From contig NZ_CP048405.1 in the NCBI RefSeq assembly GCF_014084125.1, positions 5,146,001-5,210,000 on the forward strand: a stretch of DNA of 64,000 nt. Direction: 5' to 3'. Under the pieces are notes generated by a model. It ran no database searches and was not told the origin of the DNA. It saw only the letters and a program-made list of their open reading frames with translations. Below, one piece after another: positions 1 to 64,000 of the stretch (the stretch's first letter is position 1; each line of letters opens with the position of its first letter). The translations under genes and the position numbers were made by a program. This DNA is from Streptacidiphilus sp. PB12-B1b (lineage in GTDB: Bacteria; Actinomycetota; Actinomycetes; Streptomycetales; Streptomycetaceae).

Positions 1-448
1 AGGTGTGGGAGTACCTGGCGATGCGCCAGTTCAACAACTTCCGCCCCTGCCCCACCATCACCGACACCGTCGGCGGCTACGAACTGCCCGCCGACCTCCA
101 GGCCCTGCCGGCGGTGCAGCGCGTCATCGCGCTCGCCTCCAACGCCACCACCATCGTCAACGACCTGTACTCCTACACCAAGGAGCTGGCCGCCCCGGCC
201 GCCACCTGAACCTGCCGGTGGTGATCGCCGAGCGCGAGGGCGTCAGCGAGCGCGACGCCTACCTGAAGGCGGTCGAGGTCCACAACGAGCTGATGCACGC
301 CTTCGAGGCCGAGGCCGCAGCCCTGGCTGCCGCCTGCCCCGCCCCGTCCCTGCTGCGCTTCCTGCGCGGCGTGGCCGCGTGGGTCGACGGCAACCACTAC
401 TGGCACCGGACCAACACGTACCGCTACAGCCTGCCCGATTTCTGGTAA
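1..448 (+). pseudogene. 2-methylisoborneol synthase (terpene cyclase), 3' part, frameshifted
   Basis: C-terminal portion of a class I terpene cyclase that converts 2-methyl-GPP to 2-methylisoborneol; the gene begins before the window. The reading frame from position 3 gives a typical cyclase helix and the NSE metal-binding triad as NDLYSYTKE, then hits a stop at 207-209. The conserved C-terminus (LNLPVVIAERE through NHYWHRTNTYRYSLPDFW) continues one frame over to a TAA at 446-448. Adding one G at the GG of 197-198 joins the two frames into family-like sequence (APGRHLNLPV). The gene is followed 15 bp later by the GPP methyltransferase, the usual partner, which fixes the assignment. The break may be real or a base-calling error. 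Confidence 0.85.
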
Positions 449-463
449 ACGAGGAGCTGATCC

Positions 464-1345
464 GTGACCACGGTCAACATCACCCCGGCAAGCACCGCGG
501 CCTCCATCCCTGCTCCTGCGACGCCGTACCAGGGCGACATCGCCCGATACTGGGACGGCGAGGCCCGGCCGGTGAACCTGCGCCTCGGCGAGGTCGACGG
601 CCTCTACCACCACCACTACGGCATCGGGGAGGTCGACCGGGCCGCCCTGGGCGATCCGGCCGACCCGGAGCGCGAGCGGCGGGTGATCGCCGAACTGCAC
701 CGGCTGGAGTCGGCCCAGGCCGACCTGCTGCTGGACCACCTGGGCGACATCCCGCGCGACGCCACGCTCCTGGACGCCGGCTGCGGCCGCGGCGGCTCCA
801 TGGTCATGGCCCACCAGCGCTTCGGCTGCCGGGTCGAGGGCGTCACGCTCTCCGCCAAGCAGGCCGACTTCGGCAACCGCCGCGCCCGCGAACTCGGCAT
901 CGACACGTCCGTCCGCTCCCGCGTCTGCAACATGCTGGCCACCCCGGTGGGGACGGGCGAGGTGGCGGGCTCGTGGAACAACGAGTCCAGCATGTACGTC
1001 GACCTGCACGACCTCTTCGCCGAGCACTCCCGGGTGCTGGCCGTCGGCGGCCGGTACGTGACCATCACCGGCTGCTGGAACCCGATCTACGGCCAGCCGT
1101 CGAAGTGGGTCTCGCAGATCAACGCGCACTTCGAGTGCAACATCCACTCCCGCCGGGAGTACCTGCGCGCCATGGCGGACAACCGCCTGGTCCCGCGGGC
1201 CGTCATCGACCTCACCCCGGACACCCTGCCCTACTGGGAGCTGCGCGCCACCTCCTCCCTGGTCACCGGCATCGAGGAGGCCTTCATCTCCTCCTACCGG
1301 GACGGCTCCTTCCAGTACGTCCTGATCGCCGCCGACCGCGTCTGA
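464..1345 (+). CDS. Geranyl diphosphate 2-C-methyltransferase
   Basis: SAM-dependent enzyme that methylates C2 of geranyl diphosphate, supplying 2-methyl-GPP to the terpene cyclase just upstream; together they make the earthy odorant 2-methylisoborneol. The 293-aa product has the SAM motif I LLDAGCGRGG at about residues 102-111 and the family signature of aromatic and acidic residues (GSWNNESSMYVDLHD) that lines the substrate pocket. The start is GTG at 464, preceded by GAGGAG at 451-456. The gap of 15 bp to the cyclase stop indicates one transcript. Length matches the family (about 290-300 aa). Confidence 0.92.
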   Translation: MTTVNITPASTAASIPAPATPYQGDIARYWDGEARPVNLRLGEVDGLYHHHYGIGEVDRAALGDPADPERERRVIAELHRLESAQADLLLDHLGDIPRDATLLDAGCGRGGSMVMAHQRFGCRVEGVTLSAKQADFGNRRARELGIDTSVRSRVCNMLATPVGTGEVAGSWNNESSMYVDLHDLFAEHSRVLAVGGRYVTITGCWNPIYGQPSKWVSQINAHFECNIHSRREYLRAMADNRLVPRAVIDLTPDTLPYWELRATSSLVTGIEEAFISSYRDGSFQYVLIAADRV

Positions 1346-1368
1346 CCCGCAGCGCCCCTCGCCCGCCC

Positions 1369-1397
1369 GCCGCCCGCGTCCCCCGGACGCGGGCGGC
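1369..1397 (+). terminator. Hairpin terminator after the 2-MIB operon
   Basis: Perfect 13-bp inverted repeat (1369-1381 and 1385-1397) with a 3-base loop, 23 bp after the methyltransferase stop. There is no T-run, as is common in high-GC actinobacteria. Confidence 0.65.
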
Positions 1398-1460
1398 GCC
1401 GGTGTCGGTCGCCGGAGCGTAGGCTGCGACTCGTATCGCAGGCAGGCGGGGGTGGCGGGG

Positions 1461-1876
1461 ATGGACGAGCGCGCGGTCAGGCTGAACGCGTGGGCGCAGG
1501 GCGTGCGCCCGCTCGCGCAGGGGGTCGCCTGGTTCGAGGGGCTGTCCGGCGACGAGCAGGCCGGGGTGCTCAGGAGTTGCGCGAGTACTGCATCCAGGCA
1601 CGCGCGACGGTGGAGGACGCCCCGGAGAGCATCCGGTCGGCGGGCATCCGGCCGACGCACACCCCTGCGGTCCTGATCGCCCGGGGGCAGATGTCCGTCC
1701 AGCTGGCGAAGGTCGTCGGGCTGCCGCAGGACGAGCGGGTGAAGGCCTTCCGGCCGCTGGTGGCGTTGTTGGGGGTGGCCGACCGGCGCCGCCGGGAGCG
1801 GTTCTGCGCCGCCGGGTGCTCCCACGCCTGGCACCGGCTGGGGACCGGCACCGGCCCGGAGGCGGCGACCGGCTGA
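1461..1876 (+). pseudogene. DUF5958-like small protein, frameshifted
   Basis: A protein of about 138 aa resembling the actinobacterial DUF5958 family of unknown function. The first frame starts at ATG 1461 (MDERAVRLNAWAQGVRPLAQ) and runs to about 1572. The rest of the conserved sequence (ELREYCIQARATVED, then RPTHTPAVLIARG and CSHAWHRL) is in another frame to the stop at 1874-1876. One extra G at 1573-1574 restores a continuous product, so this is either a recent frameshift or a sequence error. No operon partner is apparent. The family name is from memory; no function is claimed. Confidence 0.7.
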
Positions 1877-2005
1877 GCTGTACGGCTGACCTCGGGGGCG
1901 GGGATCTGGCCGTGTGACGCCTGCTCAAGCCGGGTAACGGCCGTTAGCATAACGGCAGCGGCGCCGAGCGGAGCGCCGATCCGCAGCGGTGTATAGGAGT
2001 TGGCG

Positions 2006-3094
2006 ATGAGCCGTGGCTTCCCCCTGTTCCGGACGACGAGTCCCGTGCCTGAGTCGGAGCGGGCCGCGATTCTCGCCGCTCCGGGGTTCGGACGGTTCTT
2101 CACCGACCACATGGCCTCGGCCGTGTGGACGCCCACCGAGGAGTGGCACGACCGCAGGGTCGGGCCGCTCGAGCCGTTCTCCATGCATCCGAGCGCGGCG
2201 GTGCTCCACTACGCGCAGGAGATCTTCGAGGGGCTGAAGGCGTACCGGCACGCGGACGACAGCGTCTGGCTGTTCCGTCCGGAGGTCAACGCCCGCCGCT
2301 TCGCCCGCTCCGCGCGGCGGCTGGCCCTGCCCGAGCTGTCCGAGGAGGACTTCCTGACCGCCGTCGAGGAGCTGGTCCGCGCGGATGCGGCCTGGGTGCC
2401 GGACTCCGCCGGTGAGGGCAGCCTCTACGTGCGGCCGTTCATGTTCGCCTCGGAGGCGTTCCTCGGCGTGCGGCCCGCCGAGCAGGTGACGTTCTCGGTG
2501 ATCGCCAGCCCGGCCGGGCCGTACTTCGCCGCCGGGATCAGCGGAGTCACGCTCTGGGTCAGCAGCGAGTACACCCGGGCCGGCCGGGGCGGCACCGGCG
2601 CGGCCAAGTGCGGCGGCAACTACGCGTCGAGCCTGGCCGCGCAGATCGAGGCCCGGCAGCACGGCTGCGACCAGGTGATGTTCCTGGACGACGCCGGCGG
2701 CGACGGCAACCTGGAGGAGTCCGGCACGATGAACCTGTGCCTGATCACCTCCGCCGGCGAGCTGGTCACCCCGGAGCTGGGCACGATCCTCGAAGGCGTC
2801 ACCCGGGACTCCCTGCTGACGCTCGCCCCCGAGTTCGGCCTCACCCCGGTCGAGCGGTCCATCACCCTGGCCGAGCTGCGGTCCGGCGCCGCCGACGGCA
2901 CCATCACCGAGGTGTTCGCGGCCGGTACCGCCGCCGTGGTCACCCCGATCGTGGGGTTCAAGGGCGACGGCTACGCGTTCACCATCGGCAGCGGCACGCC
3001 CGGCAAGCAGACCACCGCGCTGCGCGAGCACGTGCTGGACATCCAGTACGGGCGCGCCGAGGACAGGCACGGCTGGCTGCGGCGGGTCGTCTGA
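2006..3094 (+). CDS. ilvE: Branched-chain amino acid aminotransferase
   Basis: PLP-dependent fold-type IV aminotransferase that interconverts leucine, isoleucine and valine with their 2-oxo acids. The 362-aa protein shows YAQEIFEGLKAYR near the N-terminus, the PLP-lysine region GAAKCGGNYA and the signature NLEESGTMNLC, all typical of IlvE. ATG at 2006 is preferred because GGAG at 1996-1999 sits 6 bp upstream; an in-frame TTG at 2000 is too close to that site. It converges on the acyl ligase that ends the fatty-acid-like operon. Branched 2-oxo acids are precursors of branched primers for KASIII enzymes, so a supply role is possible, but this is inference. Confidence 0.92.
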   Translation: MSRGFPLFRTTSPVPESERAAILAAPGFGRFFTDHMASAVWTPTEEWHDRRVGPLEPFSMHPSAAVLHYAQEIFEGLKAYRHADDSVWLFRPEVNARRFARSARRLALPELSEEDFLTAVEELVRADAAWVPDSAGEGSLYVRPFMFASEAFLGVRPAEQVTFSVIASPAGPYFAAGISGVTLWVSSEYTRAGRGGTGAAKCGGNYASSLAAQIEARQHGCDQVMFLDDAGGDGNLEESGTMNLCLITSAGELVTPELGTILEGVTRDSLLTLAPEFGLTPVERSITLAELRSGAADGTITEVFAAGTAAVVTPIVGFKGDGYAFTIGSGTPGKQTTALREHVLDIQYGRAEDRHGWLRRVV

Positions 3095-3111
3095 GACCGG
3101 TGGGGACGGGC

Positions 3112-3135
3112 GGGCCGCGCCGGACCGCGCGGCCC
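3112..3135. terminator. Bidirectional hairpin terminator between ilvE and the ligase gene
   Basis: A 9-bp perfect stem (3112-3120 with 3127-3135) and a 6-base loop lie in the 61-bp gap between two converging genes, so it can serve both. Confidence 0.55.
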
Positions 3136-3155
3136 CGCCCCGTCACCGCGGACCG

Positions 3156-4688
3156 TCACCGCGAACCGGCCAGCCCCTCGGGCAGCACCACCTCGCGCTT
3201 GAGGATCTTGCCCGTGGAGCCCTTGGGCAGGGCGTCGGTCAGCCAGACCAGGCGCGGGTACTTGAACGGCGCCACCCGCTCCCGGACGAAGGCGCGGATC
3301 TCCTCCGGGGTGGTCCGGGCGCCGTCGCGCAGCACGACGGCGGCGGCGACCTCCTGGCCGTGGGTGGCGTGCGGGAAGCCGATGACGGTGGCCTCGACCA
3401 CCGCCGGGTGCTCGTACAGGACGTCCTCCACCTCGCGCGGGTAGACGTTGAAGCCGCCGCGGATGATGACGTCCTTGCTGCGGTCCACGATCCGGAAGTC
3501 GCCGCTGGCGTCCCGGGTGCCGAGGTCCCCGGTGTGCAGCCAGCCGTCCCTGACGGTCTGCGCGGTCGCCTCCGGCCGGTTCCAGTAGCCCTTCATCACG
3601 TTGTGGCCCCGGATCACCACCTCGCCGACGGTGCCGTCCGGAACCTCCGCGCCGGACTCGTCCACGACCCGCATCCGCACGCCCTCGATCGGGATGCCGA
3701 TCGTCCCGGCCACCCGCTCGCGGTCGATCCGGTTGGCGCAGGCCAGCGGGGAGGACTCGGAGAGCCCGTAGCCCTCCAGGACGACGCAGTCGAACGCGGT
3801 CTCGAAGCCGCGCAGCACCTCCGGCGGCATCGGGGAGCCGCCGCACAGGCAGACCCGCAGCGAGTCGGACCGGTGGTCGGCGCGGGCCGGGTGGGTCAGC
3901 ATCAGGGTGTACATGGCCGGGACGCCGAGGAAGACGCTGACCCGGTCGCGCTGGATCACCGCCATGGCCGCGGCCGGGTCGAAGCGGGACAGCAGGGTGA
4001 GGCAGGCGCCGGTGGCCACCGCGCAGTTGAGGCCCATCACCTGCCCGAAGGAGTGGAACAGCGGCAGCCCGCCGAAGATCACGTCCTGTCCGCCGATCCC
4101 GAGCACCTGGATGCCCGCGCGGACGTTGCAGAGGATGTTGCGGTGGGTCAGTTCGGCGCCCTTGGGGGTGCCGGTGGTGCCGGAGGTGTAGAGGATCACC
4201 GCGGTGTCCTGGTCGCCGCGCCGGTGCGGGGCCGGCTCCGCCCGGTGGGTGTCGGCCGCGAAGGCGTCCGGACCGACCGTGGCGTACGGGGTGCCGACAC
4301 GGTCCGCGCCGGCCGCCGCCTGCTCCGCGCCGGTGTGCCAGGCGACCAGCAGCGCGGCCCCGGCGTCGGCCAGGCAGTGCTCGATCTCCCGGGCCTTGAG
4401 CAGCGGGTTCATCGGCACGACCACCGCGCCCGCGCGCAGGATGCCGTAGTACAGCGCCGCGAAGGCGGGCACGTTGGGCAGCAGCACGGCCACCCGGTCG
4501 CCCGGCGCGACGCCGAGCGAGGCCAGCCAGCGCGCGGCCCGGGCGCTGGCCCGGTCGAGCTGGGCGAAGGTCAGCAGCTCGTCGTCCAGGCGCAGGACCG
4601 GCCGGTCCGGGCAGCGGGCGGCGGTGGCGGCCAGCAGGTCGGGGATGCTGCGCGGGGAGGCAGCGGTGTCGGCGGTGGCGGCGGACAT
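3156..4688 (-). CDS. Long-chain fatty acyl-CoA/AMP ligase (ANL superfamily)
   Basis: Activates a carboxylic acid with ATP to an acyl-adenylate and passes it to CoA or to an acyl carrier protein. The 510-aa product has the P-loop YTSGTTGTPKG (residues 167-177), the aromatic motif GYGLSESS, the hinge TGDLG and the catalytic lysine of the C-terminal lobe in GSTGKILKRE. This is the full set for an active enzyme. It is the last gene of the long minus-strand operon. ATG 4688 is preceded by GAGGAG and follows the deduced phosphopantetheinyl transferase stop by 14 bp. Whether it loads the operon's ACP (gene at 9454-9708) or releases/recycles product cannot be told from sequence. Confidence 0.9.
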   Translation of the reverse strand: MSAATADTAASPRSIPDLLAATAARCPDRPVLRLDDELLTFAQLDRASARAARWLASLGVAPGDRVAVLLPNVPAFAALYYGILRAGAVVVPMNPLLKAREIEHCLADAGAALLVAWHTGAEQAAAGADRVGTPYATVGPDAFAADTHRAEPAPHRRGDQDTAVILYTSGTTGTPKGAELTHRNILCNVRAGIQVLGIGGQDVIFGGLPLFHSFGQVMGLNCAVATGACLTLLSRFDPAAAMAVIQRDRVSVFLGVPAMYTLMLTHPARADHRSDSLRVCLCGGSPMPPEVLRGFETAFDCVVLEGYGLSESSPLACANRIDRERVAGTIGIPIEGVRMRVVDESGAEVPDGTVGEVVIRGHNVMKGYWNRPEATAQTVRDGWLHTGDLGTRDASGDFRIVDRSKDVIIRGGFNVYPREVEDVLYEHPAVVEATVIGFPHATHGQEVAAAVVLRDGARTTPEEIRAFVRERVAPFKYPRLVWLTDALPKGSTGKILKREVVLPEGLAGSR

Positions 4689-4702
4689 GGTGGACTCCTC
4701 GG

Positions 4703-5502
4703 TCAGGGCCTGGCGGACGGTGAGCCGGTGGACGGTGAGCCGGTGGACGACGGGCCGACCGGGAGCGGGCCGGTGCGGAAGGGGACGGTGCCGGGCGCTG
4801 CGGTGCGGGGACCAGGACGGCGGTGAGCAGCAGGCCGTCGTGCACCAGCCAGCGTCCGTCCAGCAGCGGGGGCAGCTGCGGCAGCGGCGGCCGGGTGGGC
4901 TGCGCCGGGCGGAGCCGGGCCCGGAAGGCGCCGTGGCCGGGCCCGTCCTGGCGTACGGTCAGCTCGGCCTCCTCGAAGCCCAGCCAGCCGCCGCCCGCGC
5001 CGCACCACGCCTTGTAGACGGACTCCTTGGCGCTGAACAGCAGCCGGTCCCAGGCGGTCTCCGGCCGCTCCCGCGACTGCCGGGCCAGCCAGTCCGGCTC
5101 CGGCCCGAACAGCACCGCCTCCCGGGCCTGCGCGGAGAGGGCGGCGTGCTGCTCGACGTCGATGCCCAGGGCGAGGGCGTCCGCGGTGCGGGCCACCGCG
5201 GCGGCACGGTAGCCGGTCCGGTGGGTGATGCTGCCGACCACCCCGTCGGGCCAGGCGGGCATGGAGCGGCGGCCGCGCGGCAGCGGCACGGCCGGGTGCC
5301 CGAGCTGGGCCAGGGCGCGCCGGGCGCAGCGGCGTCCGGCCCGGAACTCGGCCCGGCGCCGGGGCCCGGCGCGGGCGATCAGCGCCTCCTCCTCCGGGAA
5401 CAGCAGCTCCGCAGAGGGTGGCTCGGTGTCGGTGGATTCGGCGCAGCGGACCCAGGGCGGCAGCAGTGCGGCCAGCAGCGGGACCGCCCCGGGCGCGGGC
5501 AT
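4703..5502 (-). CDS. 4'-phosphopantetheinyl transferase (Sfp/EntD type), probable C-terminal frameshift
   Basis: Transfers phosphopantetheine from CoA to the serine of carrier proteins; the obvious client is the ACP encoded upstream in the same operon. Conserved elements are GVVGSITHRTGYRAAAVA, the metal-binding ALGIDVEQH and the FSAKESVYKAW signature. ATG 5502 overlaps the hydrolase stop by one base (TGATG). The frame stays open far into the ligase gene, which is implausible. Adding one base in the GGGG run at 4807-4810 gives a C-terminus of ordinary composition stopping at 4703, just before the ligase. I therefore annotate the end at 4703 and suspect a one-base loss. Confidence 0.82.
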
Positions 5503-6413
5503 CAGCCCGCGTCGGCGCGGTGCGCGGCGGCGGGCCGCTCGCCGTCGGCGGCGAGCCGGGACACCCACTGCGTGATCGCCGCCACCAGGCCGCGGTTGTG
5601 CCGGATCCAGCGGAAGTGGTCCAGCGGTCGGCCGCCGGCCTGCTCGACGGTGTAGCTCCAGCGCTCCACCCGGGCGGCGGGCATCTTGCCGCACAGGTGG
5701 TCCACGGCGCGCGGCGGGGCCAGCTCGTCGTCGGCCACGTCCACTGCCAGGACCGGGAGCGCGACCTCGGCCAGGGCCCGCTCGTAGTCGGCGCACGCGC
5801 CGTGCGCGCGGTAGCGTCCGGTGCGCATCTGCCGGGCCCAGTCCCGCATCAGCCGGGCGGACTCGCGCCCGCCGAAGCCGAGCCGCTCCCCCGGCCAGTA
5901 GCCGATCACCGCCGACACCAGCACCGCGAACTGACTGTGCACCAGTCGGCGCAGGCCCGCCCGGGGGCCGAAGCAGCGGTACCAGGCCGAGCCGCTGGCC
6001 ACCAGCACGGCTCCGGCCAGCCGGGGCCGGAACACCCCGCAGTGCACCATGCCCAGCTGTCCGCCCAGGCTGTGCCCGAGCAGCAGCAGCGGCGCCTGCG
6101 GGAAGGCCGCCTGCACCGCGTCCAGCACCGCCGGGAGGTCCTGCTCGACGATCTCGCGGTAGCCGAAGCGGACCCCGCGCCCGGGCCGCGGGCGGCTCTC
6201 GCCGTGGCCGCGCAGGTCGCAGACGGCCACCGAGAGCCCGGCCGCGTGCAGGGCGCGGACCAGCGGGGTGTAGTGCCGGGCGGCCGTGCCCATGGCCGGG
6301 AGGACCAGCACGACCGGCGCGTCGGCGTCCGGCCGGGCCAGTGCCCGGACGGTGATCGCGGCCCCGTCCGGGGCGCGGAGCTCGGCCAGCACCGGGAGCC
6401 GTGGCGGCGTCAC
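5502..6413 (-). CDS. Alpha/beta hydrolase (thioesterase/lysophospholipase-like)
   Basis: Predicted serine hydrolase of 303 aa. The nucleophile elbow is GHSLGG, preceded by the oxyanion region and CDLRGHGES; an acidic residue in VDVADDELAPP and a histidine near the C-terminus (PLDHFRW) complete a plausible triad. The GTG start at 6411-6413 overlaps the KASIII stop (GTGA), so the two are translationally coupled. In a fatty-acid-type operon it may release the chain from the ACP or form an ester/lactone, but its substrate is not readable from sequence. Confidence 0.82.
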   Translation of the reverse strand: MTPPRLPVLAELRAPDGAAITVRALARPDADAPVVLVLPAMGTAARHYTPLVRALHAAGLSVAVCDLRGHGESRPRPGRGVRFGYREIVEQDLPAVLDAVQAAFPQAPLLLLGHSLGGQLGMVHCGVFRPRLAGAVLVASGSAWYRCFGPRAGLRRLVHSQFAVLVSAVIGYWPGERLGFGGRESARLMRDWARQMRTGRYRAHGACADYERALAEVALPVLAVDVADDELAPPRAVDHLCGKMPAARVERWSYTVEQAGGRPLDHFRWIRHNRGLVAAITQWVSRLAADGERPAAAHRADAG

Positions 6414-7372
6414 CGCGCCTCCCCTGCCGGGTCCGGGGCCTGCTGCCAGCCGATGACCCCGGCGCCCCAGGTGATGCCAGCGCCGAAGGCGGCGAGGCCG
6501 AGCAGCGCGGTCCGGCCGAGCCGGCCCTCCTCGCGGGCGTGGGCCAGTGCCAGCGGGATGGAGGCGGCGGAGGTGTTGGCGACCCGCTGGACGTTGAGGT
6601 AGAGCCGCTCGGGCGGCAGGCCGACCTCCTTGCCGACCGCCCGCACGATCCGCGCATTGGCCTGGTGGGCGACGAACAGGTCGATGTCGTCGCAGGTCAG
6701 GGCGGTGCGGTCGAGCACCTCGCGGGTGGCGGCGGCCATCTTCTCGACGGCGTGGGCGAAGATCTCCCGGCCGTCCATCCGCAGTTTGCGCTCGTCCCGG
6801 TCCGCGTAGAGCAGCGGGATCAGCTCGCCGTCGCTGCCCAGCGAGAAGGCCGGGCGCGGGGCGCCGGGGACGTCGGCCACGACCACCGCGCCGGCGCCGT
6901 CGGCCAGCAGCACCGCGGTGCCCCGGTCCTCGTGGTCGGTGATCCGGGTGAGCGCGTCGGCGCCGCAGACCAGCACCGCCTCGGCCCGGCCGGTCTCGAT
7001 CAGCGCGGCGGCGTGGTCCAGGCCGTAGACGAAGCCGGCGCAGGCCGCGTGCAGGTCGAAGGCGGCAGCCTGCGGCAGTCCCAGCCGGGCGGCGACCTCG
7101 ACCGAGACGCCGGGCGTCACCCGGTCCGGGGTGATGGTGGCGACCACGACGTGGCGGATGCGGTGCGCGGTCACGCCGGAGGAGCGCAGCGCCTGCCCGG
7201 CCGCGGCCACCACCAGGTCGGCGAGTCGGCCGCCGGGCTCCAGGAAGTGCCGCTGCTCGATCCCGGTGCGCTTGACGATCCACTCCGAGGAGGCGCCGAT
7301 CCGCTCGAAGTGCGCATTGGGGACGGTGGGGCCGGGCAGGGCGGCGCCCACCCCGACGACGGCGGCGGTCAC
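6410..7372 (-). CDS. 3-oxoacyl-ACP synthase III (KASIII, FabH-like)
   Basis: Starts acyl chains by condensing an acyl-CoA primer with malonyl-ACP. The 320-aa protein keeps the Cys-His-Asn triad: C111 in HAACAGF, H236 in VAHQANARI and N266 in ANTSAAS. An intact KASIII separate from the primary fab cluster indicates a dedicated pathway with its own primer. It overlaps the enoyl reductase gene upstream (start 7372, reductase stop 7369) and the hydrolase downstream, both by 4 bp. Alternative KASIII roles, such as acyl transfer to oxygen or nitrogen, are known in this family and cannot be excluded. Confidence 0.92.
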   Translation of the reverse strand: MTAAVVGVGAALPGPTVPNAHFERIGASSEWIVKRTGIEQRHFLEPGGRLADLVVAAAGQALRSSGVTAHRIRHVVVATITPDRVTPGVSVEVAARLGLPQAAAFDLHAACAGFVYGLDHAAALIETGRAEAVLVCGADALTRITDHEDRGTAVLLADGAGAVVVADVPGAPRPAFSLGSDGELIPLLYADRDERKLRMDGREIFAHAVEKMAAATREVLDRTALTCDDIDLFVAHQANARIVRAVGKEVGLPPERLYLNVQRVANTSAASIPLALAHAREEGRLGRTALLGLAAFGAGITWGAGVIGWQQAPDPAGEAR

Positions 7373-8181
7373 CGCGCCGCTCCTTCGGCGAAGGCCGGGC
7401 CCGCGCCCATGCGGACCGCGTGCATGCCGCCGTCGGCGTGCACGATCTCACCGGTGACGGTCGCGGCCAGGTCGGAGAGCAGGAACAGCACCGGTCCGGT
7501 GAGCACCGACGGATCGGTGCGGTCCCAGCCGAGCGGCGCCTCGTCCTCCCAGCGGTCGGCGATCCGGTCGAAGGTGCTGATCGCCTGCCCGGCCACGGTC
7601 TCCACCGGGCCGGCCGCGACCAGGTTGACCCGGATGCCGGACGGGCCCAGGTACATCGCCAGGTAGCGGCAGACCGCGCCGAGGGCCGCCTTGCTGACGC
7701 CCATCCAGTCGTAGCCGGCCCACGCGCCGGAAGCGTCGAAGTCCAGGCCGACCACGCTGCCCCGGCGGCCGTCCGCGCTGAGCAGCGGGGCCAGTGCGGT
7801 GGCCAGCGAGTGCAGCGAGACGGCGGCGGTGCGCAGCGCGAAGGTGGCGCTCTCCGGCGTGGCGGTCAGGAAGTTGCCGCTGAGGGCCTCCTGCGGGGCG
7901 GCGGCGACCGCGTGCAGCACGCCGTCCACCGAGCCCCAGCGCTCGGTCAGCTCCTTGGCCAGGGTGACGAAGTCGTCGGGCCGGGTGACGTCCAGGGTGA
8001 GCACCTCGGGCGGGCGGGGCAGCCCGCTCGCGGCGGCCTCGGTGATCCGCCGGGCCCGGCCGAAGCCGGTCAACAGCACCTCGGCGCCCGCCTCCTGGAG
8101 CGATCGGGCGGTGTGCCAGGCGATCGAGTCGTCGTTGAGCACTCCGGTGATCAGATAGCGGCGTCCTTCGAAGCCGAGCAT
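7369..8181 (-). CDS. Enoyl-ACP reductase (FabI-like SDR)
   Basis: Reduces trans-2-enoyl-ACP with NAD(P)H in the last step of an elongation cycle. The 270-aa protein has the FabI-type N-terminus YLITGVLNDDSIAWHTA (a divergent nucleotide-binding loop unlike the TGxxxGIG of ordinary SDRs) and the active-site pair Y157 and K164 in YDWMGVSK, spaced by six residues as in FabI. The start ATG 8181 lies 16 bp after the KASII stop with AAAGG upstream. The operon has no ketoreductase or dehydratase, so those steps would have to be borrowed from primary metabolism. Confidence 0.9.
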   Translation of the reverse strand: MLGFEGRRYLITGVLNDDSIAWHTARSLQEAGAEVLLTGFGRARRITEAAASGLPRPPEVLTLDVTRPDDFVTLAKELTERWGSVDGVLHAVAAAPQEALSGNFLTATPESATFALRTAAVSLHSLATALAPLLSADGRRGSVVGLDFDASGAWAGYDWMGVSKAALGAVCRYLAMYLGPSGIRVNLVAAGPVETVAGQAISTFDRIADRWEDEAPLGWDRTDPSVLTGPVLFLLSDLAATVTGEIVHADGGMHAVRMGAGPAFAEGAAR

Positions 8182-8197
8182 TGCCGTTGACCTTTCG

Positions 8198-9457
8198 TCA
8201 TGCGGGGGAGGCGGCCAGCACCAGCGCGGCGTTGTGCCCGCCGAAGCCGAACGAGGTGGACAGCCCGACCAGGCGCGGGGCCGCCCGGCCGGGCGCGGCG
8301 GCGGTTCCGGGGGCAGTAACGGCGGCGGTACCGGCGGCGGTGAGCGGTGCGGCGTGCCGGATCAGGTTGAGCCGGCCGAGCCGCTCGTCCGGCTCGCGCA
8401 GCCCGACCGTGGGCGGCGCGGTGGCGTGCCGCAGCGCCTGGAGGGTGGCGACGGCCTCCACCGCGCCGGCCGCGCCGAAGAGATGGCCGATGCCGGACTT
8501 GGTGGACGACAGCGGAATCCGCTCGATCGCCGGTCCGAGCGCCAACCGCAGCGCGTCGCACTCCAGTTGGTCGTTGAGGACGGTGCCGGTGCCGTGCGCG
8601 TTGATGTAGTCGAGCTGCTCCGGCGTGACCCCGGCCGCCCGTAGCGCCCGGCCCACGGCCCGGGCGGCGGGGACGCCGCTGGGGTCGGGGGCGGTCAGGT
8701 GGTGCGCGTCGGCGGTGGCCCCGTAGCCGAGCACCTCGCCGAGCACGGCGGCCCCGCGCGCAGCCGCGCCCCGCGCCGTCTCCAGCACCAGGATCCCGGC
8801 GCCCTCGCCGATCAGGAAGCCGTCCCGGGCCCGGTCGAAGGGCACCGACGCACCGGTCGGCGACAGCGCCCCGGCGTTCCGGAACGACGCCTGGACCAGC
8901 TCGGAGGTGGACGCCTCGGCGCCGCCGACCACCACCGCGTCGGCGGCTCCGGCGGCGAGCAGCAGCAGCCCGGCGCCGACCGCCTGGGCGCCGCTGCTGC
9001 AGGCCGAGGCGACGCACAGGGCCTCGCCCTGGAAGCCGAACCGCAGCGAGAGCTGCGAGGCGGCGGCGTTGGCCATCATCGAGGACACCATCAGCGGGGA
9101 GACGAACTCGTCGCCCTGCTCGCGGAGCACCTCGCGCTGCGCCTCGAAGCTCCCGGTGCCGCCCAGCGCGCAGCCGACCACGCAGGCGATCCGCTCCGGC
9201 GGGTACGGCAGCGATGCCTCCTTCCAACCGGCCTGGGCCAGCGCCTCGGCGGCGGCCACCAGCGCGAACTGGGCGAACCGGTCGGTGCGGCGGATCTGCT
9301 GGCGGGAGAGGTGGTCGGCGGCGCGGAAGTCGGCGCACCGGCCCACCCCGCCGTCAAATGCGCTCTCCCCCGCCACCGCGCGCCGGTGCAGCAGGTCGGC
9401 GCCCACGCCCAGCGGGGTCACCGCGCCCAGACCGGTGACGACGGCGCCTGGTGTCAC
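8198..9457 (-). CDS. 3-oxoacyl-ACP synthase II (KASII, FabF-like)
   Basis: Elongating condensing enzyme. I choose GTG 9457 (GTGA overlap with the ACP stop) over an ATG 24 bp upstream that would overlap the ACP gene further, giving 419 aa. Catalytic residues are present: C153 in ASACSSGA, H288 in INAHGTGT, K320 and H325 in GIGHLFGAAG. The last motif reads GHLFGAAG where housekeeping FabF proteins usually have GHTLGAAG, placing it in a specialised subgroup. It carries a 25-residue Ala/Pro-rich insertion before the final strand. It presumably extends chains on the ACP encoded immediately upstream. Confidence 0.92.
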   Translation of the reverse strand: MTPGAVVTGLGAVTPLGVGADLLHRRAVAGESAFDGGVGRCADFRAADHLSRQQIRRTDRFAQFALVAAAEALAQAGWKEASLPYPPERIACVVGCALGGTGSFEAQREVLREQGDEFVSPLMVSSMMANAAASQLSLRFGFQGEALCVASACSSGAQAVGAGLLLLAAGAADAVVVGGAEASTSELVQASFRNAGALSPTGASVPFDRARDGFLIGEGAGILVLETARGAAARGAAVLGEVLGYGATADAHHLTAPDPSGVPAARAVGRALRAAGVTPEQLDYINAHGTGTVLNDQLECDALRLALGPAIERIPLSSTKSGIGHLFGAAGAVEAVATLQALRHATAPPTVGLREPDERLGRLNLIRHAAPLTAAGTAAVTAPGTAAAPGRAAPRLVGLSTSFGFGGHNAALVLAASPA

Positions 9458-9708
9458 TCCAGTCCGGCCTTCTGCCGGCACAGGGCAAGCACCTCGCCGA
9501 CGGTGTAGAGCTGGTCGAAGTCCTTGGGCTTGACCGGGATGCCCAGCTGCTTCTTGATGGACTGGCTCAGCTCGACCATGTCGAGCGAGTCGATCTCCAA
9601 CTCGTCCAGGGCGGCGTCCTCGACGATGTCGGAGCGCTCCACGCCGAGTTCCACCAGGGCGTCGACGATGAAGGTCTCGATGGTGGTGAGGTCCAGGGTG
9701 TCGGGCAT
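9454..9708 (-). CDS. Acyl carrier protein
   Basis: An 84-aa acidic helical protein with the phosphopantetheine attachment site DSLDMVEL (Ser41). The start at 9706-9708 has GAGGAGA just upstream. It precedes KASII with a 4-bp overlap, so the pair is coupled. It is the likely scaffold on which the acyl product is built and perhaps acted on by the radical SAM and diiron enzymes encoded upstream. C-terminal cysteine C77 (LALCRQK) is unusual for an ACP but outside the functional site. Confidence 0.93.
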   Translation of the reverse strand: MPDTLDLTTIETFIVDALVELGVERSDIVEDAALDELEIDSLDMVELSQSIKKQLGIPVKPKDFDQLYTVGEVLALCRQKAGLE

Positions 9709-9788
9709 GTCTCTCCTCGTCCGCACGGCGGCGGTCACGCGATGGGGTCGGGCGGGTGCGGCGGCCCGGCGGGCGGCGGGCGGCCGGC

Positions 9789-10910
9789 TCAGGCGGTGAG
9801 CCGGTCCGGCTTGCTGGAGTGGTACGGCGCCCAGTGCCACTGCCGCCAGTAGCTCTCGGAGATGTCCAGCCACTCCTCCAGCCGCTGGACGCTGTCCAGG
9901 AACCGGGAGCCGCTCACCACCAGCCAGCTGTAGACCGCCTGGCTGTCCCGGCAGCCGCCGCAGTCGCCCGAGGTGCAGCAGAACTGCACCGACTCGTAGT
10001 CCGCGCCCCAGGCGTTGAAGCCGGGGATGACCGGGTTGCCGTTGGCCAGCCGCTGCTCGTGCGCGGGGTTGTCCACGCTGAGGCTGGGGCAGACGTCGTA
10101 GCCGAACCGGCCGCCCCAGTGCGAACGCCCGGTGATCAGCGTCCGGATGAAGTACGGGTGGCTGACCACGGTCTCCGGGTACAGCTCCTTGACCCGCAGC
10201 GCCTCGTCCAGCACCCGCTGCTCGTTGGCGATCCGGATCGGGTTCTCGGTGCCGTGCTCGCTGTAGAAGTTGAAGGTGACGATGTTGCCGTTGTCGGCGA
10301 TCTTCCGCACCGTGGGCTCGATGTGCTCCACGCCGGCCTCGGCCAGGGCGTAGATGAACAGCACCCGCGGATCGTCGCGGTAGTGGCCGAGCGCGGTGTC
10401 CAGCAGGCCGGTGAAGGTCGAGCCGTTGACCCGGATCGCGCGCAGGTCGTCGTCCAGCACGCCGCCGCCGAAGACGGAGACCGCGATGGCGATCTTCTCG
10501 AAGCCCTGCTTCGGCATCGGGCGCAGGCCGTTGGTGGAGATGGTGATGTACGGCAGCCGCTCGACGAACGCCTCGACCCGGCGCGGCACCAGCGTGGGCT
10601 CGCCGCCGATCAGCGTGGCCTGGTTGACGCCCTCGTCGGCCAGCCGGTCGGCGAAGGCCCGGATTCTGTCCAGGTCGGTCAACTCCTTGACGGCGGTGTC
10701 GAATCCGCCCTCGAAGTACCAGCAGCCCTTGCAGCGGATGTTGCAGGCGTTGGTGAGGTGCACCTCGCAGGAGCGCACGCTGCGCCCCAACCGGCGGATG
10801 CGGTGCAGCCGTTCGGCCAGGTCGGGCCGGTCGGCCAGGAACTCGGCGGTGCGCGCCTTGGCCTCGCGGCGGCTCAGCGGACGCGGTTCGATGGAGACGG
10901 GTGTTGCCAT
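9789..10910 (-). CDS. Radical SAM enzyme with extra C-terminal cysteines
   Basis: A 373-aa radical SAM protein with the [4Fe-4S]-binding motif C56-X3-C60-X2-C63 (NACNIRCKGCWYF) and LIGGEPTL, the glycine-rich SAM-binding strand. A second cysteine group near the C-terminus (VCPSLS, then CCTSGDCGGCRDS) could hold an auxiliary cluster. I do not recognise a characterised family; it is not a clear HemN, BioB, SPASM peptide-modifying or cyclopropanase type. Being in an operon with ACP, KASII and a diiron protein suggests it modifies an acyl chain or head group. The 80-bp gap to the ACP gene has no hairpin that I can see. Confidence 0.85.
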   Translation of the reverse strand: MATPVSIEPRPLSRREAKARTAEFLADRPDLAERLHRIRRLGRSVRSCEVHLTNACNIRCKGCWYFEGGFDTAVKELTDLDRIRAFADRLADEGVNQATLIGGEPTLVPRRVEAFVERLPYITISTNGLRPMPKQGFEKIAIAVSVFGGGVLDDDLRAIRVNGSTFTGLLDTALGHYRDDPRVLFIYALAEAGVEHIEPTVRKIADNGNIVTFNFYSEHGTENPIRIANEQRVLDEALRVKELYPETVVSHPYFIRTLITGRSHWGGRFGYDVCPSLSVDNPAHEQRLANGNPVIPGFNAWGADYESVQFCCTSGDCGGCRDSQAVYSWLVVSGSRFLDSVQRLEEWLDISESYWRQWHWAPYHSSKPDRLTA

Positions 10911-10979
10911 GGCATGGGCTCCTTGGAAGTCGCGGGTGGACCGGCCTGCTGCTCCCGGCCGGGTGCCGGGAGGCGGCTG

Positions 10980-11699
10980 CTACTCCGGGATCCGGAGCCC
11001 CAGGTTGTTGATCCGCGGCGTGACCTTCTCCCGCCAGACGTCGCACGCCTGGCCGTTGGTGGTCTGCCGGAGCCCGAACCGCACGGCCAGCCGGGAGCGC
11101 TCGGAGCGCGGGCTGCCGAAGATCCGGATGAAGGTCGGCCAGAGCCGGTCCAGCGCCTGCTGCAACTGCTCGCGGCCGTCGTCGGTGGCGGCGAGGTTGC
11201 GGCAGACCCGGGCGCCGTGGGCGATGTGCACCTTCTCGTCCTGGATGATCGTGCGCACGGCATCCGCCCAGGGCTTGTAGCTGCTCTGCGCGAACTCGGA
11301 GATCATCACCATGGCGGTCTCCTCGCCGACGTACGAGAAGATCCCGCGCTCGGCCCAGGTGGTGCAGGTGTGGAACTCCTGGGCCCGGAACAGGTTCCGC
11401 TCGGCCAGGGTCTGCGTCTCCATGTACGAGGTGTCGACGCCGACCTCGCCCAGCACCCGCTTGCCGATCTTGTAGTGGTCGTACTCCTCGACCGCGCGCT
11501 CGGCGCAGACCTGGCGCTCCTCGGCGTCGGGCGCCAGCGGCAGGAAGACGCTGATGTAGTCGTCGCCACCGGAGAGTTCGCCCTCGGTGTTGACCACCAT
11601 TCCGCGGATGGCGATCTCCCGGTAGTCCTCCGGCATGGCCAGGAATTCCTCGGGAGTCCGGACCACGACCGCCTCGTCGGCCAGAATGGAAAATCCCAT
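10980..11699 (-). CDS. Ferritin-like diiron protein, PaaA-like
   Basis: A 239-aa helical protein whose conserved residues suit a carboxylate-bridged diiron site: E72-X2-H75 (EEYDH), E126/E127 (VGEETAM) and E155-X2-H158 (DEKVH). The overall look is of the phenylacetyl-CoA epoxidase catalytic subunit family, but shorter, and no PaaB, C, D or E partner is nearby. It is the first gene of the minus-strand operon and so probably acts on an early intermediate or the ACP-bound chain by oxygen-dependent oxidation. The function is inference; the diiron residues are seen. Confidence 0.78.
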   Translation of the reverse strand: MGFSILADEAVVVRTPEEFLAMPEDYREIAIRGMVVNTEGELSGGDDYISVFLPLAPDAEERQVCAERAVEEYDHYKIGKRVLGEVGVDTSYMETQTLAERNLFRAQEFHTCTTWAERGIFSYVGEETAMVMISEFAQSSYKPWADAVRTIIQDEKVHIAHGARVCRNLAATDDGREQLQQALDRLWPTFIRIFGSPRSERSRLAVRFGLRQTTNGQACDVWREKVTPRINNLGLRIPE

Positions 11700-11885
11700 G
11701 ACAGGGCGCCTCGATTCATAAGCTCGCGTGAATGGTCAGGGACTCGCCGATGAGGCCCTGAAAGCAGAGGACTCAGAACGCCGGGCACCCGCCGCGTCGC
11801 GCGGACGCGGTGGCCGTGCCGGCGGAGGAGGGCCGCTCCCCCGGGCGGCCTTGGGAGCTTCGAAGTGGTCCGTAGGGCGTCTCGG

Positions 11886-11914
11886 ACTGTAGGCGCAAGG
11901 TTTCAAGCCAACAA
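11886..11914 (-). promoter_or_regulatory. Candidate promoter for the acyl-assembly operon, in a 517-bp divergent gap
   Basis: On the minus strand TTGTTG (11909-11914) and TACAGT (11886-11891) are separated by exactly 17 bp, pointing at the diiron gene. The gap 11700-12216 lies between divergent genes. I see no other gene in it; 11736-12281 minus is open but of implausible composition. Confidence 0.35.
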
Positions 11915-12216
11915 GGTGCCACCCGGGCGCCGGGACCGGGATTCGGCCACCCTTCGCGGCCGGAGCTTCACGTTCCGCTGTACGCCATCGAGCCCCCCAG
12001 GAGCCCGGATATGCCGCGCCGGGAATCGTACGCGGAGGAACTCGATCAGCGGCAGATTGGCCTGATCCGGATTGCCTCCCGCATTGCCGCTCGCACGGCC
12101 CGCCGTCGACCCGTCGCGCCCGGCGGGCGGCCGTCCGTGGACAAGCGCCGAATTCCCTATACGCTGAAGCCCATCCCCCGCACTCCCTGCCGACCACTGC
12201 TGCGAGGCCAGAAGAG

Positions 12217-12696
12217 ATGCCCACCGAGTCCAGCACCGCGGCCGGCGATGTCGACGTCGTGATGAGCCCGGAACAGCTCAATGAGTTGATAGACCGTCAG
12301 TTCCCGGACTATCCCGCCTGCCGCGTGGTCCGGGTGGACCGCCGGACGCTGACCATGGCGGTGGACGGCAACCGCCTGCGCACCCGCCCGGGCGGCACGG
12401 TCTCCGGCCCGGAGCAGGCGGGTCTGGTCGACCTCGCCGCCTTCCTGCTGATCAACGCCCGGCTCGGCCCCACGCTGATGGCGCTCACCAGCTCCCTGCA
12501 GATCAACTTCCTCAACCGGCCCCGGCCCGGCGATCTGCGGGTCGAGGCCAGGACCGCCAAGTTCGGCCGCCGGCTCTGCGTGGTGCTGGCCGAACTCATC
12601 GGTGCAGAAGGCGAGTTGGCGGCCAGCGCGACGCTGACCTATGCCATCCCGCCGATCGCGGAGCAACTCCCGCAGGGCCTGTCGGGCCTGTCCTGA
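12217..12696 (+). CDS. Hotdog-fold thioesterase (PaaI/acyl-CoA thioesterase-like)
   Basis: A 159-aa hotdog protein: the long helix GLVDLAAFLLINARLG follows a glycine-rich stretch, then the strand SSLQINFLNRPRPGDLRVEARTAK and a final strand LTYAI. This matches the PaaI/YbgC-like family that hydrolyses acyl-CoA or acyl-ACP thioesters. It is divergent from the acyl-assembly operon and is probably its release or editing enzyme. It ends 15 bp before a strong hairpin shared with the lanthipeptide precursors. Confidence 0.8.
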   Translation: MPTESSTAAGDVDVVMSPEQLNELIDRQFPDYPACRVVRVDRRTLTMAVDGNRLRTRPGGTVSGPEQAGLVDLAAFLLINARLGPTLMALTSSLQINFLNRPRPGDLRVEARTAKFGRRLCVVLAELIGAEGELAASATLTYAIPPIAEQLPQGLSGLS

Positions 12697-12710
12697 GCCC
12701 TGAGCACAAG

Positions 12711-12742
12711 GCTGGCCCCGCTCCGGGCGGAGCGGGGCCAGC
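12711..12742. terminator. Strong bidirectional terminator
   Basis: Perfect 14-bp stem (12711-12724 with 12729-12742) and a 4-base loop, placed between the converging thioesterase gene and the last lanthipeptide precursor. It separates the two clusters transcriptionally. Confidence 0.8.
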
Positions 12743-12772
12743 ACCTCTGACACGCGGGAGCAGTCGGCCCGG

Positions 12773-12877
12773 TCAGAAGCTGGTCCAGGAACAGGTCCAC
12801 GGGCACACCGGGATGAGGCCCTCGGCCTCCGACTCGTCGCTCTCCAGCGCCTGCAGCGCGTCCACGTCGATCGTCAT
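12773..12877 (-). CDS. Class IV lanthipeptide precursor, copy C (34 aa)
   Basis: Small gene preceded by GGAGGTGACGTGAG before ATG 12877. The 34-aa peptide has leader MTIDVDALQALESDE, then SEAEGLIPV, and core CPWTCSWTSF. The leader is the same as in the two copies upstream except S16 where they have L; the core differs most (IPVCPW in place of VVDCTW). The DALQALE helix recalls the L-x-x-LQ recognition motif of class III/IV leaders. It is the most distal of three tandem copies in the LanL operon. The product would be a two-Cys, Trp-rich peptide; cleavage by the neighbouring S9 protease is inferred. Confidence 0.88.
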   Translation of the reverse strand: MTIDVDALQALESDESEAEGLIPVCPWTCSWTSF

Positions 12878-12934
12878 CTCACGTCACCTCCCCTGCACGG
12901 CACGGGTCTTCGATGGGTCGCCGGGTTCGGCGAC

Positions 12935-13045
12935 TCAGAAGGTGGAGCCGGTCCAGGAGCAGGTCCAGGTGCAGTCCACCACCAGGCCCTCGGCCTCCAG
13001 CTCGTCGCTCTCCAGCGCCTGCAGCGCATCCACGTCGATCGTCAT
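12935..13045 (-). CDS. Class IV lanthipeptide precursor, copy B (36 aa)
   Basis: Second of three tandem precursor genes, with GGAGGTGACGTGAG before ATG 13045. The 36-aa peptide shares MTIDVDALQALESDE with its paralogues, continues LEAEGLVVD, and has the core CTWTCSWTGSTF, two residues (ST) longer at the C-terminus than copy A. Dehydratable residues T26, T28, S30, T32, S34 and T35 surround two cysteines, C25 and C29. It is almost certainly a substrate of the LanL encoded at 15321-18134. Confidence 0.88.
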   Translation of the reverse strand: MTIDVDALQALESDELEAEGLVVDCTWTCSWTGSTF

Positions 13046-13104
13046 CTCACGTCACCTCCCCTGCACAGCACGGGTCTTGGATGGGTCACGGGTGCTTCGG
13101 CCTC

Positions 13105-13209
13105 CTAGAAGCCGGTCCAGGAGCAGGTCCAGGTGCAGTCCACCACCAGGCCCTCGGCCTCCAGCTCGTCGCTCTCCAGCGCCTGCAGCGCGTCCACGTC
13201 GATCGTCAT
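13105..13209 (-). CDS. Class IV lanthipeptide precursor, copy A (34 aa)
   Basis: First of three tandem precursor genes downstream of the protease; GGGAGGTGACGTGGG precedes ATG 13209 and the stop is TAG. Leader MTIDVDALQALESDE, then LEAEGLVVD, core CTWTCSWTGF. It differs from copy B only by the absence of ST near the end, so A and B are a recent duplication while copy C has diverged in its core. The pattern of a fixed leader with a variable core is what one expects of substrates of one synthetase. Confidence 0.88.
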   Translation of the reverse strand: MTIDVDALQALESDELEAEGLVVDCTWTCSWTGF

Positions 13210-13314
13210 CCCACGTCACCTCCCTTCGTCGCTCGGTCCGGCGTGCTCGGTCTCAGAGGAGTTCCGGCCGGGTCCGCCGGCATCTCCTGGGGTCGTCGTC
13301 GTCCACCGTCTCCG

Positions 13315-15324
13315 TCACCTCCCTTCGCTGGGCCGGGCTGCCCGGTGCGGTTCCGGCTCGGGCCCTGGCTCGGGCCCTGGCTCGGGCTCGGACTCGGGCC
13401 CTGGCTCGGGCTCGGACTCGGGCTCGGGCTCGGCGAGGAAGGCCGTCAGCCGGTCGTCCAGGCCGGCCCCGGCCGGGCAGTCGGAGGGGGTGTGCCCGGC
13501 CCCCGGTACCTCCCAGTACTGGAAGTCCGGGCCCTCGCGCCGACCGGCTGCGAGCAGCCGCCTGCGCAGCCGCCGGGAGTGCCCGACCGGCACCACCTCG
13601 TCGGCGACGCCGTGGACCAGCAGCAGCGGGGCGGTGATCCGTTCGGCCAGCACCCACAGATCCCGTGGGCCGAGGCCGTCGGCCGCCGTCCGGCGCTGCC
13701 CGTCGAGCCGCTCCACCAGCCTGCGGACCGGGGGCGAGCCGTCGGCGTGCAGGCGCGCGCCGGAGAGGAAGGGGGCCACCACCGCGCAGCGGGACCAGGC
13801 GTCCGGGTCGGCCGCCGCGGCGAGCAGCGCCAGGAACGCGCCGTAGCTGACCCCGTAGAGCACGGGCGGGCGCGCGGAGCCGGGCCTGCCTGCGGCCAGG
13901 GCCGCCGCCAACCGGCGCACGTCGGCCAGGTCGGGGCCGCCCCAGGCGCCGTGGATGGCGGCCGCGTGGGCGGCGCCGTAGCCGGTGCTGCCGCGCTGGT
14001 TGGGCGCGACGACGGCGATCCCGGCCCGGGCGAGCCGGTGCAGCAGCGGGTCGTACCCGAGGTCCCAGTGCGCCTCCGGGCCGCCGTGCAGCGCGACCGC
14101 GACCGTGTCGGCGGTGCGCCAGTCGCCCCGGCAGACGGCCTCGAACGGGCCGTCCGGGCCGGTGAACTCCTGCACCGTGACGGTCTGCCCGGGCGCGGGC
14201 ACGGGCACGGGCGCACGCGGGTGTGCGTACGTGGGCGCGGGCGCGGCGGGTCGGCGGACCGGGCGGTGCGGCTGCGGGGCGGCCACGTCGACCGGGCGGT
14301 CGGGCGTGGAGTACGCCACCCGCAGGCCGTCCGGCCCCCAGGCGGCCGAGGGGTGGATCGCCCCCTCGGGCAGGCCGGTCGCCTCGTCCGACCGGTCGGC
14401 GGGCAGGTCGTGGACCAGCAGGCGGGTGCGGACGCCCCGGGTCGCCCGCAGCGCCAGCCGCTCCCCGGACGGGTCCAGGGCCAGCGGCAGCACCGCGCCG
14501 GTGATCGCGTTCAGCCGCTCGGGGTAGCGGACCGCCCCGGGGTCGGCGAGGTCGGCGCAGCCGAGCCGCAGCCGCCCGGGCGTGCCGCAGGCCAGCAGCA
14601 GCAGCCCGGAGCGCGGGCTCGCCAGCAGCAGGTGCGCGGCATCGGCGCCGGGGAGCGGCGGCAGCGGTTGCCGGCCCCCGGTGGTGAGGTCGATGACGAC
14701 CGGCCAGGTCCGGCCGTCGTGGCGCAGGTCGGCGCCGAGAAGGCGGCCCGACCGGTCCAGCGCGGTGGTGGCGCCGAGGCGGCCGGGGACGTCCAGGACC
14801 GGCTCCAGCCGCAGCGGCGCGGCCGGCACCCGGTAGAGCCGGGAGCTGCCGTCCGGGCCCGCGCCCACGGCCAGCGCCAGGCTGCCCGGCTCCGGGCTGC
14901 GCACCAGTTGCAGTCCGCGCCCGGGTACGGCCACGGCGTCCACCACCGTGCCCGAGCCGGGGTCGGCCAGTTGGAGTTCCAGCCGCTCTCCGGCCGGGCG
15001 CAGCAGCAGGACGCGGCCGTCGTCGGTGGGGAAGGGCTGGGACTGCACCGTCACGTCCAGCGGCAGCACCCGGCGGCGGGCCGGGAGCGGCCCGGGGCCG
15101 AAGGTCCAGTGCTCCGGGTGGAGCGTGCCGAGGGTGGTGCGGACCAGGGCGGCGGCGTACCGGGCGTCGGCGGAGAAGCGCAGGCTCATCCGGCTGCGGA
15201 CCGGCGGCTCCGGCGCGCGGTACTCCGGCGCGGACGGCCACGGCGCGGGCTGCTCCGGCGCGGGCTGCTCCGGCGCGCTCTGCGGGCGGGGAGCGGCGGT
15301 GTCGGTCGCGCGGACCGGCGTCAC
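13315..15324 (-). CDS. Prolyl-oligopeptidase-family (S9) serine protease, probable lanthipeptide leader peptidase
   Basis: A 669-aa S9 enzyme: an N-terminal beta-propeller region (about 60-390), then an alpha/beta-hydrolase domain with nucleophile GVSYGAF, acid in HGVADEVVP and histidine in GAGHTPSD. POP-type proteases remove leaders in some class III lanthipeptide systems (flavipeptin FlaP is the known example), and this gene lies between the synthetase and the precursors. GTG 15324 overlaps the LanL stop (GTGA). The C-terminal 30 residues are Glu-Pro-rich repeats (EPESEPEPGP type) of no known role. No signal peptide is evident, so it probably acts inside the cell. Confidence 0.85.
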   Translation of the reverse strand: MTPVRATDTAAPRPQSAPEQPAPEQPAPWPSAPEYRAPEPPVRSRMSLRFSADARYAAALVRTTLGTLHPEHWTFGPGPLPARRRVLPLDVTVQSQPFPTDDGRVLLLRPAGERLELQLADPGSGTVVDAVAVPGRGLQLVRSPEPGSLALAVGAGPDGSSRLYRVPAAPLRLEPVLDVPGRLGATTALDRSGRLLGADLRHDGRTWPVVIDLTTGGRQPLPPLPGADAAHLLLASPRSGLLLLACGTPGRLRLGCADLADPGAVRYPERLNAITGAVLPLALDPSGERLALRATRGVRTRLLVHDLPADRSDEATGLPEGAIHPSAAWGPDGLRVAYSTPDRPVDVAAPQPHRPVRRPAAPAPTYAHPRAPVPVPAPGQTVTVQEFTGPDGPFEAVCRGDWRTADTVAVALHGGPEAHWDLGYDPLLHRLARAGIAVVAPNQRGSTGYGAAHAAAIHGAWGGPDLADVRRLAAALAAGRPGSARPPVLYGVSYGAFLALLAAAADPDAWSRCAVVAPFLSGARLHADGSPPVRRLVERLDGQRRTAADGLGPRDLWVLAERITAPLLLVHGVADEVVPVGHSRRLRRRLLAAGRREGPDFQYWEVPGAGHTPSDCPAGAGLDDRLTAFLAEPEPESEPEPGPESEPEPGPEPGPEPEPHRAARPSEGR

Positions 15325-18134
15325 CACGGTGCACGCCCCGATCCGGCGCCCGCGTCGGCGAGTTCCGGTTGCCGGGGCAGGCCCGGGGCGGGCAGGGCGA
15401 GGGAGTCGGGCAGCCACATCCGGGGGCCGCCGTGCCGCAGGCGCAGCAGCAGGCCCAGCATCCCGGCCATCCCGGTGTTGTAGTCGGCCCGTACTGCGCC
15501 GAGCGTCTCGTCCGGCAGCACGAGCAGTCCGTCGCGGTGGACGCGCCGGGCGTGGGCGCAGGCGACGAGTTCCCGGGCCCAGTGCCGGTAGCGCGGCTCG
15601 TCCAGCGCGGCGGCCAGGTCCAGCAGGAAGTCGGCATTGCCGGCCAGGCCGTGGCAGGCGACGGGCGCGGCCTGCCAGCGTCGGCGGTGGACCTCGGCGG
15701 CGGCCTGCTCGGCGAGTTCGCGGTAGCGCGGTTCGCCGGTGGCCTGCCAGAGCCGGATCAGGAAGGTCCCGATCCCGGACGCTCCGCTGCACCAGTGCGG
15801 CAGCGGGGCCGCCTTGGCGGTGTCGGTGTCGCCGACCGGCCACCAGGCCGAGGTGCCGTCCGAGCGGGCGGCAGTCACCAGGGTGTCCCCGGCGCGCCGG
15901 GCCTGGTCGACGAAGTCAGCGCGGTCCGTGGCCGCCCCGGCGAGCAGCAGGAAGGTGCCGACACCGGCCACGCCGTGGCCGAAGCCGAGGTGGTTCGCCC
16001 CGGCCAGGGCCGAGTCGAAGTCGTCCGGGATCGGCCAGTTGACCCCGGAGCGGCCCGGACGCGCGGCCGTGAGCACTTGCTCGGCGGCGTCCACGGCGCG
16101 GTCGCGGAAGTCCGGCTCGCCGGTGGTCCGCCAGATGTGCAGCTGGGCCAGGCCCGCCCCGGCGAGGCCGTGGCACACGTCCGGGTTGGGCCAGCGCAGG
16201 GGCACCTGGCGGGCCAGGTCCAGCGCGTGCTGCTCCAGCCGGTCGTCGGCCAGCAGCCGGGCGGCGTCGAGCAGCGTCCAGGCGGTTCCGGAGCGGCCGA
16301 AGTACAGCCCGGGCAGGGTGCGTTCGCGTCGGCCGAGGCGGGTGACGATCCACTCGGCCGAGTCGGCGACGGCGGCCCGCAGCCGGTCGTCGTCGCGGAC
16401 GGCGGCGGCCGCGGTGAGGACGGCCAGCACCCCGGCCGCGCCGTGCTGCACGCTCAGGGCGTCGACCCGGGCGGCGAAGCCCTCGGCGGGCCAGAGGTGG
16501 TCCGGGTCGTCGGGGGTGCGGGTGGCCAGGAGGTGGCCGAGTCCGTCGGCGAGCATCCGGTCCTCGGTGTGCTCCGGCAGTACGTCGGGGTGGTGCGGCG
16601 GCGTCCCGGACGGGCGGGCCGGGGAGCCCGGCGGGGCCGCGGCGCTCGGGGCGGCCCCGCCGGCGAGCCCGGCCAGGAACTCCTCGGCGCGCCCCAGGCT
16701 CCAGCGCTGGCCGGGCTCCTCGGCCAGCAGGCCCAGGGCCACCGGCAGTAGCGGGCTCAGCCCGGGGTGGCCCTGGAGGATCCTGGTGACCAGCTCCCGC
16801 CGCCGTTCGCCGTCGCCGCCGGCGTTCGGCTGGTCGGGCACCAGCACCAGTTCGGTGCCGCAGGCCAGGTGGACCAGGGTGGCGCCGAGGCTGAAGAGGT
16901 CGGCGCGGTGGCCCGGGGCCGGACCGTCCAGCGGCGAGGCGACCACCTCGGGCGCGCCGTAGCCGGGGGTGTAGGCCGGGCGGACGTGGTCGCCGGGGCG
17001 GGCGACCATCTCCAGGTCGATCAGCCGCAACCGTCCGTCGGTGGTGACCATGAGGTTGTTGGGGTTCAGGTCGCGCAGCACGTACCCGGCCCGGTGCACG
17101 GCGGCGACCGCGGCGACCAGCTGCCGGGCGAGGTGCAGCACCGGGCCCAGGGCGGGCTCCGAGCGGCCGGCGACCCACGCCCGCAGGGTCTCGCCGTCGA
17201 CGCGCTCCTGCACCAGGTAGTGGTTGCCGCCCTGGGTGAACTGGTCCAGCGCCTCGGGGGCCAGCCCCAGCGGGGCGAGCACGGCGTGCATCGCGGCCTC
17301 GTGCCGCAGCATGGCGGCGGCGTCCTGCCCGCTCAGCTGCGCGCCGACGTGCCGTCGGGCCTCCTTGACGACGACCTCGCGGCCGGTCTGCCGGTCGGTG
17401 CCGAGGAACACGCCGCCCTTGTAGGCGTGCCGGATGGCCCGGCGCACCACGTAGCGGTCGTTGAGCAGCACCGCCGCCGGGCGCGTGGTGTCCGTGTCCG
17501 CCGGTGCGGCGTCCTCGGGCAGGGGCGGCCGCGCCCACGCGGGCGGGCTGTACCAGGGCAGCCGCTGGTCCTTCTGCAGCTGCCCGTCGGGGGCGGTCAG
17601 CATCGGCTCCCAGGAGCCGTCGTTGCCGAGCCGCAGCACCGCCTTGAAGCCGCCGTAGCGGTAGTGCACCGAACTGCCGGGCCGGTAGGGGCGGTCGGAG
17701 AGGATGCCCGGGTTGGGCAGCCCGCTGGTGGCCCGGTGCAGTGCCTCGGCCAGGCGGCGGAACTGCTCGTCGTCGTCCGGGTAGGCGGTGAGGAACTTGC
17801 CGCCGCCGCCCCGGTCGTAGCGGGCGCTGACCAGTTCCGCGGCGCGGCCGAGCGTGCCCGCGAACTTGAAGGTGGCGCGTTCGGCGAGCAGCACCTCGGC
17901 GCAGCGGTGCAGCACCAGCGGCGCGGCGAGCGGGGTGGCCGAGACGTGCAGCTTCCACCCCTGGTCGGGCAGCGGGCTGCGGCGCGCCGGTTCGGCCCGG
18001 CACCAGAAGGGGCCCGGCGTCAGCGTCCAGTCGTCGGCGCCCCGGGCGGCGAGCACGCTCCGGACGATGCCGGGCAGCAGGTCGGCGTCCCGTTCCGGTC
18101 CGCGCGGGGCGACCGCGCTGTCCGTGCCCGTCAT
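15321..18134 (-). CDS. Class IV lanthionine synthetase (LanL)
   Basis: A 937-aa three-domain enzyme that phosphorylates, eliminates and cyclises Ser/Thr/Cys in precursor peptides. The N-terminal lyase-like part shows WKLHVSATP, KFLTAYP and SSVHYRYGGF (about 60-163). A kinase domain follows (about 225-500) with GGVFLGTD, catalytic LRDLNPNN and LIDLEM. The C-terminal cyclase (about 550-937) retains zinc ligands in WCSGASG and CHGLAGN. Those ligands separate class IV LanL from class III LanKC. ATG 18134 has GGAGG upstream. It is first in an operon with the protease and three precursors; no transporter is in the operon. Confidence 0.9.
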   Translation of the reverse strand: MTGTDSAVAPRGPERDADLLPGIVRSVLAARGADDWTLTPGPFWCRAEPARRSPLPDQGWKLHVSATPLAAPLVLHRCAEVLLAERATFKFAGTLGRAAELVSARYDRGGGGKFLTAYPDDDEQFRRLAEALHRATSGLPNPGILSDRPYRPGSSVHYRYGGFKAVLRLGNDGSWEPMLTAPDGQLQKDQRLPWYSPPAWARPPLPEDAAPADTDTTRPAAVLLNDRYVVRRAIRHAYKGGVFLGTDRQTGREVVVKEARRHVGAQLSGQDAAAMLRHEAAMHAVLAPLGLAPEALDQFTQGGNHYLVQERVDGETLRAWVAGRSEPALGPVLHLARQLVAAVAAVHRAGYVLRDLNPNNLMVTTDGRLRLIDLEMVARPGDHVRPAYTPGYGAPEVVASPLDGPAPGHRADLFSLGATLVHLACGTELVLVPDQPNAGGDGERRRELVTRILQGHPGLSPLLPVALGLLAEEPGQRWSLGRAEEFLAGLAGGAAPSAAAPPGSPARPSGTPPHHPDVLPEHTEDRMLADGLGHLLATRTPDDPDHLWPAEGFAARVDALSVQHGAAGVLAVLTAAAAVRDDDRLRAAVADSAEWIVTRLGRRERTLPGLYFGRSGTAWTLLDAARLLADDRLEQHALDLARQVPLRWPNPDVCHGLAGAGLAQLHIWRTTGEPDFRDRAVDAAEQVLTAARPGRSGVNWPIPDDFDSALAGANHLGFGHGVAGVGTFLLLAGAATDRADFVDQARRAGDTLVTAARSDGTSAWWPVGDTDTAKAAPLPHWCSGASGIGTFLIRLWQATGEPRYRELAEQAAAEVHRRRWQAAPVACHGLAGNADFLLDLAAALDEPRYRHWARELVACAHARRVHRDGLLVLPDETLGAVRADYNTGMAGMLGLLLRLRHGGPRMWLPDSLALPAPGLPRQPELADAGAGSGRAPW

Positions 18135-18362
18135 GCTCGCCTCCGTCACCGCACTGTGGACGACCGAGCCGTGGTTCCGGCTCCGTCTCGGTGATTTCAT
18201 GCTGGCAGCGGGGCCATGGCCGGGCATGGGTGAGCCGCACCCATCTTTGGCCGCCCCGCCCGGTCGGCACCGGGGCGGAGCACGCATGGACGCCGGGCCG
18301 TGCGTCGAGCCGCGCACCGGGCCCTGCGCCAGGCCGGGCGCGGCGGCCCGGACATGCGGAAA

Positions 18363-18386
18363 GGGGGCGCCCGGGCGGGCGCCCCC
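18363..18386 (-). terminator. Terminator after the radical-SAM/GAF operon; 305-bp gap
   Basis: Perfect 10-bp G/C stem (18363-18372 with 18377-18386), 4-base loop, below the GAF gene end. The gap 18135-18439 holds this and the LanL leader/promoter region; I see no gene in it. Confidence 0.7.
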
Positions 18387-18439
18387 CTGGGTCGGGAGCG
18401 GGGTGTCGTGCGGACGCCGGTGGCGGCGCGCGGGCGCGG

Positions 18440-19069
18440 TCAGCTCTCCCGCAGCAGCTGGTCCAGGCTGCTGACCAGGCGCAGGGCGGCGTCGCGCCGC
18501 TCCGGGCCGAGGGGGAGCTGCAACGGGCCCACCGGGGCCGGGTCCGGCGTCCCGCTGCGGCCGCGTCGGCCGACGATGACGCGCAGGGCGGCGGCTGCCT
18601 GCCGGGCGAACAGCGCCAGCAGGTCGAGCTCGCCCAGGCTGGAGCGGGCCTGCGGGGAGGGGTCGAGCACCTCCAGCACGCCCAGGATGCGGTTGCCGTG
18701 GATGAGCGGGGCGGCCATCAGCGCCTGGGGCACGTACGCGGTCGACTCGGCCAGCGAGCGGTCGAAGGAGGGGTTCCGGGTGAGGTCGTCCACCACCATC
18801 GGCTCCCCGGAGACCAGCACCCAGCCGGCGATCCCGCTGCCGGCCGGGAAGCGGCTGCCCACCAGGGAGTTCTCGCCCTGCCCGGAGACGGCCTGGAAGA
18901 CCAGCTCGTCGGTCTCCTCGTCCAGCAGCATGATCGAGCTGGCCTGCGCGCCGAAGATGGCCCGGGCCACCTCGACCACGGACTCCAGCAGTTCCTGAGC
19001 CATCGGCTCCTGTTCCGTCGCCGTCTGCGCCGCGGCGGGCGACGGCGGTTGGCTTCCCTGGGTGATCAT
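18440..19069 (-). CDS. GAF-domain sensor protein
   Basis: A 209-aa soluble protein made almost entirely of one GAF domain (about residues 25-165): ARAIFGAQASSIMLLDEE, GSGIAGWVLVSGEP and AAPLIHGNRILGVLEVLDP are typical strands and loops. GAF domains bind small ligands or haem. There is no output domain, so it would act by partner contact. ATG 19069 overlaps the subtilase stop (ATGA), making it the last gene of the six-gene operon. Its role there is unknown; sensing redox state or cyclic nucleotide linked to the upstream cyclase protein is a guess. Confidence 0.85.
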   Translation of the reverse strand: MITQGSQPPSPAAAQTATEQEPMAQELLESVVEVARAIFGAQASSIMLLDEETDELVFQAVSGQGENSLVGSRFPAGSGIAGWVLVSGEPMVVDDLTRNPSFDRSLAESTAYVPQALMAAPLIHGNRILGVLEVLDPSPQARSSLGELDLLALFARQAAAALRVIVGRRGRSGTPDPAPVGPLQLPLGPERRDAALRLVSSLDQLLRES

Positions 19070-19908
19070 GTGGCATCCCTGTCGCTGATTCGGACGTTGG
19101 CCGCGGAGAGGTAGAGCGCGTTCTTCAACTGAAAGGTCGTCATCCTCGGGTGCTGGGAGAGGATGCGGGCGCACTGGCCGCTGATGAAGGGGGTGGCGAA
19201 GCTGTTGCCGCTGGTGCGGATGGAGCCGCCGCCGAGCCAGGCGACCGGGACGTTCTGGCCGGGGGCGAAGAACTCCACCGGCGGATCGGGGTTGTAGAGG
19301 TAGAGGTCGGCCTCCTCCTGGTGGCTGCCGACCGAGATGACCGAGGCGAACCGCCAGGGGAAGCTCTCCACCGGGGTGTTGTGCGCCGAGGCGACCAGCG
19401 CGGTCCGGGCGAAGTACGCCTCGTCGGCCAGCGCGTGCAGCTCCTGCATGAACTGGATCCTGGTGGTGGACAGGCTGAGGTTCACCACGTCGAAGCCCTG
19501 GCGCACGGCCCAGCGCAGCCCGGCGAGCAGGACGTCCCCGCTGCCGGAGAAGCGCTCCCCCAGCACCCGGACGCTGTACAGCTCGCAGTCGGGGGCGATC
19601 CTGCGGATGATGCCCGCGCAGGCCGTGCCGTGGCCGCAGCTGTCCCCGGTGTCGGTGGGCCGGACGGTGATCTCCCCGTCCGGGCCGTCCTTGGCGACGA
19701 CCCAGGAGCCGTCCACCGGGCCCACCAGCGGGTGGTCCCGGTCCACGCCGGAGTCGACCACGCACACCCGGACGCCGCGCCCGGTGGCCTCGCCCGACGT
19801 CCAGGTCGGCGGCACCGGCTCGCGGTCGGCCAGGACCGGCACGTCCTCGGGGCGCCTGCCCCGCAGGCTCCAGGTCAGTTCGGGGTCGGGCGGCACCACG
19901 GTCTCCAT
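19066..19908 (-). CDS. Subtilisin-like serine protease (S8), cytoplasmic
   Basis: A 280-aa subtilase with the full triad: D52 in VVDSGVD, H93 in CGHGTACAG and S236 in GNSFATP, plus the oxyanion asparagine N177. There is no signal peptide or propeptide and the protein is compact, unlike secreted subtilisins. RiPP clusters often use such proteases for maturation, and the candidate precursor (23397-23597) is in the same operon, so peptide cleavage is the best inference. It starts 4 bp after the stop of the cyclase/ATPase gene. Confidence 0.88.
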   Translation of the reverse strand: METVVPPDPELTWSLRGRRPEDVPVLADREPVPPTWTSGEATGRGVRVCVVDSGVDRDHPLVGPVDGSWVVAKDGPDGEITVRPTDTGDSCGHGTACAGIIRRIAPDCELYSVRVLGERFSGSGDVLLAGLRWAVRQGFDVVNLSLSTTRIQFMQELHALADEAYFARTALVASAHNTPVESFPWRFASVISVGSHQEEADLYLYNPDPPVEFFAPGQNVPVAWLGGGSIRTSGNSFATPFISGQCARILSQHPRMTTFQLKNALYLSAANVRISDRDAT

Positions 19909-19912
19909 CGAG

Positions 19913-22900
19913 TCAGCTCCTTGTTCTCGGCTGCGGCCCGGCCGCCGCGCCGCTGAGCGCCGCGGCCCAGCGGACGCCGGGCAGGTGGCCCTTCTGGGCG
20001 AACCGGGCCCCGGCCGTGGCCGCCGCCGCGGCGGCCTGCTCCGGTCTGCCGAGCAGCCGCAGCGCGTGCGCCCGGTCCAGCGCGGCCACCGCCTGGACGA
20101 TCGGGGAGTCGGTGCGGGCGGCGGCCTCGACCGCGGCCCGGGCGAGCCGCAGCGCCTCGCCGCTGCGGCCCCCGGCGGCGGCGATCCGGCTGCGGATACC
20201 GGCCTCGTCCACCGCCTCGGCCCCGGGCAGGGTGCTGGGCTGCCCGGCGGGGGTCAGCCGGTCCAGGGCCTCGGCCGCCTCGGCCCAGCGGGCGTCGTCC
20301 GCCAGCAGCCGCGCCGTCTCCAGCGAGACGGTGGCCAGCAGTCCGCCGCCGCCCAGCCGTCCGCCCGCCTCGGCCGCCTGCGCCAGCCGGCTCAGCGCCT
20401 GCGCCCGGCGTCCGGTCAGCGCGTCGACCGCCGCCGCGAAGACGGGGATGAAGACCTCGGCCTCGGCATAGCCCAACTCCCCTGCGATGGAAGCCGATTC
20501 GGCCAGCAGCCGGTGTGCCTCGGCGGGCTGGTCGCGCAGCGCGAGCAGCATCGCCAGCGGGCAGCCCAGGGTGGCCCGCACGGTTCTGCGGCCCGGGCCG
20601 TGCTCGGCCAGCAGCTCCCGGCAACGTTCGACGGCCACCGGCACCGGCTCGGGCCCGCGCCACAGCGAGATGCCCATGGCGCCCAGGGCCACAGCCCGCT
20701 CCGGCTCGGCGTCGGCGCGCCGGGCGTGCGCCAGGGCGCGGGTGAGGGCCTGGTCGGCCCGGCCGTGACGGCCCTGCACCTGGTAGTGCTGGGCCAGCCG
20801 GATCCGGGCCCGGGCCTGGCCGAGGTCGTCCCCGGCCGCCTCGAACACCGGCAGCACCGCCTGCGCGGTCTCGGCGACGGCGGCCGGACCGCCCGGGTCC
20901 AGCGTGGCCAGCGCGAGCCGGGCATGGGCGGCCTCCACCCGGTCCACCGGCCGCCGCAGGTCGGTGCCGGGCGCGGGGTGGTCCGGCGCGGGGTGGTCCG
21001 GCGCGGGGTGGTCGGGCGCGGGGGTGGCGGGCGCGGAGTGGTCCGGCGCGAGGTGGTCGGGCGCGGGGGTGCCGGGCGCGGGGGTGCCGGGCGCGGGGGT
21101 GCCGGGCGCGGGGGTGCCGGGCGCGGGGTGGTCGAGCAGTTGGCGCAGCAGTCGGCGTCCCTGGTCGGTGCGGCCGAGCGCCAGTCTGGCCTCGCCCAGT
21201 CGGCGGGTCGCGGACACCCCGGCGGGCTCGCCCGGGCGGGACAGCCGGACCGCCCGGTCCAGCAGGTCGTCCGCCCAGGAGAGGTCGGACCGGGACAGGG
21301 CCAGCGCGCCTGCCCGGGCCAGGCCGTCCGCGGCACGGCGGCGCAGGGTCTCGGTGTGCGCGTCCAGCAGCCCCAGCTCGGTGCGGTAGCGGTGGGCCCG
21401 CTCCAGGTGCGCGGCGACCGCGCCGTGGCCGTCCGCGCGTACCGAGGCCAGACCGGCGGCCCGCTCGTGCCGCTCGGCCCGGGAGCGCTTGGACATGCAG
21501 GCGTAGGCGACCTCCTGGACGAGGCCGCTGCTGAAGCGGAAGGCGATCCGGTCGGGCGCGGTCCGGCGGGCCGGCTCGACCAGGCGGCGGCGGCTCAGCC
21601 GCGCCAGCGCGGCGCGGGCCGGGCCCTCGGAGCCGTCGCCGGTGCCGACTCCGCCGCCCAGCTCGTCCTCGGGGCCGGAGGCGGCCAGCCGGACCAGCTC
21701 GTCGGCGTCGAACTCCCGGCCCAGCACCGAGGCGAGGTCCAGCGTGACGCGCTCGGCGCGCTCCAGCGCGTCGATGCGGGCGCCCAGCAGGGCCTGCAGG
21801 GTGGCTGGCACCCCCTCGCCGACACCGCCGGTACCGGTCGGCCCGGCGGCACCTGCGGGCAGGTCGGAGACGTCCATGGCCAGCAGCTGCTCCAGGTGCA
21901 GCGGGTTGCCGCCAGCCCGTTCCAGCAGCCGCTCCGAGACGCAGGCGCTGTGGGCGCCGACCTCCGTCAGCCCGGCGGCCAGCCGCACGGCCTCCTCGGC
22001 GGACAGGCCCGCCAGCGGCAGCGCCCGCCCGGCGGCGCCCCAGCCGGGACGGGTGTCGAACAGCTCCGGCCGCGCCAGGCAGACCACCAGCACCGCCGCC
22101 GCGCCCAGCTCCGCCACCACCCGTTCCACCACGTCGAGCAGGACCGGGGTGGCCCAGTGGGCGTCGTCGACCACCAGGACGACCGGGGCGCGGGCCGCCA
22201 GCACGGACAGCAGGCGCACCAGCGCGGCGCAGGTGTCGTTGACGGAGGGGTTGGGCGTGCCGTCCAGCAGGAGCCCGGCGTCCAGCACCGCCAGCGCGTC
22301 GGCGACGGCTTCGGAGCCCGGGTCGGCGACGGTGCTGGTGCCGTTGCCGGTGCCGGTGAGCGCCGGGGCGTCCGGGTGGCGCAGCGCGTGCTCGTCCAGG
22401 ACCTGCCGCAGCGCCTCGGCCAGCGGGGTGAGGCTGCCGCGGTCGCCGTAGGTGCGGCACCGCCCTGCGCCGCACAGGGCGCCCCGGGGGCCGGAGCGGT
22501 CGCGGCGGCCGAGCCACTCGCGGACCAGTCGGGTCTTGCCCAGCCCCGCCTCGCCGCCGACGACGGCCAGCTGTGCGCCGCCGCCCCCGGCCGCACGGTC
22601 CAACACGGCGTCCAGCCGGGCCAGTTCGCGTCCCCGGCCGACGAAGGGGAGGTCGAAGCGGCGCAGCAGGCCGGGATCGTCGTCCCCCAGGCCGAGCAGC
22701 CGGTGGGCGGAGACGGGTTCGGCCTTGCCCTTGAGGTGCAGCGGCCCGACCGGGGCCACCCGGGCGGCCGGTCCGGCGGCGCGCAGGGTCTCCGGGCCGA
22801 TCAGGATCTGCCCCGCGCCCGCGTTCTGCTCCAGCCGCGCGGCGACGTTCACCGTCTCGCCGGAGATCAGCGCCTGCCGCGTGGAGTTGTCCGAACCGGC

Positions 22901-23359
22901 CACCACCTGGCCGGTGTTGACGCCGATCCTGACGTCCAGCCGTACGCCCAGGGCGGGTTCGAGCTCGGCGTTCAGCCGGGCCAGTGCCTCCAGCATGCCC
23001 AGGGTGGCGGCCAATGCGCGCCGGGCGTCGTCCTCGCGCATCGAGGGCACGCCGAAGACGGCCATCACCGCGTCGCCGATGAACTTCTCCAAGGTGCCGC
23101 CACAGGACTCGATCTGATGGCGCATCACTTCGAAGTAGCGAAGCGTGACCGAGCGCAGGGTCTCCGGGTCGAGCGCCGCGGAAAGTCGGGTGGAGCCGAC
23201 CAGGTCGCAGAAGACGATGGTCACCACCTTGCGTTCCTCGGCCCGGCCGGAGCGGACCGCCGTCGCGGCGGAGACGGCGGACGGCCGGTTCGGTGTGCCG
23301 CAGGAGGGGCAGAAGCGGGCGTCGGTCGGCAGCGGGTGGGCGCATGCGGAGCAGTTCAT
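19913..23359 (-). CDS. Class III nucleotidyl cyclase / AAA-type ATPase / TPR signalling protein
   Basis: A 1148-aa multidomain protein. A zinc ribbon (C3, C6, C17, C20) leads into a class III adenylyl/guanylyl cyclase catalytic domain with both metal aspartates (D52 in FCDLVGST, D96 in FIGDAV), K92 and the N171/R175 pair (ETVNVAARLE), so it looks catalytically complete. Next come a STAND-type ATPase with Walker A GGEAGLGKT near residue 285 and a C-terminal TPR array. A Pro/Ala/Asp/His repeat tract lies within the TPR part. Such proteins are usually stand-alone regulators; here it sits in a biosynthetic operon between the candidate precursor and the protease. Confidence 0.88.
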   Translation of the reverse strand: MNCSACAHPLPTDARFCPSCGTPNRPSAVSAATAVRSGRAEERKVVTIVFCDLVGSTRLSAALDPETLRSVTLRYFEVMRHQIESCGGTLEKFIGDAVMAVFGVPSMREDDARRALAATLGMLEALARLNAELEPALGVRLDVRIGVNTGQVVAGSDNSTRQALISGETVNVAARLEQNAGAGQILIGPETLRAAGPAARVAPVGPLHLKGKAEPVSAHRLLGLGDDDPGLLRRFDLPFVGRGRELARLDAVLDRAAGGGGAQLAVVGGEAGLGKTRLVREWLGRRDRSGPRGALCGAGRCRTYGDRGSLTPLAEALRQVLDEHALRHPDAPALTGTGNGTSTVADPGSEAVADALAVLDAGLLLDGTPNPSVNDTCAALVRLLSVLAARAPVVLVVDDAHWATPVLLDVVERVVAELGAAAVLVVCLARPELFDTRPGWGAAGRALPLAGLSAEEAVRLAAGLTEVGAHSACVSERLLERAGGNPLHLEQLLAMDVSDLPAGAAGPTGTGGVGEGVPATLQALLGARIDALERAERVTLDLASVLGREFDADELVRLAASGPEDELGGGVGTGDGSEGPARAALARLSRRRLVEPARRTAPDRIAFRFSSGLVQEVAYACMSKRSRAERHERAAGLASVRADGHGAVAAHLERAHRYRTELGLLDAHTETLRRRAADGLARAGALALSRSDLSWADDLLDRAVRLSRPGEPAGVSATRRLGEARLALGRTDQGRRLLRQLLDHPAPGTPAPGTPAPGTPAPGTPAPDHLAPDHSAPATPAPDHPAPDHPAPDHPAPGTDLRRPVDRVEAAHARLALATLDPGGPAAVAETAQAVLPVFEAAGDDLGQARARIRLAQHYQVQGRHGRADQALTRALAHARRADAEPERAVALGAMGISLWRGPEPVPVAVERCRELLAEHGPGRRTVRATLGCPLAMLLALRDQPAEAHRLLAESASIAGELGYAEAEVFIPVFAAAVDALTGRRAQALSRLAQAAEAGGRLGGGGLLATVSLETARLLADDARWAEAAEALDRLTPAGQPSTLPGAEAVDEAGIRSRIAAAGGRSGEALRLARAAVEAAARTDSPIVQAVAALDRAHALRLLGRPEQAAAAAATAGARFAQKGHLPGVRWAAALSGAAAGPQPRTRS
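20965..21135. repeat. In-frame minisatellite within the cyclase/ATPase gene
   Basis: About eleven imperfect 15-bp units of GGTGGTCCGGCGCGG or GGGTGCCGGGCGCGG type, encoding five-residue APGTP and APDHP repeats in the minus-strand protein. The period keeps frame, so copy number could vary without breaking the gene. Confidence 0.8.
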
Positions 23360-23396
23360 CAGGGTGTCCTTGCCTGTCCGGCCGAGGCCGCGGCCG

Positions 23397-23597
23397 TCAG
23401 AAGAGCGCGCCGCCGGCGATCTCGCTGTGCGCCTGGACCTCCGGGCCGACCTCGTCGAGCCGACTCTTGATGTCCAGCAGCAGCGCGAGCTCCTCCGGGC
23501 CGAGCTCGCGCAGCACCTCCTGCTGCTCGCTGGTGAGGACGTCGACGGCGAACCCGGCCGCGCCCAGCCGTTCGAGGGTGTCGTGATGCTCGGTCAT
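23397..23597 (-). CDS. Candidate RiPP precursor, 'aroma-sacti cluster' type (66 aa)
   Basis: A 66-aa peptide with an acidic, helix-prone N-terminal two thirds (AAGFAVDVLTSEQQEVLREL, then PEELALLLDIKSRLD) and a short tail PEVQAHSEIAGGALF. The shape, a conserved helical leader and a small C-terminal tail with glycines and a final aromatic residue, resembles what I remember being catalogued as the aroma-sacti cluster domain family near radical SAM enzymes. There is no cysteine, so classical sactionine bonds are impossible. ATG 23597 overlaps the stop of the diiron oxidase gene (ATGA). It may be a precursor or an accessory recognition protein. Confidence 0.72.
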   Translation of the reverse strand: MTEHHDTLERLGAAGFAVDVLTSEQQEVLRELGPEELALLLDIKSRLDEVGPEVQAHSEIAGGALF

Positions 23598-24382
23598 GTC
23601 GGGCCTCCGGTAATGGTCGCGCTCGGGTTCGGGGTCGCGGTCGTGCTGGGGTTCGGGGTCGGGCTCGGGGTCGGTGCGGCCAGCCGGTGGAACAGCCGGG
23701 CCAGGGCGGCGGCGGTGTGCAGCGCGCTGACGGTGACCGCGCGCTCCTGCTCCCCGGTCAGCGGGAGCGCGTCCAACAGCCGCTCCAGCGCGCGCAGATG
23801 GCCGCTGTCCAGGGCGGCATGGTCCCTGACCGTGCGCACGGCCGCCGCCGGCAGGCCGGTGCAGGCCATCAGCCGGTCGGCGAGCCACGGCGCGGGGGCG
23901 TTGCCCTCGAGGACCAGGACGTAGCCGAGCAGGGTGACCGGGTGGTGGTGCTCGATCCAGTAGTACTGCGCCCCGGCGAGTTCGGCGACCACCGGCGGGG
24001 GCAGCCGGAGCAGCGGCTCCGCCGGGTCCGCCCCGGCTGCGGCGAGGTCGGCCAGCAGCCAGTCGTCGTGGCCCTGCTCCTCCTCGGCGTGCTCCTCGAA
24101 GTACCGCCGCAGCGGCTCAGCCAGCGGATCGCCCGGGCCCAGCCCGGCGCAGCGGGCGGCGGCGCGCAGCATCAGCGGCACCGACGCCCGGATGACGGCG
24201 TGCATGGTGTGCAGGTACTCGACGTAGCGCCGGTCCAGGTCCGGCTGCTGCCACAGGGCGTCCATGGCGGCCCGCAGCGCGGGCGCGGCGAGGCCGAGGG
24301 TGACCCGCAGCCGGACCGACGCGGCCGGACCGGACGCGCTCGGGCCGGACGCGCTGGGGCCGGGGGCGGTCGGGCCAGTCAT
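23594..24382 (-). CDS. Haem-oxygenase-like diiron oxidase (HDO) family protein
   Basis: A 262-aa all-helical protein annotated in databases as 'iron-containing redox enzyme'. Ligand pattern seen: E101 and H105 in EEEQGHDDW, E159 in LVLEGN, and H188-X3-D192-X2-H195 (HAALDSGH), the signature of oxygen-activating members such as UndA and CADD. It is translationally coupled both to the radical SAM gene (ATGA at 24379-24382) and to the small peptide gene. The last 35 residues are a Thr/Pro/Asn-rich tail. Substrate unknown; modification of the small peptide is plausible from the coupling alone. Confidence 0.82.
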   Translation of the reverse strand: MTGPTAPGPSASGPSASGPAASVRLRVTLGLAAPALRAAMDALWQQPDLDRRYVEYLHTMHAVIRASVPLMLRAAARCAGLGPGDPLAEPLRRYFEEHAEEEQGHDDWLLADLAAAGADPAEPLLRLPPPVVAELAGAQYYWIEHHHPVTLLGYVLVLEGNAPAPWLADRLMACTGLPAAAVRTVRDHAALDSGHLRALERLLDALPLTGEQERAVTVSALHTAAALARLFHRLAAPTPSPTPNPSTTATPNPSATITGGPT

Positions 24383-25479
24383 CGGTGGGCCGCTTCCGCC
24401 GGGCGGTCCTGGGCCAGCGTCACCAGGTCGGCGTAGGCGGCGCTGCCGTGCCGTCGGACCAGCTCGGCGGGCCCGGCCCCGGCCTGCCGCCGCTCGGCCT
24501 CGCGGTCCAGCAGCTCGCCGACCAGCCCGCTGGCGTCCCGGGCGGCGCCCGCCAGCGCCTCGGGGCGGTCGCCCAGGGCGCGGCAGGTGGAGCAGTAGCC
24601 GCCGGGGCGGCCCTCAGCGGGCCGTTCGGCGCCGGCCCGGGCGAGCAGGTGGAGCGGGCCGACGGTGCGGATCATCCGCAGCGTCGGCGAGCCCAGGGCC
24701 CTGCGGCGGACGGAAGCCCAGTCGTCCGAAGCGATATGACCGAGCGTCAGATGTTCCGGTGCGGGGCGCCGGTCGACGGTCTGCTGGTTGCAGCAGGCGA
24801 GGACGGTGCCGTCGAACGCCACCACCGGCCAGGCCGCCATCGAGCACGGCAGCGCCCGGGAGCCGTCGAGCTGCGGGCGGGCGGCGGCGGCCCAGGCCGC
24901 GGCCCGGCCGACCGGCCGGACCTCGTTCACCAGCATCGGCACCTGCCCGCCGAAGGCCCGGCGGATGTCGGCGGTGGCGTCGGCCAGGTAGGGGTCGTCC
25001 GGGCCGGTGCCGGCCAGGTGGAAGCTGGCGGCGACGCCGGAGTCCAGGACCTGCCGCACCGCCCGGAACACGTCCGCGCGCGGGACCTCCCGCTCGTGGA
25101 AGGCGTCCAGGCTGGCCGAGAAGTGGTCGACGGCGGTGATCGCCCGCATGATCCGGGCCGGTATCCGCTCCCGGCGGGCGAAGAACATCCCGCTGAGCAG
25201 CACGCTGCGGGTGCCCGCCCGCCGGGCGGCGGCGGCCAGCCGGGCGGCGAGGCCGGGCAGCAGCAGCGGCTCGCCGCCGGTCAGCAGGACCGCCTCGGGC
25301 CGGTCGTCCGGGGTGAACGAGCCGACGAACCGCAGCAGTTGCTCGGCGCTGGGCTCCTCACCGGCCATGGTCGACCCGGTGGAGCAGTGGGCGCAGCTCA
25401 GCGGGCAGCGGCGGGTCAGGGTGACCAGCAGCCCGGCGCAGCGGACCGGGCGCAGTCCGATGAGTTCGGCCAGGTGCAC
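24379..25479 (-). CDS. Radical SAM enzyme, candidate RiPP maturase
   Basis: A 366-aa radical SAM protein with C25-X3-C29-X2-C32 (RCPLSCAHC), GGEP in LLTGGEPLLL, and C-terminal cysteines (PCSMAAWPVV, then VLACCNQQ and YCSTCRAL) that could bind an auxiliary cluster as in peptide-modifying enzymes. GTG 25479 with GAGGGGG upstream is the only start that gives a sensible N-terminus. It leads the six-gene operon (radical SAM, HDO, peptide, cyclase, subtilase, GAF), 125 bp downstream of the SARP regulator. No separate RRE-like domain is visible. Confidence 0.87.
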   Translation of the reverse strand: MHLAELIGLRPVRCAGLLVTLTRRCPLSCAHCSTGSTMAGEEPSAEQLLRFVGSFTPDDRPEAVLLTGGEPLLLPGLAARLAAAARRAGTRSVLLSGMFFARRERIPARIMRAITAVDHFSASLDAFHEREVPRADVFRAVRQVLDSGVAASFHLAGTGPDDPYLADATADIRRAFGGQVPMLVNEVRPVGRAAAWAAAARPQLDGSRALPCSMAAWPVVAFDGTVLACCNQQTVDRRPAPEHLTLGHIASDDWASVRRRALGSPTLRMIRTVGPLHLLARAGAERPAEGRPGGYCSTCRALGDRPEALAGAARDASGLVGELLDREAERRQAGAGPAELVRRHGSAAYADLVTLAQDRPAEAAHR

Positions 25480-25604
25480 TGCCGCCCCCTCGGTGGTCGT
25501 CTCGGTCGTTCGGTCGTCGTCTGGACGGTCGTCGGCCGCGCGGTGGGGCGCGGTGATCCGGGACAGCGTCCCAAGGGCCGGTTGTCCGGCGGTTGGCGAA
25601 CGCT

Positions 25605-27568
25605 TCAGGACCGGTATGCCAGCAGCTCGGCACAAGTGTCCGGGGCCGCGTCCGGGCCCGCTTCCGCGTCCGGCGCGGCGGGGGCAGGGACCAGGCTGAG
25701 CCCGGGGCGTCCCCCGGGCTCGCCGTGCCGGGCGGTGTCGCGGGCGTACAGCTGGGTGAGCAGCGGCAGCGAGTACAGCACGGTGTGGGCGGCGACCTCG
25801 CCGTCCGGTGCGCTGACCGCCCCGGCGTCGATCAGCGACTCCAGCTGCCGCATGGCGGCGTCCGCCCCCGGCCGAGGACGGCGGCGGCCTCGTGGAGGGT
25901 GAACGGGCGGGCGAGCGGCAGCCGGGCCAGCCGGAGCAGCGCGGCCCGTCCGTCCGCGGGCAGCTCGCGCCAGCCGACGGCCAGCCGGGGGCGGACCGCC
26001 ACATCGCCCGCGGCGAGCTCGTCCAGCAGCCCGGCGGAGCCGGCCAGCCGGTCGGCGTACTCGGCCAACGGCAGGTGCCGGAGCACCGACAGCCGCATGC
26101 CGCTCACCCGGACGCCCAGCGGCAGCAGCCCGCTGGCGGCGACGATGCGCTCCGCCGCCTCCCGGTCCGCCCGGACCCGCTCGCTGCCGATGATCCGCTC
26201 CAGCAGCTCCAGCGCCTCGGCCGGGGCGTAGGGGCGCACCTCGGACCGGTGCGCCGCCGACAGCCCGGCGAGCTGGCTGCGGGAGGTGACCAGCGCCGCG
26301 CCTGCCCCGGTGCCCGGCAGCAGGGCGCGCGCGGCGGACTCGTCCGGGGCGTCGTCCAGGACCAGCAGCATCTTCCGGTCGGCCAGCCAGCCGCGCCAGG
26401 CCGCCGCGGCGGCGTCCGGATCGTCGGGCACGCTCCCGGCCAGGCCGGTGAGGCGCAGCAGGTCCCCGAGGACGGAGGTCCAGCAGCGGGGGGTGCCGTC
26501 CTCGGCGCGCAGCCGCACCAGGAGCCGCCCGTCGGGGAAGTCGGCGCGCATCCGGTGCGCGGCGTGGACGGCGAGGGTGGTCTTGCCGGTGCCGGTCGGT
26601 CCGACCAGGACGACCGTCCGGCCCTCGGCGCGGCGCAGCGCGTCGGTCAGCCGGGCCAGTTGGGCCTGGCGGCCGGTGAAGTCCACGGTGTCCGCGGGCA
26701 GCAGGGTGCGGCCGCCGCGCCCGGCCGCCGCGCCGGAGGCCGACGGTCGGCCGGGGTCGGGCCGGGCGTCCGGCGCGCCCGAGCCGTCGGCCAGGATCGA
26801 CCGGTAGAGCTGCTCCAGAGGCGGGCTCGGGGCCAGACCCAGCTCGCGGGAGAGCAGCTGCCGGAGCCCGTCGTAGGCGGCCAGGGCCTCGGTCCGGCGG
26901 CCGGTGCGGTGCAGGGCGCGCATCCGGGCGGCCTGCAGCCGCTCGCGCAGCGGGTGCTGCTCGACCAGGTCGTCGATGCCGTGGAGCACCGCCTGGGCCT
27001 GGCCGGTCTCCAGCGCGGCCTCGGCCCAGTCCTCGTAGATGCCGAGGCAGCGCAGATCCAGCCGCTCGGCCTCCGCCTGGAGCGGCTGCGAGCAGCGCAG
27101 GTCCGGCAGGGACTCGCCCTGCCACAGTTCCAGGGCCTGGCCCAGCAGGGCGGCGGCCGAGGCGAATCCGCCCTCGGCGGCGGCCTCGCGGCCGGCCCGG
27201 GCCAGCGCGTCCAGCCGGTGCGTGTCCAGCTCGCCGGAGGCGATCCGCAGCAGATAGCCGCCGGGGTGCAGGGCGAGCCGTTCCGGGCCGGGCCCGCGCC
27301 CGAGCAGGGTGCGCAGCGCCGACGCGTACACCTGCAGGTTCTTCCGGGCGGTGCGCGGCGGGTCGTTCTGCCAGAGCGCCTCGGTCAGCAGGTCCACCGG
27401 GACGGGGGTGTTGGCCCGGCAGAGGAGCTGGGCCAGGAGCAGCCGCTGCTTGTGCGGGCCGAGCGGCACGGGCAGGCCGCCGGCCCGGACGGCGAGCGGG
27501 CCGAGGAGGGAGAAGGTCATGGGGGTTGCCGTTGCCGTCGGCTCCGCTCCCCGCTGTTCGTGTGCCAC
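25605..27568 (-). CDS. SARP-family transcriptional activator (AfsR-type), probable C-terminal frameshift
   Basis: Pathway activator: N-terminal OmpR-type winged helix (FSLLGPLAV, PLGPHKQRLLLAQLL), bacterial transcriptional activation domain (about 110-265), then an NB-ARC/STAND ATPase with Walker A GPTGTGKTT. The start may be ATG 27568 or, better matching SARPs, ATG 27520 (MTFSLLGP). The frame stops at 25832. Adding one base to the CCCCC run at 25865-25869 extends it with helical sequence (MRQLESLIDAGAV) to 25605. It lies directly upstream of the radical SAM operon and is its most likely activator. Confidence 0.85.
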
Positions 27569-27731
27569 CGCCGCGCCTCCGATGCCGTTCCTGCGCGGAG
27601 CCCCTGGTCCGGCTCCGGCTGCACCGCTGATGCTCCGCCAGGCGCGGCGCCGGGGTATCGGGGCCGGCTACCCAAGTTCTCTCCGGCGGCCCGGCCGAAC
27701 CCCCGGACCGCCCCCGAAAACCGTCGGCGGC

Positions 27732-30680
27732 TCAGGGGCGGTCGGCCAGTTCGACCGACAGCCGGCACAGGCCCGCGCGGTCGGGCCGGGCGGTCTTCTG
27801 CAGCAGGCTGGCTATGTGCTTCTCGACGGTGCGCGGCGAGATGGACAGCCGCCGGGCGATGTCCTGGTTGCCGGGCCGGTCCGCCAGCAGCGCCAGCACC
27901 TCGTACTCGCGCGGGGTCAGGCCCTGGGCCCGCAGGTCGGCGGGGATCAGCTCGCGCCCGCTGCGGCGCTGCGCCACGTTGGCGCCCGCCTGCCGCAGCA
28001 GCGCCCGGCAGGCCCCGGCCACGGCCGGGATGTCCTGGCTGTGGAAGTACTCCTCGGCGGTGCGCAGCCAGGCCACCGGCTCGCCCCAGCCGTCGGCCAG
28101 GGCCGCCTCGGCGACCAGCCGCAGGCCCAGGTGGTGCGCGGTCGGGAAGACCCCGGCGGTCGTGCGCACTTCGTCGACGATCCGGGCGGCCTGCTCGGGT
28201 CGGCCCTCCCGGCCCAGCAGCACGGCCTCGGTGAGCTGCAGGAACTGCCGGTTCCAGGCGAGCCCGGCCGCCGGGGCGGCGGCCACGGCGGCGTACTCGG
28301 CCCGGCCCCCGCCGCCGTCCCCGCCTCGGCCGCCGTCCCTGCTCCCGCCGCCGGAGAGCACCGCCAGCAGCGGGCGCAGGCCGTACCGGCCGGAGAGGTA
28401 GTGCAGGTTGGGGTGGCGCGCCTCCCAGGCGGCGCTCGCCGCCAGTTCGGCCGTGGCCGCCGCCCGGTCCTCCTCCAGCAGTGCGCAGACGGCCCGGCAG
28501 AGCCCGAGCATCACCGGCACCAGGATGGATTCGCCGCCGCCCGCCTTCTCGAATCTCAGCAGCGCCCGCTCCATCTCCCGGCGGCGGCCGCGGTGGGCCT
28601 CGAGGGTGGCCGCGGTCAGCAGCAGGTAGCGGTGGGTGGAGATGTTGCGCATGCGCTCGGTGGCGCCCAGGCAGCGGCCGATGATCTCCGTGGCGGCCTC
28701 CGGCTCGCCACGCAGCACCGCCTGCATGGCCAGCAGTCCGTCGGCGTTCTGGGTGAGCACGATCGAGCCCAGCTCGCTGGCGGCCTCCCGGGCCTGCTCG
28801 ACCCTGCGGCCGTCGCCGGTGCGCATGTACGCGTTCACGCCCAGCCGCATCAGTGCCTCGACCCGCCACACCGGCAGGGAGTTGGCCTCGGCGACGGCGA
28901 GCATCCGCTCCAGGCAGACGTCGGCGGCCTCGAAGCCCAGCTCGCGGGCCATCAGTGCGAGCACCTGCCAGGACTGGCAGGCCAGGATGGGCAGTTTGGT
29001 GCGCTCGGCGAGTTCGACCGCCTCCCAGACCGGGCGCTCGGCGTCGGCCGTCCACTCGTCCCGGCCGGGGAGCAGGGCGAGGTGTCCCTCGACCACGGCC
29101 AGTGCGGCCAACTGCTCCGGGCTGCCTGTGGAGCCGAGCAGCCGGCGGGCCTCCTCCACCTGCCGGACCGCGTCCGCCGCCCGCTCGGCGGCCACCGCGG
29201 CCCAGGCCAGCCGGGTGTACAGGGCGATCCTGCGGTCCTGGTCGAGGGCGGCCGCCCCGGTCGCGGGCAGGTTCTGGGCCAGGGCGAGGGCGGAGTCCAG
29301 CTGGCCGGCCTCGGCCAGGGCGTACAGCAGCGACTCCATGATGCCGGGCTTGCCCGCCGGGGCGGCGAGCTGGTGGGCGCGCTGGAGCAGCAGCACGGCC
29401 GACGCCGACATGCCGTCGGCCAGCGATCGGCGTCCGGCCTCGGCGAAGAGCAGCGCCGCATCGGTCGGGTCCCCGGCCGTGACCAGCAGCCCGGCGACCA
29501 ACTGACATCGGTCGTCCGAGAGTTCGGGGTCGGCGCGCTGGAGCGCGTCGGCGGCGTGCCGGGCGGTGGCGGCGCGCTCGGCGGGCGGCATGCTGGCCAG
29601 CACCGCGTCGGCGGTGAGCGCGTGCCGGAAGGCGTACCGGTGCGGGGCCGTGCCGTCGGGGACGATCAGGCCCGCCTCGGCGGCGGAGCGCAGGTACGCG
29701 AACAGGCTGCGGTCGTCGTGACCGGTGATCAGCTGGAGGTGGGTGACCGAGAAGCCGACGCCCAGCGAGGCCGCCAGCAGCACCACTTCGCGTACCTGCG
29801 GGTCGAGCTGGTCCACCCGGTGGCCGTAGCTGCGGATCACCGTGGCCGGGACGGTCGCGGAGAGGTCGCCGCCCACCTGCCAGCCGTCCGGGCCGGGGAA
29901 CAACAGGCCGGAGCCGACGATCTCGGCCAGCAGCTCCTCGATCAGGTAGGGGTTGCCGTCGGCGCTGTCCACCAGCCGTTCCACCACCGCGGCCGGGACG
30001 CGGTCGGCGGGGGTGTTCAGGCAGCCGGCGGCGAGTTCCCGCACGGCCGGCGGGGTCAGCGGCCGCAGCTCGGTGACGGGGGCGGCCCGGCGCCGGTCGG
30101 CCTCGCGGACCAGCCCCAGCGCCGGGCCCGGCTCCGGCCGCAGCGTGGCCACCAGCAGCACCGGCAGTCCGGCGAGGTTGTCCACCAGGTACTCCACGAC
30201 GGCGACGGTCTCCGAGTCGGCGTCGTGCAGGTCCTCCAGCACCAGCAGGCAGCCGGTGTCCCGGCCCAGCACGGCCAGCAGCCGCAACAGCGCCTCGGCC
30301 AGCTCGATCATGCTCTCGTGGCCCGAGTAGCCCGGCGCCGCCTGCCGCCACTCCGGGACCAGCCGGGCCAGGGCCGGGCGGTAGGGGTCGAGGTCGGCGT
30401 CGGTGGGCGGGCCGCCGACCCGGAAGCGGGAGGCCAGCGCCTCCGTCAGCGGACGGAACGGCGTGCCCGCGCCGGTCGGCCGTCCGCGTCCGCGCAGCAC
30501 CGGCAGGCCCAGCGCGGCCGCCTGCGCGGTGCACTCGTCGACCAGCCGGGACTTGCCGATCCCCGCCTCCCCCAGCAGGAACAGCGCGCGTCCGGCGTGC
30601 TGCCGCAGGCCCGTCAGCGCGCCGCTGAGCAGGGCGATTTCGGTGTCCCGACCGACGGTTGCCGCTGAAGTGGTCCGCAT
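27732..30680 (-). CDS. LuxR-family regulator, LAL (MalT-like) type
   Basis: A 982-aa large ATP-binding LuxR regulator: Walker A LLGEAGIGKS at about residue 40, a long helical/TPR-like middle, and a C-terminal LuxR helix-turn-helix (LTPREYEVLALLADRPGNQD, SPRTVEKHIASLLQKT). ATG 30680 is chosen because the GGGG just upstream fits a ribosome site and upstream extension would run into the promoter region of the divergent precursor genes. It is divergent from the class III lanthipeptide genes with a 200-bp gap, so it probably controls them. Confidence 0.9.
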   Translation of the reverse strand: MRTTSAATVGRDTEIALLSGALTGLRQHAGRALFLLGEAGIGKSRLVDECTAQAAALGLPVLRGRGRPTGAGTPFRPLTEALASRFRVGGPPTDADLDPYRPALARLVPEWRQAAPGYSGHESMIELAEALLRLLAVLGRDTGCLLVLEDLHDADSETVAVVEYLVDNLAGLPVLLVATLRPEPGPALGLVREADRRRAAPVTELRPLTPPAVRELAAGCLNTPADRVPAAVVERLVDSADGNPYLIEELLAEIVGSGLLFPGPDGWQVGGDLSATVPATVIRSYGHRVDQLDPQVREVVLLAASLGVGFSVTHLQLITGHDDRSLFAYLRSAAEAGLIVPDGTAPHRYAFRHALTADAVLASMPPAERAATARHAADALQRADPELSDDRCQLVAGLLVTAGDPTDAALLFAEAGRRSLADGMSASAVLLLQRAHQLAAPAGKPGIMESLLYALAEAGQLDSALALAQNLPATGAAALDQDRRIALYTRLAWAAVAAERAADAVRQVEEARRLLGSTGSPEQLAALAVVEGHLALLPGRDEWTADAERPVWEAVELAERTKLPILACQSWQVLALMARELGFEAADVCLERMLAVAEANSLPVWRVEALMRLGVNAYMRTGDGRRVEQAREAASELGSIVLTQNADGLLAMQAVLRGEPEAATEIIGRCLGATERMRNISTHRYLLLTAATLEAHRGRRREMERALLRFEKAGGGESILVPVMLGLCRAVCALLEEDRAAATAELAASAAWEARHPNLHYLSGRYGLRPLLAVLSGGGSRDGGRGGDGGGGRAEYAAVAAAPAAGLAWNRQFLQLTEAVLLGREGRPEQAARIVDEVRTTAGVFPTAHHLGLRLVAEAALADGWGEPVAWLRTAEEYFHSQDIPAVAGACRALLRQAGANVAQRRSGRELIPADLRAQGLTPREYEVLALLADRPGNQDIARRLSISPRTVEKHIASLLQKTARPDRAGLCRLSVELADRP

Positions 30681-30880
30681 GACCCCTGAGGCTAATGGAC
30701 CAGAACGAACATTCCCTAGCAGGAAGTGAGCAACTTCGGTCGATCCCCGCCGGGCTGCGGCAATACCGGGTGCATACCGCTGCCAGGCCGACTCCGAACC
30801 GGCGCCTCCTAACTTTCCTTCTGTCGGCGAAACCAACCGGCGCCGCTTCGGCGGAACCCCGTTACCCACAAGGAGCCACC

Positions 30881-31027
30881 ATGGCTGAGCAGAACACCCC
30901 CGAGACCGAGACCGACGAGGTCGAGGCGCACAGCGAGTCCGTCCTTCCGCTGCAGGAGCTGACGGACAACCCCAGCAGCGACCGCGCCGTGATGTCCAGC
31001 TCGGTGAGCCTCGCCGCCTGCGCCTGA
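30881..31027 (+). CDS. Class III lanthipeptide precursor 1 (48 aa)
   Basis: Short gene with AAGGAG 6 bp before ATG 30881. The leader contains DEVEAHSESVLPLQEL, with the LPLQEL element matching the leader motif bound by LanKC enzymes. The core region DNPSSDRAVMSSSVSLAACA ends in S40-X2-S43-X3-C47, the spacing required for a labionin or a lanthionine. It lies just upstream of a second precursor with the same leader block and of LanKC. Confidence 0.88.
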   Translation: MAEQNTPETETDEVEAHSESVLPLQELTDNPSSDRAVMSSSVSLAACA

Positions 31028-31088
31028 CCGAACAGGGTCACCGCTGCGCCCGGCTGCCTCCACGCGGCCGGGCGCAGCGCCGTACCAC

Positions 31089-31135
31089 CCCCGTGCAGCC
31101 CGTGCAGAACCCGTGCAGCCCGTGCAGAAGGAGAA
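31089..31135 (+). repeat. Short direct repeats between the two class III precursors
   Basis: CCCGTGCAG recurs four times, as CCCGTGCAGCCCGTGCAG twice separated by AA. It is just before the AAGGAG of precursor 2. Confidence 0.7.
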
Positions 31136-31140
31136 GGCCA

Positions 31141-31317
31141 ATGACCGACCCCCGTGGCCACGCGTCCGAACCGGTCGGGACCGTGGAGTCCGTGGACGAG
31201 GTGGAGGCCCACCTCTCCGTCCTGCCGTTGCAGGAGTTGGGCGTCCGCGAGCACCCGGCCGAGGCGGGCGCGGACCTCATCCACCCGATGAGCGCGACCA
31301 GCCTGGCCGGCTGCTGA
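31141..31317 (+). CDS. Class III lanthipeptide precursor 2 (58 aa)
   Basis: ATG 31141 follows GAAGGAGAAGGCCA. The 58-aa peptide repeats the leader block of precursor 1 (DEVEAHLSVLPLQEL) and ends IHPMSATSLAGC, again with S51-X2-S54-X3-C58. Cys is the very last residue. Sequence between leader block and core is unlike precursor 1, so the two have diverged except for the recognition helix and ring motif. A substrate of the LanKC that begins 137 bp downstream. Confidence 0.88.
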   Translation: MTDPRGHASEPVGTVESVDEVEAHLSVLPLQELGVREHPAEAGADLIHPMSATSLAGC

Positions 31318-31453
31318 GGAACGCCCCGCGCCTCGACTGCACCCGACCGGGGCCGGGCGCGCGGACGGGCCCCGCAAGGACCCTCCCCGCGCCCGGACCG
31401 TGGCACCACCGGGCCCGCCGCCGGCCCCGTCCCGTTCCGTTGTGGAGATGGTC

Positions 31454-34132
31454 ATGAGCCTTCCGATCCCGTACATCATCGCGGACCGCGAGTTCTACGC
31501 GCCGCTGGAGTGCAGCCGTGAGCGCGGTGAGGAGTACCGGCCCAGCCAGGTCCCGCAGGGGTGGCTGGAGACCGAGTCCGCGATCTGGACCATGTGGTAC
31601 CACCAGGGCGTCCTGCGCGGCGTCGAGGACGGCTGGAAGGTCCACGTCTCCGCGCGGCCGGGCCGCCAGGCGGCCGTCCTGGACCTGGTCGCCGACGTCT
31701 GCTTCGCGCAGGACGTCGCCTTCAAGCACCTGTCCTCGCACCTCTTCTACTTCTGGACGCACCACAAGCACGCCTCCCGGGCGCAGGGCGGCAAGTTCAT
31801 CGCGGCCTACCCCACCGGCGTCGACGCGGCGCGCACGCTGATGGAGTCGCTGCGCGAGACGCTCGCCGACGAGGAGGGCCCCTACATCCTCAGCGACCGG
31901 CGCTACCGCGACTCGCGCACGGTGCACTACCGGTACGGCGGGTTCACCCCCCGCAGCCGGCTCACCGCCGACGGCACCCGGACGCTGCTGGTCCGCGACG
32001 GCGACGGCCGCGAGGTCGAGGACCGCCGGGGCGTGGCCTTCCACCTGCCCGCCGGGGTGGCCGACCCGTTCACCACCGTCGCCAAGGCCGCGCCGACGCC
32101 CGCAGCCGCGCCCGCGCCGAAAGCCGCCGATCCCGCACCGAAGGCCGCCGCGCCCGCGCCGATCACCGTGCACGGCTTCGTCTTCGAGCAGGCCGTGCAG
32201 TACAGCAACGCCGGCGGGGCGTACCTGGCGCACGAGGCAGCCACCGGACGGCCGGTCTTCATCAAGGAGGCCCGCGCCCACACCGGCCTGAGCGCGGGCG
32301 ACGTGACCGCGATCGAGCAGCTGCGCCGCGAGTGGGAGATCCTCCGGGCGCTGCACGCCGCCGCGCCCGGGCTCGCCCCCGAGCCGGTCGGCTACTTCCA
32401 CCAGTGGGAGCACGCGTTCATGGTCACCGAGCGGATCGGCGGCGCGCCGCTGAACCGCTGGATGGTGCTCAACCAGCCCATGCTCGGCGTGGACCGCCGA
32501 CCCGAGGAGTTCACCGAGTACCACGCCCGCTGCCGGCGCATCCTCTCCCAGGTCGAGCAGGCCCTGGAGCGCCTGCACGCGCTCGGCTACCTCTTCGTGG
32601 ACGTCAGCCCCGGCAACGTCCTGGTGACCGACGACGACCAGGTCAGGCTCATCGACTTCGAGGGCGTCCACCGGCTCGGCACCGACTTCGCCTTCATCGG
32701 CACCCCGGGCTACACCCCGCCGACCGCCCTGGTCGGCGACGACCTGGCGATCTACGACGACTACGGGCTCTCCGCGCTGGCCCTGCTGCTGCTCGGCCCG
32801 TTCCACCAGGTCGTCATCCGCAACCCCGACGCGCTCGCGCACCTGCGCCACGACCTGCACGAGCGGGCGCCCGTCCCGGAGCCGCTGTGGCAGCTGGCCA
32901 CCCGCTACCACCGGCCGGGCACCCCCGGCCGCGACCCGCAGGGCGCCCCGCTGCCCGGCCCGGAGCAGGTGGCCGCCGAGCCCGAACGGCACCTGGCCGA
33001 CCTGCGCGACGCGATCGCCGACGGGCTGCTGGCCATGGCGGAGCCCGAGCACCCCGCCCGGGTGTTCCCCACCATCGCCGAGGGGTACCAGAGCAACACC
33101 CTGTGCGTGGCCTACGGCACCGCAGGCGTCGCCCACGCCCTGCACCGCGCCGGACGCGAGCTGCCGGACGGCGTCCTCGACCGGCTCCGCCGCGAGGCCG
33201 TGGACTCCGCCGACGACCTGGGCCCCGGGCTGTACGTCGGGGCGTCCGGGATCGCCCGGGTGCTGGCCGACCAGGGGCACCCGGAGGAGGCCCGCAGCCT
33301 GCTGGCGGCGGCCGACCGGCACCCGCTCACCAAGGAGTCCGCGACCCTGTTCGGCGGCTCAGCCGGGCTGGCCCTGGCGCACCTCGGGCTCTACCGGCAC
33401 ACCGGCGACCAGCAGCACGTCGACCGGGCCCTGGAACTGGCGGCGGCGCTGCCGTCGAGCCGGGAGCTGACCCCGCTGCTGGGCCCGGACGACGCCACCG
33501 GCCTGCTGCACGGCCGCTGCGGCATCGCCCTGATGCTCCAGCAACTGTCGCTCGTCACCGGCGACAGCGCCCATCTGGCACGCGGGGTGGAGCTGCTGCA
33601 CGCCGAACTCGACCGGGCCGTCGACCCCGGCGCCGCCGGGCTGGAGTTCCCGGTCTCCGCCGTCGACCAGCGCAGCCTGCCGTACCTGTTCTGCGGGTCG
33701 GCCGGGATGGCGCACACGGTCACCCGCTACCTGCGGGTGGTGGACGACGCCCGGCTGGCCGAGGCGCTGCCCCGGCTGCTCGCCTCGCTGCGGATCACCT
33801 ACACCGTGATGCCCGGCCTCTACCAGGGCCTCTCCGGCCTGGGCCTGGCCCTGGCCGAGCACGCCGACCTCACCGGCGAGCAGGCGAGCCGCCGGGACGC
33901 CACCCGCGTCGCCCGCGCCCTGTTCAAGTACGCCGTCAACCACCCCACCGGGGTGCGCCTGCTCGGCGACCAGCTGATGCGGTACAGCACCGACCTGTGG
34001 AGCGGCTCGGCGGGCCTGCTGCTCTTCCTGAGCCACCTGCTGGAGCCGCGCCCCGACCCGCTGTTCACCGTGGACGCGCGCACCCCCGTCGCCGCGCCCG
34101 CGAGGAGGACGCCCGATGCGCCGGTCCGGTAG
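31454..34132 (+). CDS. Class III lanthipeptide synthetase (LanKC)
   Basis: An 892-aa three-domain enzyme. The N-terminal lyase part has WKVHVSARP, FKHLSS, GKFIAAYP and TVHYRYGGF (about 55-165). A Pro/Ala linker (PAPKAADPAPKAAAPAP) leads to a kinase (about 245-520) with FVDVSPGNVLV and LIDFEG. The LanC-like domain has LFCGSAGM but lacks the Cys-His pair that completes the zinc site, as in class III. ATG 31454 has GGAG 6 bp upstream; an ATG at 31448 is less well placed. It overlaps the MFS gene by 17 bp. Confidence 0.92.
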   Translation: MSLPIPYIIADREFYAPLECSRERGEEYRPSQVPQGWLETESAIWTMWYHQGVLRGVEDGWKVHVSARPGRQAAVLDLVADVCFAQDVAFKHLSSHLFYFWTHHKHASRAQGGKFIAAYPTGVDAARTLMESLRETLADEEGPYILSDRRYRDSRTVHYRYGGFTPRSRLTADGTRTLLVRDGDGREVEDRRGVAFHLPAGVADPFTTVAKAAPTPAAAPAPKAADPAPKAAAPAPITVHGFVFEQAVQYSNAGGAYLAHEAATGRPVFIKEARAHTGLSAGDVTAIEQLRREWEILRALHAAAPGLAPEPVGYFHQWEHAFMVTERIGGAPLNRWMVLNQPMLGVDRRPEEFTEYHARCRRILSQVEQALERLHALGYLFVDVSPGNVLVTDDDQVRLIDFEGVHRLGTDFAFIGTPGYTPPTALVGDDLAIYDDYGLSALALLLLGPFHQVVIRNPDALAHLRHDLHERAPVPEPLWQLATRYHRPGTPGRDPQGAPLPGPEQVAAEPERHLADLRDAIADGLLAMAEPEHPARVFPTIAEGYQSNTLCVAYGTAGVAHALHRAGRELPDGVLDRLRREAVDSADDLGPGLYVGASGIARVLADQGHPEEARSLLAAADRHPLTKESATLFGGSAGLALAHLGLYRHTGDQQHVDRALELAAALPSSRELTPLLGPDDATGLLHGRCGIALMLQQLSLVTGDSAHLARGVELLHAELDRAVDPGAAGLEFPVSAVDQRSLPYLFCGSAGMAHTVTRYLRVVDDARLAEALPRLLASLRITYTVMPGLYQGLSGLGLALAEHADLTGEQASRRDATRVARALFKYAVNHPTGVRLLGDQLMRYSTDLWSGSAGLLLFLSHLLEPRPDPLFTVDARTPVAAPARRTPDAPVR

Positions 34133-35474
34133 CCGCAGGAGCGGCGACGGGCGGGGCGGGACGCCCGTGGATCCCGCCGTGCGACGCGACACCACCCTGT
34201 ACTGGTGGGGGCAGACCGCGTCGTCCTTCGGGTCGGTCTTCACCGCGATCGCCCTGCCGATCGTCGCCGTCGAGTACCTGCACGCCTCGGCGGGCGAGAT
34301 CGGGCTGCTCACGGCGGCCGGGATCGTCCCCGTCCTGCTCCTCGGCCTGCCCGCGGGCGCCCTGGCCGACCGGATCGCCCGGCCCCGGCGGGTCCTCGCC
34401 GCCATGGACCTGGTGTCGGCGGTGGCCGTCGCCGTGATGGCGCTGGGGCTGGCGCACCGGACCGCCACGGTCGGCTGGCTGGTCTGCCTGGGCGTGCTGA
34501 TGGGCCTGGTGGGCACCCTGTGCTCCTCGCTGTACTTCGTCCACCTGCGGCACCTGGTCGGCGGCGACAGCGTCGGGCCGGTGCGGGCGCGGCTGCAGGC
34601 CGGGCAGTTCGGGGCCGGGGTCGTCGGCCGACTGCTGGCGGGCCCCGCCGTCGTCGCCCTGGGCAGCGCGGCGGCGCTGGCGGTGGACGGCGCCAGCTAC
34701 GTCCTCAGCGCGCTGGCACTGCTGGCCATGCGCACCTCCGGGCTGGTCGCCCGGGAGAGCACCGCCTCCGTGGGCAGTACCCTGCGCGGCTCCGGGGCCG
34801 GGCTGCGGTTCTTCGCCGGGGACGGCTACCACCGGGCGCTGCTGGTGTTCATCGTGGTGCCCGCCGCCACCTCGTCCGGGCTGACCACGCTCACCGCGCC
34901 CTTCCTGCTGCGCAGCGTGCACCTGCCGGTGGCCGCCTACGGCTCGGTGTTCGCCCTCGCCGGGCTGCTGGGCCTGGCCGGATCGACCGCCGCCGGACGG
35001 GTGCTGACCCCCGGCCGCGACCCTCGGCAGGTGACGCTGGCCGGCTTCGCCGGGGCGGTGCTGCTGAGCCTGCTGCTGCCGATGGCGTCCGGTCCGCTGC
35101 CGCTCGCGGCGGCCTGCGCCGCGCTCGGCATCGGACTGCCGGTGTTCTGCGGTGCGATCGCCAATGTGGCCATCGGCTCGGTCCTGGTCGCGGACGTGCC
35201 GGAGGACGTCCTCGGCCGGTCGATGGCGGCCCTCCAGGTGAGCGCCTCGGCGGCGGCGCTGCTGGGCGCGCTGGGGAGCGGCGCCCTCGGCGACGCGCTG
35301 GGCATCCGGGCGGCGCTGTGGACGACGGGCCTGACCGGCGTGGGCGCGGTCGCCTGCTGCCTGCCCCCGGCGCTGGTCGGCGCGCGGCGGCTGCGGGCGG
35401 CCGAGCGCGCGGCGGGCGCGGCGGGCGCGGCCCAGTCGGCCGGGCAGTCGGCCTTCCCCGTCCGGACCGGCTGA
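34116..35474 (+). CDS. MFS transporter, probable lanthipeptide exporter
   Basis: A 452-aa major facilitator with about 12 hydrophobic segments and the loop motif GALADRIARPRR between helices 2 and 3. The start ATG 34116 lies inside the end of LanKC behind GAGGAGGA, so it is coupled to it. Most class III clusters use ABC exporters; an MFS here is less usual, and self-protection is an alternative to peptide export. Confidence 0.85.
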   Translation: MRRSGSRRSGDGRGGTPVDPAVRRDTTLYWWGQTASSFGSVFTAIALPIVAVEYLHASAGEIGLLTAAGIVPVLLLGLPAGALADRIARPRRVLAAMDLVSAVAVAVMALGLAHRTATVGWLVCLGVLMGLVGTLCSSLYFVHLRHLVGGDSVGPVRARLQAGQFGAGVVGRLLAGPAVVALGSAAALAVDGASYVLSALALLAMRTSGLVARESTASVGSTLRGSGAGLRFFAGDGYHRALLVFIVVPAATSSGLTTLTAPFLLRSVHLPVAAYGSVFALAGLLGLAGSTAAGRVLTPGRDPRQVTLAGFAGAVLLSLLLPMASGPLPLAAACAALGIGLPVFCGAIANVAIGSVLVADVPEDVLGRSMAALQVSASAAALLGALGSGALGDALGIRAALWTTGLTGVGAVACCLPPALVGARRLRAAERAAGAAGAAQSAGQSAFPVRTG

Positions 35475-35478
35475 CGGG

Positions 35479-35500
35479 GGCCTCTCCGGACGGGGAGGCC
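35479..35500. terminator. Hairpin terminator at end of class III cluster
   Basis: A 9-bp stem (35479-35487 with 35492-35500, one G-U pair) 5 bp after the MFS stop, between converging transcripts. Confidence 0.55.
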
Positions 35501-35537
35501 GACTGCTGTTGCTGTTCCTGTTCCTGCGACGGGTGGG

Positions 35538-35747
35538 CTACTTGCCGGTCGGCTCGGGGGTCAGCGGACAGCTCTGGGTGAGCGTGGGGGTGACCCAGAC
35601 GACGTCCGTGTTGGCGGTCAGCAGGCCGTACCGGCGGGCCAGTCTGCCGCCGGAGCGCAGCGTGATCTCGCCGCTGGGGTGGTCGACGGCCCGACCTTGA
35701 CGCGTACCCGGCTGCTTCCAGCTGCGGACCAGTTCTTCGGTGTGCAT
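35538..35747 (-). CDS. Class II lanthipeptide precursor, mersacidin/lichenicidin-type leader (69 aa)
   Basis: The N-terminus MHTEELVRSWKQPGTR matches the leaders of mersacidin/lichenicidin-family precursors, which begin with an EEIVRAWKDP-like segment, and HPSGEITLRSGG gives an NPAGE-like motif and a double glycine (about residue 33). The following segment, RLARRYGLLTANTDVVWV then TPTLTQSCPLTPEPTGK, has one Cys and many Thr, so at most one thioether ring per peptide. The start ATG 35747 is 21 bp downstream of LanM with AAAGGA upstream. No dedicated transporter-protease is adjacent. Confidence 0.8.
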   Translation of the reverse strand: MHTEELVRSWKQPGTRQGRAVDHPSGEITLRSGGRLARRYGLLTANTDVVWVTPTLTQSCPLTPEPTGK

Positions 35748-35768
35748 GAGGAGGGATGTCCTTTCGTC

Positions 35769-38700
35769 TTACCGGATCGGCGGCTGCAACAGCAGTGCCG
35801 AAGCTGTTCGCTCGGGGAATCCGAGCCGGAGGAGCCCGTGGCCGATGCCGGACAGCCCGGTCATCAGGCCGGGCACGGCCAGGCCGCCGGGGGTGCCGCA
35901 GCGCGGCCCGGAGCGGTCGAGTGCGGCGGCGAGCGCAGCCGCCCGGCCGTCCCGTACGGCCTGCAGGCCGGGGCTTCCGGGGCGGCTCGGGCTGCCCAAG
36001 CTGCTCGCGCTGCTCGCGTGGAGCAGTTCCAGGGCGCCGAGTTCGCCGTGGCACAGGCTGTGGTCGGGCAGCGGGCGGCTCGTGGCGAGCGCGCGGTGGG
36101 CGCGGCCGACGAACTCCGCCAGCTCCGGTTCGGCCATCGCGGCGGGGCTGTCGGCGACGGCCAGGGCGATCCCGGGCAGCCCCTGGCACCAGCCGGGTTC
36201 GGCTGCCGAGGGGGCGGCGGAGCGGACGGCCGAGCGCAGCGCGGCCAGCCCCGCGCGCTCGTAGCGGGCCGCCCCGGCGTCAGACCGCCCGGTACCGGCC
36301 GGTCCCCCGTCGGCCGCCGCGAACCGCAGCAGCGCCCAGCCGATCCCGGCCTCGCCCGCGCTGAATCCGGCGGCCCGGAGACCGTCCGGGCCGGTCTGTG
36401 GACCGTCGGCGTGCGGGCGGTCGGCGAAGGGACGGTCGGCGTGCGGGCGGTCGGCGAGCCGGTCGGCGCAGAGGCGGGCACCGCGCCAGGCCGCGTTGCT
36501 GCCCGTGGCCCGGCCCACCGCCAGCAGCGCGGCGAGGCCCCCGGCCGTCCCGTCGACCACTCCTGACTGCTCGTCATCCTCCCGCTCCGCAGCGGCCGTG
36601 GTCAGCAGGACGGCGGGCTCGATCCAGCTGCGGATCTCCGAGTCGTCCAGCAGGGCGGCCGTCTGCGCGAGCGCATAGGCGATGCCGCCCAGCCCGGCGA
36701 AGGCTCCCGATCCGACCAGGCCCAGCTCCGCCGGGTCGGCGGCGAGCCGCTCCAGCAGCCGGGGCACCGGACGCAGCGCCTGTCCGGCGGTCTCGGCGTA
36801 GCGCGCACTGCCGGTGAGCGCGGCCAGTTGGGCGAGGAACAGCGCCGGGCCGGGGTAGCCGCAGCCCAGGTCGGCGCCGGCCGGGCCGAGCCGCCAGTAG
36901 CGGTCGGCGAGGAGTTCCAGGCCGAGCCAGTTGGCCCGGCCGGGGCTGCGGTGGGCCTGCTCGACCAGCCGGTCGCCGATGGCGCGGGCGGCGGCCAGCA
37001 GCCCGATCCGGCTCGGGGCGGCCTGCGCCGGGCCCGGCCCGGCGGGCGCAGGTGCGGCGGGCGCTGATGTGGCAGGCGCAGGCCCGGCGGCGACGCGGTG
37101 GGCGGGGGCGTTGGACCGGGCGGCCATGGCAGCCCGGATGATCCACTCCTGCTGCCCCAGCTCGGCCTCGTCCATGGCCGCGACCTTCTCCCGGACCCGG
37201 TCCAGGCCGGTCCGCTCCAGCGCGTCCGGTATCCGCCGGTCCGCGCCCCAGCACAGGTCGGCCGAGCCGGGCCGGGCGGTGAACAGCGGGACGTCGCCGT
37301 CCCACAGCTGGTCGATCTCGGCGTCGACCAGCCGGGGCCACGCCGGGGCGCCCAGCGCGTCGGTCTCCAGCAGCCGCAGGATCCCCTCCCGCTCCGCCGG
37401 GCTGCGCAGGACGTCGGGGTGGGTGGACTCGTCCAGCAGCGTCACGTACGACTGGGTGGCCCGGGCGACCAGGCGCACCTCGTCGTCGGCGAAGCGGTGC
37501 AGCAGCCCCTGCGGGCCGAGCAGCTCCGCCCGGGCGGCGGCGATCGCGCGGTAGGCCGTGCGGAAGCCCTCGAGCAGTGCCTCGGTGTGGTCGGCCGGAT
37601 CGGCGTCCGCCCCGGCCCCGGCGAGCCTCGGGCGGTTCTCGGCCCCGGCGATGCCCCCGGGCCGCCGGACCAGCCGCATCCGGTCGGTGCCGCCGTCCGC
37701 CCACTCCACACCGGCCGTCGGCGCCTGCGCCCCGGCGTCACCGCCCAGGCCCGAGGCGTCGAGCGCGGTCTCGTCGCCGAGCAGCAGATACGGCAGCAGG
37801 CCGGTCCGGAGCACGGACGACCGCAGCACCAGGGCGGCCGGGTCCTCGCCGAGGGCGTCCTCGGCCGGGGGCGCGGGCGGGTGGAACAGCGTCTCGACGT
37901 CCACCGGGACGGGCTGGTCGGCGCAGGCAATCAGGTTCTCGTAGTGCTGATCGGTGCCGTCCAGGGCGTGCAGCAGCGCCAGCCAGGCGCCCTGCCGCAG
38001 GTAGAACCGCTCCAGCTGCCGCGCGTCGGCGCAGGGGCGGGCGGGGACGAACTCCAGCCAGCCGTAGCCGGGCCGCTCCAGCAGCGCCACGGTGCGCAGG
38101 CCGGGTGTGCCCGGCAGCGCGTTGAACCAGCCGACCACCTCGTCGAAGTGCCGGTGCAGCCCCAACGGCCTTGGCTTGTACACCAGTTGGATGCCATCGG
38201 CGAAACCCAGCAGGGCCACACTCCGCCCGTTCCGGTGCCCGTCGCCCGCTCCCTGCCGCAGCGCCAGCAGCGTCCCGGGGTCGCGGCCGGACAGCAGGGT
38301 GGCGACCAGGTCGGCGCGGTCGGCGGCGAATCGGGCCAGCAGTTCGGCCACGGCGTCGGCCGCGTTGACGCAGGTCTGCGCCACCAGCCGGGCCAGCACC
38401 GGGTACTGGTCGAGCAGCGCGGACAGCCCGCTCCGGCAGGCGGTCAGCGCGAGGAAGTCGCGGAACCGCTCCGACGGGGTGTCACCGGCCAGCCGCCCGG
38501 TCACCCTGGCGACGTTGAGTTCCAGCACCAGGGCGCGGGCGCACTGCCGGGCCAGGGTGTCGGCGAGCTGCTCCACGAAGCGCGCCCGGATGGCGGGGAG
38601 GTCCACGGCAGCGGCCGAGGCGGCGAGCGATGCCCGTTGGGACAGCCGGTCACCGGCCAGCTCGGCGAAGGGCGCCAGCACGATCCGGAAGCCGGTGGTA

Positions 38701-38909
38701 CCGGGCAGCTCCCCGCGCGGCAGTTCCCCGCCCGGCTGCGGCGCGGCGGGCGCGGCGGCGAGGGCCCGCGTGACGAACGCGGCCCACTCCGGCACCGCCG
38801 CGCAGGGCTGCTCCGCTGCGGGAATGCTGCGCAACCACCAGTCGTGCACGGCCGGTTCGGCAGCCAACGTCTCCTCAGTGATCACAGCGTCGAGCGTGTC
38901 AGCCTCCAC
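35769..38909 (-). CDS. Class II lanthionine synthetase (LanM)
   Basis: Bifunctional dehydratase-cyclase of about 1046 aa. The N-terminal dehydratase (DUF4135) has VYKPRPLGLHRHFDEVVGWF, DGTDQHYENLI and the kinase-like DVETLFHPP. The C-terminal LanC domain carries zinc ligands in GWCQGLPG and LCHGELG, and FSAGEAGIGWALLRFA. The start is uncertain: GTG 38909 is chosen; GTG 38885 and ATG 38993 are in frame. A 28-bp-period ADRPHADRPFADRPHADGP insertion sits in the cyclase domain. The mersacidin-like precursor follows immediately. Confidence 0.9.
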   Translation of the reverse strand: MEADTLDAVITEETLAAEPAVHDWWLRSIPAAEQPCAAVPEWAAFVTRALAAAPAAPQPGGELPRGELPGTTGFRIVLAPFAELAGDRLSQRASLAASAAAVDLPAIRARFVEQLADTLARQCARALVLELNVARVTGRLAGDTPSERFRDFLALTACRSGLSALLDQYPVLARLVAQTCVNAADAVAELLARFAADRADLVATLLSGRDPGTLLALRQGAGDGHRNGRSVALLGFADGIQLVYKPRPLGLHRHFDEVVGWFNALPGTPGLRTVALLERPGYGWLEFVPARPCADARQLERFYLRQGAWLALLHALDGTDQHYENLIACADQPVPVDVETLFHPPAPPAEDALGEDPAALVLRSSVLRTGLLPYLLLGDETALDASGLGGDAGAQAPTAGVEWADGGTDRMRLVRRPGGIAGAENRPRLAGAGADADPADHTEALLEGFRTAYRAIAAARAELLGPQGLLHRFADDEVRLVARATQSYVTLLDESTHPDVLRSPAEREGILRLLETDALGAPAWPRLVDAEIDQLWDGDVPLFTARPGSADLCWGADRRIPDALERTGLDRVREKVAAMDEAELGQQEWIIRAAMAARSNAPAHRVAAGPAPATSAPAAPAPAGPGPAQAAPSRIGLLAAARAIGDRLVEQAHRSPGRANWLGLELLADRYWRLGPAGADLGCGYPGPALFLAQLAALTGSARYAETAGQALRPVPRLLERLAADPAELGLVGSGAFAGLGGIAYALAQTAALLDDSEIRSWIEPAVLLTTAAAEREDDEQSGVVDGTAGGLAALLAVGRATGSNAAWRGARLCADRLADRPHADRPFADRPHADGPQTGPDGLRAAGFSAGEAGIGWALLRFAAADGGPAGTGRSDAGAARYERAGLAALRSAVRSAAPSAAEPGWCQGLPGIALAVADSPAAMAEPELAEFVGRAHRALATSRPLPDHSLCHGELGALELLHASSASSLGSPSRPGSPGLQAVRDGRAAALAAALDRSGPRCGTPGGLAVPGLMTGLSGIGHGLLRLGFPERTASALLLQPPIR

Positions 38910-39000
38910 GCGACCTGCACAAGGGGGAGCTTGGATTCTGGATGCGCGGCCGGTTTCCTGGGTGGACGGCCCCCATGAAGCGGGTGCCGCCACCAGGAAT

Positions 39001-39018
39001 ATGGGGGCTCTCCCCCAT
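39001..39018 (-). terminator. Small hairpin downstream of the membrane-protein gene
   Basis: ATGGGGG and CCCCCAT flank a 4-base loop. It lies 42 bp after the end of the 39060-39737 gene and upstream of lanM, so it may insulate the two. Confidence 0.45.
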
Positions 39019-39059
39019 GCGCGCGCAGCCGATCGTCCGAAGGATCGGCGCAGGGCGGG

Positions 39060-39737
39060 CTACGGCCGCTCGGCGCTCTGCAGCATGCCGCCGAGCGAGA
39101 AGCACAGGGCGCCGGTCAGGGTGCCCCAGTTGGAGACGGTCTCGTTGACCGGGCTGCCGGTGGCGGGGCGGGTGAAGGCGGCCAGCGCCGAGACCATGAA
39201 CAGCACCGACCCGAGCTGGTTCACCGCGACGACCCACCAGTCCAGGCCGCGCGCACGGACGTCCGGCCGGGCCCGGTCCCGCATCCCGGCGAAGCCGAGG
39301 TATCCGGAGACCAGGAACAGCACGCACCCGATCACGTCAGGCGCCCAGATCAGCCGGTTCACCTGGCGGACGGTCAGCCCCTGCAGGAACGAGTCCAGCA
39401 GGTTGACCGCGAACACCAGCGTCCCCGCGAACAGCAGGAAGGCGCTCGTCCAGTCCACCCGCATCGGCTCGTAGCTCCACCACCGCCAGCCCGTCCCGGC
39501 CGGTGTGTTGACCGCCTGCAGCAGGGAGGCGTAGCCGCCGGTGTTGAAGAACAGGCCCCCGACGAAGTACAGCGAGGCGCTCCCGGTCGGATCGCCCGAG
39601 CCGAACTGGGCGACTGCGGCCCCCACCGCGAACAGCGCCCCGCCGACGACGAACGCCCACGCCGCGACGCTGTTCAGCCGTGCGGCCCGGGCCGGGCCCG
39701 CGCCCTCGGTGAGCTGCTCGGGATGGGCCACGGCCAC
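39060..39737 (-). CDS. Polytopic membrane protein of unknown function
   Basis: A 225-aa protein with about six hydrophobic segments (VAAWAFVVGGALFAVGAA, LYFVGGLFFNTGGYASLL, FLLFAGTLVFAVNLL, DVIGCVLFLVSGYLGFAG, WVVAVNQLGSVLFMVSALA, LTGALCFSLGGML). Two loops carry charged/aromatic residues (WWSYEPMRVDW; MRDRARPDVRARG). I do not recognise the family beyond a resemblance to YrhK-like actinobacterial membrane proteins. It has no coupled neighbour. Confidence 0.75.
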   Translation of the reverse strand: MAVAHPEQLTEGAGPARAARLNSVAAWAFVVGGALFAVGAAVAQFGSGDPTGSASLYFVGGLFFNTGGYASLLQAVNTPAGTGWRWWSYEPMRVDWTSAFLLFAGTLVFAVNLLDSFLQGLTVRQVNRLIWAPDVIGCVLFLVSGYLGFAGMRDRARPDVRARGLDWWVVAVNQLGSVLFMVSALAAFTRPATGSPVNETVSNWGTLTGALCFSLGGMLQSAERP

Positions 39738-39998
39738 AGCCTAGTGCGGCGGGAACGATCCACCGGGCAGTGAAACGCCCGCCCACCGGCGCGGACGGTT
39801 CGAGTACCCCCGGTTCCGACCGCCCTCCAGCTGAAGATCACTTACAATCGCCTTACCCTCTCCCGCGCTGCCGGGAGTCGGGGGCCGTCGGGGGCGGCGT
39901 CAGACGTTCGTGGGTGATCACTGCTGCGCTTTTCGGGCGCGTGCACGCCCACGTCCTCCCTCGTCCCTGGCTTGTCCACTACGAGGTTGCGAGGTCCG

Positions 39999-40229
39999 AT
40001 GGGGTCCACTTGGAAGCCGCTCCCCGATGAACTGTCCGGCTCCGCACGGCGGTTGACGGAGGAGCTGCGCGCGGTCAAGGACCGCAGCGGCCTCTCGCTG
40101 TCCGACATGGCCGCCGCCACGCACTACAGCAAGGCATCCTGGGAGCACCCGGGCACGGCGGGGGCTGCGGCGAGCCGTCCCGACCCGGCGCAGCCCCCTG
40201 CTACCGCCCTGCGGGGGCGCGGCCGTTGA
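39999..40229 (+). pseudogene. XRE-type regulator, truncated
   Basis: The 76-residue frame starts MGSTWKPLPDELSGSARRLTEELRAVK and holds the first half of a helix-turn-helix, SLSDMAAATHYSKASWE. In relatives this continues RWLNGK and on into a full regulator; here it passes into Ala/Pro/Arg-rich noise and stops. The conserved HTH is cut at the recognition helix, so it cannot bind DNA normally. Sequence to 40437 contains no recognisable remainder. Confidence 0.6.
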
Positions 40230-40244
40230 GGCTGCGCCGCCTCC

Positions 40245-40282
40245 TCGGCTCACGACCAGGGTTCCGATCCTGGCGGAGCCGA
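40245..40282. other. Compound hairpin with tRNA T-arm-like tip
   Basis: Outer 7-bp arms (40245-40251 with 40276-40282) enclose a 5-bp stem (40256-40260 with 40269-40273) and the loop GTTCCGAT. There are no acceptor, D or anticodon arms, so it is not a tRNA gene. Function unknown. Confidence 0.4.
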
Positions 40283-40437
40283 CCGCGCCCCCGTCCACGA
40301 CACCGACGGCCCGCACCGGGCCCGGGACGTGTACCCGCAGGCCCTGCGGCCCGCCTCGCCGCCCTCCAGGCCGGGCAGGGACCGGTCCAGGAAACTCGTT
40401 CGACTGCCGGGCTCCGTCGCGCCTATCGTCCGCTGAC

Positions 40438-41283
40438 ATGAGCAGCAGGATGCGCGGCGTCGCCGCGGTGAACGAAGCGATCGTCGAAGCGGGCTGGTAC
40501 CGGGCCGAGGACGGCACCCGGGTCGAGGTCCGCGCCGTGCTGGAGGCGGCCGCCGCCGGAACCCGCTGCCACCTGCCCGAGGAGCGGCTCGACCCGCCGT
40601 CCGCTGCAGCGCCGGTGGACGCCGGAGCGGTGCGGGTGGAGGTGACCGCGGAGGGGAGCCTGCAGGCCGCGCGGCGGCTGTGCGCGCGGGGCGGCGGGGA
40701 GGTCGCGGTGCTGAACTTCGCCTCGGCCCGCAACCCCGGCGGCGGCTACCTGGGCGGCGCGAAGGCGCAGGAGGAGGACCTGTGCCGACAGGCGCTGCTG
40801 TACTCCTGCCTGCTGCACGCCCCCGAGTACTACGCGGCGCACCGTGCCGGCTCCGATCTGCTCTACAGCGACCGGGTCATCTGGTCGCCCCGGGTACCGG
40901 TGCACCGCGGCGACGACGGAGGCCTGGTGGCGCAGCCGCCGCTGGTGTCGTTCCTGACCTGCCCGGCCCCGAACGCCGGGGAGTTCCTGCGCCGCGACCC
41001 GCACGCCGGCGCCCTGGTCGGCACCACCCTGCGGCGGCGCGCGGGCCGGGTGCTGGCCGTGGCCGCGCACCACGGCGTACGACGCCTGGTCCTCGGCGCC
41101 TGGGGCTGCGGTGTCTTCCGCAACGACCCCCGCGAGGTCGCCCGGGCCTTCCACCACCACCTGGGCCCGGACGGGGCCTTCCGCACCGGCTTCGACGAGA
41201 TCGTCTTCGCCGTCTGGGACCGCAGGACACCCTCGCCCAACCGGGCCGCCTTCACCGCCGCCTTCGCCCCGCCCTCCCCGTGA
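40438..41283 (+). CDS. Bacterial-type poly(ADP-ribose) glycohydrolase (TIGR02452/DUF2263 macrodomain)
   Basis: A 281-aa macrodomain hydrolase that removes poly- or mono-ADP-ribose from proteins. The PARG signature is complete: GGG at 101-103 (NPGGGYLGG) and QEE at 111-113, where the second Glu is catalytic. The C-terminal substrate loop VLGAWGCGVFRNDP is typical. ATG 40438 is used; ATG 40450 is a weaker option. It is monocistronic with no ADP-ribosyltransferase or NAD enzyme next to it. Roles in DNA-damage recovery are known for related actinobacterial PARGs. Confidence 0.9.
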   Translation: MSSRMRGVAAVNEAIVEAGWYRAEDGTRVEVRAVLEAAAAGTRCHLPEERLDPPSAAAPVDAGAVRVEVTAEGSLQAARRLCARGGGEVAVLNFASARNPGGGYLGGAKAQEEDLCRQALLYSCLLHAPEYYAAHRAGSDLLYSDRVIWSPRVPVHRGDDGGLVAQPPLVSFLTCPAPNAGEFLRRDPHAGALVGTTLRRRAGRVLAVAAHHGVRRLVLGAWGCGVFRNDPREVARAFHHHLGPDGAFRTGFDEIVFAVWDRRTPSPNRAAFTAAFAPPSP

Positions 41284-41470
41284 CCGCCCAGCGCGGCCGG
41301 GGCAGTTCGAAAAAGGGTGAACCGGGGGCGCGTGGCGGGCGTATGGGCGGTGAAGCATGTGCACGGGGGCGGGCCCGGGTCCGCCCGCCGTGCGGCTGCA
41401 CGGTCGGAGGTAAGGCTCCGGACAATGCTTCACTTGTCATGTACCTGACGTTAACCTCAGGAGGCACCCG

Positions 41471-41926
41471 ATGGTGGAGAACAAGCTCTGGCCGTACGTT
41501 CTGTCGCTCTTCCGCGTGATCGTGGGCGCGCTCTTCGTGTGCCACGGCGCGGCCACGCTGTTCGGCGTGCTCGGTGGCACACCGGGCACCGGGGGCGCCA
41601 CCCCGGCGGGCACCTGGCCCGGCTGGTGGGCCGCCCTGATCCAGTTCCTCGGCGGCGCCCTGGTCGTCGTGGGACTCGGCACGCGCTGGGCCGCCCTGCT
41701 CTGCTCCGGCTCCATGGCCTACGCGTACTTCACCATCCACCAGGAGAAGGCGGCCCTGCCGATCCAGAACGGCGGCGAGGCCGCGGTGATGTTCTGCTGG
41801 GCCTTCCTGCTCATCGCCCTGGCGGGCCCGGGAGCGTGGGCCGTCGACGCACTGCTGACCCGCTCCGACCAGCAGGCGGGCGCCCGCGAACCGTCCAACC
41901 CGGTGACGGACGACATCGCGGCCTGA
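41471..41926 (+). CDS. DoxX-family membrane protein
   Basis: A 151-aa protein with four hydrophobic segments (LFRVIVGALFVCHGAATLFG; ALIQFLGGALVVVGLGTRWAAL; MAYAYFTI; AAVMFCWAFLLIALAGPGAWA), matching the DoxX/DUF417-like fold. AGGAGG lies 7 bp before ATG 41471. DoxX proteins are linked to redox and stress responses, but this member's role is unknown. Confidence 0.88.
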   Translation: MVENKLWPYVLSLFRVIVGALFVCHGAATLFGVLGGTPGTGGATPAGTWPGWWAALIQFLGGALVVVGLGTRWAALLCSGSMAYAYFTIHQEKAALPIQNGGEAAVMFCWAFLLIALAGPGAWAVDALLTRSDQQAGAREPSNPVTDDIAA

Positions 41927-42050
41927 GCACCAACGCCCGGCGCACGCCGCCGGGTTGTCGAAAGCCGACGGCCCCGGGCCGAGGAGGCGCGCACCGCACC
42001 CGCTGCGGCGCGCGCCTCCGCCTTTGCACCCCCCGGCACCCCGGCTGCTC

Positions 42051-42116
42051 TTGCTCGGGCGAGCAAACCCGCGTACTGTCTTGCTCATGCAAGCAAGGAA
42101 TAGCTCGGGCAAGCAA
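42051..42116 (+). promoter_or_regulatory. tetR promoter with three repressor-operator-like sites
   Basis: Three related 16-bp sites: TTGCTCGGGCGAGCAA (42051-42066, perfect palindrome), TTGCTCATGCAAGCAA (42081-42096) and TAGCTCGGGCAAGCAA (42101-42116). A -35 TTGCTC (42051-42056) and -10 TACTGT (42074-42079) are 17 bp apart, so the first site covers the -35 and the second covers the start codon. Confidence 0.75.
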
Positions 42117-42731
42117 AGCGGGGGACGCAGAGCCCGGTCGTCCTTCACCGAGACCGGACGCCGCGCCCAGATCGTCGCCGCGACGATCGAGGTCATCGCC
42201 GAAGTCGGCTACCACCGGGCCACGTTCGCCAAGATCGCGGAGCGCGCCGGACTGAGCAGCACCGGGATGATCTCGTACCACTTCGAGGGGCGGGACGACC
42301 TGATGCGCGAGGTCGTCGCCGAAGTGCTGCGGCTCGCGGACGGCTACGTCCGACCGCGCATCGAGGCCCACGAGAGCTACGCGGGCCGGCTGCGCGCCTC
42401 CATCGAGGGCAATCTCGACCTGCTCGCCGAGTACCCGAACCACCTCGCGGCGATCGCCGAGGTCCTCGGCAACCTCCGCGGCGGCGACCCGGGCATGGTG
42501 GCCTTCCTCGACGCGACCGAGGCCACCCTCGCACTGCAGGTGGAGCAGCTCCGCAAGGCCCAACGCGCGGGCGAGTTCTGCGAGTTCGATCCGTGGGTGA
42601 TGATGCGCGCGATCCGCGCCGCCATCGACGACGTGGTGCGCCGCGCCCCCCACGATCCCGGGCTCGATGTCCGGGCCGCAGGACGCGAGTTGGCCGATCT
42701 CTTCGACCGCGCCACCAGGAGGACGTCATGA
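42087..42731 (+). CDS. TetR-family transcriptional repressor
   Basis: A 214-aa repressor with an N-terminal HTH (RAQIVAATIEVIAEVGYHRA, then AKIAERAGLSSTGMISYHFEGRDDL) and a helical ligand domain. ATG 42087 is the only sensible start and falls inside the second operator-like site, only 8 bases after the -10, so the mRNA is probably leaderless. Autorepression is the natural reading. It overlaps the next gene by ATGA, so it likely controls that membrane protein in response to a hydrophobic ligand. Confidence 0.9.
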   Translation: MQARNSSGKQSGGRRARSSFTETGRRAQIVAATIEVIAEVGYHRATFAKIAERAGLSSTGMISYHFEGRDDLMREVVAEVLRLADGYVRPRIEAHESYAGRLRASIEGNLDLLAEYPNHLAAIAEVLGNLRGGDPGMVAFLDATEATLALQVEQLRKAQRAGEFCEFDPWVMMRAIRAAIDDVVRRAPHDPGLDVRAAGRELADLFDRATRRTS

Positions 42732-43441
42732 CCGCAACAGACACGGGGGAACGCACCATGGACACGCGCAACGAACCGCAGGCCGCCACCGACGCACCCA
42801 CCGAGGCGGAGGTGCGGCGCCGCACCGCCGCACTGCGCCGACACCTCGCTGTGCAGCTCTTCTTCGAACTCGTCCTGCCGCTCGGCTCCTACTACGGGCT
42901 GCGCGCGGTCGGCGCCGGCCAGTGGCTCTCGATGGTCGCCGGAGGCGTGCTGCTGCTGCCGTGGATCGGCTACGGCATCGTGCGCCGGCGGCGGGTGGAG
43001 GCGATGGCGGTGTTCACGCTGAGCCTGGTGGTGCTGGCAACCCTGCTGTCGCTGGTCACCGGCAGCCCGCGGGTGCTGATGATCAGGGACAGCTGGGTGA
43101 CCGCGGCCATCGGGCTCTGGGTGCTCGGCACACTGCCCACCCGGCGTCCGTTCATCATGACGAGCTCGCGCGGCATCGTCATCGCCAAGGTCGGCGAGGC
43201 CGGGCTGGCGGCCTGGGAGGCCCGCTGGGATGTGGAGCCGGTGTTCCGTCACCACCTGCGGCTGCTCACCGCGGTGTGGGGCTCGGTCTTCCTGCTCGAC
43301 GCGGTGCTGCGGGTGGTGCTGGCGTACTCCATCCCGGTGGACGCCTTCCCGCTCACCAGCACCCTGATGTGGCTGGCCCTGCTGGGCGGACTGATCACGT
43401 ACCACAACTGGTACGTCACCCGGAACGGCCTGAAGCTGTAG
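42728..43441 (+). CDS. VC0807-type multi-span membrane protein
   Basis: A 237-aa protein with about six hydrophobic segments beginning with LAVQLFFELVLPLGSYYGLRA, as in the VC0807 family of unknown function. ATG 42728 overlaps the tetR stop. Partnership with a TetR repressor suggests a role in efflux or envelope response, but no transport signature is visible. Confidence 0.82.
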   Translation: MTATDTGERTMDTRNEPQAATDAPTEAEVRRRTAALRRHLAVQLFFELVLPLGSYYGLRAVGAGQWLSMVAGGVLLLPWIGYGIVRRRRVEAMAVFTLSLVVLATLLSLVTGSPRVLMIRDSWVTAAIGLWVLGTLPTRRPFIMTSSRGIVIAKVGEAGLAAWEARWDVEPVFRHHLRLLTAVWGSVFLLDAVLRVVLAYSIPVDAFPLTSTLMWLALLGGLITYHNWYVTRNGLKL

Positions 43442-43704
43442 CGGACGCCATATCCGCCCGCGAGCAGTCCAGCGACCTGCTCGCCGCGGCGGCGCCTGGC
43501 GGCACCGGGGTTGTGCGGACGGGGAGGACGGGATGGCTGCCCCCAGCGCCCACCAACCCCTGCGCGCGCCCGGCCGTGACGGTTCGCCAGGCATTGACGG
43601 CCCGTCAGGCGGCGGTGGGTTCGGGCAGGGGGCGGCGGCGCAGCTCGGTGCGGCGCAGGGCGCCGGCACGTACGCCTGGTCGAGGGTGCCGACGTCCGTG
43701 GCGG

Positions 43705-43870
43705 GCGGACGATCGCGTCGATCCGGTCGAGGACGTCGTCGCCGAGGGACCTGCTGTACGCCGTGGCCCAGCTGTGGATGCCCGTGCCCGGGGCGGGCCC
43801 CGACTACAGCCGCCGGATGACCGCCCTGCTGATCGACGGGCTGCGCAACGGCGGCCGGCCCCGGCCGTAG
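43705..43870 (+). pseudogene. TetR regulator C-terminal remnant, in a 490-bp gap
   Basis: The gap 43442-43931 has no intact gene. Frame 43748-43870 reads DLLYAVAQLWMPVPGAG, then RRMTALLIDGLRNG, the end of a TetR ligand domain. Just upstream, one frame over, DDRVDPVEDVVAE looks like its continuation. No HTH is found. It is probably the dead regulator of the adjacent SDR. Confidence 0.55.
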
Positions 43871-43931
43871 CCGCCGCCCTGTCCGGGACCGCCGCCGTTG
43901 CGCTGCTGCATCAGCCCTCAGGTCCGGCGGG

Positions 43932-44651
43932 CTACCACGGGACGGTCTCGCCGTGGCGGTCCAGGAACTGCAGGCCGGGGGCGCCGGCCTGGGCCTCCAG
44001 GACGTCCGCCACGGCCGGCATGGTCTCCTGCGCGGTGAGCGGCGCGTCCGGTCCGCCGAGCCGGGTCCGGTTGTGGCCGGGGTCGATGAGCAGCTTGGTC
44101 TGCCCGTCGTCGGCATAGCGGGTGGCATAGCTGCGCATCAGCTGGTTGAGCGCGGCCTTGCTGGCCTTGTAGAGCTCGTAGCCGTCCTCGGTGTTCAGCG
44201 AGATGCTGCCCTGCTCGGAGGACATGACGGCGACGGTTCCGCCGGGCACCACCAGCCCGCGCAGGGCCTCCAGGGTGCGCAGCGGGCTCAGCGCGTTGGT
44301 GACCATCACCTCGGTGAACATCCCGGTCGGGACCTCGCCGATGGGCAGGTTCCCCCGGTCGATCGCGGCGTTGACGAAGAGCAGGTCCAGCCGGTCGCCG
44401 GACAGGCGCTCGCGCAGCGCGGCCAGTTGCTCGGGGCTGGTCATCTCCAGCGGCTCGGCCCTCAACCGCCCCTCCGAGGCGTCGGCCTGGTCCCTCAGTT
44501 CCCCGCCGCTGCCGCGGTCGGTGGCGGTGACCCGCCAGCCGCGCCGTACGAGTTCACCGGCGAGGACGAGCCCCAGCCCTCGGGAGGCGCCGATGACCAG
44601 AGCGTGGCGGCCGGAGGCGGGGTCGGACGTGTGGCGGGGCGTGGTGGACAT
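43932..44651 (-). CDS. Short-chain dehydrogenase/reductase
   Basis: A 239-aa Rossmann oxidoreductase: cofactor loop IGASRGLGLVLA, NAA in FVNAAID, catalytic Ser in VMSSEQGSI and YELYKASK (Tyr-X3-Lys). ATG 44651 is preferred over ATG 44657 because AAGGGA sits at a proper distance. The substrate is unknown. A 20-bp palindrome lies 32 bp upstream. Confidence 0.88.
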   Translation of the reverse strand: MSTTPRHTSDPASGRHALVIGASRGLGLVLAGELVRRGWRVTATDRGSGGELRDQADASEGRLRAEPLEMTSPEQLAALRERLSGDRLDLLFVNAAIDRGNLPIGEVPTGMFTEVMVTNALSPLRTLEALRGLVVPGGTVAVMSSEQGSISLNTEDGYELYKASKAALNQLMRSYATRYADDGQTKLLIDPGHNRTRLGGPDAPLTAQETMPAVADVLEAQAGAPGLQFLDRHGETVPW

Positions 44652-44682
44652 GTGCATTCCCTTCGTCATGAGGGATCCACAG

Positions 44683-44702
44683 TAGACGTAACGTTGCGTC
44701 TA
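44683..44702. promoter_or_regulatory. TetR-type operator palindrome upstream of the SDR
   Basis: TAGACGTAACGTTGCGTCTA has 6-bp outer arms and an AACGTT centre, one mismatch pair in all. Its cognate repressor may be the TetR remnant 0.9 kb away. Confidence 0.65.
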
Positions 44703-44734
44703 GACAATCCTGCGACACCGCCACCGGAGGGCGC

Positions 44735-45745
44735 TCAGGTGGCGGGCGCGGTAATCAGCATCCAGTGGCTGAAGGCGGCGTAGCAGCGGGCGAAGTCGTC
44801 TGCCCCGTCGGCGTGTTCGACGGCATCGGCGTGCCGCTGGACCTGCTCGAAGCGGGCGGCGCGGGCGCGTTCGTAGTCGGCGAGCGCCGTGGCGGTGTCG
44901 GGTCCGGCGTCCAGGGCGGCGCGCAGGACTCCGGCGTCCTCGATGCCCAGCGTGCCGCCTGCGGCGATGTGCGGGGACAGGCCGTGCGCGGCGTCCCCGA
45001 TCAGCGCGACCCGGGGGCTCGTCCAACGGGAGAGCGGCGGGACGAGCATGATGGCGTTCTCCAGGATGTCCTCCTCCGGGGTGTCGGCGATCACCCGCAG
45101 CAGGTCGTCGTGCCAGCCCGCCTCGGCCAGGTTCCGCGCCCGCACCAGCGCCCGCTCGCGCTTGGTGCCGACCAGCGGACCGGCCTGGAACTGGTTGACC
45201 ATCCACATGGTCTGCCCCTCGGCGACCCGGGCGTACCCGCCGTGGGTGCCGTCGCGCCCGATGGTCAGCACCGTGCCCTGCGGGCGCTCGTCCCCGGCGG
45301 GCACGACCGCGCGCCAGGCGTAGTGCCCGGCGTGCGCCCTGGCCTCGCTGCCGGGCGCCAGCTGGGCGCGTATCCGGGAGTAGACGCCGTCCGCGCCGAT
45401 CAGCAGGTCCGCGTGCAGCTCGCCACCGTCTTCGAGGTGGACGACGACGTCGGACTCCCGCTCGGTGTACCCGGTTGCCCGGGCGTCGAGCAGGATCCGA
45501 TGCCGGCCGACGACGTCCGCCAGCAGGCTGTTCAGGGCCGGCCGAGGCACCAGCAGGAAGCGGTGGTCGGCCTCGCCGTAGCCGGCGGCGCGCACCGGGC
45601 TGCCGGAGGGGTCAAAGAACCAGGTGTCGACCTCCTCGCCCAGGCCCCGGTTCTCCGCACCGATGCCGATCCGGTCGAACTCCCGCAGGGCGTTGGCCCA
45701 CAGGCCGATGCCCGCCGCGACCGCACGCACCTGCGGGGCCTGCTG
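44735..45745 (-). pseudogene. FAD-dependent aromatic-type monooxygenase, N-terminus deleted
   Basis: About 335 residues of a PHBH-type flavoprotein monooxygenase: GIGLWANALREFDRIGIG, the DG motif LLIGADGVYSRIR and the second FAD motif ALIGDAAHGLSPHIAAGG. The N-terminal FAD dinucleotide fold (GxGxxG) is absent; coherent sequence starts abruptly at QAPQVRAVAAGIGL near 45745, where a LysR C-terminus begins on the other strand. Without the FAD fold it cannot be functional. Confidence 0.8.
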
Positions 45746-45907
45746 GAGCTGCGCAGCTACCCGCTGCCCGCGCCCACCCCGGCCATCCCCGCCGTCCTGG
45801 CCTGTCACGCCCGCCACGACCGTGACAGCGCCCACCGCTGGCTGCGCACCCTGATCGCCGACATCCTGACCGCGATCGCCACCACCCCCGACCACGAGGC
45901 GACTTGA
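45740..45907 (+). pseudogene. LysR-type regulator, C-terminal remnant
   Basis: The frame ending at TGA 45907 reads LRSYPLPAPTPAIPAVLACH, then RHDRDSAHRWLRTLIADIL, the C-terminal end of a LysR effector domain. The DNA-binding N-terminus is missing. It abuts the truncated monooxygenase head to head. Confidence 0.6.
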
Positions 45908-46094
45908 CGCCCCATCACATGAGTGTGCAGGCACAGTCCTGGAGCGTCCGGGCCCCGCACGGCGCAGGTTGCGCGCACCCGGATCCCGTCGGGGCCGCGT
46001 CGTCTCTGCAATGCTGTACACGATCTGTACCCGTGCCCACGGCCGCACAGCCTCACGGCGCGGCCTCGGCACCACCGTTGAACGGGAGAATTGC

Positions 46095-47360
46095 GTGTAT
46101 CGACGTCGTAACCGCGCCGCGCGGGCAGCTCTGGCCGGAGCAGTAGTGGCGGGGACGCTCGCTTCCGTCCTGGCCGTCGGAGCCCCGGCCGAGGCCGGCA
46201 CGGTCCGCCAGGCCCACACTCCGGCCGCCGCGCCCACTCCGGCCCCCAACCTGACGGCGCTGCGCACGGCCCTGCAGTCGGTCGTCAAGGCCGGGGCGCC
46301 GGGCGTCTTCGCCCAGGTGCAGGACGGATACGGCGCCAAGACCTACACGGTCAGCACGGGCAAGGGCGACCTGGCCACCAACACGGCGGTCAACCCGGCC
46401 GGCGAGTTCCGCGTGGGCAGCATCACCAAGAACTTCACCGCCGTGCTGGTCCTGCAACTGGTCGCACAGAAGAAGGTCGACCTGGACGCGTTGGCCAGTC
46501 GCTACCTGCCGGCCGGGCTGCTGCCCAAGGGCTCGCCCATCACCGTACGGGAGTTGCTGAACCACACCAGCGGCCTGTACGACTACACCGACGACCTGCT
46601 GACCGGCGACACCGTCACCGGCTACCAGGGCTTCCGCTACAAGACCTACACACCGCAGTCCCTGGTCGCCGACTCCGTCAAGCACGGCCCCCAGTTCACG
46701 CCCGGCAAGGACTACAGCTACTCCAACACCAACTTCGTGGTCCTCGGCCTGCTGGTCGAGCACGTCACCGGGCTCCCCTACGCAACCGTCCTGCACCAGC
46801 GCATCCTCGACCCGCTGCACCTGACGCACACGTACTTCGTCGTCCCGCAGACCACCGTGCCCGGCGTGCACGCCCTCGGCTACCTCACCCAGGACAACCC
46901 CGCCAAGCCGCTGTTCGACGCGACCGACCAGACCGCCTCCTGGCTGTGGACCGCCGGAGCACTCATCTCCAGCACCTCGGACCTGAACACCTACCTGCGC
47001 GCCCTGACCACCGGCCACCTGCTGCCGGCCGCACAACTGGCCCAGATGGAGACCACCGAGTTCGTCAACTCGACCACCCGCTACGGCCTCGGCCTGCGGG
47101 AGTACCAACTCCCCTGCGGCACCGACGTGTACGGCCACGACGGCATCATCGAGGGCTACCAGACGTACTCCTACACGACCAAGAACGGCTCCCGCCAGGT
47201 CACCATCTCCGCCAACGCCTCCAACAACACCACCGTCTACGCCGCCGAACTCCGGGCCCTGACGCCGGTCTTCTGCGGCACCTCGCCCGCCCCCGCCCGC
47301 GCGCACACCGCTGCCGCCGCCAACGCCACCCAGATCGCCCACGAGGAAGCCCGAGGCTGA
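46095..47360 (+). CDS. Secreted serine hydrolase, beta-lactamase/D-Ala-D-Ala carboxypeptidase family
   Basis: A 421-aa class C-like penicillin-recognising enzyme: S-X-X-K in VGSITKNF, Y-X-N in YSYSNTNF and the HDG triad near the C-terminus (YGHDGIIEGY). GTG 46095 with GGGAGA upstream gives an N-terminus with basic residues, a hydrophobic stretch (AALAGAVVAGTLASVLAVG) and an APAEAG cleavage site, so it is exported. Likely acts on peptidoglycan stem peptides or other D-peptides/esters. Confidence 0.9.
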   Translation: MYRRRNRAARAALAGAVVAGTLASVLAVGAPAEAGTVRQAHTPAAAPTPAPNLTALRTALQSVVKAGAPGVFAQVQDGYGAKTYTVSTGKGDLATNTAVNPAGEFRVGSITKNFTAVLVLQLVAQKKVDLDALASRYLPAGLLPKGSPITVRELLNHTSGLYDYTDDLLTGDTVTGYQGFRYKTYTPQSLVADSVKHGPQFTPGKDYSYSNTNFVVLGLLVEHVTGLPYATVLHQRILDPLHLTHTYFVVPQTTVPGVHALGYLTQDNPAKPLFDATDQTASWLWTAGALISSTSDLNTYLRALTTGHLLPAAQLAQMETTEFVNSTTRYGLGLREYQLPCGTDVYGHDGIIEGYQTYSYTTKNGSRQVTISANASNNTTVYAAELRALTPVFCGTSPAPARAHTAAAANATQIAHEEARG

Positions 47361-47370
47361 CCTCCGGCCC

Positions 47371-47408
47371 GGCGTCGGCCGCCGCCCACCTCCGGGGCGG
47401 TCGACGCC
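47371..47408. terminator. Candidate terminator between converging genes
   Basis: GGCGTCG (47371-47377) pairs with CGACGCC (47402-47408) and an inner G/C stem can form. It sits between the hydrolase and NUDIX gene ends. Confidence 0.4.
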
Positions 47409-47424
47409 GCCGGCCGCCCGCGTT

Positions 47425-47961
47425 TCAGCCCAGGCAGCCGGCGTGGGCGAGGGCCTGCTTGAGCAGCACTCCCTGGCCGCCCGGCATCTCCTGCTGGACC
47501 AGCGCGGACGCGGCCTCCTGCGGGCTGAACCAGACCAGGTCGAGGGCGTCCTGGCGGGGGCGGCAGTCACCGCTCACCGGGACGATGTAGGCCAGGGACA
47601 CCGCGTGCTGGCGCGGGTCGTGGAACGGGGTGACCCCCTGCGTCGGGAAGTACTCGGCGATCGTGAAGGGCTGCAGCGAGGCCGGGACCCTGGGCAGCGC
47701 CACCGGGCCGAGGTCCTTCTCCAGGTGCCGCAACAGGGCGTCGCGGACCCGCTCGTGGTGCAGCACCCGGCCGGACACGAGGGCACGGCTGACCGTCCCG
47801 TCCGAGCCGATCCGCAGCAGCAGCCCGACATGCGTCACCTCCCCGCTGTCGTCGACCCGTACCGGGACGGCCTCGACGTAGAGGATCGGCATCCGGGCGC
47901 GCGCCAGTTCCAGTTCGTCGGAGGCGAGCCAGCCGGGCGTGGTTTCCGTGATGTCTGACAT
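47425..47961 (-). CDS. NUDIX-like protein (DUF4916 type)
   Basis: A 178-aa protein with strands and helices of a NUDIX hydrolase (ARMPILYVEAVPVRVDDSGE; GRVLHHERVRDALLRHLEKD; HAVSLAYIVPVSG). The canonical GX5EX7REUXEEXGU box is degenerate, so nucleotide hydrolase activity is doubtful. ATG 47961 chosen by family-like start. No operon. Confidence 0.75.
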   Translation of the reverse strand: MSDITETTPGWLASDELELARARMPILYVEAVPVRVDDSGEVTHVGLLLRIGSDGTVSRALVSGRVLHHERVRDALLRHLEKDLGPVALPRVPASLQPFTIAEYFPTQGVTPFHDPRQHAVSLAYIVPVSGDCRPRQDALDLVWFSPQEAASALVQQEMPGGQGVLLKQALAHAGCLG

Positions 47962-48040
47962 TGGCTGATCGTACGTGCATACCCGGTGGGGCTCAAGGAG
48001 CCATCGCCGCTGGTGGGGTAGGAGAAACGGATCGGCGTCC

Positions 48041-49054
48041 TCAGTACAGGTGCGGCAGCATGGCCGGCCAGACGCTCCAGGGATCGCCGAACACCGCTCC
48101 GCGGATGTCCGCGCCGTCCGGCACGACACTGCCCGGCAGGACGACCGCGTCGGCGACCGCGGCGCCGGCGCCGATGACCGCGCCGTGCCCGACCACCAGC
48201 GGCCCGATCAGCTCGCACCCCCGGCCGAGCGAGACGTTCGCGCCGACGAGCACCGGTCCGAGGATCGCGGCGGCCGGGGCGAGGTCGGCGTTGCCCTGGT
48301 CGTGGACGCCCGGACCGACCGGCCGCCCCCGGTGGGAGGCGCCCAACCGGCCCTCGATCCCCACCGTGTTCGCCCGGTGGAGCTGGTCGTACGCGTTGAC
48401 GTCGCACAGCCGGATCCGGCCCGCGTCGAACACCTCGATGCTCCGGCCGCCGGACGGCAGCGTGGTCAGTACGTCCCGTGCCAGGTCGACGGCGCCGGGC
48501 GGGATCGTGTCCAGCAGGCCGGGCTCGACGATGCACGTCCCGAAGCTGCCGAAGGGGCCGACAGCCGTCGGCCTCCCCGGCGTGCGGGCGAGCGCGCGGA
48601 CCGAGATCCCGTCGGTGGTCCGCACGTAGTCGCCGCGCCAGCTCTCGTCCACGGGGCCGCCCGCCAGCGTCACCGTGGGCCTGCGCCGCCGGTGCTGCCG
48701 GATCAGGCCGGCGAAGTCGACGGTGCTGAGGGTGTCGGCGCAGGTGACCAGAGTCGGGCCGTCCACGAAGAACTCCCGGCACTGCCTCAGGGTTTCGGCC
48801 GATCCCAGCAGTTCGGGCTCGTGAAAGAGCGTCAGCCTGACTGCCTCGGAGGGGTAACGGGCCAGGTAGAGGGCCATCCGGTCCGGGAACGCATGGACGT
48901 TGACGCCGATCTCGGTGCAACCCGCCACCACGAGCGCGTCGATGACGTGGCCGATGACCGGGCGGTTGAACACCGGCACCAGTGGTTTGGGGACGGCGGC
49001 GGTCAACGGCCGCAGGCGCTCGCCGAGTCCGGCCGCGAGAACGAAGGCCCTCAC
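48041..49054 (-). CDS. NDP-sugar pyrophosphorylase-like nucleotidyltransferase
   Basis: A 337-aa protein with nucleotide-binding N-terminus RAFVLAAGLGERLRPLT, PKPLVPVFNRP, and TCADTLS at the metal site, followed by a left-handed beta-helix C-terminus with hexapeptide-like repeats (ILGPVLVGANVSLGRGCELIGPLVVGHGAVIG). GTG 49054 is the start that places the glycine-rich loop at the N-terminus. Likely makes an NDP-sugar such as GDP-mannose or dTDP-glucose for envelope or glycosylation; the acceptor pathway is not nearby. Confidence 0.88.
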   Translation of the reverse strand: MRAFVLAAGLGERLRPLTAAVPKPLVPVFNRPVIGHVIDALVVAGCTEIGVNVHAFPDRMALYLARYPSEAVRLTLFHEPELLGSAETLRQCREFFVDGPTLVTCADTLSTVDFAGLIRQHRRRRPTVTLAGGPVDESWRGDYVRTTDGISVRALARTPGRPTAVGPFGSFGTCIVEPGLLDTIPPGAVDLARDVLTTLPSGGRSIEVFDAGRIRLCDVNAYDQLHRANTVGIEGRLGASHRGRPVGPGVHDQGNADLAPAAAILGPVLVGANVSLGRGCELIGPLVVGHGAVIGAGAAVADAVVLPGSVVPDGADIRGAVFGDPWSVWPAMLPHLY

Positions 49055-49171
49055 GACCGTCCGCACCCCGCGACGGGTACTGCGCCGCCCATGGACAAGG
49101 CAACGTTCATGCAGCACAGCCCCTCTGGCTCCGGCCGGGTGTTCCCGACCTCTCGGTGTCGGGCAGCGGCG

Positions 49172-49210
49172 CCGGGCGGTACCGGTCGGCGTGCGACCGG
49201 CACCGCCCGG
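49172..49210 (-). terminator. Strong hairpin terminator after the glucanase gene
   Basis: A 17-bp stem with one mismatch (49172-49188 with 49194-49210) and a 5-base loop, 17 bp beyond the glucanase stop. Confidence 0.75.
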
Positions 49211-49226
49211 TGCTGGGTGCAGCGGG

Positions 49227-51191
49227 TCACCAACCGATGGCTACCTGCACGTACTGGGCGTCCGCCGAGTTGAAGTCGGAGGACTGGCCGTTGTCGTCGT
49301 CGTAGGCGAAGCCGTACTGCAGGCCGTTGACGGCGACCGAGTGCCAGAACGCGGAGTAGTAGTTGCACGGTGCGTTCTGGTAGTAGTCCGATGGCGTGTT
49401 CTGCACCGCCGTGGAGAACTGCGCGACGCAGCGGTTGAGGCCCGCGCACAGGCTCGGGTCGCCGCTGAGGTTCGGGCTGCCTCCGCCGGAGCAGCCGAAG
49501 ACCTGCTGCGTGGTCTCGGTCGCGCCTTCCGAAGCAGCATAGGCGACCATGTAGTTGGCGTCCGCACCGCCCGGCTGGAACGCCGCGACGTCACTGGGGG
49601 CGGGTATGGAGTAGGGCGCGTTGACGGTGGCGAGTTGCTGGAACGCCGCGGGCACGGAGTTCTCGAACTGCTGGAAGAGGGCCGTCCGGCTCTCGGAGAA
49701 CACCTGGTCGTCCTCGCCCACGACCACGTCGCTACCGTCGGAGTTGTGCAGGTGGACGGCGAGCGGCAGGCCGAAGGCGTCCACGCGCGAGGTGTCGGCG
49801 TTGATCGTGGTGCCGTTCGAGTTGAGTTCGATGAAGTCGTTGTACTTGCTGTTGGGCGTTCCGAGGTAGAAGTAGACCCGGCAGGAGTTGCACGAGGTCA
49901 TCGTGTAGTACGGCGACTGCGCGATCGACTCCTCGACGCCGTTGACGTCCCAGTAGACCTCACTGTCGGGGTACTGGCCGTTGGTCGCGTTCAGGAAGTC
50001 GAACTCGATGGCGCCCGACGCGCCGGGGATGCTGCTGGTGTTGCCCCAGAAGGACGCCGGGAAGCCGCCGTAGCCGGTGCCCCCGCCACCGCCGCCACCG
50101 GACTGGGCGAAGGTCGCGTAGTTGATGTTCCACCCGGGGTTGTCCTGGTCCACCGTCAGCGTCTGCTGGCCCGCCGGGAGAGCGACCGTGGCCGTGACAC
50201 TGGTCCAGTTCTGGTAGCCGCCGGTGGCCGGCACGTTGACGTTGCCGCTGAGGTTGGTTCCGGAGGCGTTGGCGATGTGCAGCGCGTCGGTCACCGCGTT
50301 CGGCGCGGCGAGCCGCAGGCTGACGGTGTAGTTGCCGGCCGTGGCGACGTTGACGGTGTACTTGAACCACTGTCCGGCCGTGGTCCAGCCCAGGTCGTAG
50401 CCGCCGCCGCTGTCGGTGGTGGCCTCCAGGTCGACGCCGTCCGGGCGGTAGTTGTTGGTCGCGCCGTTGACCGCCGCGACGCTGTACGCCACGCCCTGGC
50501 CGCCGGTGTCGTAGTTCTCGGCCTGCACCGTGCCCGGAACGGCCGCCGCCGTACCGCCGTAGGGGGCGTTGGCGCCGGAGAAGGTCAGGTAGTTGATGTT
50601 CCACCCGGGGTTGTCCTGATCCACCGTCAGCGTCTGCACACCGGCGGTCAGGACGACGCTGGCGGTGACCGTGGTCCACGCCTGGTACCCGCCGGTCGCC
50701 GGAACGGCCACGTCCCCGCTCAGGTTGGTCCCGGCCGCGTTGGCGATGTGCAGCCCGTCGGCCACCGCGGTCGGCGCCGCGAGGCGCAGGCTGACCGCGT
50801 AGGTACCGGCGGCGGCCGCGTTGACGGTGTACTTGAACCACTGCCCGGCGCCGGTCCAGCCCAGGTCGTCACCGCCGCCCGTGTCCGTGGTGCCTTCCAG
50901 GTCGACGCCGTCGGAGCGGTAGCTGTTGCCCGAGCCGTTGACCGCCGTGACGTTGTACGCCACGCCCTGGCCGCCGGTGTCGTAGTTCTCGGCCTGCACC
51001 GTGCCCGGAACGGCCGCCGCCGTACCGCCGTAGGGGGCGTCACCCGCGGCGTAGGCCGCCGTGTGCGCACCCATCAGCGACACCGCGGACAGGGCAGCCA
51101 CGGCGAGTGTCGCCCGGAGCCTGGGACGGGAGCGGGGCCCGCGCGCTCTGCGCGCGACGGCGGGCAGCCGCAGATGGAGGAAGTGCCTCAT
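49227..51191 (-). CDS. Secreted beta-1,3-glucanase (GH64-like) with two CBM6-type modules
   Basis: A 654-aa exported enzyme. A signal peptide (RR-rich start, ATLAVAALSAVSLMGAHTAAYA) is followed by two nearly identical carbohydrate-binding modules of about 140 residues (each with VPGTVQAENYDTGGQGVAY and LTVDQDNPGWNINY), a polyglycine linker and a C-terminal catalytic domain with FPASFWGNTSS, EVYWDVNGVE and paired cysteines. This resembles GH64 endo-beta-1,3-glucanases that attack fungal or yeast walls. The two modules are a recent duplication by sequence. LacI-type operators lie upstream. Confidence 0.85.
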   Translation of the reverse strand: MRHFLHLRLPAVARRARGPRSRPRLRATLAVAALSAVSLMGAHTAAYAAGDAPYGGTAAAVPGTVQAENYDTGGQGVAYNVTAVNGSGNSYRSDGVDLEGTTDTGGGDDLGWTGAGQWFKYTVNAAAAGTYAVSLRLAAPTAVADGLHIANAAGTNLSGDVAVPATGGYQAWTTVTASVVLTAGVQTLTVDQDNPGWNINYLTFSGANAPYGGTAAAVPGTVQAENYDTGGQGVAYSVAAVNGATNNYRPDGVDLEATTDSGGGYDLGWTTAGQWFKYTVNVATAGNYTVSLRLAAPNAVTDALHIANASGTNLSGNVNVPATGGYQNWTSVTATVALPAGQQTLTVDQDNPGWNINYATFAQSGGGGGGGTGYGGFPASFWGNTSSIPGASGAIEFDFLNATNGQYPDSEVYWDVNGVEESIAQSPYYTMTSCNSCRVYFYLGTPNSKYNDFIELNSNGTTINADTSRVDAFGLPLAVHLHNSDGSDVVVGEDDQVFSESRTALFQQFENSVPAAFQQLATVNAPYSIPAPSDVAAFQPGGADANYMVAYAASEGATETTQQVFGCSGGGSPNLSGDPSLCAGLNRCVAQFSTAVQNTPSDYYQNAPCNYYSAFWHSVAVNGLQYGFAYDDDNGQSSDFNSADAQYVQVAIGW

Positions 51192-51527
51192 TGCTGTCCT
51201 CTCTGAGTTCCTGGCCTTCTCTGGTTCACCCGGCCCGGGTCAGCCTCCTGTCGTCCGTGGGGCGGGGCGAGGTGCTGGATGTCGCCGGGACAGCCGGGCT
51301 GCGCGGCCGCCGGACCAGCGGCACGCCAACTCGGCTTTATCGCAAGGGAGTTCATGGGAGGCGAGGACAGGCACGGCCGGATGCAGGCTGCGGCGGGTGG
51401 AGCGCCGCGGCGGAGCGCCTCCTGACGGGCCCATCATCGACTCCTCGTTGACCGAAAGGTGCGAAACGGCACGAGCAGCCGGGACGGAGGTGGCGGCTGC
51501 GGTCCGTGCGGACCGGTCGTGCCGGTG

Positions 51528-51569
51528 GGCAGACAACGCGTGGCAGACAACGCATGGCAGACAACGTGC
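51528..51569. repeat. Three 14-bp direct repeats in the glucanase upstream region
   Basis: GGCAGACAACGCGT, GGCAGACAACGCAT and GGCAGACAACGTGC in perfect tandem (51528, 51542, 51556). They lie in the long predicted 5' leader of the glucanase mRNA. Of the 939-bp gap 51192-52130 I recognise only these repeats, the promoter and two operators. Confidence 0.75.
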
Positions 51570-51690
51570 GGCCGGGCAGCGGGGGACACGTCCGCAGCGG
51601 GCGCGGCACCGGCGGGGTCGATCAGGCACGTCCCGGACTGACCCGAGCCGACCACCGTCACCCGACGCCGCTCCCCTGCGGACGACTATC

Positions 51691-51738
51691 AGAGAGCGCT
51701 CTCTTTGACGGTTTACACTGGCTCGCTGGACATGTCAA
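51691..51738 (-). promoter_or_regulatory. Glucanase promoter with LacI-type operator
   Basis: Minus-strand -35 TTGACA (51733-51738) and -10 TAAACC (51710-51715) are 17 bp apart; the palindrome AGAGAGCGCTCTCT (51691-51704) sits over the start region. It resembles the GGGAGCGCTCCC-type sites of CebR-like sugar repressors. Confidence 0.6.
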
Positions 51739-51856
51739 TCCTCCCAGCAGCCCTGCCCGACCCCTTCGCCCCCGCACTCCTCCGCGACCAGCGCCGACCT
51801 CCCGCATCACCCCGCCACCGACCTCGCCTGTCCGGTCAGCCACCAGCCCGGCTTGA

Positions 51857-51870
51857 GGAGAGCGCTCTCC
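51857..51870. promoter_or_regulatory. Second LacI-type operator
   Basis: GGAGAGCGCTCTCC, a perfect 14-bp palindrome with the same GAGCGCTC core, 166 bp from the first. It is nearer the conservon start, so could touch either direction or allow looping. Confidence 0.6.
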
Positions 51871-52130
51871 GCCGACGCGATGCCGATGCACTCGATGCGG
51901 CAGAGGTCACCGTCCAGCGATTCTGACGATCACTCACCATGGTTGCAACAAAGGCGTTCATGAACCGTTCACGTCCAAATGGCCTGTTTTCACGGAACAA
52001 GACGCTCTCTCGGGCCGCACCAGGGGGGCTACGGATGCATGTGTTTGCCAATGATATGATCAACTCCCTTGCGGAGCGCGCGGGTCCACCCTGCAATGGC
52101 GGGAATCAGCAGTCGCCTGAAGAGAGTCTT

Positions 52131-53300
52131 ATGACGGATTACACAGAGAACCCAGTGCTCTGGGCTCTTGTCGTGCTCCTGATCATTGCGATCGCCCTCA
52201 TCGTCCGCCAGCGCAGGGCGGCCGTGGCGTTCCGGCAGGAGACCGACGGGCTCAAAGCGCACTACTCCGATCTGGAGCATCACTACACGCAGTCCGTCGC
52301 CGCGGCCCAGGAGCAGGCCGAGGACGCGACGAAGACCGTGCTCAAGTCCGCCATGCGGACGCTTCAGGGTCTCGCCGCCGAGCAGCAGTTGATCATCTCC
52401 CGACTGCAGAGCAAGTACGGCGAGTCCGTCATCCTGCAGGATCTGCTGGAGATCGACCACGCCAACTCCCAGTTCGGGCGGCGCGCCCAGTCCATTGCCG
52501 TGCTCTGCGACGGCTGGCTGGGCCGGCACCGCGACATCGCCTCGGTGTACGACGTGGTCCGCAGCGCCCAGGGCCGCGTGCGGCACTTCCGGCGGGTGGA
52601 GATCCTCTCCCAGGTGGACTTCGGCATCTCCAGCCGCGCCGTCGAGCCGGTGGCACTGGCCTTGGCCGAGCTGCTCGACAACGCCACCAGCTACTCCAGC
52701 CCGGACACCGTCGTCGAGATCAACATCCGGACGGTGCCCAAGGGCGTCGTCATCGTGGTGGACGACGCCGGCGTGGGCATGAACGACGAGGAACGGGCCC
52801 GCGCCGAAAGACTGTTGACCAGCGACCGGGTCTCGGGGGTGGCCGGGCTCGGCAACCCGCCGCAGTTCGGTCTGGCGGTGATCGGCGTGCTCTGCGAGCG
52901 CTTCGGTTTCGAGGTGTCGGTGGACTCCGCCTCCCCGTACGGCGGGGTGCGCGCGGTGGTCCTGCTGCCGCACCAACTGCTCACCAGCATGCCCGAGAAG
53001 AAGGCGCCCGCCCCTGCCATGTCCTCCAACTCCGTTCCGGCAGAGGCCGGTTACGAGCCCGAGCGGGCCCACATCACGACCGACGACGGACTGCCCTCGA
53101 GGCGGCGCAAGCGGCCGATGGCGATCGTGCCGGGCTCGGAACCCGCCCCGCTGGCCTCGGCCCGCTCGGGTGCGGAGACGGCGGCGATCATGGGTGCCTT
53201 CCAGCGGGGCACACGGTCCGGCCGGGCAACGCGTCCGGACGACGCGGACCAGACCAGCAGCACACGGGCTGCAAGCAGTGAAGGGCATGAGTTCTCGTGA
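52131..53300 (+). CDS. cvnA: Conservon sensor kinase-like protein CvnA
   Basis: A 389-aa membrane protein: one N-terminal transmembrane helix (NPVLWALVVLLIIAIALIV), a coiled-coil stretch, and a histidine-kinase-type ATPase domain with N-box LAELLDNATSYSSP, G1 DDAGVGM and GLGNPPQFGLAVIG. The tail is disordered and basic. It heads the cvnABCDE operon, whose products form a GTPase-linked membrane complex in Streptomyces (the rar/cvn9 system is the studied example). ATG 52131 is chosen; upstream in-frame starts are possible. Confidence 0.9.
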   Translation: MTDYTENPVLWALVVLLIIAIALIVRQRRAAVAFRQETDGLKAHYSDLEHHYTQSVAAAQEQAEDATKTVLKSAMRTLQGLAAEQQLIISRLQSKYGESVILQDLLEIDHANSQFGRRAQSIAVLCDGWLGRHRDIASVYDVVRSAQGRVRHFRRVEILSQVDFGISSRAVEPVALALAELLDNATSYSSPDTVVEINIRTVPKGVVIVVDDAGVGMNDEERARAERLLTSDRVSGVAGLGNPPQFGLAVIGVLCERFGFEVSVDSASPYGGVRAVVLLPHQLLTSMPEKKAPAPAMSSNSVPAEAGYEPERAHITTDDGLPSRRRKRPMAIVPGSEPAPLASARSGAETAAIMGAFQRGTRSGRATRPDDADQTSSTRAASSEGHEFS

Positions 53301-53698
53301 ACGACGATCTGTCATGGATGCTCGACAGCGCCCTGGAGATTCCCGGGGCCCTGCACGCGGTCCTGATCTCGGCCGACGGTCTGTTGATGGCCCGGACGAA
53401 GGACTTCGACAAGGACAACGCGGACCGGGTCGCCGCCGCGATGAGCGGCGTGCAGTCGCTCAGCCGCTCGCTCGGGTTCTTCTGCGACGACGCCACCCAG
53501 CGGTGGCGGCAGACGCTGGTGGAGTTCGACGGCGGCTGGGTGTTCCTGATCTCCGCCGGTGAGGGCGCCTACCTCGGCGTCTCCGCCTCCCCGGACGTCG
53601 ACATGCAGGACATCACCTTCCGGATGCAGCAGCTCGTCGGCCAGTTGGGCAAGGTCCTGGCGGCGCCGCCGCGCGAGAACCTGGTGACGCGCTCATGA
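53297..53698 (+). CDS. cvnB: Roadblock/LC7 protein CvnB
   Basis: A 133-aa roadblock/LC7-domain protein (GALHAVLISADGLLMARTK; AAAMSGVQSLSRSLG; GEGAYLGVSASPDVDM), the type that acts on small GTPases such as MglA/CvnD. GTG 53297 overlaps cvnA by GTGA. Confidence 0.92.
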   Translation: MNDDLSWMLDSALEIPGALHAVLISADGLLMARTKDFDKDNADRVAAAMSGVQSLSRSLGFFCDDATQRWRQTLVEFDGGWVFLISAGEGAYLGVSASPDVDMQDITFRMQQLVGQLGKVLAAPPRENLVTRS

Positions 53699-54075
53699 GC
53701 GGCCCCGAGGACTGGGAGCTGGAGGCCGCCGAATTAGTGCGACCGTACGTGATCACCAAGGGGCGCGAGCTGCCCGACGAGGAGCAGCTCTCGCTGATCA
53801 CCCTGGTCACCGCGGCGGCGGCCGGGCAGGGGCAGCGCACCCGGCGGCTCACGCCCGAGGAGGAGCGGCTGCTGGACATCTGCTCCGCCGGCTACCTGTC
53901 GGTCGCCGAGATCGCGGGGCACACCCGGCTGCCACTGGGCGTGGTGCGGATCGTGCTGGCCTCGCTCGGCGAGGCCGGCCACGTGATCACCCGCCCGCCG
54001 GTGGCGCGGGCCCGCCTTGTCGACAAGGAGCTCCTGGAGGAGGTGCTCAATGGTCTCCGGGCCAAGTTTGGGTGA
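53695..54075 (+). CDS. cvnC: DUF742 protein CvnC, with a TTA codon
   Basis: A 126-aa DUF742 protein with a winged-helix-like C-terminal half (ICSAGYLSVAEIAGHTRLPLGVVR). ATG 53695 overlaps cvnB. Codon 14 is TTA (53734-53736), read in Streptomyces by the bldA tRNA, so its translation may be delayed to development. It overlaps cvnD by 26 bp. Confidence 0.92.
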   Translation: MSGPEDWELEAAELVRPYVITKGRELPDEEQLSLITLVTAAAAGQGQRTRRLTPEEERLLDICSAGYLSVAEIAGHTRLPLGVVRIVLASLGEAGHVITRPPVARARLVDKELLEEVLNGLRAKFG

Positions 54076-54661
54076 AAGACCGAGCCTGGACGAGCGGGAC
54101 TACGTCCAGGGCGGAGCGACGCAGAGGGCCGTGAAGATCCTCGTCGTCGGGCACTTCGCCGTGGGCAAGACCACGTTCATCGGCTCGATCTCCGAGATCG
54201 AACCGCTTTTCACCGAGGAGACGATGACGCGCGCCGCCGAGGCGGTGGACGATCTCAAGGGCGTCCGGGGCAAGACCACCACCACGGTGGCCATGGACTT
54301 CGGACGCCTGACCATCAGCGACCGGGTGGTGCTGTACCTCTTCGGCACGCCCGGCCAGATGCGCTTCGTGCAGATGTGGGACGACATGGCCCGCGGCGCT
54401 CTCGGCGCGCTGGTCCTCGTCGACCCCGAACGGCTCGCCGACTCCTTCCCGGTGATCGACCTCATCGAGCAGTACGGCCTCGACTACGCGATCGCCGTCA
54501 ACCACTTCGACGGCAACCCGCAGCGCGCCGAGGAAGCCCTCCGGAAGGCGCTCGACCTCCTCGACGACACCCCCGTCGTCACCTGCGACGCGCGCGACGA
54601 GAAGTCGTCGGCCGCCGCTCTGACCACTCTCGTCAGCTATTTGCTGGCCCGTGCCGGCTAG
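54050..54661 (+). CDS. cvnD: Conservon small GTPase CvnD
   Basis: A 203-aa GTPase of the ATP/GTP-binding protein family: P-loop GHFAVGKTTF, switch-region TTTTVAMDFGRL, LFGTPGQMRF in place of DxxG, and NHFD as the N/TKxD motif. ATG 54050 lies inside cvnC, implying coupling. It is the signalling GTPase acting with CvnA, B and C. Confidence 0.93.
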   Translation: MVSGPSLGERPSLDERDYVQGGATQRAVKILVVGHFAVGKTTFIGSISEIEPLFTEETMTRAAEAVDDLKGVRGKTTTTVAMDFGRLTISDRVVLYLFGTPGQMRFVQMWDDMARGALGALVLVDPERLADSFPVIDLIEQYGLDYAIAVNHFDGNPQRAEEALRKALDLLDDTPVVTCDARDEKSSAAALTTLVSYLLARAG

Positions 54662-54676
54662 GAGCCACACGCACAC

Positions 54677-56026
54677 ATGGACGCTAGATCTACCGCACCG
54701 GTGCCCCCGCCCGGGTGCCCGGCGCACGGCGCCGGCGGCCGGGTGCCGCTCTACGGGCCGGAGTTCGCGGCCGACCCGCAGGCGTACTACACCTACCTGC
54801 GCGAGTTCGGCCCGTCCGCGCCGGTCGAGCTCTCCCCCGGTGTGGATGCCACCCTCGTCACCGACTACTCGGCCGCGCTGCGCCTGCTGCAGGACTCCGC
54901 CTCCTTCCGCAAGGACTCGCGCCGGTGGCGGGCCTTCAACGAGGGGGCGATCGCGCCGGACAGCCCGGTCGTCCCGCTGCTGGCGTACCGGCCCAACTGC
55001 ATGTTCAGCGACGGCGCCGAGCACCTGCGGCTGCGGCAGGCGGTCACGGACAGCATGGCCCGCGTGGACGTGCGCCGGCTGACCCAGAGCACCGAGCAGG
55101 TCTCCAGCTACCTCATCGCCCAGTTCGGCTCGCGCGGTTCGGCCGACCTGCTCGGCGACTACGCCAAGCAGCTGCCGCTGTTCGTGTTCAACGAACTCTT
55201 CGGTTGCCCCGCCGACATCGGCGACCGGGTGCTGTTCGGCATCTCCGGCATGTTCGACGGCATCAACGCCGAGAAGGCCGCCGGGGTGCTGTTCGGCGCC
55301 GTCGGCGAACTGGTGGCGCTCAAGCGGAACCGGCCCGGCGACGACGTCACGTCCTGGCTGATGCAGCATCAGGCCAGGCTTGATGACGAGGAGATGGTGC
55401 ATCAGCTGGCGCTGCTGCTCGCGGCCGGGACGGAACCGCTGCGGAACCTCATCGGCAACACCCTGCACCGGCTGCTCACCCACGACGCGTACGCGCACCG
55501 GGGCGGGCTGATCGACGAGGCCATCGACGACACGCTGTGGGAGAACCCGCCCATGTCGAACCTGGCGCCGCACTATCCGGTGTCCGACATGGAGTTCGCC
55601 GGTCAGCAGCTGCAGGCGGGCGATCTGGTGCTGGTCAGCTTCGCCGCCGCCAACACCGGGCCGGTGCTCGCGGCCACCCGGCAGGGCGGGAGCCGAGCGC
55701 ACCTCGCCTGGAGCGCGGGCCCGCACGCCTGCCCGTCCAAGGAGCCGGCCCGGCAGATCACGGTAACCGCCATCGAGAGCCTGCTCAACCAGCTCCCCGA
55801 TGTCGAACTCGCCGTTCCCGCAGACAGTTTGACCTGGCGGCCGGGCCCCTTCAACCGGGGTCTCGCCGCGCTGCCCGCCCGCTTCACCCCCAGCGAGGCC
55901 GTCCGACGGCCTGCCGCGCCCACCCGTCCCGAGCCGTCCGCAGCGGGCGGGCCGGACGCCCCGGAGAGCGGCAAGCCCGAACGCGCCGGACGCTGGAGCC
56001 AGTTCCTCAACTGGCTGACCAGGTGA
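54677..56026 (+). CDS. cvnE: Cytochrome P450-like protein CvnE
   Basis: A 449-aa P450-fold protein. The haem-ligand cysteine is in WSAGPHACPSKEPAR, matching a shifted version of FGxGxHxC. The I-helix region (LALLLAAGTEPLRNLIGNTL) lacks the usual acid-threonine pair (AGTE in place of AGxDT), so monooxygenase activity is uncertain. A disordered Pro/Ala-rich tail ends WSQFLNWLTR, a possible amphipathic membrane anchor. It completes the conservon. Confidence 0.9.
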   Translation: MDARSTAPVPPPGCPAHGAGGRVPLYGPEFAADPQAYYTYLREFGPSAPVELSPGVDATLVTDYSAALRLLQDSASFRKDSRRWRAFNEGAIAPDSPVVPLLAYRPNCMFSDGAEHLRLRQAVTDSMARVDVRRLTQSTEQVSSYLIAQFGSRGSADLLGDYAKQLPLFVFNELFGCPADIGDRVLFGISGMFDGINAEKAAGVLFGAVGELVALKRNRPGDDVTSWLMQHQARLDDEEMVHQLALLLAAGTEPLRNLIGNTLHRLLTHDAYAHRGGLIDEAIDDTLWENPPMSNLAPHYPVSDMEFAGQQLQAGDLVLVSFAAANTGPVLAATRQGGSRAHLAWSAGPHACPSKEPARQITVTAIESLLNQLPDVELAVPADSLTWRPGPFNRGLAALPARFTPSEAVRRPAAPTRPEPSAAGGPDAPESGKPERAGRWSQFLNWLTR

Positions 56027-56084
56027 TTCACCCGACATCTCACAACTGAGCCCCATGGCATGGACGTTCGCCATAAGGGGTAGT

Positions 56085-56111
56085 GAGCAACGCGGTTGTC
56101 CCGCGCTGCTC
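56085..56111 (+). promoter_or_regulatory. Hairpin just upstream of the leader-peptide ribosome site
   Basis: An 11-bp stem with one mismatch (56085-56095 with 56101-56111), loop TTGTC, 10 bp before AGGAGG. It may be the cvn terminator or part of the prenyltransferase leader. Confidence 0.5.
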
Positions 56112-56130
56112 ATTCAGGACAGGAGGTGTC

Positions 56131-56301
56131 ATGGACCACATATCCGTCGACGCCGCATTCGGCCCGTACCCGGCCCCATCCGCACCAGCCGTCACGCCCG
56201 CTCCACCCGCTCCACCCGGCAACGGTTCGAAGCACTGGACACCCGCCCCCACGGGCGGGTGTCTTCGTGTGCGCACCGGTCCCGGGCAGGGGGCCAGGTG
56301 A
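56131..56301 (+). CDS. Leader peptide coupled to the prenyltransferase (56 aa)
   Basis: ATG 56131 is preceded by an ideal AGGAGG (56121-56126). The 56-aa product (MDHISVDAAFGPYPAP, a Pro/Ala stretch, GSKHWTPAPTGG, then a basic tail) matches no family I know. Its stop overlaps the prenyltransferase GTG start (GTGA 56298-56301), so translation of one feeds the other. A strong hairpin lies inside its coding region, beginning at the single Trp codon. A regulatory leader is the best reading; a small functional or precursor peptide is possible. Confidence 0.6.
   Translation: MDHISVDAAFGPYPAPSAPAVTPAPPAPPGNGSKHWTPAPTGGCLRVRTGPGQGAR
56238..56263 (+). promoter_or_regulatory. Attenuator-like hairpin inside the leader peptide gene
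   Basis: Perfect 11-bp stem GACACCCGCCC (56238-56248) with its complement (56253-56263), loop CCAC. The only Trp codon of the leader (TGG 56236-56238) abuts the 5' arm. It lies 34 bp before the prenyltransferase start. Confidence 0.55.
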
Positions 56302-57431
56302 GCGACGACGGACGCAGAGCCCCCGAGGCGTACGACCCGGCCACCCTCGGCGGGCACACCGCCGGTCAACTGCACCGGCTGTGCCGGGCCGTGGGCCTGA
56401 GCCAGGCCGACGCCACCGCCTACGCGCAGACGCTGACCGACGCGCTGGGCCCCGCCGTCGCCCGGCGGTCGCTGGACCTGCCGCCGCCCACCAGCTCCTT
56501 CCTCTCCGACGACCACACGCCGGTGGAGTTCTCGCTCTCCTTCGCGGCAGGCTCCGCCCCGACGCTGCGGGTGCTGCTGGAGCCCGGCGGCGGCCTCGGC
56601 GGGCTGGCGCAGAGCGGGCGGACCGGGCTCCGGGCCGTCCGCGAGCTGGCACGCAGCTGGGACTTCGCCACCGACCGTCTGGACGAGCTGGAGGACCTCT
56701 TCTTCCCGACGTCGCCCGAGGGCCCGCTGGCCCTGTGGTGCGCGCTGGAGCTGCGGGCCGGCGGGGTGCCCAACGTCAAGGTGTACCTGAACCCCGCGGC
56801 GTCCGGGGCGGCGCGCGCCGCCGCGACGGTAAGTGAGGCGCTGCAACGGCTCGGCCACCGGCAGGCGCTGCTGGAGCCGCAGCGCGACGACCGGTTCCTG
56901 TTCTTCGCGCTGGACCTGGGCGACTGGGAAGACCCCCGAGTGAAGGTGTACACCGCGCACCACGACCTGTCCGCCCTGGAGGCGGGCGGCCTGTCCCGGA
57001 TGGAGGACGGCCCCCAGCCCGCCGAGATCGAGGCGTTCTTCCGCACCGCCGCCGGAATCACGCCCGGCCGAGACACTCTGCTCGACCGCCGTCCGGTCCA
57101 GACCTGCCACGCCTTCACCCGGACGGCCACCGGCCTGCCCGGCGGCTTCACCCTCTACGTCCCGGTGCGCGACTACGTCCGGCACGACGGCGAGGCGCTC
57201 GCCCGGGCGGCGGCCCTGCTGCGCCGCTACGACGCGGACCCCGGCCAGCTGGTCGCCTCCCTGGAGGCCGTCACCTCGCGGCGGCTGGAGGACAGCGCCG
57301 GGCTGATCGCCTACCTGGCCCTCGCCCACCAGCGCGGACGCCCCCCGCGGGTGACGGTGTACATCTCCTCGGAAGCCTATGCGAGACGGCCGCGGGCTGC
57401 GCTGCTCCGACAGCCCGCAACCGTCCACTGA
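56298..57431 (+). CDS. Indole/tryptophan prenyltransferase (DMATS/ABBA type)
   Basis: A 377-aa aromatic prenyltransferase that would transfer a dimethylallyl group to an indole. Signs are the alternating strands with Lys/Tyr diphosphate-binding residues (PNVKVYLNP, PRVKVYTAH, FTLYVPVRDYVRHDG, PRVTVYISSE) and VEFSLSF near the N-terminus. The adjacent flavin monooxygenase recalls the SCO7467/SCO7468 pair of S. coelicolor, which converts tryptophan to a prenylated indole-3-acetonitrile; this is remembered, not searched. The substrate is therefore probably tryptophan or a derivative. Confidence 0.87.
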   Translation: MSDDGRRAPEAYDPATLGGHTAGQLHRLCRAVGLSQADATAYAQTLTDALGPAVARRSLDLPPPTSSFLSDDHTPVEFSLSFAAGSAPTLRVLLEPGGGLGGLAQSGRTGLRAVRELARSWDFATDRLDELEDLFFPTSPEGPLALWCALELRAGGVPNVKVYLNPAASGAARAAATVSEALQRLGHRQALLEPQRDDRFLFFALDLGDWEDPRVKVYTAHHDLSALEAGGLSRMEDGPQPAEIEAFFRTAAGITPGRDTLLDRRPVQTCHAFTRTATGLPGGFTLYVPVRDYVRHDGEALARAAALLRRYDADPGQLVASLEAVTSRRLEDSAGLIAYLALAHQRGRPPRVTVYISSEAYARRPRAALLRQPATVH

Positions 57432-57544
57432 CACCGGCCGCAGGACAGCGGAGCCCCTGCGAGCCGTCCCGGCCTGCGGGGGCCGCTGTGGAGGGGTCGC
57501 TGTGCCGGGCGCCGCCGCCCCGCTCCGGCTACGCCCCGCCCCGG

Positions 57545-58834
57545 CTACGCGTCCTGCAGCTCCTGCACGTACCGGCCGACGTCGACCTGGATGGAGGAGC
57601 CCTCGCTCAGCCCGTAGCGTTCGGCGATGCCGCCCAGGTAGCCGTCGATCTCCTTGCGCATGACGTCCGCCGGCGGCAGCGCGACCTCGCCGCCCACGAC
57701 CCGCGCCATCCAGCGTGCCTGCGCCTCCACCAGGCGGGTTATCGAGCCCACCGGGCGGATCAGGCCGAGGAAGAACAGGCCGGGCCGGTCGGGGGCGACG
57801 ATGCGCCGGTACAGCGTGACCGGCCCCTGGGGGGCGGCCTGGCACGCGGCGGGCAGGAAGGGGAAGTCCATGCGGAAACCGGTGCAGTAGACGATGGCGT
57901 CCGCCTGCTCCGACGTCCCGTCGGCGAAGGTCACCCGGTCGCCCTCGAGGGAGTCGATGGCGGGCTTCGGGACCACCGCGCCGTGCCGGATCCGGCTGAG
58001 GATCTCGTCCGAGATGGTCACCGCCGAGGAGAAGACCGGATGGTCGGGCTCGGGCAGGCCGTAGTCCGACAGTTTGCCGCGCGCCACCAGCAGCGCCTCC
58101 TCGACGAACCGGCGCTGCTCGGCGAAGGTCTTGCCGGTGAACCAGGGGGCTTCCGCGATCAGGTCCACGGACATGCCGTAGAGCTGCTTGGGCACGATGT
58201 GCAGCCCCCGGCGGACGGAGAGCAGCGTCCGCGCGGCGTGCCGGGAGAGGTCGGCGGCGATGTCCACCGCGGAGGCCCCGAGCCCCACCACGACCACCCG
58301 CTGCCCGGTGAAGTCCCTGCCGTCCATGAAGTCCATCGAGTGCAGCATGGTTCCGGCGAAGGACTCGGAGCCCGCAGGGAGCGGGTCCGGCAGGGCCGGC
58401 ACCGAGTGGTGCCCGGAGGCCACGACCACCCGGTCGAACCGGCGCACCGTCTCGGCCGCCCGGGCGTCCCGGCTGGTGACCGTCCAACTCCCGTCGGGCT
58501 CCTGGCGGACGGCGACCACCTCGGTGCCCAGCTCGATGTGGGGCGTCAGCCCGGCCCAGGCGGCGAACGAGCGCAGATAGGCGGCGACGTCGCTGTGCCG
58601 GGGGTAGAGCGGCAGCTCCTCGGGCATCGGAAAGTCGGCGTACCCGGTCAGCTGCTTGGCGCTGTTCAGATGCAGGGCGCTGTAGGCCGGCCCCCGCTCC
58701 CCCGCGCCCGGCATCCGCCAGATCCCGCCGACCTCCGGCGCCTTCTCCAGGCAGACGAAGTCGATCCCCCTCCCCCTGAGCGCGTGCGCCGCTGCCAACC
58801 CCGACAGCCCGGCGCCTATCACGCACACACGCAA
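57545..58834 (-). CDS. Flavin-containing monooxygenase
   Basis: A 429-aa class B FMO: FAD motif [13 protein letters not shown] at the N-terminus, FMO-type [17 protein letters not shown] motif [15 protein letters not shown] and [15 protein letters not shown] 58834 with GAGGAGG upstream, or GTG 58828, is the start; the longer open frame has no ribosome site. It converges on the prenyltransferase. In the known analogous pair the FMO N-oxidises the prenylated amino acid to give an oxime/nitrile. Confidence 0.88.
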
Positions 58835-58907
58835 CGTTCCTCCTCGAAGTCCCAGGCCATGCCCTCGTGATCTCTCACGGCCCCTCACTGCCCAACCCGT
58901 GCACCCC

Positions 58908-59978
58908 TCACACCAGCCGAGCAGCCCGGCGGTGTTCGGTGGCGGGGGTGCCGGGGGCGGACCAGAGGTCGGCGGGGACGACGCCCAGGGAGCGGCCGTG
59001 GGGGTCCAGCAGGTGGCCCAGCAGCTTTTCCTGACGGAGCATCACTGAGCGGTCGACCACTGCCAGGGTGGGGTGACGGGTCGCCAGGCGCATTTCGAAG
59101 CGCAGGACGTCGGCCAGGGAGTGCAGGCTGGCCTCCACGATGAGGTTGCAAGGGCCGGTGACGGCAGCGCAGTTGCGGGTCTCCGGATAGCGGACGATCG
59201 CGTGGCCGACCTCCGGGAGGTCCGCCGGCGGAACCCGCGCCCAGAAGGCGACCGCGACCGGCCAACCGCCCAGCGGCCGGGCGAAGTCGCACCGGAAGGT
59301 GATCAGCCCGAGCCGGACCAGCCGGTCGATCCGGCGCTTCACGGTGGCGGCGCTGGTGTCCAGCGCGGTGGCCAGCGCCTGGTAGGAGGCCCTGCCGTCG
59401 ACCGCCAGCAGCCGGAGGACGGACCGGTCGGAGGGGCTGATCTCCATCGGGCCCTGACGGGTGCGCTGCTCCTCCAACGGCTCGCTCAGGTGCGCCCGTT
59501 GGCCGGTGTCGAGCGCGGAGATACGCCAACTGCCGCCCTCGGTGAACATGTGCGTCACGATCCGGGGGCGCACGGCGGTCACGCCCTCGATGGCCGGCAG
59601 GTGGTCCAGGGTGAACCGGGACATGGCGAGCAGGTCCCGGGTCGACACCGTCACCAGCAGGTCGTGGCTGCCCGCCGGGCGCTCGATGGTGAGCGCGTGG
59701 GCGTGGCCGCTCAGCGCCCGGATCACCCCGGCGGCGCTGCCGACAGCGCACTCGACCTCCACGAACGCCACGCAGACGTGGTCGAACAGCCGCGGCCCGG
59801 GCGAGCCCAGGATCCACGCCTCGCCCCGCTGCGCCAGCCGGTTCCAGCGCCGGGCGACGGTGACCGGGTCGACCCCGAGCGCCCGCCCGAGCACCGTCCA
59901 GGAGGCCCGTGGGCGCAGTTGCAGGGCGTGGACCAGCGCCAGGTCCTCCTCGCTCAGCAGCGCCGCTGTTTCCTGCAT
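58908..59978 (-). CDS. Lrp/AsnC-family regulator, double-domain
   Basis: A 356-aa regulator made of two AsnC units in tandem, each with HTH ([40 protein letters not shown]) and a RAM-like ligand half. Such double Lrp proteins are common in Streptomyces. ATG 59978. Divergent from the alpha-hydroxy-acid oxidase by 122 bp, so that is a likely target; a link to the tryptophan-type FMO/prenyltransferase pair is possible. Confidence 0.88.
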
Positions 59979-60100
59979 CCATGCGCCCCTTCCTGCGGGA
60001 TTCCTGCGTTCGAGCCGTCTCCGGCGACCAGGATCGCACGCTGAGGGCAACGGAGTTCCGGTGCCCCGGGGCCCCACGGTTCGAGCAGTAAGGGCAGTTC

Positions 60101-61267
60101 ATGAGCAAGGCGTTCGGTTCCTACCAGGACGAGATCTATGCAGCCGGCCTCCGGGGGATCGTCTCGTCGTACCCGATGACGTACGGCGGCTGGGAGGCGG
60201 GCGCGCAGGCCGCGCTGCCGCCGTCGGTCTGGTCGTACGTGACCGGCGGCGCCGGGAACGAGCACACCCAGCGGGCCAACGTGGCCGCGTTCGAGGACTG
60301 GGGGCTGGTCCCGCGGATGTTCGTCGGGGCCGCGCAGCGCGACCTCTCCGTCGAGCTGTTCCGGATGCGGCTGCCCACGCCGCTGTTCATGGCTCCGGTC
60401 GGGGTCATCGGCCTGTGCGCGCAGGACGGTCACGGCGACCTCGCCACGGCGCGGGCCGCCGCGCGCACCGGCGTGCCGATGATCGCCTCGACGCTGACCG
60501 TCGACCCGTTGGAGGCGGTCGCGGCCGAACTCGGCGGAACCCCGGGCTTCTTCCAGCTCTACACCCCGACCGACCGGGAGCTGGCCGCGAGCCTGGTGCA
60601 GCGCGCCGAGGCGGCCGGGTTCCGGGGCATCGTGGTCACGCTGGACACCTGGGTCACCGGATGGCGTCCCCGGGACTTGGAGACCGGCAACTTCCCGCAG
60701 CTGCGCGGCAACTGCCTGGCCAACTACACCAGCGACCCGGTCTTCCGCTCCCGGCTGGAGCGCTCGCCCGAGGAGGACCCGGTAGCGGCCGTCCAGCACT
60801 GGAGCCAGGTCTTCGGCAACCCGCTGACCTGGGACGACCTGCCCTGGCTGCGGTCGCTCACCACGCTGCCGCTGATCGTGAAGGGCATCTGCCACCCCGA
60901 GGACGTACGCCGCGCCAAGGACGGCGGCGTGGACGCCGTCTACTGCTCCAACCACGGCGGACGCCAGGCCAACGGCGGCCTGTCGGCCCTGGACGCGCTG
61001 CCCGCCGTGGTCGACGCCGCCGGTGACCTGCCGGTCCTCTTCGACTCCGGCGTCCGCAGCGGGACCGACGCGGTCAAGGCGCTCGCCCTGGGCGCGACCG
61101 CGGTCGGCGTCGGCCGCCCGTACGCCTACGGCCTGGCCCTGGGCGGCACCGAGGGCGTCGTGCACGTGCTGCGCTCGATCCTGGCCGAGGCGGACCTGAC
61201 CATGGCGGTCGACGGCTACCCCGACCTCGCCGCGCTCACCCCGCAGGCGCTGCACCGCACCCGCTGA
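60101..61267 (+). CDS. FMN-dependent alpha-hydroxy-acid oxidase/dehydrogenase
   Basis: A 388-aa lactate-oxidase-type TIM barrel. FMN and substrate residues are seen in MAPVGVIGL, FFQLYTPTDR, GIVVTLDTWVTGWRPRD, LIVKGI, and the catalytic His-Arg motif SNHGGRQANGG; DSGVRSGTD and GVGRPYAYGLA bind the phosphate. It oxidises a 2-hydroxy acid such as lactate or mandelate. GGGCAG precedes ATG 60101. It is divergent from the AsnC regulator. Confidence 0.92.
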   Translation: MSKAFGSYQDEIYAAGLRGIVSSYPMTYGGWEAGAQAALPPSVWSYVTGGAGNEHTQRANVAAFEDWGLVPRMFVGAAQRDLSVELFRMRLPTPLFMAPVGVIGLCAQDGHGDLATARAAARTGVPMIASTLTVDPLEAVAAELGGTPGFFQLYTPTDRELAASLVQRAEAAGFRGIVVTLDTWVTGWRPRDLETGNFPQLRGNCLANYTSDPVFRSRLERSPEEDPVAAVQHWSQVFGNPLTWDDLPWLRSLTTLPLIVKGICHPEDVRRAKDGGVDAVYCSNHGGRQANGGLSALDALPAVVDAAGDLPVLFDSGVRSGTDAVKALALGATAVGVGRPYAYGLALGGTEGVVHVLRSILAEADLTMAVDGYPDLAALTPQALHRTR

Positions 61268-61501
61268 CCCGGGGCACGCGGGCCCGGGGCGCTCGGAGCT
61301 GCGCGGGGGTGGAGGTCGCGTCGGCTTCGCGGGTGTCACCGCCGTAGGCGGGCAGGCCCTGCCGTCCTGGCCGGGCCGCGCGGCAGACCGGTCAGGGTCG
61401 CCGACGGCAGCACGCCTTCAGCGTCCGGCGCCTGCAACGCCTCGGGACAAGGCGGGAGACCCGGTCCGGCTGATCCGCCGCCGCCGCGGCGCGGCTGTCG
61501 C

Positions 61502-62440
61502 TCACGGCCCCCAGGGGCCTGCGGCGGCCGCGTGCACGGCCTCGGCCGACGGCGGCTCTGCCTGATCTTCCGGGAGGCCCGGGAAGCGGGCCAGGCCGGA
61601 GGTCGCGGCGCGGACGAGCCCGGCCACGGCCCGGGAGCGGCTGTGCGGCGGCCAGGCGATCACCGTCGTCACCGTCGGCGCGTCGAGCAGCGGCACGGTG
61701 GCCAGACTGGCGCCGAGGTGGACGCGGCACGACTCCGGCAGGACGGCCGACGCCCGGCCGAGCTCGACCAGTTGGTGCAGCTGGGCATGGTCGCGGACCT
61801 GCGGACCGGGGCCGTCCGGGTAGCTGCCGTCGGGGCCGGGCCAGCGCGGCATCGGCAGGCCGGGCAACGCGCTGACGTCGGCCAGCCGCAGATGGGGCCG
61901 GTCCGCGAGGGGGTGTCCGGCGGGCAGGACCACGACCTGCCGCTCCGTGCCCAGCTCCTCGGTGTCCAGCCCGACCGTGGAGTCGAACGGGCGGTGCAGC
62001 AGGGCCACATCCGCCCGTCCGTCGCGCAGCAGCCGTCCCTGCTCGCCGGCCCCGCACAGGAGCACGTCGACGGCGACCGCGCCGGGCTCGGCGGCGTAGG
62101 CGTCCAGCAGCTTCGCCAGCAGCTCGCTGGAGGCCCCGGCCTTGGCGACGAGGACCACACCGGCCTGTCCGTCGGCGGCAAGGGCGGCGCGACGGGTACG
62201 GCGGTCGGCGGCGTCCACCGCGTCGAGAGCCGCCCGGCCCTCCTCCAGCAGCACCGCCCCGGCCTCGGTGAGGACCAGCGCACGGCCGCCGCGCTCCAGC
62301 AGGGTCGCCCCGAGTCGCCGCTCGAGCTGCTGGATCGCCCGCGACAGCGGGGGCTGCGCGATCCCCAGCCGCTGCGCCGCCCGCCCGAAGTGCAGCTCCT
62401 CGGCGACGGCGACGAAGTACCGCAGTTCCCGCGTCTCCAT
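61502..62440 (-). CDS. LysR-family transcriptional regulator
   Basis: A 312-aa LysR protein: HTH METRELRYFVAVAEELHFGR, AAQRLGIAQPPLSRAIQQLE, and an effector domain with LPAGHPLADRP. It is divergent from the SDR with a palindromic site between them. Upstream 61268-61501 holds nothing I recognise. Confidence 0.93.
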   Translation of the reverse strand: METRELRYFVAVAEELHFGRAAQRLGIAQPPLSRAIQQLERRLGATLLERGGRALVLTEAGAVLLEEGRAALDAVDAADRRTRRAALAADGQAGVVLVAKAGASSELLAKLLDAYAAEPGAVAVDVLLCGAGEQGRLLRDGRADVALLHRPFDSTVGLDTEELGTERQVVVLPAGHPLADRPHLRLADVSALPGLPMPRWPGPDGSYPDGPGPQVRDHAQLHQLVELGRASAVLPESCRVHLGASLATVPLLDAPTVTTVIAWPPHSRSRAVAGLVRAATSGLARFPGLPEDQAEPPSAEAVHAAAAGPWGP

Positions 62441-62497
62441 GTGTCGAGCTTACCCAGTCGCGCCGGGGAGGCAGCCATCGCACCGCTGCGGCCTGGG

Positions 62498-62518
62498 GCG
62501 ATACCCGGGAGGTATCGC
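62498..62518. promoter_or_regulatory. LysR operator between divergent lysR and SDR genes
   Basis: GCGATACC-CGGGA-GGTATCGC, a perfect 8-bp inverted repeat containing the ATAC-N7-GTAT (T-N11-A) pattern favoured by LysR proteins. Confidence 0.75.
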
Positions 62519-62573
62519 TGCCCACCCAGATGGTGTTGGCCGTCGCGCCGAAGGCGGGGACAGGATGGAAGAC

Positions 62574-63298
62574 ATGAGCGAACAGAAGATCGCGCTGGTC
62601 ACCGGCGCAAACAAGGGAATCGGATACGAGATCGCGGTCGGCCTGGGCGCCCTCGGCTGGAGCGTCGGCGTCGGCGCCCGGGACGAGGAGCGCCGGGAGG
62701 CCGCCGTGCAGCGGCTGCGCGCGGCCGGGGCGGACGCGTTCGGCGTGCCGCTGGACGTCACCGACGACGCCGGCGTGGCCGCCGCCGCCCGGCTGATCGA
62801 GGAGCGGGCCGGGCGCCTCGACGTGCTCGTCAACAACGCCGGGGTGACCGGCGGCATGGGGCAGCTGCCCACCGAGGTCACCCCTGCGGCCGTACGCGCG
62901 GCCGTGGAGGTCAACGTCATCGGCGTCATCCGGGTCACCAACGCCATGCTGCCGCTGCTGCGCCGCTCGGCGTCGCCGCGAATCGTGAACATGTCCAGCA
63001 GCGTCGGCTCCCTCACCCTGCAGACCACACCCGGCGCCGAGACCGGCCCCATCTCCGCCGCGTACTCGCCCTCGAAGACGTTCCTGAACGCCGTCACGGT
63101 CCAGTACGCCAAGGAGCTGCACGACACCGACATCCTGATCAACTCCGGCTGCCCCGGCTACTGCGCCACCGATCTGAACGGCTTCCACGGCGTGCGCACC
63201 CCGAGCAGGGCACGGCGATCGCCGTCCGCCTGGCCACCCTGCCGGACGACGGACCCACCGGCCGCTTCTTCGACGACAACGGAGAGGTTCCCTGGTAG
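62574..63298 (+). pseudogene. Short-chain dehydrogenase/reductase, late frameshift
   Basis: An SDR of about 241 aa: TGANKGIGYEIA cofactor loop, NNAG in VLVNNAGVTGG, catalytic Ser in MSSSVGSL and YSPSKTF. From ATG 62574 the frame is good to GFHGVRTP, then departs; the expected end (EQGTAIAVRLATLPDDGP, then GRFFDDNGEVPW) is one frame over, to TAG 63298. One extra C in the run 63199-63202 repairs it. Catalytic residues precede the break. It is the probable target of the divergent LysR regulator. Confidence 0.82.
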
Positions 63299-63379
63299 GA
63301 CCGGTCGCACCGCCCGCCCGGTCCCGCAGTGCCCGCGCGCGGGGGCTGCGAGACCGGGCGGGCGGATGCTGTCCGACCG

Positions 63380-63664
63380 CTACGCGGCGAAGCCCTTCTT
63401 CAAGGCTGTTGCGACGTCCCGGGCGATGCCGAACTCGTTGAACACCCGGCCGATCAGAAAGCCGCCGCCGTGGACGTGGAACGTCGTGTCGGTCTCGTGC
63501 TGGTCCCGCCGGACCGTGGCGAAACTGAGCGTCGAGAGCTTGACCTTGAACTTGTCCGGCGAGCTGTCGCGGGGCTCAACGGTGAAGCGGCTGCCCAGCT
63601 CCCGCTGGAGCACCGCTTCGGCGTTGTCCGACGTGACCGATCCGGGCACCGTGACACTGGGCAT
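63380..63664 (-). CDS. Conserved hypothetical small protein
   Basis: A 94-aa soluble protein (MPSVTVPGSVTSDNAEAVLQ; a beta-rich centre VKLSTLSFATVRRDQHETDT; glycine-rich FHVHGGGFLIGRVFNEFGIA). It looks like a small alpha/beta protein found in actinobacteria; function unknown. No operon partner. Confidence 0.65.
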   Translation of the reverse strand: MPSVTVPGSVTSDNAEAVLQRELGSRFTVEPRDSSPDKFKVKLSTLSFATVRRDQHETDTTFHVHGGGFLIGRVFNEFGIARDVATALKKGFAA

Positions 63665-63914
63665 GATGATCCCCGATCAGCGCGGACGACGCTACTGCTT
63701 GCCCGCGCGCCGATTCGTCGCCGACAGGACACACCCCGACGAACCCCCGCACCCATCCGGCACATACCTGCCGACCCAATGCCCTCATGCTCGCACAGGG
63801 CCGAGGCCCCCGCACCTCGGGCGGTCCGGCATGACCTCGGACCGCGCGCACCGCGAGCAAGCAGGCTGTCTGCATGTTCAAGTCATGAAGGCGGAAGCCT
63901 CCCTTGACGGACCG

Positions 63915-64000
63915 TCAGTTCGATGGCTTCATGTTGACGGTGCCGACGGCTGCTCCGGCCATCAGGGAGTGAACGGGATCGCAGCCGCGTGCGGCCTTCA
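63915..64000 (-). CDS. C-terminal fragment of a gene entering from the right edge
   Basis: The minus frame ending at TGA 63915-63917 reads ARGCDPVHSLMAGAAVGTVN then MKPSN, ordinary protein composition continuing past the window edge. Too short to identify. Confidence 0.3.
   Translation of the reverse strand, partial: KAARGCDPVHSLMAGAAVGTVNMKPSN

Follow-up and report, generated by a model that had tools for sequence, protein, structure and literature searches.

Epipeptide systems such as EpeX/EpeE (B. subtilis yydFG) use an ABC exporter. Excerpts of PMC10885120 assign their protease to the M50 family. The same excerpts describe a cytoplasmic S8 peptidase, ElxP, which recognizes (D/E-5)(L/V-4)XX(Q-1), and give the motif of AmyP as (T/S/A)EVE. 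In the StsA system, as given in an excerpt of PMC12710340, the RRE is a protein of its own, StsC, and a WxxP motif is described. For the heme-oxygenase-like protein VarO of the thiovarsolin cluster, deletion pointed to a dehydrogenase role, as given in an excerpt of PMC6511847.

The gene set described here lies in the window, the whole stretch of 64,000 nucleotides from Streptacidiphilus sp. PB12-B1b that was analyzed. It consists of two separable modules. Module A contains a precursor peptide, a radical SAM enzyme and a heme-oxygenase-like dimetal oxidase (HDO). Module B contains a cyclase/ATPase protein, a subtilase (S8) and a GAF-domain protein, and is also found without module A. A fairly likely explanation of the locus is a dual RiPP cluster, in which module A would make an epimerized and oxidized tail peptide and the subtilase of module B would trim both this peptide and neighboring precursors.

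Gene set and its conservation

The six genes form one coupled run on the minus strand, as originally predicted (Table 1). Their junctions measure -4, -4, +37, +4 and -4 bp, and the three spaced by -4 bp are thus ATGA-type overlaps. In a script-based gene-order comparison, all six genes occur together in 70 of 103 homologous loci, a set that includes five weak loci (L143-L147) showing none of the six and at least three pairs that are near-copies, since their S8 proteins are identical. The exact order of the window is found in 62 of the 103, which bears out the expected conservation. Five loci keep the order with a second radical SAM gene, and four of these five have three peptides. At three further loci the script put the peptide stop beyond the cyclase start; judging from the gene maps, this is a coordinate effect as far as can be told. 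The six-gene grouping is far beyond chance. Outside Streptomycetaceae the reach of the family is small: in a set of 396 genomes from across the phylum, five contain it, and three of the five, the genome of the window included, belong to the same family.

The set lies behind a SARP-type regulator, also as predicted. Between the end of the regulator's main frame and the start of the radical SAM gene lie 352 bp; the C-terminal ~45 residues of the regulator are located in another frame (25605-25853, tblastn with relatives). The SARP family is present at 73 of 104 loci and the LuxR-type regulator family at 25 of 104, the window counted in both. Three features were absent from the original prediction: the split into two modules, the adjoining RiPP system with its E-V-x-A-H tag, and the likeness to EpeE.

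The open-licence full-text literature was searched by titles and starts of abstracts, and no description of the gene set is found among the matches listed. No match in this literature was obtained for 'aroma-sacti', for radical SAM, HDO and RiPP jointly, or for radical SAM, subtilisin-like, GAF, RiPP and Streptomyces jointly.

Table 1. Positions of the gene set and its neighbors in the window
Feature	Position	Strand	Evidence
Stand-alone GAF-domain gene	18440..19069	-	PF01590, 72.7 bits
Subtilase (S8) gene	19066..19908	-	PF00082
Zn-ribbon/class III nucleotide cyclase/AAA ATPase/TPR gene	19913..23359	-	PF00211, PF13191
Precursor peptide gene, 66 aa	23397..23597	-	NF045560 leader + EVQAH + SEIAGGALF
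Proposed core SEIAGGALF	23400..23426	-	Tail conservation
EVQAH tag, proposed subtilase recognition site (cut after His)	23427..23441	-	Alignment, companions
HDO gene	23594..24382	-	PF14518; Foldseek/VIA; conserved residues
Radical SAM enzyme gene	24379..25479	-	GTG start; PF04055
SARP-type regulator (main frame)	25832..27520	-	PF03704 (BTAD), PF00931 (NB-ARC)
LuxR-type AAA regulator, upstream of SARP	27732..30680	-	PF13191, PF00196
Companion lanthipeptide precursor 1	30881..31027	+	DEVEAHS (30917-30931 = EVEAH), LPLQ
Companion lanthipeptide precursor 2	31141..31317	+	EVEAH (31198-31212), LPLQ
Class III lanthipeptide synthetase	31442..34132	+	RamC_N, kinase, partial LanC match
MFS transporter after synthetase	34167..35474	+	Profile annotation

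The precursor peptide and its putative modifying enzymes

The peptide matches NF045560, the 'aroma-sacti cluster domain', with 74.6 bits (cut-off 30), in agreement with the predicted RiPP-like nature and with the family name given in the original prediction. On the StsA-related sactipeptide model NF045559 it reaches 26.8 bits (cut-off 75). The genome of the window contains additional NF045560 matches below cut-off. None of the 66 residues is Cys, so the window peptide is not a sactionine, as had been argued; a sactipeptide reading was rejected for want of a core Cys to form a Cys-Calpha thioether. NF045560 family members ending in Cys exist, beside other enzymes; where a locus carries a CoaC-like flavoprotein together with two additional radical SAMs, its peptide has a C-terminal Cys (5/5).

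An alignment of main-class peptides (64 distinct sequences) supports the predicted leader-like body. Mean pairwise identity is 99.5% in the last six residues (AGGALF) versus 61% in the leader, and E, V and H of the tag are invariant in all 64. The type of tail follows the enzyme set. Both radical SAM and HDO genes are present at the locus for 84 of 88 aromatic-tailed peptides, whereas neither enzyme accompanies any of the 24 peptides that end differently. Among the aromatic-tailed loci, L019 encodes the two enzymes fused in one ORF of 604 residues, L133 has the HDO at a contig end, and L131 and L136 lack both enzymes, as well as S8, in the vicinity. With L019 taken as HDO-bearing, this label needs four changes in a leader-only tree, at least three of them forced by well-supported branches. 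HDO-bearing aromatic tails appear in the main group, beside [FV]RIG leaders (L077) and beside LKLL leaders (L097, L127, L128), in trees that left out the family peptide of L126 itself. Other tails are associated with other enzymes: an ATP-grasp gene is located at all six LKLL/LKVL loci and at the four of ten IKLA loci that were extended.

The peptide could instead be an unmodified structural or regulatory subunit. The system is without a known product, and the 24 other-tailed peptides occur without radical SAM and HDO. However, the tail class follows the enzyme set across leader backgrounds, and the tag is common to clear precursors, making such a subunit extremely improbable.

The radical SAM enzyme contains the RS cluster cysteines C25/C29/C32 and a free C230. 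C212/C229/C296/C299 probably bind an auxiliary cluster. Structural comparison of the model (pLDDT 75.6) placed EpeE first, with a VIA Z score of 19.9 and an rmsd of 3.8 over 295 aligned residues (target 317). SuiB is next (Z 14.1), followed by PqqE, SkfB and other peptide-acting enzymes. A wide profile matches EpeE with E about 1e-18; a narrow profile of 8 close relatives ranks PqqE slightly above EpeE, in the N-terminal part only. A PqqE or SkfB type was rejected on its weaker fold and wide-profile matches. The CC motif, whose second Cys is C230, is aligned to EpeE C223, the position that reads CA in the C223A mutant, and C230 is a Cys in 71 of 77 relatives. The score on TIGR04078 (YydG/EpeE epimerase) is 27.2 bits, below its cut-off of 300. 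The position of EpeE D210 is occupied by Trp, W217, in 77/77, a point against epimerization.

The HDO has a heme-oxygenase-like fold, with structural matches to 3dde, TenA, CtCADD, UndA and HrmI (Foldseek/VIA). E102 and H105 are present in 75/75 sequences, and H188, D192 and H195 in 74/75. In the 3 His/3 carboxylate ligand set, H105, H188, H195, D192 and E101/E102 are kept, while E144, the candidate for the sixth ligand, is Glu in only 60/75.

We propose that the NF045560 domain serves as the leader and that module A may modify the C-terminal tail into a short peptide. The EpeE-like radical SAM enzyme would remove a Calpha hydrogen of the tail, and C230 would give it back from the opposite face, producing D-residues. 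Oxidation of this tail by the HDO would follow, and the free aromatic residue at the C-terminus is the most plausible site. By analogy with UndA and VarO, the HDO reaction may be an oxidative decarboxylation or a desaturation.

Alternatively, the radical SAM enzyme could introduce a cyclophane-like cross-link (C-C or C-N) into the tail or decarboxylate its C-terminus, a reaction that the HDO finishes, with no D-residue formed. The fold neighbors after EpeE (SuiB, PqqE and SkfB) act on peptides, the second Cys is missing in 6 of the 77 relatives, and the 0/24 count for non-aromatic-ended peptides is compatible with this chemistry as well. We consider it unlikely, however, as EpeE stands about six Z units higher, the CC motif, carrier of the H-donor in EpeE, is kept in 71/77, and, Phe apart, cross-link donors are few in the invariant AGGALF. 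Conversion of the tail into a redox cofactor, as with PQQ or mycofactocin, is very improbable. The parts list is alike (a short peptide, a radical SAM enzyme with an auxiliary-cluster region, a heme-oxygenase fold and a protease) and PqqE is among the weak matches, but the fold is closer to EpeE than to PqqE, the tail has no Tyr, and no dehydrogenase is found among the annotated neighbor families, which are part of the recurrent ones.

Module B and a tag shared with neighboring precursors

In module B, the cyclase was not recognized in three of 82 S8 loci (L077, L135, L139). Residues D52, D96, R175 and K275 of the cyclase protein (cyclase and Walker) are kept in 81/81, and its TPR_12 match falls below the cut-off for that model. 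The S8 catalytic triad is conserved (D52 in 81/83, H93 in 82/83, S236 in 83/83). On NF049966 QhpE the subtilase scores 98.9 bits, under the cut-off of 165. Judged by eye it contains no obvious signal peptide, and it may be located in the cytosol. None of the six proteins has a Pfam match to an RRE (PqqD).

The tag E/D-V-x-A-H links the peptide to neighboring precursors. Among 221 small companion ORFs (script limit 150 aa), 86 contain it, versus a mean of 0.7 and a maximum of 4 in 300 shuffles, and chance was rejected on this basis. A tagged companion accompanies cyclase and S8 at 56 of the 79 loci that have both. For the other 23 cassette loci the script reported none, and some of these are misses in which the companion exceeds 150 aa (L090, L094) or is outside the sequence stretch taken. 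In 9/9 multi-core precursors, with 2-12 repeats, the tag alternates 1:1 with the cores. Small ORFs that carry the LxLQ motif as well as the tag number 61. In 47 of them the tag precedes LxLQ and is not located at the core; a cut there would thus be a first trim only.

The synthetase beside the window's companions scores 200.9 bits on RamC_N, 47.4 on Pkinase and 42.2 on LANC_like, the last covering part of the model. Profile matches to tag-bearing lanthipeptide precursors are found in 51 genomes, 44 of which also have NF045560. In five of the remaining seven, cyclase-S8-GAF adjoins the synthetase, and neither radical SAM nor HDO nor peptide was found; in the other two the locus is cut by contig ends. 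Because the tag persists at loci where neither enzyme was found, it is unlikely to be a docking site read by the radical SAM enzyme or the HDO. Four tag-bearing loci without S8 in the stretch examined have the cassette elsewhere in the genome. The tag is absent from all 68 small ORFs at 20 control class III lanthipeptide loci, a set limited to the best RamC_N matches, none of them with module B. These controls rule out a general property of class III leaders, a reading also contradicted by three window precursors at 12773-13209, all without the tag. Searched as a text string in the open-licence full-text literature, the tag returned matches of which those listed are all unrelated by title.

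Over the family, the tag reads E-V-x-[AG]-[HQ], and its EVEGQ variant fits the ElxP motif exactly. In the S8 comparison the tag ends in Gln for 7 of 87 and in His for 80 of 87, 6 of the latter labeled by hand. Exactly one alignment column in the S8 tree separates the Gln type (7 Thr) from the His type (76 Gly, 4 Ser); the window's own S8, which is outside that tree, has G117 at this column. The covariation is only suggestive, since the Gln-type proteins group together in a single part of the tree.

These observations are consistent with module B acting as a processing and control unit. The subtilase, presumably cytosolic, would cut after E/D-V-x-A-H not only in the peptide of module A but also in unrelated adjoining precursors, here the two class III lanthipeptide precursors at 30881-31317. 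Control of the cleavage step, or of its expression, may fall to the cyclase and the GAF protein, and the SARP would turn on transcription.

We also considered that the tag docks another shared component (cyclase, GAF or exporter) and is no cleavage site. The association of the tag with the cyclase and GAF genes is about as close as that with S8, and many lanthipeptide precursors carry it ahead of LxLQ (47/61). Set against this, the 1:1 ratio of tags to cores in multi-core precursors is the pattern of a processing site, the motif resembles that of ElxP as given in the excerpts of PMC10885120, and S8 is the sole peptidase of the trio. We regard docking as decidedly unlikely. Possibly, though doubtfully, the trimmed tail acts as a pheromone that switches on the neighboring RiPP, with the SARP or the STAND/TPR parts of the cyclase protein as its sensor. 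The tail is near-invariant across species while its neighbors vary, the cyclase and ATPase residues are intact, and the SARP family is frequent (73/104). However, neither an exporter nor a receptor has been shown, and the cyclase-S8-GAF trio also occurs without the peptide. An extension of the processing role, which we offer tentatively, is a hub in which a cyclic-nucleotide-linked subtilase serves any tagged precursor, so that unrelated RiPP classes would share one protease in cis or in trans, with the near-invariant AGGALF peptide, epimerized and oxidized, as the conserved signal of the unit.

Comparison with described systems

Actinobacterial class III lanthipeptide clusters usually contain no protease, according to an excerpt of PMC7268733, and the pairing of tag and peptidase, also in trans, would therefore solve the maturation of uncharacterized clusters. 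If the proposal is correct, the tag is a new traceless cleavage tag. An epimerase-like radical SAM enzyme paired with a dimetal oxidase, once by fusion, would represent new RiPP chemistry on an invariant tail of six residues. In addition, the tag provides a sequence handle for precursors that standard mining may overlook.

Like the SapB/AmfS type of class III lanthipeptides, the companions have synthetases and LxLQ precursors; neither the tag nor module B, however, is found at the 20 control LanKC loci. In contrast to the StsA-related family, the window peptide contains no Cys. VarO is likewise a heme-oxygenase-like protein of an actinobacterial RiPP cluster, but it belongs to a thioamide class (YcaO/TfuA) and its target is an Arg side chain. 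With the epipeptide system the window enzyme has in common the EpeE fold, a Cys pattern for two clusters and the donor motif CC; it is, however, under the family cut-off and is accompanied by an S8 protease, an HDO, a cyclase and a GAF protein. ElxP and AmyP are also subtilases, and the tag resembles (D/E)(L/V)XXQ and contains EVE. Each of the two is given for one lanthipeptide class in the excerpted source, whereas here one S8 accompanies several unrelated precursor types.

The six-gene operon and its conservation

The operon of the original prediction is real, but it belongs to a larger arrangement, a dual RiPP system of two modules with a common tag. Module A contains the precursor peptide, a radical SAM enzyme and a heme-oxygenase-like dimetal oxidase (HDO). 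Module B contains a cyclase/AAA/TPR protein, a subtilase (S8) and a GAF protein. All six genes map to the minus strand where they had been placed, as checked in the sequence, and their tight coupling is borne out by junctions of -4, -4, +37, +4 and -4 bp. Pfam and NCBIfam identify them as radical SAM, Haem_oxygenas_2, aroma-sacti domain peptide, nucleotide cyclase plus AAA (with a weak TPR match), subtilase and GAF. The predicted SARP is found in front, its main frame ending 352 bp upstream. The C-terminal part lies in another frame, indicating that the gene is frameshifted in the window or that the sequence contains an error.

Within the genus, 8 of 14 genomes have matches to the peptide family NF045560, and across the bacterial family 91 of 394 do, 87 of them above the cut-off. 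Phylum-wide such matches occur in 5 of 396, the window's own genome counted, and three of the five are from the same family. The whole gene order was compared across 103 loci, at least three pairs of which have identical S8 proteins. All six genes are present in 70 loci, with the exact order in 62. Key residues are highly conserved. C25/C29/C32 of the radical SAM enzyme are kept in 73 of 77 relatives (the other four have gaps), and C212 and C229 in 77/77. HDO E102 and H105 are kept in 75/75, the S8 catalytic Ser in 83/83 and the cyclase Asp pair in 81/81.

Coordinates of features in and around the system
Feature	Positions	Remark
SARP, main frame and C-terminal continuation	25832-27520 and 25605-25853	frame differs for the last ~45 residues, by match to relatives
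Tandem repeat in cyclase gene	20980-21130	short; encodes Pro/Ala-rich linker (by eye)
Second class III lanthipeptide system	12773-18149	directly downstream of GAF gene; three near-identical 34-36 aa precursors (12773-13209), S9 peptidase, LanKC
Companion lanthipeptide precursors	30881-31317	two
Companion LanKC	31442-34132
Another cluster	9454-11699	ACP-like ORF (by eye), different-type radical SAM, PaaA/PaaC-like diiron protein
Terpene cyclase-like pieces	3-448	two adjoining ORFs, NDLYSYTKE motif (by eye)

A tag shared with companion precursors

Gene maps revealed a second, companion RiPP system adjoining many cassettes. With the window counted, class III lanthipeptide synthetases (LanKC) are found in 41 of 104 loci and a neighbor family of another radical SAM in 30. 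The companion precursors are unrelated to the NF045560 leader and bear the motif E/D-V-x-A-H that precedes the peptide's tail (EVQAH in the window). They include a lanthipeptide type (EVEAHSVLDLQ...), a multi-core type (EVVAHSGEDTPWCVINTGT), a type with V-I-C-G repeats and a long-leader type (L087). Among the 79 loci with cyclase and S8, the tag is present in 86 of 221 small companion ORFs, where 0.7 would be expected; tagged ORFs occur in 56 of the 79 loci. The pattern also arises by chance within larger proteins (84 of 1325 above 150 aa). In all nine multi-core precursors, tags alternate with cores at a 1:1 ratio over 2 to 12 repeats. Both companion precursors in the window are tagged. The tag is absent from the three window precursors of the other LanKC system. 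The companion LanKC may have a reduced cyclase domain, since only positions 4-91 of the 350 in the LanC-like model match it (42 bits).

A profile built from 18 tagged lanthipeptide precursors matches 51 of the 394 family genomes, 44 of which also carry NF045560. In five of the remaining seven, cyclase-S8-GAF adjoins LanKC, and no radical SAM, HDO or peptide was found near it. In the last two the contig ends in the cyclase and in the radical SAM, respectively. The precursor at L181 had been overlooked by the gene caller. The fetched stretch of four tagged loci (L184, L186, L187 and L195; L195 is also without LanKC, and L186 is interrupted by a contig end) contains no S8, and their genomes carry the cassette elsewhere (L087, L094, L129 and L079). 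Among 20 LanKC control loci, taken from top matches only, there was no module B, and the tag was in none of 68 small ORFs.

S8 is the sole peptidase of the cyclase/S8/GAF trio. The cytoplasmic S8 protease ElxP is described as recognizing (D/E-5)(L/V-4)XX(Q-1) (PMC10885120). As the tag persists with the trio and resembles the ElxP motif, we conclude that S8 most likely cleaves E-V-x-[AG]-[HQ] on the C-terminal side of its last residue, His or Gln.

The tail and its enzymes

The peptide was predicted to be a precursor, and its pattern of conservation agrees: tag and tail are nearly invariant while the leader drifts, and the tail changes with the enzymes across the wider family. In 64 distinct main-class peptides, the tag E, V and H and the tail A-G-x-A-L-F are invariant and the second Gly is present in 63, whereas mean pairwise identity of the leaders is 61%.

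Tail type shifts together with the enzyme set across NF045560. Both radical SAM and HDO genes are present in the loci of 84 of 88 aromatic-tailed peptides, and neither was found with any of 24 non-aromatic tails. Of the remaining four aromatic-tailed peptides, one has the two in a single ORF (8203-10017) at L019 of a Catenulispora MAG, and at L133 HDO is present at a contig end. Around the other two, L131 and L136, whose tails are IGGLLF, the fetched stretch contains no relative of the radical SAM, HDO or S8; by eye, their neighbors begin like CapA-type proteins. ATP-grasp accompanies all six LKLL/LKVL loci and the four extended ones among ten IKLA loci. A B12 radical SAM goes with all five Cys-ended tails and with both [FV]RIG tails; the Cys-ended ones additionally have a CoaC-like flavoprotein and a SPASM maturase-type radical SAM. 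Five loci (L095, L111, L114, L119 and L124) contain divergent NF045560 pairs, one peptide LKLL-ended beside ATP-grasp, the other Cys-ended beside radical SAM, flavoprotein and B12 radical SAM. These possibly represent another undescribed RiPP.

A leaders-only tree, built on 50 columns and with many forks open, requires four changes of the HDO label; well-supported branches force at least three of these, including that at L131/L136. Aromatic tails accompanied by an HDO are thus found on three leader backgrounds, which argues that the enzymes follow the tail.

The HDO model (pLDDT 82.8) resembles 3dde, TenA, CtCADD, HrmI and UndA. Substrate ligates Fe1 in five HDOs with bound substrate, and UndA is a fatty acid decarboxylase (PMC13108848). 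VarO functions within a RiPP pathway (PMC6511847). By analogy with these proteins, we propose that the HDO may oxidize the tail at its C-terminal aromatic residue.

Comparison with known systems

The radical SAM model (pLDDT 75.6) matches the peptide epimerase EpeE at Z 19.9 across 295 residues, the next entry being at Z 14.1. A profile of 14 relatives also matches EpeE (E about 1e-18, profile positions 16-300 of 358). In the profile alignment C229-C230 align with the EpeE CC, the second Cys being the residue altered in the C223A structures and the proposed H-atom donor (PMC8326336). The four conserved residues C212, C229, C296 and C299 are enough for one auxiliary cluster, so that C230 would remain free. 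Gly or Thr stands at the C230 position in six of 77 relatives, each the first of two radical SAM enzymes in its cluster (L097, L127, L128, L130, L135 and L139). The window enzyme scores only 27 bits with the NCBIfam epimerase model and has Trp at the position of EpeE D210; we therefore call it EpeE-like, not a member.

Of the 82 loci with S8, 81 have GAF and 79 a recognized cyclase. The cyclase active site is intact. These two proteins may control transcription or proteolysis, or may have no such role.

Among the matches listed in the open-licence literature, no description of the gene combination or of the tag was found. The RiPP cluster itself is of a known kind.
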